Shown here in pieces: positions 1 to 64,000 of a stretch of DNA of 64,000 nt; the stretch's first letter is position 1, and every line of letters starts with the position of its first letter. The notes under the pieces are model-generated. The model saw nothing but the letters and a program-made list of their open reading frames with translations. It was not told the origin of the DNA and did no database searches. The translations under genes and the position numbers were made by a program. The stretch comes from Acrasis kona (taxonomy: Eukaryota > Heterolobosea > Eutetramitea > Acrasida > Acrasidae): positions 62,001 through 126,000 of the forward strand of contig JAOPGA020000288.1 of assembly GCA_026419775.2 (NCBI GenBank), given 5' to 3'.

Positions 1-1
1 A

Positions 2-1639
2 ACATTATCATTAGAAACTCCCCAATTCATCAAAATAAATTATTCACAAGAAGAGTTCATAACAACGCTTTCGCGTTTGAAATCACTCAGCATGATTGGC
101 TGCCTCATCGCTCAACCATTATCCATGATGGGAAGAGGACCCAACACCAGCCCCACTCAAGAATTAGTATACCAATCGCTCACTCAACTCTGTCCCAATC
201 TACACACATTAAAAGCAAACTGCCATCAAGGTGGAATTGTCATTGATTTTTCCGACCCTAATGAAATATTACGTTTCGCAGGAGAATTAAACCACATTGA
301 AGTCGGCGCGAGCATAATTAATTTCGTTAACCATGATCGTGTGGACTGGAATGAATTCTCGCTTCCGAAAATACATTGTGCACACATTCATGCTTCTCAT
401 CAATTAAACGTACCTCCTAACGTGATTGTTCCGAAAATTGTACCAAACATTACTCAATTGGTCATTAATAAATATCTTATGGTTGCAAAATTTTTGAAGT
501 ATTGTCGACAGTTAACAAGTGTTAAAATTGATACGGACACCAGTGTGTTATCTATCGAACAAGAAAAAGATGCTTTAGATGAGTTGGAAAGTATGAGTGC
601 CTCTCACATGAAGTCATTATCCATTGTTAATTCTACCATGAGTTTAGATTATTTAGTTTGTCTAGTCACTGCGTGTCATAATTTGAAGAGACTTGATATT
701 AATGAAGCCTCCTCGGTTGCAGGAACACGTACTTTCACAATGTGTCAAATTGAAAATATTAAAATAACCAACTGCTTTATGACATTGCCTACGATATTCT
801 CGTTGGTTACTTCTTGTAGTGAACATTTAAGAATGCTTGAATTGAGTTATATAGATCCATACATACCGTGTGTACAAGTTGGTATTAAATTGTACGAGCC
901 TGTTCTATTTCCTAATCTAAAATGTCTTTTATTAAATTTTGGTGAAAAGGTTCCCTCTCACCATGTGTCATTTGCTTTAGAAGAACTTTGTTCGTTTCAA
1001 TTGCCTTCTTTGAAAAGACTTGATTTGAAGAGCAGACAAGATAATGTTATTGATCAAGTAAATTTATTTTTAAAAGCTTGTCCACCTTTGTCTTGCCTAT
1101 CCATCTCTCAGTGTGATAATGACACGTTGGGAATCGTTTCAGGAAAAAGACACCATATGAAGCGAATTGATGTATTCCGTGGAGATATCACATTCAAGGG
1201 ACTACAACAGTTAACTGCAGAAGCGAGGCATGAACTGGAGAATTTGACCATCATGGAGATTTTGATTGACGACTTGAATGAATTTTGTGATTTTATCAAA
1301 GGTTGTCCGAACTTGAATACACTGAGCATCAACACGCGTAATACTGGTCCTACTGATCAACTTTTAATAAAGATTTCAGAGTACTGTCCTGCTCTTGAGT
1401 TCATAGTTATTGGTGGTAAGGGTCCTGAAATGAATTTAACGCATCAAGTGATGATTGACTTTATACAAGGTTTTCAATTACTCAAGTTGTTGGTGATGGA
1501 TGAGTGTCCATTGAATAAAAATGATATCAAGATGATTCAACATCACTGCAGGGAGGTTTTGTTGAGGCCAGCACCAAAATTAGTTTTATCCATCATGACA
1601 AAAAGGAATTTAGGAAAGAAATCATGTAATGTTTTGTAA
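2..1639 (+). CDS. Leucine-rich-repeat protein, 5' end cut by window edge
   Basis: The reading frame is open from the first complete codon of the window to the stop at 1637-1639, about 545 codons. The first ATG (92) therefore need not be the true start and the gene probably begins outside the window. The protein shows irregular repeats of the type CPNLNTLSIN, CHNLKRLDI and FPNLKCLLL, spaced 25-40 residues apart. This is the pattern of cysteine-containing or F-box-type LRR proteins, which commonly act as substrate adaptors of ubiquitin ligases or as scaffolds. No F-box is visible in the part present; it could lie upstream. No signal peptide or membrane segment is seen. The LRR fold is fairly safe; the function is not known. 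Confidence 0.7.
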   Translation, partial: TLSLETPQFIKINYSQEEFITTLSRLKSLSMIGCLIAQPLSMMGRGPNTSPTQELVYQSLTQLCPNLHTLKANCHQGGIVIDFSDPNEILRFAGELNHIEVGASIINFVNHDRVDWNEFSLPKIHCAHIHASHQLNVPPNVIVPKIVPNITQLVINKYLMVAKFLKYCRQLTSVKIDTDTSVLSIEQEKDALDELESMSASHMKSLSIVNSTMSLDYLVCLVTACHNLKRLDINEASSVAGTRTFTMCQIENIKITNCFMTLPTIFSLVTSCSEHLRMLELSYIDPYIPCVQVGIKLYEPVLFPNLKCLLLNFGEKVPSHHVSFALEELCSFQLPSLKRLDLKSRQDNVIDQVNLFLKACPPLSCLSISQCDNDTLGIVSGKRHHMKRIDVFRGDITFKGLQQLTAEARHELENLTIMEILIDDLNEFCDFIKGCPNLNTLSINTRNTGPTDQLLIKISEYCPALEFIVIGGKGPEMNLTHQVMIDFIQGFQLLKLLVMDECPLNKNDIKMIQHHCREVLLRPAPKLVLSIMTKRNLGKKSCNVL

Positions 1640-1806
1640 ATGTTAGTTTATTGATTACTCTAACCACCTTGATCCAACACCGGAAATGTATATTGAATTT
1701 CCAAAAAATCCTGGCGTATGGTCGTGAACCTGCTTAAAGTCATCCCAGCAGTACTTATGTAGTGTTTTGTAAAATAATAAACTACTTTACAAATACTTCT
1801 TTTACA

Positions 1807-2827
1807 ATGTTAACTCTGCTGGATACAATCACAGGACACACAGACCGGGTTTGGTGTGCGGCATGGTCAAACGATGGACAATTCTTAGCGACGTGCAGTT
1901 CAGATAAAATGATCAAAATACACAAGTATGATGCAAATACAAATAAATGGAGGTGCAAACAAACTCTGGACGCACAGCACAGCAGAACTGTTAGGAGTGT
2001 ATCCTGGTCACCAAATGGCGAACTTTTAGCGTGTGCAAGCTTTGACAGATCAACATCAATTTGGAGGAGGTCGTCGGAGCAAGGTTAGTTTATTGTTAAC
2101 ACATTTACTAACATTAATAGAGGATTTCCACTTTGTAAATTTTCTGGAGGGGCATGAAAGCGAGGTAAAATGTGTATCATGGGATAGTTCGGGAGATCTC
2201 CTCGCAACATGCGGAAGAGACAAGTCTGTATGGGTTTGGTTAGAGGAAGATGACGATTTCGATTGTGTTGGTGTTCTTAATGGACACTCTCAAGACGTCA
2301 AACGTGTTCTCTGGCACCCCAACAGGCCGCTACTACTTTCAGCCAGCTACGATGATACCGTAAGATGCTGGTGTGAAGAGTTAGATGATTGGGTGTGCGT
2401 TGATACGTTGAGAGGTCATACTTCCACTGTGTGGGACATTTGCTTCAATCCAACAGGGACCCACGTCGCTAGTTGTTCTGATGATTTGAACATCATTATA
2501 TGGAGACTCGAGGATCAATCCATCGCTACAACAGGTAAAACATTAGAATTTAGAGAAGAAACTCGCATCTCTGGCGAACACGGAAGATCAATTTATAGCG
2601 TGAGTTGGTCCAAACATGCTGAAAAGGATTTGATTGCATCGGCCTGTGGAGATGACTGTTTGAGAATATTCGGCAGGAACAAACAAGGAGAACAATTTGC
2701 TCTTCTTCACAAGCAAGACAAGGCACATGAAACAGATTTAAATTGCGTTGCTTGGAATCCCGTCCACACCAATCTATTAGCCACAACATCCGACGACCAC
2801 AACATTAAAATTTGGAAGTTTGAATAA
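1807..2827 (+). CDS. CIAO1: CIAO1/Cia1, WD40 subunit of the cytosolic iron-sulfur assembly complex
   Basis: Two exons, 1807..2083 and 2121..2827, are separated by a 37-nt GT-AG intron (starts GTTAGT, ends AATAG). Joining them completes a Glu codon and gives 327 residues, the usual length of Cia1/CIAO1 (about 330-340). Seven WD40 blades are visible, with motifs such as GHTDRVWCAAWSNDG, CGRDKSVWVW, ASYDDTVRCW, CSDDLNIIIW and TSDDHNIKIW; the order and the DKSVWVW and HPNRPLLLSASYDD stretches are typical of CIAO1. In other eukaryotes the protein is the docking platform of the CIA targeting complex (with MMS19 and CIAO2B), handing Fe-S clusters to cytosolic and nuclear enzymes. The ATG at 1807 is chosen because the family starts just before the first blade. 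Its 3' end lies only 42 bp from the convergent F-box gene. Confidence 0.93.
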
Positions 2828-2869
2828 ATCATACCATCACAACCAGTCTTGTTTCAATAATAAAATTTT

Positions 2870-4372
2870 TTATTCATTTAAATTTACAATCAACCTATCC
2901 AATAAGGTCTCAAACAAACGATGAGAATAGACTTCATCATCCCAACTGCTAACCATACAATGATTCTGCTTGAATTGATGTCTGACCTGATCGGAAGCAT
3001 TCGCTTGGTCCAAGTAAGCATCACACAGTGAATCCAACTTTGACTCCAACAGAGCGACCTGCATGCCGTTCGTATAAAATGACTTCCACACACCAAATTG
3101 TTTTTCGCTCTTTTGATACCATTCGTCAACCAACGAAGAATCAACAATCACCTTGTCAAGAACCAACTTCTTCCAAATGTCATCATGGTCACATGCCTGG
3201 TACATTACGCTGTTGACTTGATTAATGTTACAAAGATCTTTGACGTCCAAATAACTTGAAATGTGAACGATAACGTTGACCGGTAATGCCAAGGTAAAGT
3301 CCATCGTGATTCCATAATTAACATCGGGTAGAATACTGCTCTGTCTAGCCAACAATCGATCGAAATCAGCGCTCGTGATTCTTGAATTATTTCTAATGGA
3401 TGCATCATGTGCGACGACGCTCTTGACGTCAGAATCTTGTTGCAATGTGAGGGATCTTGGTCTCTTGTAATTACAATACCTTCCTGCATAAGAAGTAGGT
3501 ACGTTATATTCCTGGCACAATGTCTTGTAGTCATTGATGATCAAGTAGGAATGTAACACTTGGGTGGATGGTGCTACGAAATTAGCTTGTTTCAAATTGA
3601 CCACCACGATGGTTGCATCTGACTGCGAGTGATGGTTCGTGACGATGATTCTTCTCTCGTTGCGAATGAATTGTAACTCTCTTGCATCTCCGCTGGGTCT
3701 GTAAACGGGTTGAGAGCTGTACTTGTTGAACATGTCCACATCTTCCTTTGTGATTGCGCTGTCTATGAGTTCTATTCCTTGTGCTTGGCTGGTCAAGAAG
3801 CGAAGTAGTACCGTGTTGAAGAGATATGGCGTTAGGATGTGTGCGTCTAAATTTCCTTCTTCTTCTGATTTGGAATCAATCTTATCAATGTGTGTGGTGT
3901 AGGCAGCTTTAATCTCTGGTATGTCGTTCCATAGGTGGTGCATGGCGAGTAGGACCTTGTCGTCGTTTTGGGTGATGATTTGCCTTGCGATGCTGTACCT
4001 AGAGAATGACTTGTCTTTCGCATGTAGGTTGAGACCTGTGACGTTCTCTAGCATGGCTGGTTTATGGTGTGGGTCAATGTTGGCGTGCTTGACGAGTTGT
4101 GACATGTCGCTAATCATTTGAGTGATGATGGCCATCTTGTATAATTGGTGCTCGAATCTCTCCTGGCCTCTATTCAAGGCGAATTTATCAATAAAACTCA
4201 TCGCGCTCTCGACTTCGCCTAATACTGCGATTCTGACTGTTTTAAGATTTTTGCTTTCATCTAATATAAACGGTGTTTGTTGATCAGTAAGTATTTTGAA
4301 TTGTTGATTGTATAAAAATGATCTCGGTTCGTCCTGTACCGTGATGTCATGTGTAGATTTTGTGTTTCCCAT
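2870..4372 (-). CDS. F-box protein with N-terminal pseudo-G-alpha-like region
   Basis: A single 500-residue ORF. An F-box-like motif lies near residues 357-407 (LPVNVIVHISSYLDVKDL followed by IWKKL), which would bind Skp1 in an SCF ubiquitin ligase. The front half resembles a decayed heterotrimeric G-protein alpha subunit. It begins MGNTKS, a good N-myristoylation signal. VRIAVLGEVESAMSFIDKF (residues 46-64) sits where the P-loop GxGESGKST would be, but Gly-Lys is replaced by Ala-Met. HHLWNDIPEIKAAY matches the helical-domain pattern around LWKDSGVQ, and ERRIIVTNHHSQSDATIVVV sits where the switch II region would be. The G-alpha reading is inference from motif order; the F-box call is stronger. 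If right, it is a membrane-anchored pseudo-GTPase ubiquitin adaptor unlikely to bind GTP in the normal way. Confidence 0.6.
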   Translation of the reverse strand: MGNTKSTHDITVQDEPRSFLYNQQFKILTDQQTPFILDESKNLKTVRIAVLGEVESAMSFIDKFALNRGQERFEHQLYKMAIITQMISDMSQLVKHANIDPHHKPAMLENVTGLNLHAKDKSFSRYSIARQIITQNDDKVLLAMHHLWNDIPEIKAAYTTHIDKIDSKSEEEGNLDAHILTPYLFNTVLLRFLTSQAQGIELIDSAITKEDVDMFNKYSSQPVYRPSGDARELQFIRNERRIIVTNHHSQSDATIVVVNLKQANFVAPSTQVLHSYLIINDYKTLCQEYNVPTSYAGRYCNYKRPRSLTLQQDSDVKSVVAHDASIRNNSRITSADFDRLLARQSSILPDVNYGITMDFTLALPVNVIVHISSYLDVKDLCNINQVNSVMYQACDHDDIWKKLVLDKVIVDSSLVDEWYQKSEKQFGVWKSFYTNGMQVALLESKLDSLCDAYLDQANASDQVRHQFKQNHCMVSSWDDEVYSHRLFETLLDRLIVNLNE

Positions 4373-4994
4373 TTTATTTTTAGCTTCAAAGCTAAATTTA
4401 CTTTTTTGAATTTTCTACTTATTTTTTGTCGTTTTGAAATATCATTGATAGACAATTAATATTAACAAATATTAGAATTAAATGGTAGCAACTCCTTATT
4501 GCTGGTGAAGTTCAACACAACAATAAAAATTTGAAAATCTTTTATAGATTTAAATTTTAATTGCTCAAAGTCTTTTTCAAACTGAGCACAATCATAATGT
4601 GGCAGTTGTATGATCTAGTGAGAATTTAGTTACCTTTTAATACATACTATTTCATCATACGCAAGATTACATTAGATAATATCACATTGAATGGCTGTGA
4701 CTACAAAAGAGCTCCGAATGCTTTTTATAATAATATCCACATAGTTGATGAATCGATATTTACAAAATTGCACTAAGACTGATCGTTGACAACATCCACT
4801 GTGATATCCTTCGTGCTAATAAATCCCCGCACAGAAAGCATCCTCAATTACTAGTATTGGATAATGTCGTATTTTAAGGTTTAGGGGGGTTTATTTTCAG
4901 CTTCCAAGTATTATTCTATTTTAAGTATTAATCAAAATGTATAAATAGCCATTTAACAAAATAATCCGGAACAAGAAAAAAAACACAACAAGTG
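4373..4994. other. Intergenic region between divergent genes
   Basis: About 620 bp between the start codons of the F-box gene (minus) and the protease gene (plus). It is AT-rich, has no ORF worth calling, and must contain both promoters. It is unusually long for this gene-dense half of the window, where other divergent pairs are separated by 34-47 bp. Confidence 0.6.
4940..4947 (+). promoter_or_regulatory. TATA-like box of the serine protease gene
   Basis: TATAAATA lies 48-55 bp upstream of the ATG at 4995, followed by an A-rich leader. Position and sequence fit a core promoter with a short 5' leader. Not experimentally supported. Confidence 0.45.
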
Positions 4995-5996
4995 ATGTCA
5001 ACACAACATTTCCTATACATAAGCACCATCCTCTTTATACTAGTTTCTGCTAGCTGCTATACAAAGCCTGAGGCTCGCATCGCAGGAGGACAAGTTTCAG
5101 GTACAAATCAATTCCCGTACACTGTGGAATTGATAAACACACTATCAAACGGACAAAGCGTTTGCGGCGGTTCGTTGATTAACAGAAGATACATTCTAAC
5201 TGCCGCCCATTGCTACCTTGAGAACCCTAACATTTCTGCTGCCAATGTCATCGTAGGAACAAACGACCTCAACGCCAACGACGCACAAGTCATTAGAATC
5301 TCACACGCAATCGTGCATCCAGGTTACAACAACGAGACTTATGAAAACGACATTGCCATCGCAGTGCTATCAAGAGATGTGCCAGAATCCTCAACCACCC
5401 AATACATGGTTCTTTCAACAACAGCTCCCTCTGCCAATACCAATCTATGGGTTGCCGGATGGGGTATCACATCAGACAATGCACAAAACATTCCCCTCTT
5501 ACAAAACTACGCAGAACTATATGCAGTTGACGGTTCAAGATGTAGAAATGCCTTTAACATTTTCTCTGAACAAGACAGTTTGTGCTTATATGGCGTCAAC
5601 CAACAGCCATGCAGCGGAGACAGCGGAAGTGCAGCAGTATTACAAACATTATCCAACGGTCGTTTTGTTGGTGTAGGTGTAGTAAGCTACGGAAGAGACT
5701 CATGCACAAGAAGACAAGATTCGCTCAATGTATTCACAAGCATCCCAGCTTATTACAACTTTATTGCACTAAACGCAAACTTGAACAACGTACCAACTGG
5801 TACTGGATTTAGAGTCTTACAGGGAGCCCTTCCAGTTAATTCAACTAACCCACCTCAAGAGAGTGATAGCGTTATTGGAATTAACGCATCAACACAACCA
5901 CCAACCATTGATAACAACAATGATGAGAGATCTAGTTCGACCATTTTGATACCCTCAATTGCTTTGATTGTGTTCGCTGCTGTCATGGCCTTGTAA
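4995..5996 (+). CDS. Secreted S1-family serine protease with C-terminal membrane/GPI-type tail
   Basis: 333 residues from the ATG at 4995. Residues 1-20 are a signal peptide. Arg28 followed by IAGG is the zymogen cleavage point. The catalytic triad is complete: His72 in LTAAHC, Asp119 in YENDIAIAVL, Ser210 in CSGDSGSA. The residue six before the active Ser (chymotrypsin position 189) is Gln, not Asp, so trypsin-like Arg/Lys specificity is not expected. The usual GDSGGP is GDSGSA. A Thr/Ser/Asn-rich stalk follows the catalytic domain (about residues 275-315) and the protein ends in a hydrophobic stretch (ILIPSIALIVFAAVMAL), typical of a GPI signal or short anchor. A cell-surface or phagosomal digestive role is plausible. 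No intron is needed. Confidence 0.9.
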   Translation: MSTQHFLYISTILFILVSASCYTKPEARIAGGQVSGTNQFPYTVELINTLSNGQSVCGGSLINRRYILTAAHCYLENPNISAANVIVGTNDLNANDAQVIRISHAIVHPGYNNETYENDIAIAVLSRDVPESSTTQYMVLSTTAPSANTNLWVAGWGITSDNAQNIPLLQNYAELYAVDGSRCRNAFNIFSEQDSLCLYGVNQQPCSGDSGSAAVLQTLSNGRFVGVGVVSYGRDSCTRRQDSLNVFTSIPAYYNFIALNANLNNVPTGTGFRVLQGALPVNSTNPPQESDSVIGINASTQPPTIDNNNDERSSSTILIPSIALIVFAAVMAL

Positions 5997-6031
5997 ATAA
6001 ATTTTTTAAATTATTCAAATCTGTGGCGTAA

Positions 6032-6902
6032 ATGATTTGTGTTTGTTGTAAAGAGAGTAACTTTGAATGTCAAATGCTTGTTGTCAAGCTTTTAATCATA
6101 ACGTCTGTTCTTATCTACTGCCAAGATATTCGAAAACAAAGCATAATAACTAAAGGAGATTATGCTACAATCTACTTTGGACATTTGAACGAAGAGATTG
6201 TCTGCTTGAAAAGCTTTAAAGACCCTCTGGCACTTGATAGAGAAGTTGAAGACCTTCAGTTATTGAATCATACAAATATCATAAGATTTATTGGCCGTCA
6301 CTCTGTTGATGGAGTTGATGTAAGTTTGATATATGAAACAAACCTCATTTTTGTAGATGCTAGTTATGGAGTACATGCCGACAAATCTGAACAAAGTCAT
6401 CCATGGTGAAGCAAAAAATAACCTTACATTAGGTCAAAAAGTGGAACTTTTAAGAGATGTTGCCAAAGCACTTCTTTATTTAAGTGAGAACGACAAATAT
6501 CATGGCGATCTTAAACCGAGTAACATTTTGTTAAGTGTAGATGGTGACTCAATAAAAACCAAGCTGTGTGATTTTAGTGACTCTAAATTCAGAAGGACGT
6601 TCATGTACATGTGTCCGGAGAATTATCAATACGGATACAAGTTTTCGTACCTATGCGATATTTATAGTTTTGGCATGATCATGTACGAGGTATTATTCGA
6701 AATAAAACCATTCTCACATGTCCCTGATGACTCAGATGTTTTCAAAAACGTTTTTGAATGGAAACAACAAGTGCTAGAGGGAAGAAGACCATATATTCCA
6801 ACTATTCATTCCACAGATTACATCAACATTATGACTCGTTGTTGGCAATCTGATCCTTCAAAAAGACCAACCTATCAAGAAATTATTGATAATCTCAAAT
6901 AA
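6032..6902 (+). CDS. TKL/tyrosine-kinase-like protein kinase with altered catalytic motifs
   Basis: Two exons, 6032..6319 and 6357..6902, separated by a 37-nt GTAAGT...TTGTAG intron in phase 0, give 277 residues. Kinase landmarks appear in order: a glycine-poor loop (TKGDYATIYFG), the VAIK-type Lys in VCLKSF, the hinge (LVMEYMP), the catalytic loop YHGDLKPSNILL, the metal-binding motif as CDFSDSKF, a very short activation segment, and CPEN before the F-helix region (DIYSFGMIMYEVL). The HRD Arg is Gly and DFG is DFS. The catalytic Asp and the Lys/Asn of DLKPSN remain, so reduced rather than absent activity is possible. Residues 15-30 are hydrophobic (a possible anchor), but the true start is uncertain because the N-terminal 40 residues are not conserved kinase sequence. 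Confidence 0.8.
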
Positions 6903-7059
6903 ATCAAAGGTTATTGGCCTTGTCAACAATGTTCCTAAATAAAAAATTTAGTAGTCTTCTTCATCGTGTGGTCCTTCATAGTTTCAATTAAATCTTTACA
7001 ATTGATTGAGCGCGGACTTCTTGAATACAGCATACGTGAATATTGGAAGTAAACAATAA

Positions 7060-10000
7060 ATGTACTCGTCTAGAACAGGCGATATATCAAATACAATACG
7101 GAGCCCAAATAGTGCTAATAGAATAAAAAGCTTTTCTAGCTCACTAGATATAGATAAAGGGAGAAGACCGCTAACAAATGGTCAGAACTCCCCTCTTAAA
7201 CTACCTCCCATAAATGACGATGTTTTGAAAGCAAGCATTAACGAATCCATTGCTGCAAATTCACTTTTATCAGTTTCAAACGGGGTTCGAGCCTATGACG
7301 CAGCACTATCAAAAATACCCCAAGACTTGATGGGTAAAATTAATGCTATGACAGAGAGACCATTTTCAAAGAAGAAGATTGGAACGAATTCCACCTCTAT
7401 CAAGTATTCAAACAACTCTGAGCCACAAGTCATAACAGTCAATCAACTGATTGATGGCACAACACTCGACGACATGTCTCTAAGAAAAGCTTTAAATGAA
7501 GCATTCATCGCTGAACAAGATTCCTACTTGGGAACGATTCAAGAATTTGTACATAAAGTCACAACTAGTGGTAGTGGAATTAAACACTTCATACCGAAAT
7601 CAATTATACCTGACGAATATTTCATTTACTCAAATTCACCTATATTTAAGGGGTTTAAGTCCTCAGATGATGTAAGTCCTTTTGACCTACACTCACTCAC
7701 ATCTCACAGGTGACATTTAATGAAGACAGCAGCACTTGGGAGAAATTAGTTTTTCCCTCTAAAGAGCCTGGTAGAAGACTAGAAGTATATCTATTAGCAA
7801 AAACAATGGATGAAATGTTATTCCGTATGAAGCAAGAAGAAATAGTACCAAAGAAGTAATGAATATTTTGTACCTTTTATCTCAAAACAATATAGCGAGG
7901 ACGAATATTTTGAAGTGACCATGGATAAGATGTGTAAATCCTTCAACGTTCATTTGACAGCTTTTTTCGAAATTTTACGTCAAGAATTTGTCACCAGCTT
8001 GGAGCGTGGTGTCCTAATGAAGAAAATTTTCGATTACTTTACAGAGTTCTATCAAGTAGTAATTGCACTCATGAACAAGGAAAGAAAAAGAACTGGTGAT
8101 TTTCAAGGAATTATCAATCAGTACGAAGGTTTATTGGATCAAGTAGCATCAGAAAAAACAAGTACGCGCACAGAATTAGAGTTGCTGATGAGGGAGAACA
8201 AGTAAGTTGAATATTTTTGTAATGACGTCTCATTGTCAGTCAACTGTACGAAGAGAAGGAAGCCCTCAAACAAAGAGAAACTGACTTTCCAAAATATGAA
8301 CTTGTACTCAAACTATTAAAAAACAAGGGAACTTGGGATGAATTTCTAAAGTCTGCCGATCCTGATAATCTACCCTTAGATGTGGCTGATGACATCAACA
8401 AGACTGTAGACTCAAATAAAAATCAACCAAGGATGGTGAGAAGCCTTTTAGGAGAGGATGCAAATGAAGAGGGACTAGAATTCGGTGAAGTCCCACAGAC
8501 CCCACAAACTCAAGAAGTAGAACAGGAACAACCAGAACTTTTTCAAAAAAGCACTTTTAACAGCATTGACGACAGCACATACCGACTAGTCAAACTCATC
8601 ACCACCAGCATGTCCGATGGAATGCAAAAGCTCTATGATTTATCATGCGTGATTGAAAATGAATTCCAAAAGGTATTAACCACAAAAATGAACCACACCC
8701 GCTTAAAAACCAACCAAGAGCTCAGTCTACAAAACATACTTGATTGTCTATATGAGATGAACAGTCGGCTTCAAGAGATCAACAGCGTACATTTGATTAG
8801 AAGCAAACAAAAAGAAAAGGAAGAGGAAATCAACAGAGAAAAAGTCTTCCAACAACAGCACCGAAACTGCATCAGAAGTTTATTGATACCCTCAGAGGAA
8901 GATGATCGCATCAAGTTAGTATTCTATGACATTAGCGACAGCGCACATGAAAAACTAATCGAAGCCGACAAGGAATCCAAAATATCCGAACTTGAAGAAA
9001 AGATTGAAAAGTTGAAGAGCGACGTCAATTTCAACAAGAGCATCATTGAGAGACAAGACGACGAATTACAATTGAGGGCCCACATTATATCAAGATCAGA
9101 AAAGGACTTGGTGGAAAAAAAGATGCAATACAGAGATCGGCTTCAAAGACAAGAATTGGAAATCTCCGATCTCATGAAGAGGATACATGAATTGGAGCGC
9201 AACGACCAAAATGCACCCATCAACGTTGTGTTCAACATTATAGGACAAGAATCACCTACGCCAAGAGTAGCTCCTTCCATACTTCAGACCATTGCCATGG
9301 AACCCATCACACCAGTCAGCATATCCAGCACGCCCACCACCGCTCAATCACAACAAGTGTTTGAAGTGAAGCAACAAATGCCATCAAGTCAAGTCACATC
9401 AACAAAACAAAGATCCAACAGCAAAACATCAACTCATAGTACCACCAGCGTGACCACTCCCAATACTGCAGTACTTTCGCAACAAACATTTCCCAACGCA
9501 GACACAAACATTCCTAATCATTACAAAAATGTTCATCAAGATGGTCCACAAACACATCGATCCGAATCAAGTTCACATTCATCGGATCCCACACCAAGAA
9601 GCACATCTTCAAAATCAGATTACTCGAAGAACAATGGGAGGAGTAGCAGTACATTAAAGAATCATACATTGAATCATGGCAAATCGTCTCCATTACCTGC
9701 CAACACTAGCACCACTCAGGTCAGGTCAGCAGCAATTCAACCAGCGGATGTGATTCAGCCACCAATCAAGCAAGTGTGTCATGCTGCCGTTCAAACTACA
9801 TTTACGGACATTACATTGAGTCCATTGACCATCTCCACGGAGACATCCGTCCCCTCGACGCCATCAGCAGCAGAGCAAAGCATGAATAGAGGAGGTGCCA
9901 TCACTGGCGGTCACTTTAATAGTTTGTCTCCAACGCCTCCATCCACTCTACCAGTGTCACCCATGAAGAGCACTAGAAGGAATACAATTGTAGGTAGTGC

Positions 10001-10979
10001 AGGTGCAATCAAGGACATGGAAACATCAAGAAGGATCAGACCCGCAAAGATTAGGAATTTTGGGGAAGTACCAAAGAATGAGAGGTTAGCACAGATTTTA
10101 GCAAAGTCAGTAAAGTTCAAGAGAGATGGTCAAAGTAAAAGTTTATTGTGGTTGTTGAGGTTGATGAGCAGTATTTATAAAAATAAAATAGATCATGACG
10201 CTCAAGTGAGTCAGAGCGGTGTCCAACGTGTTGATTACATTGATCCAAATGTGTTTGATCCATTGTCTTCCAGTCCATCATCGTCATCATCCGTTAGAAT
10301 GTCCTTGCCTGAATTCTTGTTCGAACATTTGAAACAAATCTATGGTGCCCAAAAGTTAGTAGAAGAGTATGCTGGGAGTGTGATTGCCACGATTATTAAA
10401 TATAGACAAGTTGACCGAAGGGTTGATATTTTTGGAAGGTTTGTGAACGAGGATTGGGATCTGCCAGTGTTGGATCTGTACCTAAAGACATGGATTATGG
10501 TTGAAGATTTTAAACATGGACCAGAGTTTTGTCACCAAAAGCCATTGGATGACATGCCAAAATATGCACGTATAAGCAAAGTGAGAGCGCTCTACATTTT
10601 AAAGACATTAAAGAGGGACCTACCAACATTGATCGACCAAATAGTAAGGTTAATGGAGAAGAGGTGTGAAGAAGTGACCGAAGATGAATTTAAAAAGGCA
10701 ATGATTCAGGCAGGCTACAAATACATACCAAGTCAGTTCAATCCAATGAGCTTATGGGGAGTAGACGCTGTGACTGCAAGACAAGTGATCAACAAGTGTG
10801 ACTTTTTGGACATTGTATGTTCAGTCATGTCTTCAACCGTTTCTGATGAGGATGAGAGAAGCATCATCAACGAAGAAGTTAACAAGTTGGAAGAAAGCGA
10901 CTACATTAGCAACCTGAGCAACCAAAAGAACATGACTGGTAGAGAGCCATCACCAAACCCTTATGGAGGATGGGAGTAG
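7060..10979 (+). CDS. Large coiled-coil protein resembling TSNAXIP1, probably cilium-associated
   Basis: Four exons, 7060..7671, 7710..7855, 7896..8201 and 8240..10979, with introns of 38, 40 and 38 nt; every junction keeps frame, giving 1,267 residues. The segment around FFEILRQEFVTSLERG, KIFDYFTEFYQVV and TELELLMREN resembles the N-terminal domain of translin-associated factor X-interacting protein 1, a coiled-coil protein of sperm and ciliated cells. Long charged coiled coils follow, then a Ser/Thr/Pro/Gln-rich low-complexity stretch of several hundred residues. A conserved-looking helical C-terminus follows (SLPEFLFEHLKQIYGAQKL, IFGRFVNEDWDLPVLDLY) and resembles the EF-hand-like tails of axonemal coiled-coil proteins. 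Family assignment is by motif impression, so moderate; the gene model is firm because the four exons join without a stop. Confidence 0.65.
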
Positions 10980-11084
10980 ATGGGTACAATTCCAGCGCTT
11001 CAAAGAGTTGGAGATGATGTATGTGCTGATCAGGTATATGAAACTTTACAATAAGAGTCTTCAAGAATGTTAAATAAATACATT

Positions 11085-14853
<3,769 letters not shown>

Positions 14854-14942
14854 GAACACGCCCACGCCCAACTGTTAGAAATAATGTTAAACATCAAAAA
14901 GTATTATTAGCTATGTCATGCATCAAAATTATTTAATTTAAT

Positions 14943-16640
14943 TTACAAAGTCGCTTCCAAACTTCTCCTTAACGAAACAGATCCGTTGGAATTCAACAGA
15001 TGGCTTGGGTTGCGAATGAATTTAGGTTTGTGATACTTGTGAGTATCTATTTTAAAACTTCTCTGAAGATCGGACTTGACTGGACTCTTAAATTTTGGAT
15101 TGGTTATTGGAACCATACGGTGCTCTCTTCCATCGGAGAGGTGAGCATCTTGGTCAAACAAAAAGTTCTCGACGTGGTGGTGTTGCTTGCTGTTCAAGTG
15201 ACCCATGTATGCTTTTTGGTATCGATAAGACTCTTCAATGAAATTCCTCTTGATGCGGTCGGACCTCATAATGTTACATCTTGTGTTGCTAATTGTTCCC
15301 TTCATCAAATTTTTGTCATTCTTCTCGCGGAGTGATTTAATCATGTCCGTCCTTGGAACCGATTCTTTCAGGGTTTGTGGCCATTGAAGAGGGTACAAGG
15401 TCTCGTGGGTACCTCTGAAGGCTTTGGGCTTTAAAATATCGATTGCAAACTTTTTCATAAAGTCGTCAATAATCACATAGCCAGTCTTTCGAGCATTTAG
15501 TGCATCGATAATTTCATCAATCTCTCTATCGACAATGTATTTATCGAATTTCATCAGACCCTTTCTAAACGATTCAAGAGAAACGCGTTCTTCATTACCA
15601 TCCAATTCAATCAATGTAGTTCTTAGCTTTTCTAATCTTTCTTTGTGTTTTTTTTCAAAATAAAGATAGTACTTCTCGCTCTCATTATAAAGAGCGAATG
15701 GTGGTTCAGTCAACTCCTTTTTCCTAACCTTCTCTCTATTTAGTTCTGCCCTTCTCATTTCAGGGTTGCTGTTCATGGTGGATGAATACCTGGTGTGCCT
15801 TTGGGCTTGTGTTGTGTGTTGGTTTGCATTCTTATCAAGTTCTGCAATGACTTTGAGAAAGTCATTGTATCGTATAAAACCATCCTTGTTGACATCAGCC
15901 TTATCAATAAAAGCATCAAGCTTCTTTTTTTGCTTTTCTTGGTACTTTCTAACCTCTTCGTGCTCTGCTGAATTTCCCAAGTCTTCGTCGAACAAATGGA
16001 AGTCTTTGATTAGGGCTTGTTTGAACAGGCCCTTCTCAATCGTGTAACCACTATATCCAACGCTCTTTGTTAATCTTCGAAAAGTGCTGTGGAATGTTCC
16101 TGAATGTTGATCCAACTTGTCTTTCAACAGTTCAAAAATGTCCATGCGATAATCTACATCCTGTAGATGGAGTGGGGTGTACGCCTTCTTCTTTTCTAAA
16201 GGTTGAGATTGTCTTGTAAAAGACCCTAAAGTATTGTAACTGGTTTCGTATCGAGGATTAGTTTCTCTATCAGGTTCTTGTTCGGCCTCAAGATCCAATC
16301 GATCACTTGCTGCACTATATTTCCTTGCGCTAGCCGCAGAAGCACTTTTCGGTCTTTGTCTATGTGCTCCCAAATTCTTTATAAACACTGGAGCATGGTC
16401 AGCCATATTGCCTGGATAATGATTTGGATCAATCTCTTGTCCATTGAATGTTGTGTATCGACTACTATCCATGTTTGATTTGACCTGCTCTACTAATCTT
16501 GCACCCGTTTTACTAGCAGTAGATGGTCTCTGATTGCACACATTTCTATTACTAGAGTTAATAGAAGGAGGTGGTATTGGTATTCCACCCCTACTGCCAT
16601 GACTACTACTTGGCCTCTTCAACTGAGTAGAATAAGACAT
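14943..16640 (-). CDS. EF-hand protein, probably ciliary/axonemal
   Basis: 565 residues, single exon. One canonical calcium-binding loop is visible in the middle (DVNKDGFIRYND), preceded by a helix and paired with a weaker hand near KQALIKDFHLFDEDLG. A second degenerate pair lies around LIELDGNEERVSLESF and ALNARKTGYVIIDDF. The front is a disordered Ser/Arg-rich region. The C-terminal 150 residues are basic and Tyr/His-rich without a known domain. The arrangement of spaced EF-hands in a long basic protein resembles the EF-hand families of ciliary doublet microtubules, but no specific member could be assigned. Its start codon faces a short plus-strand ORF at 16776; its stop lies 89 bp upstream of the PH gene start. 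Confidence 0.65.
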   Translation of the reverse strand: MSYSTQLKRPSSSHGSRGGIPIPPPSINSSNRNVCNQRPSTASKTGARLVEQVKSNMDSSRYTTFNGQEIDPNHYPGNMADHAPVFIKNLGAHRQRPKSASAASARKYSAASDRLDLEAEQEPDRETNPRYETSYNTLGSFTRQSQPLEKKKAYTPLHLQDVDYRMDIFELLKDKLDQHSGTFHSTFRRLTKSVGYSGYTIEKGLFKQALIKDFHLFDEDLGNSAEHEEVRKYQEKQKKKLDAFIDKADVNKDGFIRYNDFLKVIAELDKNANQHTTQAQRHTRYSSTMNSNPEMRRAELNREKVRKKELTEPPFALYNESEKYYLYFEKKHKERLEKLRTTLIELDGNEERVSLESFRKGLMKFDKYIVDREIDEIIDALNARKTGYVIIDDFMKKFAIDILKPKAFRGTHETLYPLQWPQTLKESVPRTDMIKSLREKNDKNLMKGTISNTRCNIMRSDRIKRNFIEESYRYQKAYMGHLNSKQHHHVENFLFDQDAHLSDGREHRMVPITNPKFKSPVKSDLQRSFKIDTHKYHKPKFIRNPSHLLNSNGSVSLRRSLEATL

Positions 16641-16775
16641 TTAGAATTAATTATTTACAGTTCAAACGTTTTATTTACAACTTTTTCAAAAAAACGAAAT
16701 AAATCTTCCAATCTTGTATTCAGCATCCAAAAAGCGCTTATTTTTGGGCCGTATTTTGTAAGCCGAAGTAACACA

Positions 16776-16910
16776 ATGAAGTTGAAGAAAGAGGACAAAG
16801 GAGTTATAAAAGATTCTAAAACGAATGAACAAGAAAATGTTGCGCTTAAACTGTTGTATTTCGAAATGGACAACGCATGGTCGCTGTTGGAAATGGAACG
16901 GAAACCATGA
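16776..16910 (+). CDS. Possible 44-residue small protein
   Basis: A short Lys/Glu-rich ORF (MKLKKEDKGVIKDSKTNEQE...) followed closely by an AATAT/TTTTATTA-type 3' end shared with the convergent CDC27 gene. It occupies the only room between the EF-hand gene and CDC27 and is divergent from the former. No family is recognised and chance cannot be excluded. Confidence 0.25.
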   Translation: MKLKKEDKGVIKDSKTNEQENVALKLLYFEMDNAWSLLEMERKP

Positions 16911-16938
16911 GTCGATGTGATTAAAAATATAAATTTTA

Positions 16939-18585
16939 TTACAACAACAACTTTCTCATGGCATCCATAATAAAGGGCGAATCTCTTGTAGGATTCTCCA
17001 AATCCAACGCATGAATGAAATGATGCATGGCCCTCTTCTTCTTGCCCATCTTTGCACAAAGCTTACCAGTCTCATAATGAACAATTCCCTCCTTGGGGCT
17101 CATCCGTATCAACTCGTCCAGCTCGTCCAACGCCTCCTGGTGCTTGTTCATGGCCACAAAGGCGCCTGCCCTCCTGAACCTTGCAGCAGTATTTTGTGGA
17201 TGAATCAACAGCGATTGATCCAGCATGCCCAACGCATCCTGATAGCGATGACTGCCCATCATGCTTATGCCACAATAGCAATACAAGACGCTGCTCTTGT
17301 CGTTGATGCTGAGCGCTCTCATAAAGTGCAGCTCTGCCATGGGGTACTTTTCTTGTCGTAAATACACCGTGCCCAGTCCATACCATGCATTGTAGTGCCG
17401 ACTGTCGATGCGTATGGCATTGCGATAGCACTCTAGTGCATCGTCCATGTCATCGTTGGCAAAGTGCTCGTGACCTGCCAGCGTGTGAGCGTAGGTGAAC
17501 TGTGGACAGGTGGTGATGGCTCTCTCGAAGAACTTTAACGCACTTGCGTGGTCCTTTTGTAAGCTGAAGCAATTGCCGATGGCACACATGGTGTTGGGCG
17601 ATAGCGGATCGATCAAGTTCATCCTTCTTGCCAAGTAGCTCAACCTTGCATCCTTTCTCATGTGCCACAATATGGTGCTGTACACTTCGAGTCCGTCCAG
17701 TCGGTATGGTTCGCACGTTGACATTTTTTCGAAGCATTTTTCTGCATGATCGTAATCTGCCAGTTCAAAGTAACACTTGCCCAATTGGCACATGACCCAT
17801 CCGGTGTTGAAATGTCTTGGCGGTAATTTCTGGAATTGTTTGACGGCATTGTTGAGTTTGTATTCGCAAGCGTATTGATAGGCCTTGGCGCACGAGCGCA
17901 CGAGTTGACAGGCTGCGTGGTTGGTTGTGATTGTTGATGATGATGGTGTCTTGTTTTCAATGATTGGTGAAAATGTAGGGAGTGTTGTGGATGATGATGA
18001 ATGTGAAAATGTTGTGGGGGTGGTTGGAAACGATAACACCGTGGGAACGTTGACGGGAGAGGAAAATGGAGTGAACGAAGCATCGGAAGGGCTGAATAAT
18101 GGGTTGAGCTTGACGTGCTCACCTAATTGTACAAGATTTTCGAACGCACACCACATGAAAGGATTGCCCTCCAGAGATTTTCTTAGGTACGATACAGCAT
18201 CGTCTCTTCTGTTTGTATATCTACATATTACTCCTAACCAATAATTAATGGTTGAATCTTCTCCTTGAAATGCATAACAACTCATAAGGTATTTTTCTGC
18301 CTCTTCGTATAGTTGCATCTTGATGCACAATGTTGCGAATAAATAATGGGCACTTGTTTGTGTTGAAGATTGTGCATCTAGCATTACGCACCATTTGTCA
18401 AGTGTTTCCTTCATAAAGTGATAGGCGATCTTAACCTGTCCAGACTGGTAATAACATGTCGCAAGTGTGTGTAAACTCTCAATTGTTTGAGATTCCGCAA
18501 ACCACCTCTCGCATAAAAAGATCGCATTTGAATACAAATGGAGTTGCAAACTGTTCAAAACACATCCCCTTAAATAATCCTCCAT
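16939..18585 (-). CDS. CDC27: CDC27/APC3, TPR subunit of the anaphase-promoting complex
   Basis: 548 residues, single exon. The N-terminal TPRs (YSNAIFLCERWFAES, LHTLATCYYQSGQ, LFATLCIKMQLYEEAEKYL, YWLGVICRYTNRRDDAVSYL) match the Cdc27 dimerisation region. A short Ser/Thr/Pro-rich linker (about residues 165-220) replaces the longer one of animals. The remaining TPR superhelix contains the family-typical YSTILWHMRK, GNCFSLQKDHASALKFFERA, HEHFANDDMDDALECYRNAI and WYGLGTVYLRQEKYPMAELHF. APC3 binds the IR tails of Cdh1/Cdc20 and Doc1, so it recruits activators to the ubiquitin ligase that triggers anaphase. It is shorter than human CDC27 (824), mostly in the linker. Its ATG is only 34 bp from the divergent coiled-coil/PH gene. 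Confidence 0.93.
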   Translation of the reverse strand: MEDYLRGCVLNSLQLHLYSNAIFLCERWFAESQTIESLHTLATCYYQSGQVKIAYHFMKETLDKWCVMLDAQSSTQTSAHYLFATLCIKMQLYEEAEKYLMSCYAFQGEDSTINYWLGVICRYTNRRDDAVSYLRKSLEGNPFMWCAFENLVQLGEHVKLNPLFSPSDASFTPFSSPVNVPTVLSFPTTPTTFSHSSSSTTLPTFSPIIENKTPSSSTITTNHAACQLVRSCAKAYQYACEYKLNNAVKQFQKLPPRHFNTGWVMCQLGKCYFELADYDHAEKCFEKMSTCEPYRLDGLEVYSTILWHMRKDARLSYLARRMNLIDPLSPNTMCAIGNCFSLQKDHASALKFFERAITTCPQFTYAHTLAGHEHFANDDMDDALECYRNAIRIDSRHYNAWYGLGTVYLRQEKYPMAELHFMRALSINDKSSVLYCYCGISMMGSHRYQDALGMLDQSLLIHPQNTAARFRRAGAFVAMNKHQEALDELDELIRMSPKEGIVHYETGKLCAKMGKKKRAMHHFIHALDLENPTRDSPFIMDAMRKLLL

Positions 18586-18619
18586 TTCTTTTTTGTAACG
18601 TCAATCTAGGTTGACAAGA
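18586..18619. promoter_or_regulatory. 34-bp bidirectional intergenic promoter (CDC27 / coiled-coil-PH gene)
   Basis: Only 34 bp separate the divergent start codons at 18585 (minus) and 18620 (plus). The sequence is T-rich on the plus strand and has no TATA box. Both 5' leaders must be extremely short or begin within the neighbouring gene. Confidence 0.6.
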
Positions 18620-20100
18620 ATGGATGTCGAACAGCAACTTCTTAGTGTCACTGCTCAGCTTGAGGAGCGTGATCATGAGCTGCTCAAGGCAGTAGGTTTG
18701 TACAATTTATGATTCTTTTGTTAAAAAAAACAGAGCTTGGTCAAAACCTGTTGCTGCGTATTCAGAGTTTAGAGAAGAAGGGTTCCACTCTTACGTCTAC
18801 AAATGATGAATTAAAGAACAAAATAGAAGTGTTAACCATGGAACAAGCTGTACTTCAACAGAATTTGGACAGCACTGGTGAAGTAGTGGCCACTATCAAA
18901 AAAGAACGTAACAACGCTCTATTAGAAAACCAAGAGCTACATGCCGCCATGAAGAAGTAGCGTTACAACTTAATTTTGATATCACTTACACTTTTTTCAT
19001 ATAGACTTCGCGACGATGCCATGTCTCATGAACGCGTCATTGAAAACAACTCCAAACTTAGAAGCAAAGTACAACAGCTTCAAGAACAGATCGCATCTCT
19101 CAAGAGTGACATGAAATTTAATAATGTAGCCAGCGATAGACGCTCACGAACTATGAATGAAGAAATAAGTGCAGTTACTGCTAGCCTTTCTCCTGTCAAT
19201 TCTCCTATTAAAGAAACAACAATAGAGGAATCCCTTTCACCAACATCTCCAAAGATGCTAAATGATAATGCACGTCTTACAGCCCAAACTATTCAACTCA
19301 GCCAAAGAATTACAGAACTTGAGCAGCTCGAAGTAGCTCAAAACAAGGAGATCAATAAGTGGCGCCAAAAGTCGGAGGAGGTACTACAAAAAGTATCCAC
19401 CCTACAAACAGAAAAGGACATGCTACAAATTCAAACAAGAGTACAAGTCAACGAACTTCGACAAGAGAGGGACGAATATAAATCTCAACTAGATCAAGTA
19501 CACAAGGACAAGAATGGAGTCGATAAAAGCCAGCTGCTCATCAAGCTCAAGCAAATCAACTCCATACGAACAGTACTGAATGAAATGAGAAACAAAGTTG
19601 TAGATGATAATACAGCTTTTAATCAGAGATTTGAAGAGGTTCAAACGGTCTTGATGGGCATTAACAGTGCTAACAGTGGTAACAAGAACGCAGTTAATGG
19701 AGGATCTTCTAAAATGTTTTTGGAGATGAGCTATGCTCTCTTACAACAAAAAGTGATACAAGAATTAGGATTGGATGACTTTTATACATCTTACGGTCAC
19801 AAGAAACCACAATCCGAGAAGAGAGGATTCTTGACCGTTATCTATGGAATGTTCAGTCACACTCCACGATGGGTGAAGATGAGCGTATCCGGACTGGCTA
19901 TCTATTCATCTGAGAAGGATGCTGCCCCTGTTGAGCTATACAGTTTGCAAGATGCCAAGATTAGTGTTGGAAAAGAAAATAGTGGGAGGTTCGACATTAA
20001 GTTGCAATTAAAAAAGAAGATTTGTTTTGATGCTCATCAACAAAAGAATAGAGAGGAATGGGTTACCTTTCTGCGAAATATTTGTACAATTCCACAATAA
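18620..20100 (+). CDS. Coiled-coil protein with C-terminal PH domain
   Basis: Exons 18620..18695, 18734..18956 and 19005..20100; introns of 38 nt (donor GTTTGT) and 48 nt (donor GTAGCG). The joined frame is 464 residues. Residues 1-330 are almost continuous heptad coiled coil (EQQLLSVTAQLEERDHELL, then ELKNKIEVLTMEQAVLQQN, then LRSKVQQLQEQIASLKSDM), suggesting a parallel dimer. The last 95 residues form a PH domain: KRGFLTVIYGMF, RWVKMSVSGLAIYSS, VELYSLQDAKISV, and the closing helix NREEWVTFLRNIC. A membrane or cytoskeletal linker is likely, but no orthologue is recognised. It shares the 34-bp promoter region with CDC27. Confidence 0.75.
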
Positions 20101-20196
20101 ACAAGAATGTATGTATATTATTGATTCTTTCGAATGTTTCAATCAAACTTGTAAACTGAACAAAAACAATATTGAACAAGATCATTCCTTCGAAAA

Positions 20197-21098
20197 ATGG
20201 ACAACAGTACACTGCATTCGACCATGAGGGCTAATCGACTCCTACAAGAAAACAAACAATTACGGGAGGACATACATGAATTAGAACTCGCAAGAACACG
20301 AATGGCGAATCGACTATTGGAGATGGAACGCGAATTGGAACAGGAAAGAAGTGCTCGAGGCAGGCTTCAAGATCAACTCGATTCTCTCACAAGGCGCACA
20401 TCTCAACCAACGCGCGCAGTACCGACAAGGACCACAAGAGGCCGCACACAGACGTCATCACCACCCCGTCAACAGCAAACGAGTGGTGATACCTTTGAGC
20501 AGGATAGACTATTAGCAGAGAGATTACAAAGAGAATTCGAAGAAGAGGACGCTAGAAGTAATCATCACAAACTAGAATTATATAACCTTTTAGATTTTAT
20601 TGTAAATGATCCATTGGTGGAATCTGGTCTTGACTTTAGACGACTTGCCGAGAGATCGCTAAGACCTCGCTTATTTGATAACATTTTAAACTCTGCCTAC
20701 CTTGGGGATGAACTGTACGGATATCAAGAAGATCCTCTTGAGAATGCCTCGTACGAACAACTTTCCCAACTTCAGGATGTAAAAGTAGGGGTAAAACCAG
20801 GTTAGTAGACAATAACCAAAAAGTAACATGCATATAGAAATACTCGTATCATTGCCCGTCAAACGTTTGACCACACAGGATAATGGCGACAAGCAATGCA
20901 GCGTATGCATGGAGGGCTACGAGAAGGGTCAAAACGTCACCACCCTGCCTTGTTGGGATCGCTTTCATACGGTAATCAGATTCATCATCATCATCGTCAA
21001 TCTCACACATTTAGGATTGTATCAATGTTTGGCTAGAAGAGAATCACATTTGTCCCATATGCAGGTTGGATATTAATGAGGTAGAACTAAATGTATAA
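20197..21098 (+). CDS. RING-H2-type E3 ubiquitin ligase with N-terminal coiled coil
   Basis: Exons 20197..20800, 20838..20971, 21015..21098; introns 37 and 43 nt. The joined protein has 273 residues. The N-terminal 70 residues are coiled coil (ANRLLQENKQLREDIHELE), followed by a basic Pro/Thr-rich linker. The C-terminal RING runs from CSVCMEGYEKG through LPCWDRFHTDC, created across the second intron, to ENHICPIC. The pattern is that of RING-H2 proteins, but the first histidine (normally C-x-H) is Asp in CWDRFH. Asp can ligate zinc in a few RINGs, so function may be retained. It would transfer ubiquitin from an E2 to an unknown substrate. No membrane segment is present. Confidence 0.82.
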
Positions 21099-21138
21099 AA
21101 CTGCGCATCGCGAAGCAAATTAAAATTTATTTACAAAA

Positions 21139-22740
21139 TCAATAATAACCTTGCGTTACGCCTGGTGGTGCTGGCTGTGAGGTAACGCTACTGCTAGTCC
21201 CTGGCACAGGTGGCTGCTGCGTGACGCCTGGTGCAGGTGGTTGAGGCAAGAAGCTCTGATAATAAGCAGCAGCATAGGCGCTCATGTCGGGCATTGCCTC
21301 GGTAACACCATGATTAGGTGCAGCGGTAAAGGCGACGGTTCCTGGCGGCGCAGGTTGACTGCTTTGAGAAGTGCCTGGAGGCGCAGGCTGAGCAACAACA
21401 GGAAAAGACGGCTGCATGTTAGCATAGGCGCCATAGTATGCAGCATAATAGGGATTATCCACATAAAAGCTCTCGCTGCCGCCCATCATCATCATGGCAG
21501 CCATGGGCTGTTGAACGTTGACTGGCGGTTGGTTGGCGCTGCTGTCCACTTCCCATGGCGCTGGTTCCGATTCATCATCGACCGCAACGTTTCCATAATT
21601 CTTCAACTTTTCAATCATGCTTCCCTCCACTCCACCTTCGTACGCATTGTCCTCCTCTCTCAACGTTCCGTGTATCTGTGCCAACTTTTTCAGTTGATCC
21701 TTCTTCAAGTCGTTGTGACCCTCGTCCACGGGCACCAACAGCTTGTTGATCATCTCTGCAGCGCGCTCCAGCGATTCGTCGCTTTCTGCAGTGATGAGCA
21801 CGTGCAGTTCTTCCTCCTCTCCAGGATTTGGTTTTCCGTCCTTTCTTCCCTTGCCAGGCTTGACGCTGCCCTTGCCCCTGATTGCAATCTTTGTGTTGGT
21901 TTCCTTCTCCATGGTCTTTTGCGTCATTCCTCTGGGTCCAATGATGAGTCCGATAAAGTTGTAGTCTGGATGGTCGTTGATGGGAATGAATATTCTCTTG
22001 GTGTACTTTTTGGCCTCTGGTTTGTAATCCGCTGGCGGTTTGAACGTTGGATTGATCACCATGGCGCGCTCTATCAACGTGTTGCGTTCCTTTTGAAGGC
22101 GAAGCTTGATGCGTTGATCTCTGGTGTTGGTACGTTTGCCCATGGTGTCGTAGGTGGGATCGGGTGATGGCGAGCGGCACTCCGAAGGGTCCACGATAAT
22201 GTTGCCCATCAATCTTAGATTGTTTTCGTCCAACCTCACCCTTATCAGAAACGACTCGAGCGCATCGTTTGACATTCCGTAGGGTATGAATGTTGGAATG
22301 GTTGTTGGGATGGCTGTTGGGATTTTAAAAGTGTCGTCCCATCTAGACCCCTTCTTGTATGTGCCTTGATCTTGCTGATTTTGTGGTTGGGGTGCGGATT
22401 GTTGTTGCTGATATGGTGCTTGTTGATGATAGGAGTTTTGGTGATATTGATATTGTGAATTATTATTGTAGCCATTGTGATGAGAGTTTTGGTGAGAGTG
22501 GTAACTGTTGTTACTATGGTACCCTCCATCGTAATTGTAACCTCTTCCCCTTTCTTCTCTGCCGCTGTCCCTTCGGTCTCTATATCCATCTCTGCTACTT
22601 CGTCCATATCCAGAATCTCTATCTCTGCCATCTCTGCCATCTCTGCCATCCCTATCCCTTTGATCATATTCATTGTATCGACCGCGTCCTCCTCTTGAGG
22701 ATGACTCATAATACGATGTTGGAGGGGGTATCTCAGGCAT
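21139..22740 (-). CDS. SF1: SF1/BBP, branchpoint-binding splicing factor
   Basis: 533 residues, single exon. A U2AF-ligand-type motif (KKGSRWDD, Trp134) follows an Arg/Asp/Gly-rich and Gln/His/Tyr-rich N-terminus. The SPSP motif ([18 protein letters not shown], from residue 189) and the helix hairpin with [21 protein letters not shown] come next. The KH domain (about 248-336) contains [19 protein letters not shown] and IAIRGKGSV, and the QUA2 region ([19 protein letters not shown]) completes branch-site recognition. SF1 binds the intron branchpoint in the early spliceosome with U2AF. The CCHC zinc knuckle found after QUA2 in animal and yeast SF1 is absent; the tail is Pro/Ala/Gln-rich with PAPPGT-type repeats. 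Loss of the knuckle is known in some lineages. Confidence 0.94.
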
Positions 22741-23137
22741 TCTCTTATTTCGTTGAATTTAAAGTTGGTTTGTGGAAATTGTAATGGGAAATCAATCATG
22801 AGGTCATACTAGGTTATTTAATTATACGCCGGCCAACGGACCACGAAACCTATGCACAAATACCACATCTGTACACAAGTAAAGTGAGGATCACAAACCG
22901 ATAAACAATTACTATGGATATGGATTTTGTATCCTCTTCCTTTATTGACATTGCCGTGATGTGGAGAAAAAATATGGGTAGAATGTTCCTTTTTGCTCCG
23001 CCGAATAGATGTGGATATGGGTACCCAGTCATCCATCCACCTTGACCAAAACTGAAGTTTTTGGTTGATATCTTCCTCAACACTTGGATTGTAAACTCTT
23101 TTATACATGGAGCAGGTTGAATTTTTGAGAATACTAT
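22741..23137. other. Boundary between gene-dense region and transposon region
   Basis: About 400 bp after the SF1 start codon. The first part must hold the SF1 promoter; from about 22,830 no reliable gene is seen. A long minus-strand frame (22850..23416) exists but overlaps the transposase-like reading on the plus strand and has no recognisable protein. Confidence 0.4.
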
Positions 23138-24233
23138 AATACCGAGTTTTACCAGAAAGAATGGATATATTATATTAACTTTTGGAAAATCGAAGTTGGC
23201 TTCCAAGATATGTTCGGTTCGATGAGACTTGAGAATAGTTTGTACATGAACAACGCTGGCTCGGTGTACCTGAATGGTGCTCATGCGGATATAAGACTTG
23301 TAGAATCTGTTTGGCATACTCATCTTAACACTGATATGTCTACAGAAGAAATTTGGAGCTTCATATAATTTCATCAAAAAAATTCTCGAAAGGAAGAATT
23401 CTGGAATCTTGTACAAGAAGCAAGGAAGACCGAAAAACAGTACACCAAAAACAAGTATGGGGTTGATGCATTACATTGAGCACCTTACTAGACTTTATCC
23501 CCATCAAGGTCATCAATGGATATCAGATCAAGTTTTTGAGAGATTAGAAATTAGACTAGATCTATCACAAGTGTGCCGCCTTCGTTACAAGCTTGGATTT
23601 AGAAGAAAACAAATGTCAATGATTGCCGCTCGCCGGAGACTTCCACGTGTAAAACTAGCTCGTCATGTATTTCGTCAACATATACCAGGTATAAGAGTAT
23701 CTGATGCTGTTTTTATTGATGAGTCTCACTTCGATTATTCCATCATGAATCCAAAGTATGGATATCATCATAAAACTGAGAAGGCAGAGATGATTCGAGG
23801 AGAAGTGAATCGATTGTCATTTAGTCTAATACTTGCTATGGGATACAATGGTTTAGTTCATGCTTATATCAAAGACACTTCTAAAGAAGGTGTAANTCAA
23901 CATGATTTCTTCAAGTTCATGGATGGATTGCATCCAAAGCTCTTGCCAACAGCTGTTGTAATATTAGATAATGCTAAGATATATACTGAACTAGTAGATA
24001 ATTGGTTCCGGGACAATGATGTAAATTGTTTCTTTTTGTCACTTTATAGCCCTGATTATAATCCTATAGAACTTGTGTTTGGATTGATAAAAGGATTAAT
24101 TAAAAAAGACAAGTATCGCAATTATAGACTTGAAAATGCAATACAGGATACATTGTCATATGTCACTGTTGATCATTGTCAGGCATTTATAAAGCACGCT
24201 GTAAGAGTATGGACAATAAATGAGCCATTGTAA
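23138..24233 (+). pseudogene. Tc1/mariner-IS630-type transposase, frameshifted
   Basis: The DDE part is open from 23409 to 24233. It has the first Asp in VFIDESHFD, the second in VVILDNAKIY and the Glu in YSPDYNPIEL, with about 33 residues between the second Asp and the Glu, as in IS630/Tc1 enzymes. The GRPKNS motif after the helix-turn-helix is also typical. The helix-turn-helix part lies in another frame (about 23138-23367; paired-domain-like GSVYLNGAHADIRLVESV) that ends in TAA, so a frameshift near 23,360 separates DNA-binding and catalytic halves. One ambiguous base (23896) falls in the ORF. No terminal inverted repeats were recognised. A decayed cut-and-paste element is the most likely reading. 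Confidence 0.7.
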
Positions 24234-25260
24234 TTATTTATTATTATCCTTAGTTTGGTGCGCTAGAATCATTTGCAGCTCTTCAGCACTTAATGTTCCT
24301 GCTATATTGTGGTTTCTTTTTTCAACTTTTAACTGTTGGATCTTTTTGAGCAGTTCATCAGCACAAGCAAGTTTAAATGAGGATTGGAACTTGACCAATT
24401 CAATGTGCTTCTCAAAATGATCAATTAATGAAGGGCTGCCATTTATATATTCATAAGCACTACGCACTTGAACTTGCAGTTGTTCATCAAAATCTTCTTG
24501 ATTTTCTGGTGCAATCCATTTTGAATATACAAACTTGTGGAGGATCAACATCTATATCAATGCCATTGTCAGGAGTTTTGTCTTCATTCTCTCTCTGGTA
24601 CACTTAATCGGAATTTTGATCATCCCGAGAGAATGTCAGCGCGTTTATACTTTCATTGCTAACTGAAGTTATAAATTTGTTTGACTCTTTTACTCTCCAC
24701 TCATCCTTGTTTTTTTGTAGAAACTCTCTGTTATAATCTTGGGCTGGTTTCTTTTTAGCCACAATGATCGCACGCTTCTCTTTGAGTTCATTAGCCAGAT
24801 TTTGTAAATACGGTTTGCACAACAAGAGTGCAGTTACGTCACTATCCACTTTAATTACAGATGGCCCAACTTCATCAACGAACAATTTTTTAACTCCTTC
24901 TTTGCTATTTTTATTTTTCTGCTTTTTGGATTTTGAAGAAGAAGGGGTGCACGGACTTGATGGTGTGGCTGGTGTTGATGGTGTGCTCAAGGATCTCTGG
25001 TGCTTTTTCAAGCTAGATGGTGGTGGTGCATTAAGGTTAACATTTGGAGTGAATTCTATAACATTCGGAAAGTAACCACCGATCTCCATATTCTGCCTTG
25101 CAAAAGCGAAGGGTGGTGGAGCGTTAACTAACGCTGGCTGAAGTCGAAATCCACCATTCGGATTTTGTAACGTTCTTAAAAACGGATGCGGTGGTGGTGT
25201 ACCTCTTGGTGTTTGATTGTTGGATGGTTGCTGGTTCTGTTGATTGTTCATTATTGTCAC
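24234..25260 (-). CDS. Hypothetical Pro/Asn/Gln-rich protein, two-part frame
   Basis: Two minus-strand frames: 24604..25260 (218 residues) and 24234..24551 (105 residues). The first starts MTIMNNQQNQQPSNN, is Pro-rich, then Ser/Thr/Pro-rich (STPSTPATPSSPC), then a Lys-rich and helical stretch. The second is helical (QLQVQVRSAYEYINGSPSL, LACADELLKKIQQLKVEK). They are in different frames; no 35-50 nt intron joins them cleanly, so this is either a gene with a longer intron or a broken one. Its stop codon (24236-24234) directly abuts the stop of the convergent transposase (24231-24233). It could be a host gene beside an insertion or a second gene of the element. No family is recognised. Confidence 0.4.
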
Positions 25261-25488
25261 TCTTCTAGGTTTTTAAACTCTTGTCAACTGATGGTCTCCG
25301 GGAATTTCCAGCCAACTTCCATTTCCAAAAGTTTCTTTTCATAAAATATTACAAACAATAATATCTAATAAGAGTAGTTAGCAGTGTGTGCTTCTCATGT
25401 ACTCACCTTTTTACATGATCGATTTTTAAAAATTTTTCGGTTGACAAAAATTTAAAAATCATCTACACGACAAACCATCTACACAACA
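25261..25488. other. Short intergenic stretch
   Basis: AT-rich sequence between the start of the minus-strand hypothetical gene and the RNase H-bearing remnant. No terminal repeats or ORFs were recognised. Confidence 0.3.
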
Positions 25489-27119
25489 ATGCACAACACA
25501 AACTCAGGACAACAAAATACAAGCAATGATTACCATATCAGATATACAATGCAGCAACAATACAAATTAGAATTATCTGATAATAAATAGACTAAACAAA
25601 ATTTGATTAGAAAGAGATTCCAAGAGTCCAATACAAAATGTTCTACTGAAGTTAGAGTTGATTTACAACCAATGGATAGTGATTGTAATGAACAAGAACA
25701 TTCAGATTATAAGTTGATGTCTGAATCAGAAATAAAAAGTAATTAGAGTTCAAGTGGTAATGTATATGTGTTTGACCACCCACTGAGTAACTTTGACATT
25801 GAATTTGTTTCAATGTTGAAGTACTGGTTACAGCCAAACAGTGAATGTAATTTATTAAATTGTGTACAAGGTGGACTCAACACTAGTATGACATATCATG
25901 GGCCTAGATATAGCACCACCTCTGGTTATATTGACCAAGGAGGTATTGGTGTCAATATATGTTTCTATGATGAAAATGGAAATATAATTGCTCTATAAAT
26001 AATTGTACCACTGTTACAAATTCTGAAATTTGCTATGTTTGTGTACAAACACCACAATATAAGTATCTTTGCAAAACATATTGTCATTCCACTTTCCATA
26101 TTTGCGCAAGCCATTGCTGAAGAAAACATTGAGACGGCATATGCGGTTGTTAATGCAACTAATTTTAAGAAGCATTAATTTGGCCGCATTCCCGGAGTAA
26201 TCAACAAGTACAGAGCTGAGCTCTTTGGTTTTCTCCATGCTTTGCAACTCTCTTGTGATGACCAACATGTGACTGTTTATCTGGTATTCAAGCTGTACAG
26301 TCATATGAGAAGCTTGTAAATGTGGAACAACAATTACAAATATGTGACAATCAACTACTTCATGCGATTGTCCAGGAAATGAAGAGAGTTAAATCTTGTA
26401 CTCTCAACTATGTTGAAGCTCACTCTAACATCCCTAGAATTGAAGAAGCTGACAAACTCGCTAAGCTTGGTTTGAAGAATCACCTTATCAGTGATATCTG
26501 CCCAAATCTTATTTGTCTTCCAAACATGACTACAAATATGACCTTCTACATGATGAATACCACATTGAAGCATCTGTAGATGTTGACAAATTAAACAAAA
26601 GTGAACAGAAATTCCTACTCCGCCTCCGCTTCAACCAGCTTTGCACACTGTCAAAGATGCGTTACTGGAGCAACAATCCTAATTATGACACTAAAATGTC
26701 CTCGGTGTCATTCATCACATGAAGACCAGCAACATTTGTTACTTGATTGTCGCTATAATAAAACCAAATTATATGATGCGATGGTCAAGATCAATAAGGT
26801 TATCCATGATAATCTGAAACCTGGCTTTGTTATTCGAGGCAATTTTAAATTTTGGGGAGCGCCATATTATTTGACGCAGCGTGGAATTGAAGGAAGCGAA
26901 GAGATGTCAGAGCTGCCGGAGAGGTCTATATATACTAGCTTACTTGGATATGTAAGTATGGACACTTTTCAGAGGTTCAACAGGCACTTCAGAGTTTTCA
27001 AGCCTCTTTCTGTGCTCCAAAAAATTTCAACAACATTAATGGAAACTTCCCTTTCCATTTGGACCGCTCGATGTGTTTACAAGGCCAATAGTGAACAAGA
27101 GCAATCACTTTCTCAGTGA
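25489..27119 (+). pseudogene. Decayed retroelement gene: RNase H plus CCHC-type zinc motif
   Basis: One frame can be followed from ATG 25489 for about 800 bp through four in-frame stops (near 25585, 25743, 25996 and 26182). It then shifts near 26,284 and again before 26,600. RNase H signatures occur in order: a first strand around GGIGVNICFYDENGNI, the helix YRAELFGFLHALQL with its Glu, and EEADKLAKLG with the last Asp. After that comes CPRCHSSHEDQQHLLLDC, the zinc motif seen at the end of LINE ORF2 proteins; the intact LINE at 54,176 has the equivalent CKLCGKDASLRHLLLDC. No reverse transcriptase was found upstream, so this is a 5'-truncated LINE or a retroelement fragment. It is clearly non-functional. 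Confidence 0.65.
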
Positions 27120-28530
27120 TGTTTATATATAAAAAATATTAGTGTAAGGTAACTCATTAATAACCATTGATGGGGGTTATATAACTACCAATCTGTAAAT
27201 GCAATGTATTTTACTCCATCTACCTCAATTACCAACCTTTGATAATGAAAATAATCATCCAATAAAATTTGCTGCTGTATGAATTATGTGCTTTGAAGTT
27301 AGAGATATTGTGTGTTGGCGATGACAGGAGGTCTTCTCTTGGTATATTTCTGGATTCCTTTGTTGTTTCAGCTGTGGCCGGGGTCCAAGTTGTCAAAGGG
27401 GCGGTAGGTTGCTCATTATGTACATAGAGAATAAAGATGTGGTTCACCATGAGTCACCATAGGTGTGCACATGTGCATTGCTCATCATTAGTTATTATTT
27501 TTAGATTCCTAAATTGTGCTAAATATCCGGGCTAAATATCCCCCTCATTAGTAGTTCCAGCAGATTTACTTCAAAAAATAAATTTTTAACCTTGAAATTA
27601 TTAATTATAATTTAATTATAATTAATATTATATTTATTTTTTAAAGTAAAGTGTGTCATTTTGAACGAAGGAATCTATACCGTCTCTATAGGTTTGTTTA
27701 AAAAGTAAATAATAATTATAAGATTCTTTGTTTCTACCATTAACGCCGCGTGATTGATGATGCCCCCAGCTTCAGCATCGCTTTCTGCCTTTTAGGCCTT
27801 GAGGCCATAACTTCAACCTTTACTGAATTTGCCCTATTGCCTCCTAGGTCACTTTTGATAAATAAGTCAATCCTGGCTGTTTAGAGTATAAATTATAAGC
27901 AACCCTTTTTTTATTTTATTTAGAATTTTTCTTCCCGTCTTGGGCCCGAAAATGGGTAATAAATATTTTATTTTATTTATTTTATTTTAATTATTTTATT
28001 TTATTTATTTTATTTGGAATTTTGCAACGCCGGACAGAGCAGGTCAAATCTTAGCATAAGTGTGTCAATACTAGCAAGGGATTCCAAGTACATTTCCAGA
28101 AGGAACAAGTTTGGAAAAACTACTGCCATGCTAATGTATCAAGCTAGTGAAGGGAAACTAGACCTGCTAATCCGGGTGCCATACAGGTTTGCATTATGTG
28201 GAATGTGAGCAACAATGACCCCGAGATTTTAAAAATTGCTGCAGGTCATCTCGGGGTATCTGAGTTTTATTAGTTAAAGGTGGCTGCCTATCTAAATAAA
28301 AAAATAATCTTTAGTAGTAGCTTTTACCCTGTGTCTAATGTCCTTAGAAAAATGTATTAAATATTTTAACACTTTGACAGACTGGTTCAACATTCTGTCT
28401 TTCTCACGTCAGGCGAGAACTAAATTGACATGCTTAAGAAGAGAAGAACAAAAAGATAAAAATGTTTACACACTTTACAAAAATCAGACAAAAGTTGTTT
28501 GGAAAATAAATTACGCTCATTTAGAGCGAT
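27120..28530. other. Gene-free AT-rich stretch
   Basis: No supportable coding sequence. It contains a palindromic AT tract near 27,595-27,640 (TTAATTATAATTTAATTATA) and the TTTAT-type low-complexity tract listed separately. Short ORFs at 28014 and 28338 show no family features. Confidence 0.5.
27905..28014. repeat. Low-complexity TTTTA/TTTAT tract
   Basis: Imperfect repetition of TTTTATTTTATTTA, interrupted near 27,925-27,955 by CTTCCCGTCTTGGGCCCG. It looks like a decayed A/T microsatellite and could be a retroelement tail. Confidence 0.6.
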
Positions 28531-28818
28531 TTATTGAATGGTACATATGCGTATAGTCAGAACCGAAAGGTGGTCTCGGTAGCAACACCTGTATCTTTCA
28601 GAGAAATTTCCAAATATCTCCATAAGTACAGACTCCAGTTCAGAAAGTACCATTAATGGTTCATTAGGATGGTATTTAATCGGGAAGTCCAGTTCAATTT
28701 TAACACCGCTCCGTTTTATTAAATACTTATTTTGTAATGCAAAATCCCATTCCCTTTTTTTTTCTTCTGGAAAGTCATTGAAGTTTTGGTCTACCCATTC
28801 TCCCAACTGAATAAACAT
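28531..28818 (-). CDS. Hypothetical 95-residue ORF
   Basis: ATG at 28818, protein MFIQLGEWVDQNFNDF..., then EEKKREWDFALQNKYL and VLSELESVLMEIFGNF. Amino-acid composition looks protein-like, but it stands alone among decayed sequence. It may be the tail of the broken gene immediately upstream on the same strand. No family recognised. Confidence 0.3.
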   Translation of the reverse strand: MFIQLGEWVDQNFNDFPEEKKREWDFALQNKYLIKRSGVKIELDFPIKYHPNEPLMVLSELESVLMEIFGNFSERYRCCYRDHLSVLTIRICTIQ

Positions 28819-28924
28819 TTCTTTTCGTCTATTTTTTAGTTATGATTGGAGTTTATCCTTCTCCGGACTAAGTATGGAGGGAGAATATGTTCTGCAGTGG
28901 GTAGAAAGTAAATTTTTATTTATT

Positions 28925-29880
28925 TTACATTTTGAAGCTTTGCAAATCTGTTTTGATCAGAGTCAATCATCTTGTAATCGATTATACATGCAATCAGAGC
29001 AACCCTCGGTAAAACACTAGAAGGCAATTCTTGAATAGTATTGATATCATCATCAAACTCTTTTTTGAACGAGTTCTGATGTTTTCTTAGATTATAGGTG
29101 GAGTCTTCTTTTGGTGGCCTGCCACTCCGTGTACCTTTTGGCTCACTTCTTCCCTCAACCCGTTTTTAAAAAAATCTTCCAGCATTGCATTCATATCATC
29201 TTTCATCATGTTAAAAAATGGCTGGAAGATTTTTTTAAATGCATCCATCACACTAATTTGTATATGCTCCTGGTGTTCTATTGCCAATATAACTTTTGAT
29301 AGACTATCACTATCATGCACGGAAGTAATGGATACAAACGGAATGCAAGTACTTTTGTATTTGTCTTGAGAGGTCCAAACTTGGATGGGGACACCATGGT
29401 CTTCTCAAACTTTTTGGAGCTCATCCCAACAGAATTTATGAGCAGCATCTACACCAACTATACTTTTAATAAAATCACGACTTTTTTCAGGCTCTTTCTT
29501 TGATACAAAAAGAAACTGGAAATCGGTTGGGGTCATGTCATTGATGTCTCTTCCACCAATGGTCTCAATGGGAACTATGTCCTCATTCTTATCCAATACT
29601 TCCTTTACAAAGTCAAGGGCAGATTTAAACCTCTCCGACAATGCTTGTGGTTGACCGAATAATGTAGCTGCGATAATTGGGTCATAGAGTAGTCGTAGCG
29701 GTGGTCAAGGAATGGATCGTCATGTCGGTTGTACTCTGTACATATGTACTCTTGTACTAACACTTGCCGCTCTTTATAACAGGCTCAAGAAGTGGATATC
29801 ATGTAGATGTTTGACCTTTTCAGAGACAGCATGTTGACGCCAATCCCACTTTGCCTGGCAAAAAGGATGATCATTGTATA
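28925..29880 (-). pseudogene. Decayed protein-coding gene of unknown family, AT-hook-like motif
   Basis: Coding-like sequence can be followed across several breaks on the minus strand. The longest parts are SERFKSALDFVKEVLDKNED ... TPTDFQFLFVSKKEPEKS ... DELQKV, then an in-frame TGA (29405-29407). It continues EDHGVPIQVWTSQDKYKST ... ISVMDAFKKIFQPFFNMM ... GLREEVSQK. A one-base frameshift near 29,130 leads into GTRSGRPPKEDSTYNLRK, an AT-hook-like basic motif, and ends with LPRVALIACIIDYKMID. Upstream (to about 29,880) further fragments occur in shifting frames. It could be a transposon accessory gene; I do not recognise it. Confidence 0.4.
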
Positions 29881-29929
29881 CTTTACGGAGTTCTCCTGGT
29901 ATAACTGTCCTCATCACAGTATAAGACTT

Positions 29930-30460
29930 CGACTTCGCGTTTGGAAATGTGAACTTCTTCCGATGACTCAGATCCAGAATCCTCTAATGATACATCACCA
30001 CTTTTTGAATTCTTTGATGATGTTGACGTGAACAATTCATTCAACTCAGACGACACACTCACTTCTAGTTCCTCGCTTGCTATAAATGAAGTACTTCTGT
30101 AATATCATCAGTTTATTTTTTTGAGTGGTAATAAGCTGGTATGTAAAGAGTTGTCATCATCAAAACCAGTAGACGTAAAGGTTGACATCATTAAAAAACT
30201 AGAAGCAGCGGAATCAAAAAGACCGAAAAAGAAATTAAAAGTGGTGCAAGAAGAGAGGCAACAAACAGATTCTTCTCAGGATCATCTTCAGCCCACTTAA
30301 ATTCGTAATGCGCCCGAGAAATTTAAGGATAGATTCCTTCAAGGTTCAGAAAGTGAGGATTTTCAGGACAATGCTGACTCTGAGTTTGAAATTGGTTGCG
30401 GGTTTGAATCTGATCACTCTGTTTCTGAATCTGATGATGAGTACGACAGATAGACTTCAA
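29930..30460 (+). pseudogene. Acidic-domain remnant in two pieces
   Basis: Two in-frame stretches rich in Asp/Glu/Ser: SSDDSDPESSNDTSPLFEFF (about 29,958-30,102) and, after a gap, IIKKLEAAESKRPKKKLKVV through an in-frame TAA to SDHSVSESDDEYDR (ends about 30,452). Acidic N-termini with a basic patch are common in piggyBac-type and related transposases, but no catalytic part follows. Decayed. Confidence 0.3.
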
Positions 30461-31019
30461 TACAACCAGAAATAAAGTCCCTTCAAATTCTGTTCATGTT
30501 TGCATAACACTTTGTCTTAGTGGTTCTGTGCTCAACTAAAAGTCTGAATACTCAACTGAAAGTCTTAAAACATCTATTTTAGTGCTTTCTAAAATCAAAC
30601 CCTTCGCGGATCCCTTAATACAATTTACCTGCATGTTTTCTCTTTTGCACTGCAGCAATTAGTGTGGAGCTGCTTTGTGTAAGCATCGGTGAATTAGAAA
30701 TTATCTGTGAACAAAAATAGAGGGTCCAATTCTTTTAGGAAGGACATCGTTTATTTTGGTTATTACATCAACCAAATTAAAATTTGAATTTTCTTCAATC
30801 CATATTTGCTCGTTGCAATTTCTTCAATGCCTAAGAGACAACCCTTCGCGGATGCCCTCATTGTAATTGTAATTGAATTACTTTATAAGTTAGTTACCCC
30901 TGGTACCTTTCCGATGCAAAAATCAGCCACAACACAGGCATGGGATGAACAATGCAAGTAAAGTCATAGAATACAGATGTTTGTTTATTCAAATCAATAA
31001 TAGTACCTTCTTCTTTTTA
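30461..31019. other. No gene seen
   Basis: AT-rich; no ORF, repeat family or terminal repeats recognised. Two short direct similarities (CAACCCTTCGCGGATGCCCT near 30,838 and AAACCCTTCGCGGATCCCTT near 30,597) about 240 bp apart suggest an old tandem duplication. Confidence 0.4.
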
Positions 31020-31455
31020 ACGTTGGTGCACCTGTAGAGGAGTTCCTGCAATTTTTGTTAGATTGTAACAGTATTTGTTCAAGTTTCTATCTTTTCTTTC
31101 TACAGTTGAAGCAAACTCAGCAGCTTCTTTTTGAGTCATGTTTAAAAAGAACTTTATATATTTTGGTTTGAATACTGGTTACTGCAAACTTTAAGAACAT
31201 TTCATCAGGCTTAGCACATGCCTTTTTGTAAAATGATTTGCATATAAATGCAACTTGAAGAATGTCATAATGAAATTTAATTGTTAATCTGCCACATGAT
31301 AATAAATTCCAGTCATTTCCTTTCAGTTTCCTGATATTCTCTTAAACTTTCCCTTAATATAATAGCAAGGAACAACATACATCGGTTTGTCAAACTTTTA
31401 CTTCCTGCTTTACCGTCATACTCATTGTCAACAATTACAAAAATGTTAGGTTTAG
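31020..31455 (-). pseudogene. Decayed coding remnant of unknown family
   Basis: Minus-strand frames reading VIVDNEYDGKAGSKSLTNRC, then after a frame change NDWNLLSCGRLTIKFHYDIL ... AFICKSFYKKACAKPDEMFL, then after another TQKEAAEFASTVERKDRNLN. The stretches between breaks are longer and better composed than random AT-rich sequence. Probably part of a dead transposon. Confidence 0.3.
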
Positions 31456-31814
31456 GAGATTATGATAAAGAACAGTAATTTTATTTAAATTATTACAAAC
31501 ATTAGGAGATTATGATGCTTACAATGCTACTGCTGATGTTTTAGCAACCTGGAAAGTTGTTGTATATGCAATTATTGCTCATCTAGGAAATACAGATGGG
31601 GTAAATTCAATCATCAATGAATTTATTGTGAATGTTGCTGTTGAATATGATTTGTATATATTTATACCTTATATGCAAAGAGGAATTTAAAATAATGCTC
31701 ATATTGTACAAGAAAAAGAGGATGAGTATCAATTTAAAGAAGAATAAAGTGATTATTGTACAAATTTTAGTATTGTAATACTCTTTCTCTTCATCTGTCT
31801 TTTTTAAGAGCGAG

Positions 31815-32130
31815 TTAATTTCCAACATGCTTTTTATATATTGAGAAGTTATGTGTACTTCCTGGATAATGGTGTGGCATAAGAGTGATTACAAATTGAT
31901 CAAAGAGGCTATATTTTGGTTTTGGGCCTCTAGTTGACAGAGCTCTCAGTTTTGATTCAACCACTGTATACAACTCTTTAATTTCATAAAGATAAAACCC
32001 AGTTAAAGCTTTGACTCCATTATCACCATGCCTTTCATTCTTGATCTTGTTAAAGAAAGCATTTTCTTCTTCCTGTTGCTTAGCATTCTCAATAATTGCG
32101 TTGATGTCACGCTGTCGTTGTTACCTCACA
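31815..32130 (-). pseudogene. Fragment of an IS5/Harbinger-like (DDE_4 type) transposase N-terminus
   Basis: Minus-strand frame of about 105 codons with no stop until 31815-31817. The motif LTGFYLYEIKELYTVVESKL, then RGPKPKYSLFDQFVITLM and HHYPG, corresponds to the helix-turn-helix region that precedes the DDE core in this family (LTG...F..L, RGR/PKPK L...D, LM.L). The catalytic core is absent, so it is a fragment. Based on pattern recall only. Confidence 0.4.
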
Positions 32131-32445
32131 GAAATCCTCTCAAAAAAATCCGACCAGAATCCTCGGGGACTAAAAGGGGAATTAACATTACCCTTCTACT
32201 AACAAGACTGTATTAGACAAAATGCAGCGTTTCAGCGCGTTGCAATTTATTGCAATCATATACAACTTTCCCGTTACATGGGTGGTTTTAGTAAATTTTA
32301 CTTTTGAAAACATCAGTTTATATAAGCGGAAATGCTCGGATTAGGTTTGTCCTCCACCAGAACGGGCTTGTCAGCACTAGAACCAGAAACGTTCCAGTTC
32401 AGCGCTTGAAGAGCTTTGACCTGCTCCAAGGTGAATGTAACTTCA

Positions 32446-32805
32446 TTAGGCGGCACAATTCTTGTCGCCCTGAGGAATGGAAACATTGTTATCGACAGGC
32501 GCTGGAGCGTCTAGACCCGCCTCCTCCTCGTCTTCCAACCGATCATCCAAATCCTCCTCTTCATCCTCATCCTCCTCATCCTCCATTGAAATCTTCCGGA
32601 GAATGGGAGGTTTAGCGTAACTCTTCCACAACAGTGGGAGAATTGCATTGCGACAGTCAACATCAGATGGTAACGCGTCATAGAAGAAAGGAAAGCGGAC
32701 CTTCCTAGTCTTCATCTTGTTACACAGTTCCTCAAGGTTGTATACATACACAGCTTTGCGAGATGCATTCATTTGCTCTCCCCTGAATCTTTCCCGCGAT
32801 ATCAT
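32446..32805 (-). CDS. Hypothetical acidic protein, 3' part frameshifted
   Basis: 119 residues with ATG in frame: a basic/hydrophobic first half (AVYVYNLEELCNKMKTRKVR, LPLLWKSYAKPPILRK) and an Asp/Glu-rich second half. After the local stop the neighbouring frame continues with VPPNEVTFTLEQVKALQALN to about 32,310, so the original protein was probably longer by about 45 residues. No family recognised; likely a transposon accessory protein. Confidence 0.35.
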   Translation of the reverse strand: MISRERFRGEQMNASRKAVYVYNLEELCNKMKTRKVRFPFFYDALPSDVDCRNAILPLLWKSYAKPPILRKISMEDEEDEDEEEDLDDRLEDEEEAGLDAPAPVDNNVSIPQGDKNCAA

Positions 32806-33004
32806 GAGACATCACTTCTATGCTCGCCCTGCCGTTAACAAATACTAACCCTCATCAGGTTGCAAGGAAAACAAAACGTGGTAAGAAAAAGAAGAATAAA
32901 AGAAGAACCACAATGGAATTGCAGGATAATGAGTCCCAACTATCAGATCAGCAGGAAAAAGTATACAAGTTCTAGATGCTGAGAAAGAGGACAACGAATC
33001 TATT

Positions 33005-34985
33005 TTGAATCCTCGCAATGATACCCTTTTTGCCTCAACTGCCGTGCAAATACAAAATAAAGTGAACAAAAGAAATCTTGATATACAACCACTTAATGAA
33101 GTTATACCAAACATTCAACCTGTACAAGTTTTGGACGCTGACATAGATGCCGCATTACATAGACCTGCCATTCATTGTACTTCAAAAACTTGTAAATGTA
33201 AACAATGCGCATGTGTAAAGAATGGGTCTGAATGCACCGCGGAATGTAAATGTAACCCTGATGCATGTAATAATGGAAGACCTAAGGATGGAAGTCCTTT
33301 TGATAAATGGGACAAAACTCCTGCTGGTGTTTGCGCTATCAATCCATGTGGCACCTTTGTTGACGAGGATAGTGGCCCTCAAAACATTCCTGATAACATA
33401 ACCAAATCAGTTGAATATCTGCGATTGTTCCTTACTGAAGAAGTTATTGATCACATTGTAGAGGATTCATGCATCTATGGAATGTATAATGCAGACCCAC
33501 AAATTATTGAACAAAGAAAGGATTATGATAAATACATGAGTGAGAAAAAGAAGAGTAGAGCTTTTAAAAAGAGAAGGCAGATGTTTGAAGCAAGTGATGT
33601 GACATTAGGTTCAGACATTGAGGATGAAGATAAGGCAGAAGATGCAGACTACTGTGATGGTGAACAACCATTGTTGCCTCCTGGTGAGGATGAGCCAGAA
33701 GGAGAAAGAGTTGTTGACAATGAAATTGACAAAGTCATTCGGAGTGCTCCCAAAGTGACTCCTTACAATATATGGCGAGACAATTTTAAACAATCAGGCC
33801 AACCCGTAAAGCAGCTTATCACAAAAGTTATGTTGTGGGGGTACATCGCCTCTACATTAGTTATGGGTCTTCAACCATTTCCACGCATTGAACAGTACTA
33901 TGAGCACATCACTAACAACTCTGCGTATGGAAATAGAATCATCAAATCTCTAATAAGTAGAGATAAGTGGAGACTTGTTCACAAGTGTCTACATTTTGAT
34001 CCTGCGTGGTTGGAGCAAAAAATGAATACTAATAGTCGAAATCATTGGAAGCCAATAAGCGTAGTTGGTATTGACAAATCAATGACTGCGTTCCGCGGTC
34101 AGGTATCATTCCGACAATTTATGCCTCTCAAATCAATCAAGTATGGTTTGAAACAATTCTGTCTTGCTGATAAAAGTGGGTATATGTATAGTTTCTGGTT
34201 GTATAGAGGTTCACAGTCAAATCGTAGCACCAATACAATATCCATTGTGATGGACTTTATCAAAGATGTACCTACTGATAAAACCTTTCTACTGGCAACT
34301 GATAACTATTATGGTAGTCTTGCCCTGGTTGAGAAGCTGAATGAAAAATACAAAAATATTTATTACATTAGCACTGTTCGTTCTAACCGCCCAACATGGT
34401 TATTTACTCCTCTTGCTAAGCTTGCCAAGGAGACAACAAAGGAAAAGAAGAAGGACAATACAAATAACAGAGCATTTGCTTGGAGAACTAACAAACATAA
34501 TAATATATGTGCGACAACATTGATTGATAACAAACAGGTCAACTTTCTGACAAACTTTGGTTATCCACAATCAGCTAGAGAGAGAAAACAGAACATCAAC
34601 TTTCAAAACATTTACAATTACTCTATGCACAAAGTTGATATTTCTGATAACAAAATCTCACTATATTAATTGTTTCCACACAGAAAGAACAAGTGGACGC
34701 GTGCCTACTTTTTCTCTCAGTTGCAAATTGCCATGGTTAATTCATTCCTCATTATGCAGAAGCATAAAAAACTGTCTCGCTTCAGTAGGTCCAACTACAT
34801 TGTACAAATAGCCTGTAATTGCAGAAAATGAAGCAACTGTCCGCCCTCCTCCAACTAACCTCCATAAGCTTGTGCCTGGTCAGAAAACAAGATGCACCTT
34901 CTGTAAAGGGAATCCTACTACCCATCGTCCAAACAGTTCATGCACTTACATGTGTGAGACATGTAAAGTACCTCTCCATAAAGTG
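33005..34985 (+). pseudogene. piggyBac-type transposase with N-terminal CXC domain, single-stop disabled
   Basis: A 1.66-kb frame ends at TAA 34667-34669, but the same frame continues with RKNKWTRAYFFSQLQIAMVN, the expected piggyBac continuation, so the stop is premature. DDE_Tnp_1_7 hallmarks: the first Asp in VVGIDKSMTAFRGQVSFRQF, the second in LLATDNYYGS, and the third in the MHKVDISDNKIS motif (the usual GGVDLSDQ block). The C-terminal cysteine domain is present in a shifted frame (CTFCKGNPTTHRPNSSC then CETC, to about 34,985). Near residues 58-90 there is a Cys-rich CXC (tesmin/TSO1-like) DNA-binding motif (TSKTCKCKQCACVKNGSEC), an unusual fusion for piggyBac. The true N-terminus is unclear because a frame break lies just upstream (about 32,950). 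Non-functional as it stands. Confidence 0.75.
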
Positions 34986-34989
34986 CCAT

Positions 34990-35640
34990 GACTATCACGA
35001 GTATATCGGCGCTCTCAATGAGTCAACGAGGGTTTCAGAATTGCTTGAAATGCAAAGGAGTACAGTTGCAGGAACAATAAATTCCGTATCATACAATCTT
35101 TTTTGTATAAATCGCATTCTGCGAAAAGCTTTATTAGAATAAATTTACATATTTATAAATGACTCTATACAGCCGAAGGCCCGCCTAGCTTGGCGGATTT
35201 GATGGCGTGTGTTGCGCAACACGCGTGCCGTATCATACAATCAATAAAGAATACATCCCAAAGATTGTATTTTAATGTTTCTGAGGTTTATGCAATGTGG
35301 CCTTTTCAAATTTTGTTTAGCATCACGTTGTTGTTATTTGGCAAGACACAGGGGCTACAGGTTCTATTACTTGCCTGTGTACTACTCAAGGCTGAGCGGT
35401 GATGTTCGCTACAGGTTCTGCTACTCACATCCTTGTCTGTTGTATAATAAAATACAGTTGCTTCTATATATAAGCCTGCCTGTAAACTGTCTCACAACGG
35501 TGAGCAGGGTAAGCGTATGTGTTCTTCTCACAATTCATTGTCAAAATTCTGGTTCCTCCAATAATTCTAATTTGGTTAAATTGAACATTGTAATTAATTT
35601 ATAAAAATCTTTATTATGTCCATATAAATCTTTAATGTCC
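34990..35640. other. No gene recognised
   Basis: Between the piggyBac remnant and the integrase gene. Several overlapping short ORFs show no family features. A short repeated phrase (GCTACAGGTTCTATTACTT near 35,355 and GCTACAGGTTCTGCTACTC near 35,410) suggests a local tandem duplication. An element boundary must lie here but was not located. Confidence 0.35.
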
Positions 35641-36290
35641 TCTAAATGTCCGCCGCCTTGAGTGAGTTAAATTCAAAAACTTTTTTTGTGTATGTTATGA
35701 GACCAGGTTCTGACACACTAAGCAAGACGTCATATGACCACTTGTATTATTATTTTGAAAATAATAAATCATATCATAAAGATCTTGGCAAGGAGCTGAA
35801 GCGGTACTGCGAGAGTCTTCTTGGCAGAGGTTCCAAGGCGAAGACAACAAAGAGAAGGTGTCAGTGGGATTTGGAGAAGGACCATCTATTAATAGGTCTT
35901 CCGAAAAGTGAAGTTGTTGGAGTGGCAGTCGCACCCACTCATGATGAGCTCTTGGATTCTCAAGCTGTGTTGCAAAACCTTCAACAGCAACCAATAAGTG
36001 AGGAGAAGGTCACCACTCTCTACTGGTTTGTTTATCCTCGTGTTTCGGAAAGACCAGATATCATCATGAGAGCGCATGAGTCTGTAGGCCATCATTGTAT
36101 TGAAAGCACGGTGTATGAAATCAGAAAGACTTATTTCTGGGATAACATTAATGATAATGTTAAAATGCACCTGAAAACATGCTTCAGCTGCTCAAAACAN
36201 GGTCGTGGTGGTCACTCTGCTCCACAAAACTGGGCTGTCCCGCTCAAAATGCACATTAGTGGGGGTCCATATAAAGATCTGTATATGGAT

Positions 36291-36308
36291 ATCCTTGCCA
36301 GCCCTTAA
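36291..36308. repeat. Left terminal inverted repeat of the 3.06-kb element
   Basis: 18 bp, pairs with 39331..39348 with one mismatch; preceded by the target copy ATGGAT. Confidence 0.75.
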
Positions 36309-37144
36309 CTCAGTAGCACATCATACAGTAAAAATTTATGATCAGTAACATTTGTAGCTCAACCTATGAGTTTATATACATTAATTACATCTTATATACG
36401 ACCTGTCTTTGAAGTATGAATACCTATCTATTTTTGTCCACAGCCTTCCATTTTTGGAAATGTCAACTTTTTTGAGACATTTTTACAAACTTGTGTCACA
36501 TAATTTCAAACGGTTTTAATGAGATCATTACATATCCTGATTGATTTAGCTCAATTATAAGTATCTTTTGATTTATTAGCCTCTAGTCACCTCATGTACC
36601 TGTAGGTACATGGCTATTATCCTGGACACAACTTATAGTTACAACTTGAAATTTAATTTTTCAAACAAGCCCTATATTGACTATATAATTGGTAATTATT
36701 GGGAAGATATATTTATTTAATGAAGAAATAATCAACTTCTTTTTTTTATTAACATTTCATTACAATATATAACCTAAAAGCAACTCTTTGCTCTGATTAT
36801 AACAATACTATTCTGGAAGAGTTTGATGTAGAGATTATGAAAATGTTACTACATTTTTAAAAAAATTTCCTTTTTTATCACTAAAGTCAACTTGAACAAT
36901 TACAACAAATTACTGTTTTTTAATGTGATATGACATAAAACAATCTATACATAAATTAACTTTACACTTAACGCATTCTATTGATGTTTTTTTTCTATCT
37001 ACACCAATATGTTCTCCTGACTTAAAAAAGTTTGACTTGGAAATAGTAACAGGATAGTGTCCTATATTATCAAAACGTTCCTCTATGCTTTCTTTAACTA
37101 TCTTTGGTTTCTTTTTTATTGGAGGTGTAATGTCACTGGGGACA

Positions 37145-38272
37145 TTTCAAACTCTCTGTTGAACAAGATACTCAGATCGTGCTTCTCGTAACTCACAAAT
37201 AAGTTTTTCTATAAACATTTGTTTGGTGAAGTTTTCATTAGAGTGACATTGTTGATAAAACAACCAACTTGTTTTGACTGTATAGTCAAAGCCCTAAAAG
37301 AAATATGTAATATGCCATCAATCAACTCTATGATCATACTTGTATCTTGATATATGGCCATCAAACTGGTCGACATGACCATAATGCTTCCTATAAGCTG
37401 CAATGACTTTGGGTATGTAACTCTTCTTCTTTGTAAAAGGATTTACATATTCCTCTGATTCCTCTGGGTTAATAAAATTACAGAAAATGTTGACAAGGCC
37501 ATTGTCATAGGGAGATGTAGCTGAAACTTTCTTGTTAACTAACCATCTCCAATCATGCTTTACTAGACAATGCTGTAGAAAGTTCTTAAATAAGTAAGTG
37601 GGTGCATTTGCATGAGCACTAATGCAAAAATAGAATCCTTGTTCATTCAGCCATATAGCAAGTTCTTTATTCCTATACAATGTATCAGCGTAAATGATGA
37701 AGTTCTTACCATACTTATCCTTTATCTCAGTGGCCACTGAGAATATAAAGTCTCTATTAAGCCTTGGTATAAGAACGAAAGAATTAACACTCCTTTTTCA
37801 TCTACTGCACCATACACTTTCAAGCCAGTGTCATTTGGCTTTCCTACAACATGTTGTCTAAATGCACATCGACCTGTAAAATCAATAATGATTTCATCCT
37901 TTGCAATGTGTGGAAATGGGTTTCTAGAATGTTTTTCTTGACTTCAAGTTGTAAACTGAATCTTAGCTGTCTAACTTTTCCTTTTTTTTCAGTTCTCTCG
38001 TTTTCTTTATTTTCAAATTCTTCGTCAGTATAGACACGTAGTATTGATAACAATCTTTCAAACTTTGTCTTTGATAAAGTGCTAGATAGAGCTTCATTAT
38101 AGTACAAGTCAAGAAATTTAATCTGGCCTTCTGTTAAATGGTCTTTGTTCTCTGAATTCCAATGACTTTTTAAAGAGGGTTGATCACAAATCCCCATCAT
38201 CATATCCCTTTGAGCGCCTGTAGGGTGACATATTGGTAATATAAAATTGATTGAAACTTCACACACCATCAC
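37145..38272 (-). pseudogene. piggyBac-like transposase, decayed
   Basis: Pieces on the minus strand in several frames. 38272..37844 contains LSKTKFERLLSILRVYTDEE, the MSRxRFxxI-type block. A shifted frame reads FTGRCAFRQHVVGKPNDTGLK, the first-Asp/KGR block. 37737..37318 contains FIIYADTLYRNKELAIWL (second catalytic region) and AYRKHYGHVDQFDGHISRY, matching the YNKxMGGVDxxD block. A last piece near 37,145-37,300 reads TSWLFYQQCHSNENFTKQMF. Order and spacing fit DDE_Tnp_1_7. The C-terminal cysteine domain was not found. Confidence 0.65.
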
Positions 38273-38487
38273 AGCAGTTTATAAAGAGTAGATTGAAACC
38301 AAAATAAATTTTGGGCACCAATACCTAGATGGCAGTCTAAGAGATATATGCACAAAAGAACAAATAATATTCTTCTTCACATACATCTTTCCAATCTTCG
38401 TATTGTATCTTACCAGCAACATTAGTCAACTCATCCATTGTTATCCAATTTTTACCCTATATCTTATTGAAGAAGAACAATGGATTA

Positions 38488-38817
38488 ATGTCAGTGGGTA
38501 GTTTGCTTTTTATGAGCCTACTGGTAACACCTATGTTTAGTAGTCGAGTGTATTTATACAAAAAAAACAAAAACTATGAAGATAAAGAATACAATCAAAA
38601 AGATTATAAAATAGAAGAAGAAGTTGTTCATAGTGATGGAGATGTCTATGAAGAAGAGAAACCGAAGCAAAAACTAAAAAGATCAAAGAGTGCACCAGTA
38701 ACTTGCATAAAAGTCACCACTAAAGGTGTAATTTGTCATAGAGACCTACCGTGCTGCTACCATACAGTGGTAGATGTGCAGGCACCTCCAGAGTCAGTTT
38801 CTTTCATTCTTTATTAA
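38488..38817 (+). CDS. Hypothetical 109-residue protein inside the 3.06-kb element
   Basis: ATG at 38488; hydrophobic start (GSLLFMSLLVTPMF), then an acidic/basic middle and a Cys/His-containing end (VTTKGVICHRDLPCCYH). It lies opposite the transposase remnant. It may be an accessory ORF or chance; the N-terminal hydrophobic run could be a signal peptide. Confidence 0.25.
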   Translation: MSVGSLLFMSLLVTPMFSSRVYLYKKNKNYEDKEYNQKDYKIEEEVVHSDGDVYEEEKPKQKLKRSKSAPVTCIKVTTKGVICHRDLPCCYHTVVDVQAPPESVSFILY

Positions 38818-38819
38818 TG

Positions 38820-39330
38820 TATCATAGATTGTTGTGTTTCTAGCACACTTTGATTGCTGGGAGGTTGATGGCTCTGTCATTTTTGTTTTTTTATTTAGTT
38901 GACTAAATTTTACAAAAAAAATCAAAAACANGTAACTAATTTATATCAAGATTTTGTCAAGGGAGAACCAATGGTGAAAACTATATCATATAATAATCAA
39001 AATTCATTGATTTATAGCTAGTTGAAAAATAATAAAAATGGTGCGTTCATTACAGCTAGCTAGCACAGACAAAAATAACCCTGTGACCTCGAAATTAATA
39101 TTCTATGTTGATTTGATACTCAATATAACATAGCTCAATCCACGTAAATTAATTATGTTTTTTCATCTGCAAATCATGATCAACAAAATTGGCTCTTCCA
39201 GAACTATTTTATTTTGGAGATGTCGATGTTATATTATTGCAAATAGACCTAGTTAGACACTGTGTATTGAAATTGTGGTTAGATGTTTGATTTTGAGTTG
39301 ATTGTATGTCTTGTTTTACTAAAAATCTGC
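38820..39330. other. Right-hand noncoding part of the 3.06-kb element
   Basis: AT-rich, one ambiguous base (38931), no ORF. Confidence 0.4.
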
Positions 39331-39348
39331 TTAAGGGCTGGCGAGGAT
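39331..39348. repeat. Right terminal inverted repeat of the 3.06-kb element
   Basis: 18 bp, TTAAGGGCTGGCGAGGAT; followed by the second target copy ATGGAT. Confidence 0.75.
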
Positions 39349-39689
39349 ATGGATTGCACTTTCATGCCACCCTGTACCCGAAACAAGTAATATTAATTTG
39401 ATTTTTCAATGTATTTTAACACTTTATTAGGTACAATGTAATCCTCCACATCATTGACCNCTTCACAAAGAAAGCATGGGGGTTCATGTTCAACTCAAAG
39501 CATGCTAATAAAATGGTTAGTGCTTTGAAGTCAGTACTTAAAAGAACTCCTGGTCTCATTATTATAGATGCTGTAATCCACTCGGATAATGGGACTGAAT
39601 TTAAAAATAAATTTATGACTGTTATGATTACTGGATTGGGGTCGCGACAAGTTTTCAGTGCTGTCTACCACCCGCAAACACAAGGTTTG

Positions 39690-39702
39690 TAGGGCTCGGC
39701 AC
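39690..39702. repeat. Left TIR of the hAT element
   Basis: TAGGGCTCGGCAC, perfect inverse of 42027..42039. Confidence 0.95.
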
Positions 39703-39833
39703 AAATACAAATAAACTCGAATATTACTTGCAAATAACGAGTCAAACTCAAATCACAAATAATTTAATTGTAAAGGTTCAAGTTCAAATAACAATCGAGT
39801 CTATACTCAAACACTTGCAAATAATTGCAAATA

Positions 39834-41890
39834 ATGGCTGACGAACAACACGCCAACAAGAGGCGCCGCATTGACGTAGACTATAGACGTCTTGAAGAAG
39901 AAAGTGACGATGAAACCCAACAAATAGATCCTCTCACTCCAGAAAGAGAGCCTGAAGAGAATGATTTTTTGAATCAACTCGCAAATACCGCAGCCAGTCG
40001 CAACAAAGGCTGAAATACAAATAAAGGCGAGAAGAGAAGTTTTGTCTGGGACCATTTTACAGTCACAGATGTTTTGAAAGAGGGCACGAGAGAAGTAGCA
40101 GATCAATTAATTTCTTGTAAGCTTTGCAAAAAATGGAGTGTTCTTGAAAGCGTCAGGAAGAACACCACATCTAACATGAAGAGGCATTTAAAAAAGCACA
40201 ACATATTTGAAAAGGGACAAACAGCACCAGAACAGAGTTCATTAAGCAAAAGAGAACAATTTGAGGAGGATGTTGTTCAATTAACAGTAGAAGAGGATCT
40301 TCCATTTACATTTGTTGAGTGCCGAGCATTTCAACAAATATTTGAACACATTGGCTTTGATGAATCGAAAATGTCGGCCACTACAATGCGTAGAAGAATC
40401 GAGGACCAATTTAAAAAATCAAGGGATGAGCTGAAAACATTTTTGGAATCAACATGCGAGTCCATTGCAGTGTCGCTAGACGCTTGGACAAGTCCTAACA
40501 ATTACGCATTTTTTGGAATAATTGGCAGTTGGATTGGTGCTGACTTTAAATTTTATGAACGTGTATTAGATTTTACAGAGCTGAAAGGTCGCCATAGCGG
40601 AGCAAATATGTCAAATGCAGTGATTGAAACATTAACAGAACTCGGCCTGTTGTCAAAAATTTTAACCATCACTGCTGATAATGCGAGTAACATGGAGTCA
40701 CTGATCAAAACCTTGACTACAACATTACAGACAACACTTCGTAATAATGGCGGGTCAATATTCCAAGGTGATGATGGCTATATTAGATGCCTGGCGCACA
40801 TCATTAATCTGATTGCAAAAGATATAATGAAAGCGCTCAAGGCAGGAAAGAAAAAGGATTGTTATGAGATCCTTGACAAGCTTGAAGCAAATAAGCCTAT
40901 TGAAGTTCTCAGTGCCATCATGAAAGTACGTACTCTTGTTCTACATATTAAGGACAGTACTCAACGACGGGAACGTTGGCTTAGTCTAATAACAAATAAT
41001 CAGCAGAAGCATTTTGTTGATTATGATGTTNAGAATCGATGGAATTCAACTTACCATATGATTGATGATGCTTTACGTTTTCCTAATGAGCTTACTAGAT
41101 ATGCTCAAAATGAGGATCTCAACAATCTATTGTTAGATAATAATGATTGGACTCAGCTGCTACATGTGCGTAATGTCCTTGAAAAATTTGATAATTTCTA
41201 TCAACAACAAAACCACAAATAACCAACTCACTTGGTATTTATTATACACTGAGTGATATGCTAAATGACGTTGTTGAAAAGAGGGGCAAATTTAAAAGTA
41301 CCCCAAATAACCTTGTGGAGTCTGTCAGAGAATCTATAGAAAAGTATGATAAATACTATAAACTTATGGATAGCAGCCTTGTGTATTATGTGGCAGCAAC
41401 ATTGGACCCTAGAAGCAAGGCAGTATGGATGAAGTCACATTTGACAGATGAAGATCATGATTTCATTATTAAGCAAGTAATCGAGAAGATCAAGGTTGAT
41501 TTTGGCATTTATGATGAAGAACAAGAAAACATACCAACTCCTCCAAGTTCTGATTTTTCAGTTAATGCCATGATGCTATGTACTACTCAGAAAGATGCTG
41601 CTAGGCTGTCTGATGTTGAAAAGTATTATAACTCAGGAGTGACAAGCAGTAATGTAAAGGACTCTTTTCAGTGGGTTCTGGAGTGGTGGAAGGATAATCA
41701 AACATTGTTTCCCAATATGGCTAAGGTAGCAAGGGCATATTTAGCAATTCCAGCAGCATCTGTATCTGTTGAGCGATTGTTTAACTCGGGACATGATGTA
41801 ATTGATGTTAGACGTCACTCCATGATTTCAACTACGTTCCGATGGCTAATACTATTGAAGGATTATTACCAACATAAAAATAAAAATTAA
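39834..41890 (+). pseudogene. hAT transposase with BED zinc finger, one stop and one frameshift
   Basis: The frame starts at ATG 39834 (MADEQHANKRRRIDVDYRR). It meets TGA at 40011-40013 and continues in the same frame to 41222. A one-base shift near 41,210 leads into the frame ending at 41890. The BED finger is SFVWDHFT, then CKLCKK and TSNMKRHLKKHN. The catalytic core includes SVSLDAWTSPNNYAFFGI and ITADNASNM, and the C-terminal dimerisation region is intact (FPNMAKVARAYLAIPAASVS, then VERLFNSG). About 680 residues if the two breaks are ignored, a normal hAT length. An ambiguous base at 41031 lies in the frame. The element is young by its perfect ends but its transposase is inactive here. 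Confidence 0.88.
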
Positions 41891-42026
41891 TCTATTTTTA
41901 TTATTATTTGCAAGTAACCTGCGCTTGTACTCGAGCTTGATTTGACTTGCGGCTTTATTTGATCCCGCAACTTGTACAAATTAAGTATTTTAATCAAATA
42001 ATTTGCGAGTTACTTGCAGATGACTC

Positions 42027-42039
42027 GTGCCGAGCCCTA
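42027..42039. repeat. Right TIR of the hAT element
   Basis: GTGCCGAGCCCTA, followed by the second AAGGTTTG target copy. Confidence 0.95.
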
Positions 42040-42642
42040 AAGGTTTGGTTGAAAAGTTGAATGGTACAATCAAACTCAGTCTCTTGCAGAAGGCTGATGG
42101 TGATGGTGTTTAGTCTGTTTGTTATGAACAAGTTCTCATCGACTACAACAACACAAAACATTCCACAATTGGGATGTCACCTAACGAGGCAGTTAACAAG
42201 TGTGTAAGGAAACTTACTTTGAATGTAACGGAGCAACTCTCGAGGATGTTCTTAATGAAGATGCTATGGTCAAAAAGAACATTGAGATGGTTAAGGAAAG
42301 AACCATCAAATGTGCCAACAAGGCTAACAAGGCACATCTCAAGGGTAAAGACATCCCCTCATTGAAAGTTGGTGACCGTGTTGTTGTTCGTTTCCCGTGA
42401 TTTAGAAAGTTATACTTAGGAACCGAAACCCTGGTACTTTTGAAGTATCAAAGTAATGTTACAAATTAGTTTCAAAAGAAGTTGTAAAAAGTAGGATATA
42501 AAGTATCAGAATAAACAGCTTTTCATACAATTCCGTACTTCAAATAGTAGAAGCGATTGAAATAAACGATTGAAATTGTTGTTCTACGAAAAGTAGTAGC
42601 ATGAAGGAAAAAAGTAGGGGTGGGCGTTAAAGAAACAAAAAA

Positions 42643-43764
42643 ATGAGTAGTTTAGAGTACAGCAGTGAAGAAGAGGATAGCTACAGCGACACGTCCGATA
42701 TGTCTACAGATTATGACAGTGATTGCAAGGTCGTTTTGCCGCAACATGTTTTTGGTGTAACAAACAATCAATACAATAGTTTGTCAATGGGAGGACATGT
42801 ATGGAGGGATACGCTTATTGATGTTATTGGTCCAATCATAAGCGAAACACAACTAGAGGTGGAAATGTATATTTCGTTTGGTGACTTTATAAAAATTCAG
42901 AATGCGTACTTTGAGAATAGAATTGTCAGAACCAGAAATAAGCAGCTTGTAGCTTACTTCTCGATTAATCAGAGTGCTATCGAACCAAAAAGCATGAAGG
43001 AGGCCATTCAGAGTCGTAGAATAAACAAGAATCATTCGTATTTTGGAGAGGAGAACGTCAGTGCGGTAATCAAACTCCACAGGTTGGAGATATCAAAAAA
43101 TATTTTATGTGCTGACTCGCTACTGCTTGCATTCATCACTACATTTAAAGAGGTCACACTTGTTTTTGAAGGTTTTAGCCTTTTGGACAAAGTTGAATGC
43201 TACATTGACATGTTTAACAACAGCTCAATTGCCTCTAGTATCAAACATTTAGTTCTTGAGACAAGTGGTTCCAGAGAAAGAATAAAGGAGGGATTTGAAT
43301 TTTTTCAGGCGGTTTTAAATAATGGTGGAAATCATTGCACATTCACTCTACACATTGCTATGTATGGACCGAAATTAACATTAAAGGAAAGTGTGGATTG
43401 TCAATTCACGCGTATTAAAAATTATACAAGCGAGGAGAAGAGTTATTATGAGCAATGTGAACTTTCGGTTTTTATAGCCAAAGAATTGGAGAAGTATCCG
43501 CCACAATCATTCAATTTGCAACTCAAATGTAATGTCAAGCGCACTAGTAGTCAATTTGTTTTCAATTGCTTCAATATGAGCATGCTGAACAACTTCATAA
43601 ATCATCCTGCCGTTAAATCTTTCCAAGGCCCAGTGTACTATGATTGTTTAAGGGAAGTGCAGTTTTCCAATAAGAAATACTGGTCTGTGAATTGTAAGGA
43701 TTATTACAAATACAACTGTGTTGAGACTGGCAATTCTAGAGCTAGTAAATTGATGATAGTGTAG
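42643..43764 (+). CDS. Unknown 373-residue protein
   Basis: ATG at 42643. The first 30 residues are Ser/Asp/Glu-rich (SSEEEDSYSDTSDMSTD); the rest looks globular, with alternating strands and helices (LEVEMYISFGDFIKIQNAYF, VIKLHRLEISKNILCADSLL, FKEVTLVFEGFSLL). No cysteine cluster, membrane segment or catalytic motif is recognised. No stop interrupts it although surrounding transposon genes are decayed, suggesting recent function or selection. It is the first gene inside the left end of the candidate giant element. A host LRR-like or novel transposon-specific fold are both possible. Confidence 0.5.
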   Translation: MSSLEYSSEEEDSYSDTSDMSTDYDSDCKVVLPQHVFGVTNNQYNSLSMGGHVWRDTLIDVIGPIISETQLEVEMYISFGDFIKIQNAYFENRIVRTRNKQLVAYFSINQSAIEPKSMKEAIQSRRINKNHSYFGEENVSAVIKLHRLEISKNILCADSLLLAFITTFKEVTLVFEGFSLLDKVECYIDMFNNSSIASSIKHLVLETSGSRERIKEGFEFFQAVLNNGGNHCTFTLHIAMYGPKLTLKESVDCQFTRIKNYTSEEKSYYEQCELSVFIAKELEKYPPQSFNLQLKCNVKRTSSQFVFNCFNMSMLNNFINHPAVKSFQGPVYYDCLREVQFSNKKYWSVNCKDYYKYNCVETGNSRASKLMIV

Positions 43765-43873
43765 AAAAAATCAGTTCTGGAACAATCAATTCCCTTTTTA
43801 ACCAATTCGTTTGAAAAGTTCACTGATGTAGACATTTTCACGTTGTAAATGTACAAGTAATAAAAAAGCAAAT

Positions 43874-45373
43874 TTATTTTTGGATTGACTTTAACTGGCT
43901 TCTGCGCCATGCAATCAAATTACCCACTACAAATTCACTCCAAAGAGTTCTTTTCTCATTTCCAGGCTCAAGAAGAGGGATTTGAACGTTTGGTCTCAAC
44001 AAAATATTAGTTATTTCCAACAAAACAAAATCATTAGGGATTGTTACTAAGTGCCAGAGGACTGCATCTGAAACATTACTCTCGCTAATTACATCATCTC
44101 CGTACATGATGCTAATAGTATCATCCAATTTGAGTATTGATTCACTGTTAATTTTTTTTTGTTCGCTTTTTCCTACATACCTAGCACCACTTCCTACCTT
44201 GTCCATCATCTTATAGAAATTCTTAGAGTTTCCGGACATATAGCCTTTGAGAAGAACAGCTTCACCGTAATCCTTTTCTACTTGACCCATGATTTGTTGA
44301 GCTACAAGATATGTTGCTTCAACCTTTAAAACGTCCCACACCTCATTTCCTGCTCTTCCTTCTCTAGATCCTTTGTTGTATTGAAGGCCTACTACATCCA
44401 TGAGCCTTCTTAGTAAGGTTTGATCTTTTATTTAGTTACAGATGTGATCAAAATCCTCCTTTGAAACAGTGATTGTTGTTTTAAGGTGTGTAAGCGAACC
44501 AATCTTGAACATGTATGATCTCTTGTTGTCTTTCCCTTTAGGTGCAATTTGTTTATAAGTCAAGTTTGCAACCTTATGAATTTGCTCAAAAGCGTTAAAT
44601 GCAGATACATAGTTGTTGTACACCTGTTTTTCAACTAGGATGTAGTCGGTTTTGCTTTTGTATTTGTCAAGTTCATCTTGGACTGTCTTGAGCTGGGCTC
44701 TAAGCTGAGACAATATGAACTGATGATTGGCTAAAACTGTTAAAGCCTGTTGATGCGAGTCAAGTGGGTTGTGTAGAATCAGTTGTGTATTTGGGTGGTA
44801 GGTGGTTACAGGTTGTACATTTGGGTGGTGATAAGTGGTTACAGGTTGTGTAGTTTGGTTGCTGGGACTTGTATCAATGGGAGGTGCGCTTTGAAGTGCA
44901 TGTGTGCCAAGTATCTGATTAGTGAATGAAAAACCCAGAGCATTCTGATCTTGTAGTGTGTCCAACATTAAAGCATTGAAATCATCTTGATTTATCAAAC
45001 CTTCATCCAATTTCTTAGAAGGTGCCTGAGGATGGTATGAATCTATTTTATTCAAAATCAATCTCAAGGCCACAGCAGCTCTATCTTCTTTTGGTGGCTC
45101 CTCAGATGCTTTCTTTTTTTGCGCATTGTAGTCGGCTTGATACTTTGATGCAGCATTGAAAAGGTAGTCCGCATACTTGATAAATGTTTTTGCTAATTCC
45201 TCCTTGGTTCCTGATACCTTTAAATTCTCCTTGCTTAATGCCTTCACTTCTTTCAACCATCTGATAAGCGTCTTCAGCTGGTCTACAGTGAGCTTGTTTA
45301 TTGTATTTTCCAAGCCTTCACTCTTGTTACTGATCATAGTGATAATGCTAAGGATTTTTGCATCCAAGTGCAT
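43874..45373 (-). CDS. SAP-domain protein of the large element
   Basis: Exons on the minus strand: from ATG 45373 to 44440, then 43874..44391. A 48-nt GTAACT...GTAG intron removes the stop otherwise met at 44432 and joins EDFDHI to LGLQYNKGS in frame. Residues near the start form a SAP-type helix-extended-loop-helix (KLTVDQLKTLIRWLKEV then SGTKEELAKTFIKYAD), a motif that binds AT-rich or scaffold DNA. The middle is Gln/Asn/Pro-rich, followed by a predicted coiled coil (LRAQLKTVQDELDKYKSK). The spliced C-terminus (GNEVWDVLKVEATYLVAQQ, WSEFVVGNLIAWRRS) is unrecognised. The upstream frame stays open to a TTG at 45418, so a further 5' exon is possible. An 891-bp part is duplicated in the LINE ORF1. 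Confidence 0.6.
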
Positions 45374-45380
45374 CTCTGAT
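44490..45380. repeat. 891-bp segment shared with LINE ORF1 (copy A)
   Basis: Aligns without gaps to 58993..59883. I count 24 differences by eye (about 2.7%). In 20 of them this copy has A or T where the LINE copy has G or C by transition, and about ten are at CpG in the LINE copy. Confidence 0.9.
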
Positions 45381-45510
45381 AGCCTCGCTTCCAACTGTGA
45401 AAAAGTACAGATGGACAAACCACTTTGTGCATGTTGAGTTGTTTAATGTCCATAAAAATGAAGCGGCAATCCTTGCTCCTCTCGTCGCTCAGAATAGCAA
45501 ATGGGCAAAG

Positions 45511-45709
45511 GGGAGCGGCAGGTATCATTTTTACCTACCCCCCTTCAAAAATTTTAATTTAATCATTTCTAACCCTCCAAAAACAAAATCATGTTTACTT
45601 AAAGAAAAGATGATTCCTGCCGCTCCTCTTTTGACCTCCCTACTTTGAACCGAAATCATTGTATACCCCCCCCACTAGAAATATTGAAAAGATGATTCCT
45701 GCCGCTCCC
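45511..45709. repeat. MITE-like inverted repeat, about 200 bp
   Basis: The left arm GGGAGCGGCAGGTATCATTT (45511-45530) pairs with the right arm AAGATGATTCCTGCCGCTCC (ending 45708) with a few mismatches. A direct copy of the right arm lies 82 bp earlier (45604-45626). No ORF; no clear target duplication. It could be a miniature element or a hairpin in the SAP gene's upstream region. Confidence 0.5.
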
Positions 45710-45916
45710 TAAACATAGCCCTCCACTTCCATTGTTTGTGCCTGGCGTTGCGTCATTGTTTTGATTGAACCCTTTATAAAAAAACACCAACTTCGCACGC
45801 CAAGCGACAAACGTCCAAATAAACATGAGCCAATATACCTCTGATAAGGAAGCATCCAAACTAGTATGTCACTGCTTTGAACTTTATTAAAGACATGCAG
45901 ACAAAATGTCTATTAA

Positions 45917-46465
45917 ATGATGAAACATTTTACTTATCTTGCTACAAACGTCAAAGAAACTGAAGATAACGCTATTGCGTTAATGGGAGAGGAAGGCAAT
46001 GAAGGAATATTGGTGAAAATGAGGAAAATCTTACAGATTGCAAATGCTTCCATGTTGGAAAAATGGAATGGATGGAAAGGTTCAAAAATGGGAGAATATG
46101 AGGAAGAAAATAAAGAGGAGTGGCTGAGTGAAATACAACAAATATATAACGATATTGTCCCAAACAAGGCGAATGTGGAAGCATCAGAAGAAGCGTCAGA
46201 AGAAGAGTCAGAAAAAGATGATGCGAGAGATACATTATATGACAATACAACCGAACTTATGAAATCAATCAAGAGGCCAGGTTCAAGAGCACAAAAATCT
46301 TGTTCAAAAAAGGAAGCGCCATTCAATGTCAACAGTTATTTGACAAAATTAGAAATAACTGCACCCCATACACATACCACGCCTCAATTCACAACACACA
46401 ACATCATGTACCAAATGTATGTAATTGTTAATATACAGGGACGTGCAGCTTATTTGGTCGGATAA
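45917..46465 (+). CDS. Unknown acidic protein, 3' end cut by the CAGGG-ended element
   Basis: 182 residues from ATG 45917: a helical N-terminus (LVKMRKILQIANASMLEKWN), an acidic block (EASEEASEEESEKDDARDT) and a basic block (SIKRPGSRAQKSCSKKEAPF). The last nine residues are encoded by the inverted repeat at 46436, so the original C-terminus was probably displaced by that insertion. No family recognised. An upstream ATG (45825) with an intron-like GTATGT...GCAG of 37 nt does not join in frame. Confidence 0.35.
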   Translation: MMKHFTYLATNVKETEDNAIALMGEEGNEGILVKMRKILQIANASMLEKWNGWKGSKMGEYEEENKEEWLSEIQQIYNDIVPNKANVEASEEASEEESEKDDARDTLYDNTTELMKSIKRPGSRAQKSCSKKEAPFNVNSYLTKLEITAPHTHTTPQFTTHNIMYQMYVIVNIQGRAAYLVG

Positions 46466-46616
46466 TTAAAATCTGAGACGAGCTAAGTGATGAATTAATT
46501 AACTATATTTATTAAAACTAAATTTATATTATTTAATATAGTAATTTTTGACTTCTAAAAATAATTGTGACTATTTATTTGCCGAGGTGCTATGTATTAA
46601 TAAAAACGACTGTACA

Positions 46617-49600
46617 ATGATGCTAGCACCATTCAATAACAATAATGCAAATAAGTTGTTCGTCCTATGTACATTTTGTAATCAACCACAGTCATATGCA
46701 AATGCTGCGAGGCATAAAAATACATGTAAATACAATCCAGCCAAAGTTAATGAGTTAGAAGTATGTGCTGGTCTGCCATGTGATGTATATAATATTCTTA
46801 TCAACCCAGCTGGTCACATTTTAGGAGGCACAACGACAATCACATCACAAATGGACTACAATCGGGAAATGATAGCCACCAAGTCTGAAGATCAATTATA
46901 TTCAGTATCATGCACCAGTATCAAGCAAAACAGATCTGATATCTGTCATTATTGCGCACAATTGAAACGAATCTTGACTCAGAAATTGAAAAGATTGCCA
47001 GATTCTAATAATCGTGAACAAATGTTAAAAATGAGAACTCCAAACGATACACCTCTTCTTGCAATGGCAAAGATCAATGCATTGACAAGTGCACTTACAG
47101 AAGAAAGAAAGAGAACAATACAGTACTCAAGTAATGTGAGCGAAGCAATTAATGAGGAGCGGAAAAGCTTGCAAGAATCATTTGCAATTTGTGTTCAACA
47201 AGGTCAATTGGATCGTAACTTCAAATACTACATGTTGAAGGACATGTTCCAAAATATGCAACGTTCTAACTATGGTGTGAGACACAATCCTATAATGTTA
47301 CGTTTCTGGCTAATTACTCGGTATTATGGTGGCTCTAAAGTTTTTAATATCCTTGGGGGTCAACAAAACAAAAAGGATGTCAAAAAGTCAGAACAAACAA
47401 ACAAGAACTCCAATTTTATAGTACCTTCAATTCGCACTTTGAAAAGTCATTCTCCACGAGGATGGTATGGATTCATTACCAAGGAACAAATAAATATAAT
47501 TCAAGATAGCATNGAAAAAAAAAGGTTATTAGATGACTTTATATCTCCATACTTTATTATTGCTTATGATGATATGGATGTGCGCCCTGGTTACGAAATA
47601 TGGAGGGACTTTATAGTTGGTAGTGAAGAGTTGATCACTTTTGAAGAGTTTGAAACTCTTAGTGAGGTTGATCTTGATAGAAGAATGGGAAACAAGATGT
47701 GTGTTTTCAAAGCAGTCAGCGTATGCGGCAAGGTAACAGTTCCAGTTGGGTTATGGGTCCATCATGATACTAGACAGAACGATAACGAAGATGATTCTTG
47801 GATTATTCAAAAGTTAAAGTTCATAGCTACAGAGTTAGAGAGTGATGGATTTCAAGTTATTGGTAGTAGTTCAGATGGAGATTTAGTCCATAATGAGAAT
47901 TTTGTAAAAGAAATGAAAAGATGGAACTTGGCACGAAAAAATAAAAATAAATGGCTTCATCTGTTTGATGCTGAGCATCTTGCCAAATCGATTAGAAATG
48001 CCTTAATTAGAAGGACTTTCTTTGATACTGTAAATAGTTGTGACAAAGAAAATGACATTGTAAAATTTNAAATGTCAGACCTTGTAGATTTGTTTAGCAG
48101 CAATGAATGCAATTTGTCTGAATATTTGACAACCAACGATCTGTCTCCAAGTGATATTATGCAATTTAAACCGTTAAAGAATCTTGTTGCTGATCAAGTT
48201 GTAAGTGCATTAGAGTCATCAAAGTCTCCTGTTTCAAAAGCTTTGTCTTTGTTCCTCAAAAATATTAGAAATATTTACAAAATTCCAAGAATAAGCAATG
48301 TAGAAATGCCGTTAAAAGATAAAGTTAAAGAATTGCAAAATACAATGGCTTACTTTCAATGTATTCAAGATGTAGATATTGAGGGTGTTGTTAAAAGAAG
48401 TTACAAATTTGACAAAAGAACTTTATTTAGAATTATCAGCTTCTGTTCAACTGTTAAAGAACTGATAGAATTTTTAAATAAACACCCTGACCCAAGAGTT
48501 GCAGAGAATGTACTTTTGTCAGCTTTATCAACATTATGTGTTGAGCACCAATATTGTGTTGTTCGATCTAAAGTGCCATATCCAACTGTGAGGGAGTTTA
48601 TTAACACATTTGCTTATGCATGGTGGGTGTTACAAAACATTCATTGTGATAAAAAAGAGAGAGTATTCAACATGCCGCCACCTGCTCCAACTAGGTATTA
48701 CAATACGCTTTGTGTTGTACTTCCATTGTCTGAACTTCCTACACCTTACAAGACACCAAAAAGAAGAGTGAACAGTCTCAAGCTCTCTAAAGCTAGTCTT
48801 GAAAAACTTAGTCAAAGGACAGCAGGCAGACATGATCCAACACCAAGAAATATCCATGCTCACCGATCCTGTGTCCTTTATCAGTGCCTTTATGACTCCT
48901 GTGGTTATAAAGCATACAAGTTGCTTGGTGCTCTTGTAACTCATCTAACAAAAGACCATGCAAAAGAAGTGAAAGCTAGCGGAAAATCTGCAAAGGAGCT
49001 TGGTAACGAGATACAAAGGTGTTCAATACTGAAACACATTCAAGCTCAATTGGCCCACCGCTCTCAGTCTGCGGATTTAGATGGAAAACAGAAGCTNGAT
49101 GTAATTTATCTTGCAGCTAAAAGCATTGTCAAGTCTGTTGTCCATGAAAAAGATTTACATCTGGAAGACAAGCCGATTGATAAAGAAGTGTTCTCTGCAA
49201 GTTTACAAGAGCCTGTATATGTTGACCATAGGATAAGTGCAGATCATATAAAGTTAGATGAATCGTGTTTATATAATGGTGAACGGTACCACATTGTAAT
49301 TGTTGATATTGAAACTACCGGATTTGCAAAAAATGCAGGCATTGTACAGATAGCAGTGAAGTCTTTGAATGATGATTGTATTGGAACAACTCTTGTCAAT
49401 CCTGCCCCTTATGTTGCACCAGTTATTATAAATGGAAGTAACGCTGCAATGTGGAGTTTAAAAGCTATAACCGATGCACATCAAATTACTCCCTCAATGG
49501 TAGAAAGAGCTTGTGATATTGAGGTTGGGATAGAAAGTTTATGTTACTACTTAACTGTGGACCAAACGGCTGTGCCAATTATTATCGGACACAATTGTAA

Positions 49601-51068
49601 ATTTGACAAAGCACGGTTAGATTACTGGGCAAAAAAAACAAACATTGAGGAGTGGAGTACTGATTGGCTGTGGTTAGACTCAATGAACCTGTTGGATGCA
49701 GTCACTATCAAAGGCAAGAAATCTAAAAAATTGAAAGATTTATTTGTATCGTGCTTTGGGGAGGAAGAGTACAAGAAATTGTCACATCATAGAGCAGAGT
49801 GGGATGTTCAAATGACATTTGATGTATTGCAACATAAACACAAAAATGTCAGAGAAGTGGTTATGGCAAAATTAAAAGAATTAGGAAACCTCCTTGAAGA
49901 AGATGGTGATGAGTTACAAGAGGATGAAATTGCTCCTGAACCTTTTGAAGATAATTCAGAGTCAATAAATGACATGTTTAATGAAGGCGCCAATGATGAT
50001 GACATTGCAGATGATGATGGAGATAGTGAAAATAAATGTAATGACAGCAATTATGGAAGTAATGGTGAGGATGACTGCACAATGATTAATGATTTGAACC
50101 TTACGTCATCTGCAAAACGAAGTAGGCCTGTGGATACAAGTAAAGACAAAAGACCAAAAATAGAAGATGCCGGTTATTGTGCATGTATCAGCAAATGTAA
50201 AACATACAAATGTGTCTGCAAGGCAGCAAAAAGGTTTTGTTCTGTCAATTGTCATAAACAACAAAAAAAGACACAGTGTGAGAACAATAGTGCTACATCA
50301 GAAGAACGTGTTAAGTCCTACCCTGATCACGTTGATCTTACTAAACCAGGATTTCAACTAAATGTCTCAACAATGTTATCTGGTCTCAATAAGATTTTTG
50401 AGAACGGAAACTATATTTTAAGAGAGTATCACAGTTCGGATAAGGGTGTGTATGATGAGAATGAGATTTATGAGGATATACATCATCTTTTAGAACACAA
50501 TGATTATTGTTATTATACATTTTTGATGAACAGACACTATACTTCACTCACGTGCATTAAGGAAAACAGCATCATTTACTGTGTGTATTTTGACTCGATT
50601 TCAGTTAATTATCAACTTGAGACAGCACTCCAAGAGATTTCGAATAATCATGACGACTTTAAACTTCAGCGCATGTTCAAAAAAGGATTCCAAACAGATG
50701 GGTGGAGTTGTGGTTATTGGGTGTTGGTAGTGGCGAAAGCTGTTTTTAAATATTTTAGCCAAAACGAAATGTTGAGACTCATCAAATTTTTTATATTTGA
50801 TATGAGCACTGAGCTAGCATTTCTTTTTGCAGACCAAACAGAGTTATACTTGAACACAATATACTTGTCTGACATTGAACCTCACGCATTTGATAGAATG
50901 CACTATGAAAAGAATTATGTTTCATATGAAACCTCAAATCTTCAAACAGGTCCGTTTGACAACGTATTAAAAGATAAAAGATTTTTAGACGAAGAGTGTA
51001 AAACAATCCAGTTCAGTGAAGAAATAAACTGTGATACTGCAAAAGAACAAAAAAATTCAAAACAATAA
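46617..51068 (+). CDS. Multidomain transposase-like protein: RNase H-fold core, DEDDh exonuclease, CXC, Ulp1-type protease
   Basis: 1,483 residues from ATG 46617 (the open frame continues upstream to 46548). An N-terminal zinc motif is CTFCNQPQSYANAARHKNTC. Residues about 310-460 look like a transposase core: IIAYDDMDVRPGYE, VIGSSSDGDLVHN and LFDAEHLAKSIRNALI (Asp451), recalling the DxxHLxKxxRN block of P-element and Kyakuja-Dileera-Zisupton enzymes. A C2H2-type finger follows (CLYDSCGYKAYKLLGALVTH). A DEDDh 3'-5' exonuclease begins IVDIETTGF (Asp897, Glu899), then GHNCKFDKARLDYW and HHRAEWDVQMT. A CXC Cys cluster (CKTYKCVCKAAKRFC) follows, then a C48/Ulp1-type protease with His1307, Asp1326, Gln1359 and Cys1365 (QTDGWSCGYW). 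All catalytic residues are present and no stop interrupts the frame. It precedes the dioxygenase gene by 132 bp. Confidence 0.75.
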   Translation: MMLAPFNNNNANKLFVLCTFCNQPQSYANAARHKNTCKYNPAKVNELEVCAGLPCDVYNILINPAGHILGGTTTITSQMDYNREMIATKSEDQLYSVSCTSIKQNRSDICHYCAQLKRILTQKLKRLPDSNNREQMLKMRTPNDTPLLAMAKINALTSALTEERKRTIQYSSNVSEAINEERKSLQESFAICVQQGQLDRNFKYYMLKDMFQNMQRSNYGVRHNPIMLRFWLITRYYGGSKVFNILGGQQNKKDVKKSEQTNKNSNFIVPSIRTLKSHSPRGWYGFITKEQINIIQDSXEKKRLLDDFISPYFIIAYDDMDVRPGYEIWRDFIVGSEELITFEEFETLSEVDLDRRMGNKMCVFKAVSVCGKVTVPVGLWVHHDTRQNDNEDDSWIIQKLKFIATELESDGFQVIGSSSDGDLVHNENFVKEMKRWNLARKNKNKWLHLFDAEHLAKSIRNALIRRTFFDTVNSCDKENDIVKFXMSDLVDLFSSNECNLSEYLTTNDLSPSDIMQFKPLKNLVADQVVSALESSKSPVSKALSLFLKNIRNIYKIPRISNVEMPLKDKVKELQNTMAYFQCIQDVDIEGVVKRSYKFDKRTLFRIISFCSTVKELIEFLNKHPDPRVAENVLLSALSTLCVEHQYCVVRSKVPYPTVREFINTFAYAWWVLQNIHCDKKERVFNMPPPAPTRYYNTLCVVLPLSELPTPYKTPKRRVNSLKLSKASLEKLSQRTAGRHDPTPRNIHAHRSCVLYQCLYDSCGYKAYKLLGALVTHLTKDHAKEVKASGKSAKELGNEIQRCSILKHIQAQLAHRSQSADLDGKQKXDVIYLAAKSIVKSVVHEKDLHLEDKPIDKEVFSASLQEPVYVDHRISADHIKLDESCLYNGERYHIVIVDIETTGFAKNAGIVQIAVKSLNDDCIGTTLVNPAPYVAPVIINGSNAAMWSLKAITDAHQITPSMVERACDIEVGIESLCYYLTVDQTAVPIIIGHNCKFDKARLDYWAKKTNIEEWSTDWLWLDSMNLLDAVTIKGKKSKKLKDLFVSCFGEEEYKKLSHHRAEWDVQMTFDVLQHKHKNVREVVMAKLKELGNLLEEDGDELQEDEIAPEPFEDNSESINDMFNEGANDDDIADDDGDSENKCNDSNYGSNGEDDCTMINDLNLTSSAKRSRPVDTSKDKRPKIEDAGYCACISKCKTYKCVCKAAKRFCSVNCHKQQKKTQCENNSATSEERVKSYPDHVDLTKPGFQLNVSTMLSGLNKIFENGNYILREYHSSDKGVYDENEIYEDIHHLLEHNDYCYYTFLMNRHYTSLTCIKENSIIYCVYFDSISVNYQLETALQEISNNHDDFKLQRMFKKGFQTDGWSCGYWVLVVAKAVFKYFSQNEMLRLIKFFIFDMSTELAFLFADQTELYLNTIYLSDIEPHAFDRMHYEKNYVSYETSNLQTGPFDNVLKDKRFLDEECKTIQFSEEINCDTAKEQKNSKQ

Positions 51069-51200
51069 ATTTTTACCACAGATGTTACTTATTCTTACTA
51101 TTTCATGCATGAATATATATAGAAAGTATGTGTGGCACGCTTCTTTCATAGGTTTTAAATGGTTTAAAATTTCTATCTTCTTTCTTTGTTTATTGTAAAA

Positions 51201-52535
51201 ATGGGAGCAAGCAAAAGCGAACAAGCAAAGGCAAAGAAGAGGAGGATAATCAACAAACGTTTCAGGGAAAACAACCCTGAATACCATAAGGTTTACTATC
51301 GTGAAAAAAAAGCTTCTAATGCAACAAATTTGAAAAACAACAGCGCCATTCTTCAAAGAATTGATAGTGATATCTCCGAAAATGCGGTACAAAAGATTCT
51401 AGTACCCTATCCTGTGGATGCCCTACNTTCACAATTATTTAAAGTACCAGAGGAACAAGAGTGGATAACTGTAGCTGATGAGAGACATGTTGTGGCTACA
51501 ACAAGCGGTGAATCTGACACAAAATTAATCGATTACCGCCCAAACTACGTCCAAAAGGAGGTTGGCGATAACTTCCTTCAAATTTGGAAAGAAATTGGAG
51601 ACAGTGATTTATTTACTGAGAAGGATTTTGATGCAACAAGAGGCAACATTTGTGTACACGTTGGAATTGCTAAGGAATTCTATACAGGCAGATGGTGTGT
51701 GTCAGGGCACTACAAGAAATTAATGAGCTCTTCATTTGCTGATAAAGTTCTTTTATCACTGCATCAGATTTGTAATGCTGTCGTAGAACATTTACAAAAG
51801 CATGACACTGTTACGCTCACTACAATTCAACAAGGATTGTCTTTATTGCCACCAAAAGTTCGTGAAGAGTATCCATTTGCGTTACCAAACATGTTCATAA
51901 ATATTCGCAACTCTACATGTAAGTTACACACTGACAATAATGACGCGGCTGATGTTGGTGGGATATTGTTTGTTTTTAAGAGCAGTGATTGTAGAGGTTG
52001 TTACTTGTCTTTCCCAACCTTGAAGATTCATTACGATTTGGGCCATTGCGATATGGTAAGGGCACGTTTCAAAACATTACCGCACATGAACACTGACTTT
52101 ATAAGCGGCAATAGAGTATCAATTGTTTGCCCTTTACATGAGCGAATTATAAATCTCTGTTATAAAAAAGCGGTTGAAAATGGAGAAGTTACACAAGAGA
52201 ACTATGGGAAGATATACTTGATTGGCAGATTTGATGAGAAAGAAAATCTAATGAAACTCATTGGCCGTAAAAATATACTTGCATTCAACGGAACTAAAAG
52301 TAATGTATCAAAGGCACGTTCTCGTGGAGCTTTTTCAATTGCGGTGTGCACTGAGCCAACTTGGGAAGCAGCAAAGAAAGCTTCATTCTCAAAAAAATAT
52401 AGTGTTTTCAAAGCATTAGTTGACAAAAACATCTCGCTTGTCAACATTAGGTGGTTAGAGAATGTGTTGGGTGAAAGGGATATTCCTGATACTAAGGAAT
52501 TCGAATACAATTTGAATGACGTTCCAAAAGATTGA
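51201..52535 (+). CDS. TET/JBP-like Fe(II)/2-oxoglutarate dioxygenase with BRCT-like C-terminus
   Basis: 444 residues from ATG 51201. The basic N-terminus (KSEQAKAKKRRIINKRFREN) resembles a DNA-binding or nuclear-localisation segment. The double-stranded beta-helix is read from NMFINIRNSTCKLHTDNNDA: the His243-x-Asp245 metal pair, then LSFPTLKIHYDLGHCDMVR, His295 in KTLPHMN, and Arg305 in GNRVSIVC, which would bind the 2-oxoglutarate carboxylate. Order and spacing (50 residues from HxD to His, 10 from His to Arg) fit TET/JBP and fungal transposon-linked dioxygenases. Such enzymes oxidise 5-methylcytosine or thymine in DNA. The last 70 residues (KYSVFKALVDKNISLVNIRW, then LENVLGERDI) resemble a BRCT end. 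The usual GGxL turn is RGCYL. Substrate is inferred, not shown; one ambiguous base at 51427. Confidence 0.65.
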   Translation: MGASKSEQAKAKKRRIINKRFRENNPEYHKVYYREKKASNATNLKNNSAILQRIDSDISENAVQKILVPYPVDALXSQLFKVPEEQEWITVADERHVVATTSGESDTKLIDYRPNYVQKEVGDNFLQIWKEIGDSDLFTEKDFDATRGNICVHVGIAKEFYTGRWCVSGHYKKLMSSSFADKVLLSLHQICNAVVEHLQKHDTVTLTTIQQGLSLLPPKVREEYPFALPNMFINIRNSTCKLHTDNNDAADVGGILFVFKSSDCRGCYLSFPTLKIHYDLGHCDMVRARFKTLPHMNTDFISGNRVSIVCPLHERIINLCYKKAVENGEVTQENYGKIYLIGRFDEKENLMKLIGRKNILAFNGTKSNVSKARSRGAFSIAVCTEPTWEAAKKASFSKKYSVFKALVDKNISLVNIRWLENVLGERDIPDTKEFEYNLNDVPKD

Positions 52536-53261
52536 TACAAAAGTAACAAAATAAAAGTTTGTTCAATGTTTGTGCTTTAATGTATACAATTCAAAGTTCA
52601 TCTATAACTCGTATGTGTATGATTTATCTGCTTTGAGCAGTACTCTTGTTTCCAATAATTATAGAGCTGTTAGTTTGTCTGTGTCCATGAGGTCGATACT
52701 TCTCACCAGATTGTCTCCATTTGGTTTTGTAATCGTTTTATCCGCGTGAAATGTTTACTCTTTTAAGAATATTTTCTGTTAGGATATTTTATTCTAGTTT
52801 CACCGCAAACATCCACAGTCGCACGTCCCTGGTGATAAGGATGATGACACTGTTCAGAATTCTCCATAATAAATCTGATTAAATACAATCGCCTGTCAAT
52901 TTACAATAAATTGCCCGCTTATTCTCTTGTTTGTCATTAAATGGTGTAACATTTAAATTTTAACATCTCTTTGATATGTTTTAACAAAAAAATAAGGAAA
53001 GGTAATACCTGATTCAATTAAACTGTATACTAACGTAATATAGATCAGTATACTTTCGTTTGCTCCTCAATGTATGCTTTATCACACTTACTTCAAACTA
53101 AAACTAATAGTCGCAACATTATTGTTGAGAATGTAAGAGATGTCCTGACAAAGAAGTTTGTAAGAAGAGCATACAATATCTCACCCTATGTCAAGGTTTA
53201 TTTGTTCAATTTTATCCTCACCCCAATTTATAAATATAACTTTTGAAACAAACCTAACAGT
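52536..53261. other. Right flank of the CAGGG-ended unit and a promoter region
   Basis: No ORF. It contains the right inverted repeat (52821-52831) and, upstream of the next gene, a TATA-like TTATAAATATAAC near 53,227. Confidence 0.45.
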
Positions 53262-54035
53262 ATGTGGTCTAGAAAGCAGGTACAAGATAAGAGGAAGAAG
53301 GCAGATGCCAAGAAGTCACGGGCATCACTCAAAAGAAAGAGATCCAAAGCCCAAAGTGAGCCATCAACTCCACAAGATCCCAATCCAAAAAGAACCAAAC
53401 AAGACAAAAAGGTTGAAAGGCTCAACCAAATCAAGCGAGACGTCTATTCGTTCATCGACTCATCCCTTAGTTTAGTTAATGGCAATATCTCCGCCAAATA
53501 CAATACAGATGCCATGCTCCTTTCAGAGCCAAACATTGATGTAATTACAAGAAACACAGAGGAGCCTCTAGACATCTTCCTTAAACTTGTCCCAATTGAG
53601 GTGTTTGACATTTGGAGGGATGCAGTCAATGAAAATTTAAACAAGAAGCTCCAGCAAGGTGGTGTGTCAAAATCTTATTTAAAGCATCACAGACTTGTCA
53701 CAACAAAGATGATGGTGCGATTTTATGGCCAGATTATCCAATTAGAAAACATGAAATCAAATGCAAAAAGCAGTGTTAGAAGTTGCATCCAAGAATACAA
53801 GAGCGATAAACGTAACAAGGTTCCGCTCCCATTTGGTAACAATCGATTTACAGTTATCTCCAAAGCATTAGTTCTCAACGATGAACAATTTGAATTAATG
53901 TACAAAACAATTAGATCAACATGCAAGTCTGCTTGGGTTGCCTCAAAAATTGTGACTGTAGACGAAACAGTGTACGCATTTCAACCAAGTGCAGAAACAA
54001 AAGCCAAGTTTGAGAAACTTTTCGATAAGATATAA
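53262..54035 (+). CDS. N-terminal half of a piggyBac-superfamily-like transposase
   Basis: 257 residues from ATG 53262. A very basic start (KRKKADAKKSRASLKRKRSK), then a helical domain (LKLVPIEVFDIWRDAVNENL, LVTTKMMVRFYGQIIQLENM) and the segment VASKIVTVDETVYAFQPS, where a piggyBac-type enzyme has its first catalytic Asp. The protein stops about 20 residues later, far short of the second and third catalytic residues. The LINE's 3' end begins right after the stop, so truncation by that insertion is a natural explanation. A short domesticated or regulatory version is the alternative. Confidence 0.5.
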   Translation: MWSRKQVQDKRKKADAKKSRASLKRKRSKAQSEPSTPQDPNPKRTKQDKKVERLNQIKRDVYSFIDSSLSLVNGNISAKYNTDAMLLSEPNIDVITRNTEEPLDIFLKLVPIEVFDIWRDAVNENLNKKLQQGGVSKSYLKHHRLVTTKMMVRFYGQIIQLENMKSNAKSSVRSCIQEYKSDKRNKVPLPFGNNRFTVISKALVLNDEQFELMYKTIRSTCKSAWVASKIVTVDETVYAFQPSAETKAKFEKLFDKI

Positions 54036-54175
54036 AACGTGAAATTTATTAGAATGATTTACAGAAAACTATGCACTACTCCCGTAAGGGCAAACAATGT
54101 GCATGTCATAGGTGGGGTTTTACATAGACCAGAGGACCATGTTAAATGGGAGCCCGGAGGGCTGGGGTAAGGTGT

Positions 54176-57100
54176 TTATTGAAAGAGGGGGTCAAGATCT
54201 GACAAACAGTCTTGTACAGGTTGAATGTCAGATGATGGGTAAGTGATGTTTCTTGTACGTGCAAAAATGTGCTTGCCAAGGAGGGAAAATATATTACGTA
54301 TGATTGAGGTAGTTTCCGCTACTGCCTTCTCTCGGTCATTACGATATATCAAGTTAAATGCACTGCGAAGATGATTATAGCAGTTTTGAGAGATAAAACC
54401 GCGAAGATCTATGATGAGATGGTTAGTGTGGATATTAGGGTGAGAATCGATATTATTCCAGGTTAGAGTGATGGAGTGATCATTTAGGAGGTGATCATTT
54501 AGAACTACATTGATGTCATGTTTCAGCTCCGCAATTGCAATGTCAACAAACTGGCAGTCCAGAAGAAGGTGTCTAAGAGACGCATCCTTCCCGCAGAGTT
54601 TACATTTCAAGAGGGAGCCATTTTTAAGATCTCGATTGTAGAACTGGTCACACCTGGCTCGAAGGAGGGAGAGGGCAGGTCGATTAGAGCATGTGATACT
54701 CCAGATCATGTTAGAAATACCATGGGGAGATTCAGAATGAGTGGGGAGGTCGTAAGTAGTCTTGATGGAAGATTCTGGGTTAATATGTGTCAGGTAGTAG
54801 TCTCTAACAATACGGGGGATATTGGGATTTATGTTGTGGGTTCCGTGAATTAGGACAAAACGGGGGGAGTGAGCCATTATGATGGTGCGAGTGAGGATAA
54901 TAGGAGGATCGCAGGAACGACCAGCGTTAGCGTTAGCATCAGCTAATTCGTTATCTCTATCCCCTCTATGTCCTTTGATCCATCTGAGTGATGCTTCGAT
55001 ACCTTTAGTTCTTGCCAGGTAATGGAATGCGGTTGAGAGGTGTCCGGTTCGATCGGAGGATTGCTTCATCCGGACCGCATTTTTGTTATCAATAAACACA
55101 CATACTTTAGAATTGATTGGAAGTGCTTTGATAACAATGATAGCTCCAATGATTTCAGCGTGTGTGGAGCTATCGCATGGGGGGATTTGTAGTGATCTGG
55201 TATGGATGATGTGATTGGATTGTGCGTCAGTGACAACTATCCCCACCCCGGCGGGTTCCGTGTTGTTTATAAACGAGGCGTCAACTGTTACTTTGAGGAG
55301 AGGGATATCATGTACAGGGAGCGGATCAATCGTCCCACTATCCTCAATGGTGTTACCTGTTGGCAGAGACAAGAGGAAATTGGTATTGTGTCTGTATCTA
55401 GCCAGTCTTAAGTTCATAGCGGACATGATTGCCAGAGATGATACGAGCGGGTCTCGAGATGTCAGGGAGGGAGTATGATTAGCCGCTTGTTTAAGTAGGT
55501 TGACAGTGGCAGCTGCGGCTGGCTCAAATGTGCAGTTGAGGATACGAAGGAGGTTACGAATACGGGAGATTGTGGCAATCACCCAGGCAGGATCCATCCC
55601 CAGACCACCAAGTGAACGGGGGTTGTGAATAAGGTAGGTAGGACATGTAGGAGGGAAGTGAAGGAGTCTTCTGACATGATTGTTGAAACACGAGTCCATA
55701 CTTGCTGTTGATGGTATTGAGATGTTCCCCAAGCTGGTAAAGTAACGCGTGACACCCCCTTTGATGGTAGAGAGCATAGATATTGTTCGACAAGGGTGTA
55801 GGAGACGGGATGTGAGGGGTGGTAGGATTGTGCGAAAGCGGGCTTTGACTCGATCTCTTGTGTGTGTCACTGTGGGTCTGAAGGTAAACATGACACCGAG
55901 ATACCTCCAGGGGAGACTGATATCCTTGTGTATAGTGAAGTCTGAGTAGGGATTGTCGCCCATAATCACCTTTCCACCTTTCTGAACATAAGAGATAAGG
56001 ATACTTTTTGAACCATTAATAGAGAGGCAGAGGGTTTTCGAGTGGGAGGAGAGTATATTGAGGGCAGAGGTGCGGCTAATGAGGTTGTTGGAAGTGAGTG
56101 CGAGGTCATCAGCGTAGCCCATGATTGGTAGGGATGGAGTATGGGGAATTTTATATCCAAGGAGGTTTCCACCAAGACTCTTTTTGTCCTCTTCCATGAG
56201 CGCTCTGAAAATAATTTCAATGTAGAGATTAAAGATGGTGGGGCTGAGAGGATCGCCTTGGGGAACACCTCTAGTGACATGGATCTCCTCAGTGAGACCA
56301 TAGGCTGTGCGTACTTTGATTGTGTGGTCTTTGTAAATTGATTGAATTAGGGAGGTAACTTGGGATGGGAGACCAAGAAGAGGTAGGAGTTCAAACAGCC
56401 GTTCATGAACCACACTCCCATACGCGTCGGTAAAGTCGATGAGTGAGAGGAATAGGTCTTGTTTTCGTTGTTTAGCGTCGGTGAGTAGGGCCAGCATCGT
56501 GGTAGTGAGGTCGGAGCATGATCCGTTTGGGATAAAACCTCGTTGGAAACTAGACAGAGTGGATGATTTCATCAGACCATCCATCAGTCTGCGATTTATT
56601 ATGGCCAATAGTGCTCTGTAGATTACGGGTAAAACGGCGATGGGTCGAAATTTCGAGAGGAGGAGTAGGTCAGAGGGGTCAGAGGTTTTGGGGATGAGTG
56701 ATACGTATGCTTCTTTCATGGATGCGGGTATTTCCTCTTCTCCTCTCAGGATTCTGGTGGCGACGATGGGTAGATGGGCTTGAATGTCAGAGGGTAGAGA
56801 GTTCCATATTTTACCATGAATGCCATCAATGCTGGGGGTGGCGGAGGTGGATTCAATGGCCTGCGTCCATTCTTCGATAGTTACTGCTTCTGAGAAGGCG
56901 GAGGTGGTATCATCAGCCCAGGGGGTGGAGGTTCGGCGAAGGAGGTCAAGTGATTCCTGGGGAATGGGAGGGAGGTGATCTGGTGGGTTGTATCGTTTGG
57001 AGAAGGAGCTCTGGATATATTCGTGGATACGTAGACCATCTCTACATACTTCTCCGTCTATTAGGAATTCTGATGGTAGGAATGTAGGAGCCCAACCCTT

Positions 57101-58351
57101 GAGGGATCTCCATGCCAGTTTGGAGGAATTGTTGACCATTATTTCCATCTCTTCCATATGGGTGGTGTACAGTGTTCTAAGAAGGTCATCTTTTTGTTTG
57201 AGGAGAATTCTTTCAACCGAACGGGCGCGAGAACGAATATCCATCCAAGATTTGTGTTCGTCATATAAGAAAGGGATTCCCAGAATCGAACATTCTGTTT
57301 CCAAGGTATTCATCAGTCTGGAGGAGTAGTTTTTGTCTAGAAACTGCATAATCTTCGCTTTTCGTTTCACTGTATGAATGTGATTGATTCGCTTATACAA
57401 TTGTTCAACTTCAGAAGAGTGAAAGGCTGGGCGAGGCTTGGAAGAATGTGCTGGTTTCTTGACAAAGTCGGAGACCGCTTGTGAGTATACTTGGTGGATG
57501 TCTTTGAGGGTGGTGTCTTGGGATATGCGTAAATGAGAAGTCGCTTCGGCATGAACCAAATGTATGTTTGGTTCTGTATAAGCGAACCGGGTGAGTTTAT
57601 CACCAATGGATTTGTCTAGGACTGTATATGAGAGGAGTACCGGTCGGTGGTCAGAGTCGTGGAATGTAATAACTTCGCTTGAGTCCAGTACTCTGGAAGT
57701 GACTGCCGTTACGTTAGAGATACCATACAAAATGTTATCGATGCAGTTTTCGGAGAATGTGGGCGAAGTTGTTGCTGAAGAGAGGTGAAATTTATCCATC
57801 AGGTTGAGCAGACGACGGCCGCATTGTGAAGATTCGTCAATTTCAACGTTGAAATCACCGGCGATAATTATGTCGTGTTTTTTCAATCGTGCACCTGTGA
57901 TCCATTCTTCAATTTCTTGTTCGATTTCCAACGATTCTTGATTTGATATGGTGTTGGCGTAATTCGTGGGGAGGTAGGCGCAAACAATGGTGGTAGGGTG
58001 GAGTTTGAGGTTTACCGAAATGCATACCGCTCGACCTTCGTACGTAGAGTTCTTCTGGGAGACGGTAATTACATTGTTTCGGAATCTCTTTTTCATGATG
58101 ATGAGCACTCCATGTTTCTTTTTGTTTGTAAGGCCATGTCCTATACATATGTAGCCGAGTTTTTCGAAACTGTGTTGGAGGGTGGGGAGTTCCGAATGGA
58201 GGTGGTGGGATTCTTGGATGCAGAGAATGTCAACGTCATATCGGGTGAGGAAGTTGACAATGTTGTGGGTGCGGTTTGTCAACGGTGGTTTGGTGGAAAT
58301 AAGTTTACCGTTGACATTCCAGGTGGCGATGGTGATGGAATCTTTAACCAT
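54176..58351 (-). CDS. LINE ORF2: APE endonuclease, reverse transcriptase, RNase H, CCHC zinc motif
   Basis: 1,391 residues, no stops. The apurinic-type endonuclease is complete: ATWNVNGK, DILCIQESH, IIIAGDFNVEID, and the closing FHDSDHRPVLL. The reverse transcriptase has RPIAVLPVIYRALLAIINRR, SLIDFTDAYGSVVHERL, TRGVPQGDPLSPTIFNLYIE and the active-site GYADDLALT. The RNase H follows, with VTVDASFINNTEPAGVGIVV, THAEIIGAIIVIKAL, VFIDNKNAVRM and HRGDRDNELADANA. The terminal zinc motif is CKLCGKDASLRHLLLDC. APE plus RT plus RNase H places it among I-, R1- or Tad-like LINEs. All catalytic carboxylates are present, so it could be mobile. Translation probably begins by re-initiation at the ORF1/ORF2 overlap. 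Confidence 0.95.
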   Translation of the reverse strand: MVKDSITIATWNVNGKLISTKPPLTNRTHNIVNFLTRYDVDILCIQESHHLHSELPTLQHSFEKLGYICIGHGLTNKKKHGVLIIMKKRFRNNVITVSQKNSTYEGRAVCISVNLKLHPTTIVCAYLPTNYANTISNQESLEIEQEIEEWITGARLKKHDIIIAGDFNVEIDESSQCGRRLLNLMDKFHLSSATTSPTFSENCIDNILYGISNVTAVTSRVLDSSEVITFHDSDHRPVLLSYTVLDKSIGDKLTRFAYTEPNIHLVHAEATSHLRISQDTTLKDIHQVYSQAVSDFVKKPAHSSKPRPAFHSSEVEQLYKRINHIHTVKRKAKIMQFLDKNYSSRLMNTLETECSILGIPFLYDEHKSWMDIRSRARSVERILLKQKDDLLRTLYTTHMEEMEIMVNNSSKLAWRSLKGWAPTFLPSEFLIDGEVCRDGLRIHEYIQSSFSKRYNPPDHLPPIPQESLDLLRRTSTPWADDTTSAFSEAVTIEEWTQAIESTSATPSIDGIHGKIWNSLPSDIQAHLPIVATRILRGEEEIPASMKEAYVSLIPKTSDPSDLLLLSKFRPIAVLPVIYRALLAIINRRLMDGLMKSSTLSSFQRGFIPNGSCSDLTTTMLALLTDAKQRKQDLFLSLIDFTDAYGSVVHERLFELLPLLGLPSQVTSLIQSIYKDHTIKVRTAYGLTEEIHVTRGVPQGDPLSPTIFNLYIEIIFRALMEEDKKSLGGNLLGYKIPHTPSLPIMGYADDLALTSNNLISRTSALNILSSHSKTLCLSINGSKSILISYVQKGGKVIMGDNPYSDFTIHKDISLPWRYLGVMFTFRPTVTHTRDRVKARFRTILPPLTSRLLHPCRTISMLSTIKGGVTRYFTSLGNISIPSTASMDSCFNNHVRRLLHFPPTCPTYLIHNPRSLGGLGMDPAWVIATISRIRNLLRILNCTFEPAAAATVNLLKQAANHTPSLTSRDPLVSSLAIMSAMNLRLARYRHNTNFLLSLPTGNTIEDSGTIDPLPVHDIPLLKVTVDASFINNTEPAGVGIVVTDAQSNHIIHTRSLQIPPCDSSTHAEIIGAIIVIKALPINSKVCVFIDNKNAVRMKQSSDRTGHLSTAFHYLARTKGIEASLRWIKGHRGDRDNELADANANAGRSCDPPIILTRTIIMAHSPRFVLIHGTHNINPNIPRIVRDYYLTHINPESSIKTTYDLPTHSESPHGISNMIWSITCSNRPALSLLRARCDQFYNRDLKNGSLLKCKLCGKDASLRHLLLDCQFVDIAIAELKHDINVVLNDHLLNDHSITLTWNNIDSHPNIHTNHLIIDLRGFISQNCYNHLRSAFNLIYRNDREKAVAETTSIIRNIFSLLGKHIFARTRNITYPSSDIQPVQDCLSDLDPLFQ

Positions 58352-59891
58352 TCTTAATGTGGGTGGGAGTCATGTTATTTGATTGAAGCGCTGCAAATAG
58401 TCCCCTCATGCACGTTGAAATATCGGACATGTCTTGTTTGGTGTTTGACATTGTTCCGACCATCATGGAAATTGATGTTTCCATCGAGAGGATCCTATTT
58501 TGGTAGGCTTCAATTTGATCTTCCAAAAATTGAATTCTCTCATGGAGGGATTCTTTTTCGGAGCGATCGATTGTTGGTATCTCGTGCTGGGTTTGTGTGA
58601 AATTTACATCGAAAGTATCTTCCGTGTTGTTAATTTCGTGGACTGATGTCTCAACGAGAACCCTTTTCGCTTTCTTGCCACGTCTCTTTCGGTATCTCCT
58701 CTTTTTTGTTTTCAACGTGGGTGGAGGTGTGCGGAGATGTGGTGGTGTTATGGCTTCAACCCAAGAGATAGTAGGGGATGCCGGTTTAGATGTGTTTGGG
58801 TAATTAATTACCACAGGTTCATTGGAGGTTTTCGGTGGGGTTGAGGTTGGTGGTTTCTTATACCTGGTAAGATAGTGGATCGGTACCCAGGTATAAGTCT
58901 TCTGTGAGAACTTATGCCTCTTGTTGTGGTAACGTCTCTTACTTCGCGCCGTCAACCAAAGGTCCTCCTGATTTGGTTTTGTAAACATTGGCGTAAGCGA
59001 ACCAATCTCGAACATGTATGATCTCTTGTTGTCTTTCCCTTTAGGTGCAATTTGTTTATAGGTCGAGTTTGCAACCTTATGAATTTGCTCAAAAGCGTTA
59101 AATGCAGATACGTAGTTGTCGTACACCTGTTTTTCAACTAGGATGTAGTCGGTTTTGCTTTTGTATTTGTCAAGTTCATCTTGGACTGTCTTGAGCTGGG
59201 CTCCAAGCTGAGACAACATGAACTGATGATTGGCTAAATCTGTTAAAGCCTGTTGATGCGAGTCAAGTGGGTTGTGTGGAATCAGTTGTGTATTTGGGTG
59301 GTAGGTGGTTACAGGTTGTGCATTTGGGTGGTGATAGGTGGTTACAGGTTGTGTAGTTTGGTTGCTGGGACTTGTATCAATGGGAGGTGTGCTTTGAAGT
59401 GCATGTGTGCCAAGTATCTGATTAGTGAATGAAAAACCCAGAGCATTCTGATCTTGTAGTGTGTCCGACATTAAAGCATCGAAATCATCTTGATTTATCA
59501 AACCCTCATCCAATTTCTTAGAAGGTGCCTGAGGATGGTATGAATCTATTTTATTCAAAATCAATCTCGAGGCCACAGCAGCTCTATCTTCTTTTGGTGG
59601 CTCCTCAGATGCTTTCTTTTTTTGCGCATTGTAGTCGGCTTGATACTTTGACGCAGCATCGGAAAGGTAGTCCGCATACTTGACAACTGTTTTTGCTAAT
59701 TCCTCCTTGGTTCCTGATACCTTTAGATTCTCCTTGCTTAATGCCTTCACTTCTTTCAACCATCTGATAAGCGTCTTCAGCTGGTCTACAGTGAGCTTGT
59801 TTATTGTATTTTCCAAGCCTTCACTCTTGTTACTGATCATAGTGATAACGTTAAGGATTTTTGCATCCAAGTGCATCTCTGATTTCGGCAT
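58344..59891 (-). CDS. LINE ORF1 with captured SAP-domain front half
   Basis: 515 residues from ATG 59891. After three unique residues (MPK) the next about 295 residues are the SAP gene of the same element (copy B of the 891-bp repeat). They contain the SAP motif (KLTVDQLKTLIRWLKEV), the Gln/Pro-rich middle and the coiled coil. From residue about 300 it is LINE-specific: basic (RYRKRRGKKAKRVLV), Pro/Thr-rich, and ending in a coiled coil (HERIQFLEDQIEAYQNRILS) typical of ORF1 RNA-binding trimers. Its stop overlaps the ORF2 start (ATGGTTAA). The SAP segment may give the ribonucleoprotein DNA or chromatin affinity. Confidence 0.8.
   Translation of the reverse strand: MPKSEMHLDAKILNVITMISNKSEGLENTINKLTVDQLKTLIRWLKEVKALSKENLKVSGTKEELAKTVVKYADYLSDAASKYQADYNAQKKKASEEPPKEDRAAVASRLILNKIDSYHPQAPSKKLDEGLINQDDFDALMSDTLQDQNALGFSFTNQILGTHALQSTPPIDTSPSNQTTQPVTTYHHPNAQPVTTYHPNTQLIPHNPLDSHQQALTDLANHQFMLSQLGAQLKTVQDELDKYKSKTDYILVEKQVYDNYVSAFNAFEQIHKVANSTYKQIAPKGKDNKRSYMFEIGSLTPMFTKPNQEDLWLTARSKRRYHNKRHKFSQKTYTWVPIHYLTRYKKPPTSTPPKTSNEPVVINYPNTSKPASPTISWVEAITPPHLRTPPPTLKTKKRRYRKRRGKKAKRVLVETSVHEINNTEDTFDVNFTQTQHEIPTIDRSEKESLHERIQFLEDQIEAYQNRILSMETSISMMVGTMSNTKQDMSDISTCMRGLFAALQSNNMTPTHIKNG
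58993..59883. repeat. 891-bp segment shared with SAP gene (copy B, in LINE ORF1)
   Basis: Gap-free match to 44490..45380. It begins at the TCAGAGATG around the SAP gene's start codon and ends abruptly at GTAAGCGAACC, where LINE-specific sequence starts. Confidence 0.9.
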
Positions 59892-60189
59892 GTTTTTAAA
59901 TAATTTTTAGCTTGCTCTAGTACTGAATTTATAGTACTGTAGAACTTCACCAGAACTGTATTCTTCAAACTCGAAATGCGTACTTCTTCATTGTAATCCA
60001 AGTATCTAGATCAGTACCTTTATATTGCTGTACGTAACTTGCCAAAAGACCATTATAAAAGCTTATGACAGTTGACATAATTCTATTTTAAAACTTCCGT
60101 CACTACTTCTAACAATTTCGAAGTAGAAAAAAAGTAGTACTTTTTGTACTCAACTGTTTATCAATTCCACCAACTTTTTCAGAAACATG
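59892..60189. other. Upstream region of the tnp2 gene and 5' end of the LINE
   Basis: Divergent promoter region between LINE ORF1 and the tnp2 gene. It contains AAAGTAGTACTTTTTGTACT near 60,130, resembling the subterminal AAAGTAG motif of the large element. Confidence 0.4.
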
Positions 60190-62445
60190 AAGCGAAGAAC
60201 TTGGCCAAGAAGATATTTTTGTAGTCGGCGGTATACACCATTCCTCTGATGATGACGATTCTGATATACTGATTTCCGGCCATCAAAGTAGCACTATCTC
60301 TTTTGAGGAAAAATTATATCCAGAAAATTGGATACCTCCAAACATCCCTCTAGCTAGCGCCATAATATCATTAACCAGCTTTGTTAATAGATTCAAGCTC
60401 AATGATGAATGTTTCAAGCAACTCGTTAATTTAATTAACTACGTAGCCCCTAACACAAACTTGCCAACAAATCATACAAAAGTTGAAAATGTGGTTATAT
60501 CTGAGCAACAGCAAATGACCAAACACTACTACTGTGAGGAGCATGGTAACATCCCCACAAACAAATGTGGCAGTTGCACAAAAAAATCAAGTTACTTTAT
60601 GTACAGGTCTATGGTGAATTTCTTTGGTGAAATGTGGAATGACAAGGATTTTGTTAACGACATGTTTACCTTTTACAAACAAGAGCCAGGATGTGGAGGT
60701 ACGTACACGGACATACATGATGGAGTGGAGTACAGGAAAATAGAACAATTTACTAGAAAGCCTGGGGGTTGTTCACTAACAATTGGTAGTGATGGAATTC
60801 GTTTAAGGAACATATGGGTTTTGTATGCCACAATCAATGAGCTTCCTTTAAAGATTCGATACCTTAGCCACAACGTCCTACCACTAGGACTATGGCAGGG
60901 CCAGCCAAACTTTTCCGTTTTCTTGTCACCATTTCTTAATGATATGAAAATGCTTCATCAAGGTGTCTCTTTCTCATTCAACAATAGTCTATTGCGTCCA
61001 AACTATGTAGAGAGGCCTCTTTCCAGATATCAAAGAATAAAATGTTGTGTGTATCTTCTTCTATGTACGTGTGACATCCCTGCACAAAGAAAAATGATTG
61101 GACACATCAATGCTGGAGGGTACTTCGCCTGTCCATTTTGTGAATTAGAGGGAGTTTATTGTAATAATTGTGTTTGTTACCCACCCAAAGAAAATGAAGG
61201 CGCCCTGAGAACAGAAGATCATTATAAAGAAGCTTACGAATACATTTCTACAAACAATCAGTCTTACAAAGGTATTCAGGCAGTTCCGAAATTGTGTGAG
61301 TTTCCAAAATGGATAACCCCAAACAGAATAACAATAGATCCCATGCATAATTTATGGGAGGGAATTACAAAACAAGTTGTCGAGTCATTCTTTAGAAACC
61401 CGAAATTCAAGTCGGAGACCTTCTACATCAAGAAGAATGTTTGGCTTGGTGAGATTAATAGAAAATGGATGAACTTGAAATTGCCCCTACACTTCCACAG
61501 GTACACAAGGTCACTCGAGCATTTTACTTCCTTCAAAGCTGTTGAGTTGAGAATTTTTATGGTGTACTTCTTTCCCTCTGTCATACTACCGATGATTCCA
61601 GAGGAAGCACGCAATATGGTATCATTTTTAATTGAAGCCGTACAGGTATTGATTGGGGAGAGTATAACCGCACAGCAACTAAGAGAAGCAAAGGAAAAGC
61701 TTACAAAATTTCAGGTGTGGTACATGCTTTTAGCAGGTAAGATGCTTCCACATGGTTAATCTAAACACTAACAACCATTTTAGGAGAAGATAGATGCACA
61801 AACAACATTCACTTGTTAGAACACTTAGCCGATTGTGTTGAGAAGTTTGGCCCACTTTGGACTTCTTCGTGTTTCCCTTGGGAGGATTTTAATGGTACCC
61901 TTGTGAAATGTATTACAGGAACAAACCAAGTACTCCAAAGCACCGCTCGAGTACTCACTCGTTATCGCAATGTTGCACGGGTCCAAAAATTAGTTCCTGA
62001 TTTAGGAACGCAGCGCCTCCTTAGTAAATTGAAAAGTCCTATATGGTATAAGAGATCTGAGATGGACGAGATCACATCCGAAGTTTATGGGGTTGGAAGA
62101 AAGACAGTAACAGATGTAAAAATAGAGTACAAAAAGGCTTTCATCAAAGGGACTTTTTACACCACCGCGGCTTCCAACTCAAAGAACAAATACAACAGTC
62201 ACACAGTTCTGGCAGACACTTCTAGAGGTAGACAATTTGTAGAAATACAGAGTTTGTTCAGAAACAATGGCGCCAAAGAACTCACAGCGTCAGTAAGTTT
62301 CTTCACTAACCGAGAAAGAGAGCATCCACAAATAATTGAATGCATTCCTCATACTGCCATAGTTAAGCTGTGTATTGCGGTGAACTCGGGAAATGAAGTC
62401 ATTGCCATACCTCTCATTGGCCCAAACAATGACATGACAATGTAG
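60190..62445 (+). CDS. tnp2-family (CACTA/Plavaka-like) transposase
   Basis: The frame is open from about 60190 to 61736. A 47-nt GTAAGA...TTTTAG intron (61737..61783) removes a stop and joins LLAG to EDRCTNN, then 61784..62445. No ATG was found at the front, so a 5' exon is probably missing from this model. tnp2 hallmarks: LYATINELPLKIRYLSHNV followed by GLWQGQPNF, the CPFCE cysteine block, DPMHNLWEGITKQVVESFF, and after the intron NIHLLEHLADCVEKFGPLW. The N-terminal part has a zinc-binding cluster (YYCEEHGNIPTNKCGSCTKK) and the acidic SSDDDDSD. The protein would cut and join the ends of a CACTA-type element, and it lies near the right end of the candidate giant element. Confidence 0.8.
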
Positions 62446-63189
62446 TTATTTTTATGAGTAACGGTAAGTAACATGTTTTTAAAATTAAATAACATTAGTC
62501 AGAAATCAACAAACTTTACTGCATACAACAGAAATAGGCAGCCATACAGTTTTCAAGACGTGTAGGATGAACAACTTTAAGAGGTGTGTACATCTCTCAT
62601 TCGTGTCTAAACAATTCAAGATGCACTCATGACCAATGACACCAGATGCTCATTTAATGAATGGAAATACAGTATGAGGCCGTTGTTTGGGTAGATAGTA
62701 CAATGGAATCAATAAACATTCGTTAGAAAATACTACTTTTATTAACATCACGAACTACTATTCGTAATACCTGCTAACACTTAAAAGCGTCTCTACTTGA
62801 ACTACTTTTTCTAACGAGCCGTTCTACTTTCGTTACTACTTTCACCCATGGTGTTGTACAACTTTAAAACCATCGGACACAACCAATCCGCAATTACTAA
62901 AAAATGTACGTAAAAAAAGAATTGCACAAAAAAAGAACATCGTATTTTGATACTTTTTGGCCTGAATTCTGGTACTTTCCCACCACTTTCTAGCCTTGAT
63001 TTTGCCATTTCGTACAAGAAAAAGAACTACTTTTGAAATCACGGGAGTGTCAATGAAAATAGTTCATCTACAGCTTACAACAATACTGTTTTATTAATAG
63101 TAATGATTTACTATTATGGTTGTTGTATATTAAGAATTAATCTATAAATATGTTTGTCTTCAGTTCTGTCAAACAAAAAAAAACACAAC
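62446..63189. other. Right subterminal region of the large element, then host promoter
   Basis: No ORF. From 62,730 to 63,046 there are several ACTACTTT motifs (AAAGTAGT on the other strand) and the inverted end TCCCGTGATTT. From 63,047 the sequence is taken as host flank leading to the membrane-protein gene. Confidence 0.5.
63141..63148 (+). promoter_or_regulatory. TATA-like box of the membrane-protein gene
   Basis: TATAAATA lies about 42-49 bp upstream of the ATG at 63190, the same sequence and spacing as upstream of the serine protease gene at 4995. Confidence 0.45.
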
Positions 63190-63831
63190 ATGTCAACAGC
63201 AACTACACTTGTCCCAACAACCGAACCAACAAAAACATTATATGTGCCTGGAGCAACTGTACCAGTTCAAGAAATAACAATTGGACACATTGTACCTCTT
63301 CCAACACCGAAGTTTGGGTTACCTCTAAAGATCAGTTTCGCTGCATCAACATTTATGATTGCAGTATTTAATATTGTAGTTTTGGTGCTTCAAGCTAGAA
63401 TAATTTATGAGTGGATGAACATCGGATACTACATTTCACAAGACAAAAGTATCGTGGATGGACTAGTGTGGAAAAGAGATGTAAATCGCATCATACCTAA
63501 GTTTGCAATGTTTGGATTAGCAACCAGCTCTTGTTCTCTTATATTAACGCCATTATTTGTTGTGGCACTATTTATGAATCCTGGAAGAATTGCCATGTTC
63601 AAAGTAGTTAGTGTCTGCAGTTTAATCGCAACAATTGTCTTGGCTATGGCTCAGACTTTTGTTTTTGCAGGTCCAATTTCATACCTACCAGCTAAAGTAG
63701 GATTCGTTCAATGGTTTTATCCTTTGAGTTTATCTATAACTCTTGTTTCATATACTTTACTTGCCATTGGAATTATGTATAGGATGAACGTAGTAAGAAA
63801 GAATTATTTGAGCTACGACCAACTTCAATAA
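63190..63831 (+). CDS. Four-span membrane protein of unknown function
   Basis: 213 residues from ATG 63190; an A-rich leader as in the protease gene. A Thr/Pro-rich cytosolic N-terminus is followed by four hydrophobic segments: ISFAASTFMIAVFNIVVLVL, MFGLATSSCSLILTPLFVVA, VVSVCSLIATIVLAMAQTFV and YPLSLSITLVSYTLLAIGIM. The C-terminus is short and basic and ends YDQLQ. No conserved family motif was recognised; the layout is tetraspanning, like claudin/PMP22-type or unnamed protist proteins. It is intact, outside the transposon region, and probably a host gene. Confidence 0.65.
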   Translation: MSTATTLVPTTEPTKTLYVPGATVPVQEITIGHIVPLPTPKFGLPLKISFAASTFMIAVFNIVVLVLQARIIYEWMNIGYYISQDKSIVDGLVWKRDVNRIIPKFAMFGLATSSCSLILTPLFVVALFMNPGRIAMFKVVSVCSLIATIVLAMAQTFVFAGPISYLPAKVGFVQWFYPLSLSITLVSYTLLAIGIMYRMNVVRKNYLSYDQLQ

Positions 63832-64000
63832 ACGACACCCTGATTTTTGTACAACCGCAGTGCTTGTTTAATTTAACATATATAATCTTACAGTGCATTA
63901 TTTAATTGATCTTGATCATTACTCATAATATCAGGTAAAACTATTCTTAATTTATATCCTGTTACTGTTCGGTAATTATTCACCAATAGGTGCAGACGAG
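63832..64000. other. 3' end of window
   Basis: AT-rich flank after the membrane-protein gene; nothing recognised before the window ends. Confidence 0.4.

What the first reader, a model, noticed from the sequence alone, without database searches (positions are those of the whole stretch)
46436..52831. Transposon unit pairing a multidomain transposase with a TET/JBP-like DNA dioxygenase
Two adjacent plus-strand genes are bracketed by CAGGGACGTGC inverted repeats. The second has a complete Fe(II)/2OG signature (His243-x-Asp245, His295, Arg305) in a TET/JBP-like context. Fungal KDZ transposons are known to travel with TET/JBP genes. A protist element with the same logic, but with a DEDDh exonuclease and Ulp1-type protease in the transposase, would be a distinct system in which an element may edit the methylation marks that silence it.
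Basis: partly seen in the sequence, partly recalled or inferred. Interest (0 to 1): 0.92.

Follow-up and report, generated by a model that had tools for sequence, protein, structure and literature searches.

The report
Amoeba transposon with a TET-like enzyme
A DNA transposon in the genome of an Acrasis-like amoeba carries, beside a likely transposase gene, a gene for what is likely a distant TET/JBP-type DNA dioxygenase that would help the element escape DNA-methylation silencing, a pairing that the papers seen here describe only in fungi.

Summary
The finding holds. Window 46436-52831 is a DNA transposon with exact 11-bp ends (CAGGGACGTGC) and two open genes. Four of four fetched short relatives with both ends recognisable lie between exact 8-bp target duplications, and one keeps, in order, the left end, the spacer between the two genes and the right end, so both genes lie in one element. 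The window copy itself has no duplication. Gene 1 (likely transposase) has DEDDh exonuclease and Ulp1 protease residues; its core matches no known family. Gene 2 alone hits no Pfam family, but its family keeps an HxD...H...R signature and matches, profile to profile, TET-type genes that paralogous elements carry at the same place; a profile of those matches CcTet and a Tet-like dioxygenase, while AlkB and YbiX give background. It also has a BRCT-like tail. Eleven of 23 transposase clusters have such a gene just downstream, against 0 of 32 LINE clusters. Both genes show purifying selection, and the genome has C5 DNA methylase matches. Oxidation of 5mC and relief of silencing are inferred. New variant of the TET-carrying transposons known from fungi.

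The parts
46436..46446 (+). left terminal inverted repeat CAGGGACGTGC
   Evidence: exact; same end on non-autonomous copies flanked by 8-bp duplications
52821..52831 (-). right terminal inverted repeat (CAGGGACGTGC on minus strand)
   Evidence: exact
46548..51068 (+). likely transposase gene, open frame 1506 aa from a TTG; ATG at 46617 used here (1483 aa)
   Evidence: homologues over most of the length in the same genome; dN/dS 0.14 against C361
46668..46727 (+). N-terminal CxxC...HxxxxC zinc-finger-like motif
   Evidence: read from the sequence; no family match
47499..48821 (+). putative catalytic core (YDDMD, SSSDGDL, DAEHLAKSIRN, REF motifs)
   Evidence: conserved in alignments A2/A5; no PDB match and no credible Pfam match; assignment of catalytic acids is inference
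49296..49826 (+). DEDDh exonuclease domain (RNase_T)
   Evidence: RNase_T in 6 of 6 aligned sequences, best E 2e-9, window protein 0.004; PolC-type chain E 2.2e-5; five catalytic residues invariant
50178..50255 (+). cysteine cluster
   Evidence: C1188, C1190, C1194, C1199, C1201, C1208, C1212, H1213 invariant
50421..50726 (+). Ulp1/C48-type protease domain
   Evidence: H-D-Q-C invariant; ULP protease 7fiu E 0.018
51066..51190 (+). spacer between the two genes (from the last codon of gene 1), retained in the 752-bp C250 copy
   Evidence: 82% identical to positions 396-520 of the C250 copy
51201..52535 (+). likely TET/JBP-type Fe(II)/2OG dioxygenase gene, 444 aa
51753..52160 (+). 2OG dioxygenase core (aa 185-320): H243 at 51927, D245 at 51933, H295 at 52083, R305 at 52113
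   Evidence: invariant residues; profile-profile match to TET-type cargo
52206..52475 (+). BRCT-like C-terminal domain
   Evidence: BRCT_2 E 7.6e-5 in the A. kona homologue P0001 aa 377-474, below its cut-off; family profile hits Mdb1 E 0.017 and Rhp9 E 1.1

Best explanation
This is a two-gene DNA transposon of an Acrasis-like heterolobosean amoeba, with 11-bp inverted repeats, that carries a multidomain likely transposase and, just downstream, a likely TET/JBP-family Fe(II)/2-oxoglutarate dioxygenase with a BRCT-like tail, which would oxidise methylated bases and so lift host silencing of the element. Shown: the ends; both genes in one element; the 8-bp target duplication in four non-autonomous relatives; the repeated pairing of this transposase family with either the divergent BRCT-type dioxygenase or a TET-type gene in the same place and orientation; conserved catalytic residues; purifying selection on both genes. 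Inferred: that the first protein cuts and pastes the ends; that the exonuclease and Ulp1-type protease serve transposition or de-SUMOylation of the complex or of chromatin; that the dioxygenase acts on 5-methylcytosine; that the BRCT-like tail directs it to chromatin or DNA breaks; and that the result is escape from methylation-based silencing.
For: One element: the C250 copy (752 bp, 8-bp duplication AACATTGA) is collinear with element positions 1-130, 4631-4755 (spacer between the genes) and 6211-6396; 4 of 4 fetched copies with both ends recognisable have exact 8-bp duplications. Pairing: 11 of 23 transposase clusters have a dioxygenase of either type on the same strand within 3 kb downstream (6 BRCT-type, 5 TET-type), against 0 of 32 clusters of the neighbouring LINE (2 of 32 in any orientation, one of them the window's own). 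TET kinship: hhalign of the family with five TET-type sequences, probability 92, E 6.7e-7, H-x-D, H and R aligned; against C558 alone P 9.9e-5, C474 alone P 1.1e-5. Controls: reversed profile 16.2, 41 other window ORFs at most 27.4, YbiX and AlkB 16.0, 146 of 150 column shuffles at most 28.7. The profile of TET-type sequences hits CcTet (E 5.7e-8 and 6e-8) and the Tet-like dioxygenase 5cg8/5cg9 (4e-5); the C558 gene passes the Tet_JBP cut-off (42.1 bits against 34.9). The N-terminus of the A. kona BRCT-type protein is 48% identical over 67 aa to the frame just before the C361 TET-type frame (same reading frame, one stop between), and 41% over 41 aa to that at C539. Selection: dN/dS 0.17 (dioxygenase, window-C257) and 0.14 (transposase, window-C361). 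Host: C5 DNA methylase matches over cut-off. Context: in the heterolobosean Naegleria gruberi, 5mC is enriched on repeats including DNA transposons (PMC12344493, abstract and passages).
Against: The window protein alone hits no Pfam family, and the two Tet_JBP hits among 10 family members are below cut-off (E 0.0065 and 0.019). Of the five linked TET-type genes only C558 passes the Tet_JBP cut-off; C361 and C539 on their own hit only WelO5 (E 0.0095, 0.027), and C677 and C919 hit WelO5 as well, behind Tet_JBP. One TET-type sequence on its own (C539) scored only 28.5 in hhalign, hardly above background. Four of 150 column shuffles gave spuriously high scores (131-137) on 4-19 columns at the model end. 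The dioxygenase model had mean pLDDT 37 and the transposase core 36, so fold tests were impossible. The window copy has no target duplication. Twelve of 23 transposase clusters lack a same-strand downstream partner, among them C118, C196 and C231, which reach near the C-terminus of the protein. No enzymatic, expression or methylation data. In N. gruberi no 5hmC was detected, and its Tet-like enzyme also acts on thymine (PMC12344493).
Confidence: 0.68

Rival explanations
1. The dioxygenase is a TET/JBP relative but its substrate is not 5mC: it oxidises thymine (as JBP), 6mA or RNA, and serves the element by another route.
For: JBP proteins hydroxylate thymine and CcTET also acts on 6mA (PMC12730594); N. 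gruberi shows no detectable 5hmC although it has Tet-like enzymes (PMC12344493). The family is too divergent for substrate residues to be read across.
Against: The genome has several C5 DNA methylase matches, so 5mC is a likely substrate in the cell. No search for a base-J glucosyltransferase was made.
Confidence: 0.18
2. The dioxygenase acts in transposition or repair rather than in gene silencing: its BRCT-like tail takes it to DNA breaks made by the transposase, where it alters chromatin or the transposase complex.
For: BRCT-like tail whose best PDB matches are a DNA damage response protein, Mdb1 (E 0.017), and a DNA repair protein, Rhp9 (1.1); exonuclease and Ulp1-type domains in the partner protein.
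Against: Paralogous elements carry TET-type genes in the same place, and none of the frames scanned there (C558, C361, C539, C677, C919) shows a BRCT match, so the common denominator is the oxygenase.
Confidence: 0.1
3. The dioxygenase belongs to an unrelated 2OG family (for example a prolyl-hydroxylase, AlkB-like or halogenase-like enzyme) and only resembles TET/JBP through the common fold.
For: No Pfam hit for the window protein; unusable structure model; weak WelO5 hits of four TET-type cargo genes and weak PiuC hits (E 0.7-0.8) of their profile, behind the TET hits.
Against: Profile-profile match to TET-type cargo, none to YbiX or AlkB; two family members hit Tet_JBP and no other 2OG family; shared N-terminal region with TET-type cargo genes. 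Only two other 2OG proteins were tried as controls.
Confidence: 0.06
4. The two genes are neighbours by chance: a host gene family next to a transposon, or two nested elements.
For: The window copy has no target duplication, and the two TIRs could come from different insertions.
Against: Spacer between the genes retained between both ends in a copy with a target duplication; same-strand downstream pairing in 11 of 23 clusters against 0 of 32 control clusters; near-identical second copy at C314.
Confidence: 0.02

Closest known systems
TET-carrying (TET+) DNA transposons of fungi (Kyakuja, Zisupton, Dileera, hAT7, IS3EU, Harbinger/PHISTA, EnSpm, ESTA, Plavaka, Helitron; PMC12730594: abstract, introduction, first part of results, section 3.2.3, first part of discussion, and passages seen)
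   Same: A TET/JBP-type gene inside a complete DNA transposon, next to the transposase gene, with several elements of one genome carrying it; Zisupton and Dileera also make 8-bp target duplications.
   Different: Discoban protist, not a fungus; transposase matches no known family and carries DEDDh exonuclease and Ulp1-type domains (neither 'exonuclease', 'Ulp1' nor 'BRCT' occurs in that paper's main text); the window's dioxygenase is highly divergent with a BRCT-like tail.
KDZ transposases (Kyakuja-Dileera-Zisupton)
   Same: Large transposase, TET cargo in some members, 8-bp target duplication in Zisupton and Dileera. That KDZ proteins also carry cysteine clusters is recalled.
   Different: No match to the KDZ model PF18758 in the protein or anywhere in the genome, though the genome search had no positive control.
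CcTet (7vpn, 8jkk) and the Naegleria Tet-like dioxygenase NgTET1 (5cg8/5cg9)
   Same: Fe(II)/2OG residue pattern; the profile of TET-type sequences of this genome matches them.
   Different: The window protein and its family profile do not match them directly, and it has a BRCT-like tail.
PE-type TET/JBP-like proteins of Agaricus transposons (PMC12730594, section 3.2.3)
   Same: Transposon-borne, and so divergent from known TETs that structure-based comparison was needed.
   Different: Fungal; not compared here at sequence level.

Membership tests
TET/JBP Fe(II)/2OG dioxygenase | HxD...H iron triad and 2OG-binding Arg | tested here: met
   H243, D245, H295, R305 invariant in 10 sequences; 18 of 19 open frames examined
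TET/JBP Fe(II)/2OG dioxygenase | Match to the Pfam Tet_JBP model above its cut-off | tested here: not met
   Window protein no hit; C235 E 0.0065 and C656 E 0.019, both below cut-off. Cargo of the paralogous C558 element passes
TET/JBP Fe(II)/2OG dioxygenase | Closer to TET/JBP than to other 2OG families | tested here: met
   hhalign 57.1 to the TET-type profile, 39.9 and 43.3 to single Tet_JBP proteins C558 and C474, 16.0 to YbiX and AlkB; C539 alone only 28.5; only two other 2OG proteins were tried, and WelO5 was not
TET/JBP Fe(II)/2OG dioxygenase | TET-like double-stranded beta-helix fold | tested here: inconclusive
   AlphaFold2 with two sequences, mean pLDDT 37.3
TET/JBP Fe(II)/2OG dioxygenase | Oxidation of 5mC or thymine in DNA | not testable with these tools
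   needs enzyme assay
TET+ DNA transposon | TET/JBP-type gene between the ends of one mobile element | tested here: met
   Spacer and both ends in a copy with a target duplication; pairing 11 of 23. TET kinship of the window gene is by profile comparison
TET+ DNA transposon | Target-site duplication at the copy itself | tested here: not met
   TTAATATA / GTGATAAG at the window copy; 4 of 4 fetched short relatives with both ends have exact 8-bp duplications
KDZ transposon | KDZ transposase domain (PF18758) | tested here: not met
   No hit in the window protein, 6 aligned proteins, 6 cores or the genome (no positive control rang)
DEDDh exonuclease | D, E, D, H, D catalytic residues in an RNase_T domain | tested here: met
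   6 of 6 sequences by residues and by RNase_T at E up to 1 (best 2e-9; window protein 0.004, below cut-off)
Ulp1/C48 protease | H-D-Q-C catalytic residues and similarity to Ulp1 | tested here: met
   residues invariant in 6 of 6; similarity weak, 7fiu E 0.018; no Pfam hit
BRCT domain | Match to BRCT models | tested here: inconclusive
   BRCT_2 E 7.6e-5 in P0001 (23.4 bits, cut-off 27.3) and in no other of 10 members; Mdb1 E 0.017

The most novel reading that the evidence does not exclude
TET-type dioxygenases are standard equipment of an undescribed transposon superfamily in heterolobosean amoebae: the same transposase lineage has held at least two different TET-family genes at one fixed position, internally deleted elements have lost the transposase and kept the TET gene, and most TET-like genes of such genomes are transposon weapons against the host methylome rather than host regulators.
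Probability: 0.4. Interest if true: 0.87.

Novelty: new variant of a known kind. Interest (0 to 1): 0.77.

Why it matters
TET-carrying transposons have been described from fungi (PMC12730594). Finding the same pairing in a discoban protist, with an unassigned transposase lineage, means that transposons took up TET-type genes far outside fungi, likely independently. It also bears on an open question stated in PMC12344493: Naegleria has Tet-like enzymes but no detectable 5hmC. If many TET genes of such amoebae belong to transposons, their activity should be sought on transposons, in the cells where those move. The element gives a compact test system: one mobile unit that may edit the mark that silences it.

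Tried and rejected
Direct Pfam and PDB searches of the window dioxygenase: nothing useful. Homologue searches in 5.8 billion proteins: one A. kona protein for the dioxygenase, by single sequence and by profile; none for the transposase (only the 7990 candidates sharing most words were scored). Structure prediction of both proteins: unusable, so no fold search was run. KDZ model: no match. Transposase core: no PDB match, and only scattered Pfam hits below cut-off, each in 1 of 6 sequences (best DAAF9, E 6.9e-5, window only), which I take for chance. The resemblance of its motifs to P-element/THAP9 transposases is my recollection and was not tested. Chance adjacency and nested elements: rejected. 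Prolyl-hydroxylase/AlkB kinship: not supported. Phage relatives of one TET-type cargo: none. Literature: in the listings (some capped at 20 rows of many) I saw no report of a TET-carrying transposon outside fungi; one search found no paper. Two algal genome papers that hold both TET/JBP and Zisupton were checked by passages: these come from a reference title and, in one, from a sentence listing Zisupton and Kyakuja elements. The original fungal KDZ/TET paper (Iyer 2014) is not held. The library is open-licence only.

Rows were merged into clusters before counting. The searches behind them score only the best candidates (31 of 62, 32 of 63, 33 of 454 for the LINE), so the counts are of those.
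Full report
What is there. The window is G000:C149:62001-126000 of a 37.35 Mb genome in 1021 contigs. The only outside homologue found for the second protein is AKO1_004471 of Acrasis kona, and three contigs of this genome (C15, C366, C461) encode pieces 97-98% identical to it over 161-275 aa, so the genome is of A. kona or close kin. The published A. kona assembly is 44.02 Mbp with 16.8% repeats (PMC11589745, passages).

The element. CAGGGACGTGC stands at 46436 and inverted at 52821-52831. Searching both end regions in the genome found non-autonomous copies. Four fetched copies with both ends recognisable (C250, C379, C652, C37) are bounded by exact 8-bp duplications AACATTGA, GACATTTA, TTGATTAT and AAGATTCT. 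C863 has lost its left end and was left out; right-end matches on C178, C968 and C172 were not fetched. The 752-bp C250 copy is collinear with element positions 1-130, 4631-4755 and 6211-6396; the middle block is the spacer between the two genes (window 51066-51190). So the ends, the spacer and with it both genes belong to one element. The C250 and C379 copies are 99.7% identical at different sites, which suggests recent movement. The window copy itself has no duplication (TTAATATA | GTGATAAG); recombination between copies, or an assembly join, may explain this. Its four ambiguous bases, and all nine of the window, fall in the part of the window rich in mobile-element genes. A nearly identical second copy lies on C314 (99% and 97% protein identity, one stop in each gene, right end beyond the contig). 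C919 holds a right half whose dioxygenase has stops.

Gene 1. The 1506-codon frame has homologues elsewhere in the genome at 34-71% identity. RNase_T is found in 6 of 6 aligned sequences (best E 2e-9), a PolC-type exonuclease is the best PDB match (2.2e-5) and a Ulp protease follows (0.018). The residues of both enzymes are invariant. The central part has conserved acidic motifs but no credible family match, and no outside protein scored (best 7990 candidates). That it is the transposase is inferred from position, size, conservation and the mobile ends.

Gene 2. No Pfam family. Its matches in the genome form 62 clusters, many of them fragments. Two of 10 aligned members hit Tet_JBP below cut-off and one (P0001) hits BRCT_2, also below cut-off. 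The decisive evidence came from the paralogous elements: downstream of the transposase, on the same strand, C361, C539, C677, the second C919 cluster and C558 carry TET-type genes. C558's passes the Tet_JBP cut-off; C677's and C919's hit it below cut-off (E 3.1e-5, 1.6e-4); C361's and C539's frames on their own hit only the 2OG halogenase model WelO5 (E 0.0095, 0.027), which C677 and C919 also hit behind Tet_JBP. C361 is 79% identical to C677 and 53% to C539. The frames at C361 and C539 are each interrupted by one stop. A profile of five TET-type sequences (C361, C539, C677, C558, plus C474, for which no transposase was found nearby) hits CcTet and the Naegleria Tet-like dioxygenase in the PDB. 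The window family aligns to that profile over 170 columns with HxD, H and R in register. Controls are at background: reversed profile, 41 other ORFs, YbiX and AlkB. Of 150 column shuffles, 146 reach at most 28.7 against 57.1; four gave artefact scores above 130 on 4-19 columns at the model end. C539 alone scores only 28.5. The A. kona BRCT-type protein shares its N-terminal region with the frames before the C361 (48% over 67 aa) and C539 (41% over 41 aa) TET-type frames. I conclude that gene 2 is likely a far-diverged TET/JBP relative; a fold test could not be done.

Linkage. Of 23 transposase clusters, 11 have a dioxygenase of either type on the same strand within 3 kb downstream (6 BRCT-type, 5 TET-type); a twelfth (C147) has one in opposite orientation. 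Of 32 clusters of the LINE next door, 0 have that arrangement and 2 have one in any orientation, one of them in this window. The transposase clusters without a partner include fragments that lack the C-terminus (such as C534, C578, C69, C704) and one near a contig start (C118), but also C196 and C231, which reach near the C-terminus. Eight further places show only pieces of the C558-type transposase; 5 of 8 have a TET gene on the same strand downstream, four of them within 0.7 kb. At seven of the eight the match covers only 42-61 residues at the start of the frame, which looks like internally deleted elements that kept the TET gene.

Selection and host. dN/dS is 0.17 for the dioxygenase (window-C257; 0.18-0.29 for three more distant pairs with high dS) and 0.14 for the transposase (window-C361); six other pairs were saturated. 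The genome has C5 DNA methylase matches over cut-off on six contigs, two of them near-duplicates, and 73 Tet_JBP matches at E up to 10, 19 over cut-off.

Mechanism. Inferred: the transposase moves the ends, and the dioxygenase oxidises 5mC (or another methylated base) so that the element is expressed. Kojima proposes the same role for fungal elements and says it is not experimentally validated (PMC12730594, discussion part 1). N. gruberi, another heterolobosean, has 5mC enriched on repeats including DNA transposons, DNMT1 and Tet-like enzymes, but no detected 5hmC (PMC12344493, abstract and passages).

Novelty. Kojima lists 11 transposon lineages with TET genes in a survey of fungi; the words 'protist', 'Heterolobosea', 'BRCT', 'Ulp1' and 'exonuclease' do not occur in its main text. 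In the listings, some of them capped, I saw no report outside fungi; the library is open-licence only and lacks the original 2014 paper. I rate it a new variant of a known kind.

Noticed in passing
54176-59891 and 44432-45418: A LINE-type retrotransposon (endonuclease, reverse transcriptase, RNase H) with an ORF1-like frame on the minus strand; a truncated copy of the ORF1-like frame lies on the other side of the element.
   Followed up: partly
G000 contigs C97, C256, C352, C151, C976: Short N-terminal remnants of the C558-type transposase stand upstream of Tet_JBP genes on the same strand: possible transposase-less TET elements.
   Followed up: partly
G000, whole genome: At least 73 Tet_JBP matches at E up to 10, 19 over cut-off, more than the 23 transposase clusters found; other transposon types may carry the rest.
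   Followed up: no
23409-24233, 33005-34669, 40074-41890, 60461-62445: Frames that look like Tc1/mariner, cysteine-rich piggyBac-like, hAT-like and CACTA/EnSpm-like transposases; names are recalled from motifs, not tested.
   Followed up: no
window, 9 single N bases (23896 to 51427): All ambiguous bases fall in the stretch rich in mobile-element genes, as if near-identical copies had been merged in assembly.
   Followed up: no
G000:C815:8051-9221 and G000:C51:2628-3831: Two contigs carry a dioxygenase piece followed by the same left end of the short element with the same 14-base flank: a segmental or assembly duplicate.
   Followed up: no
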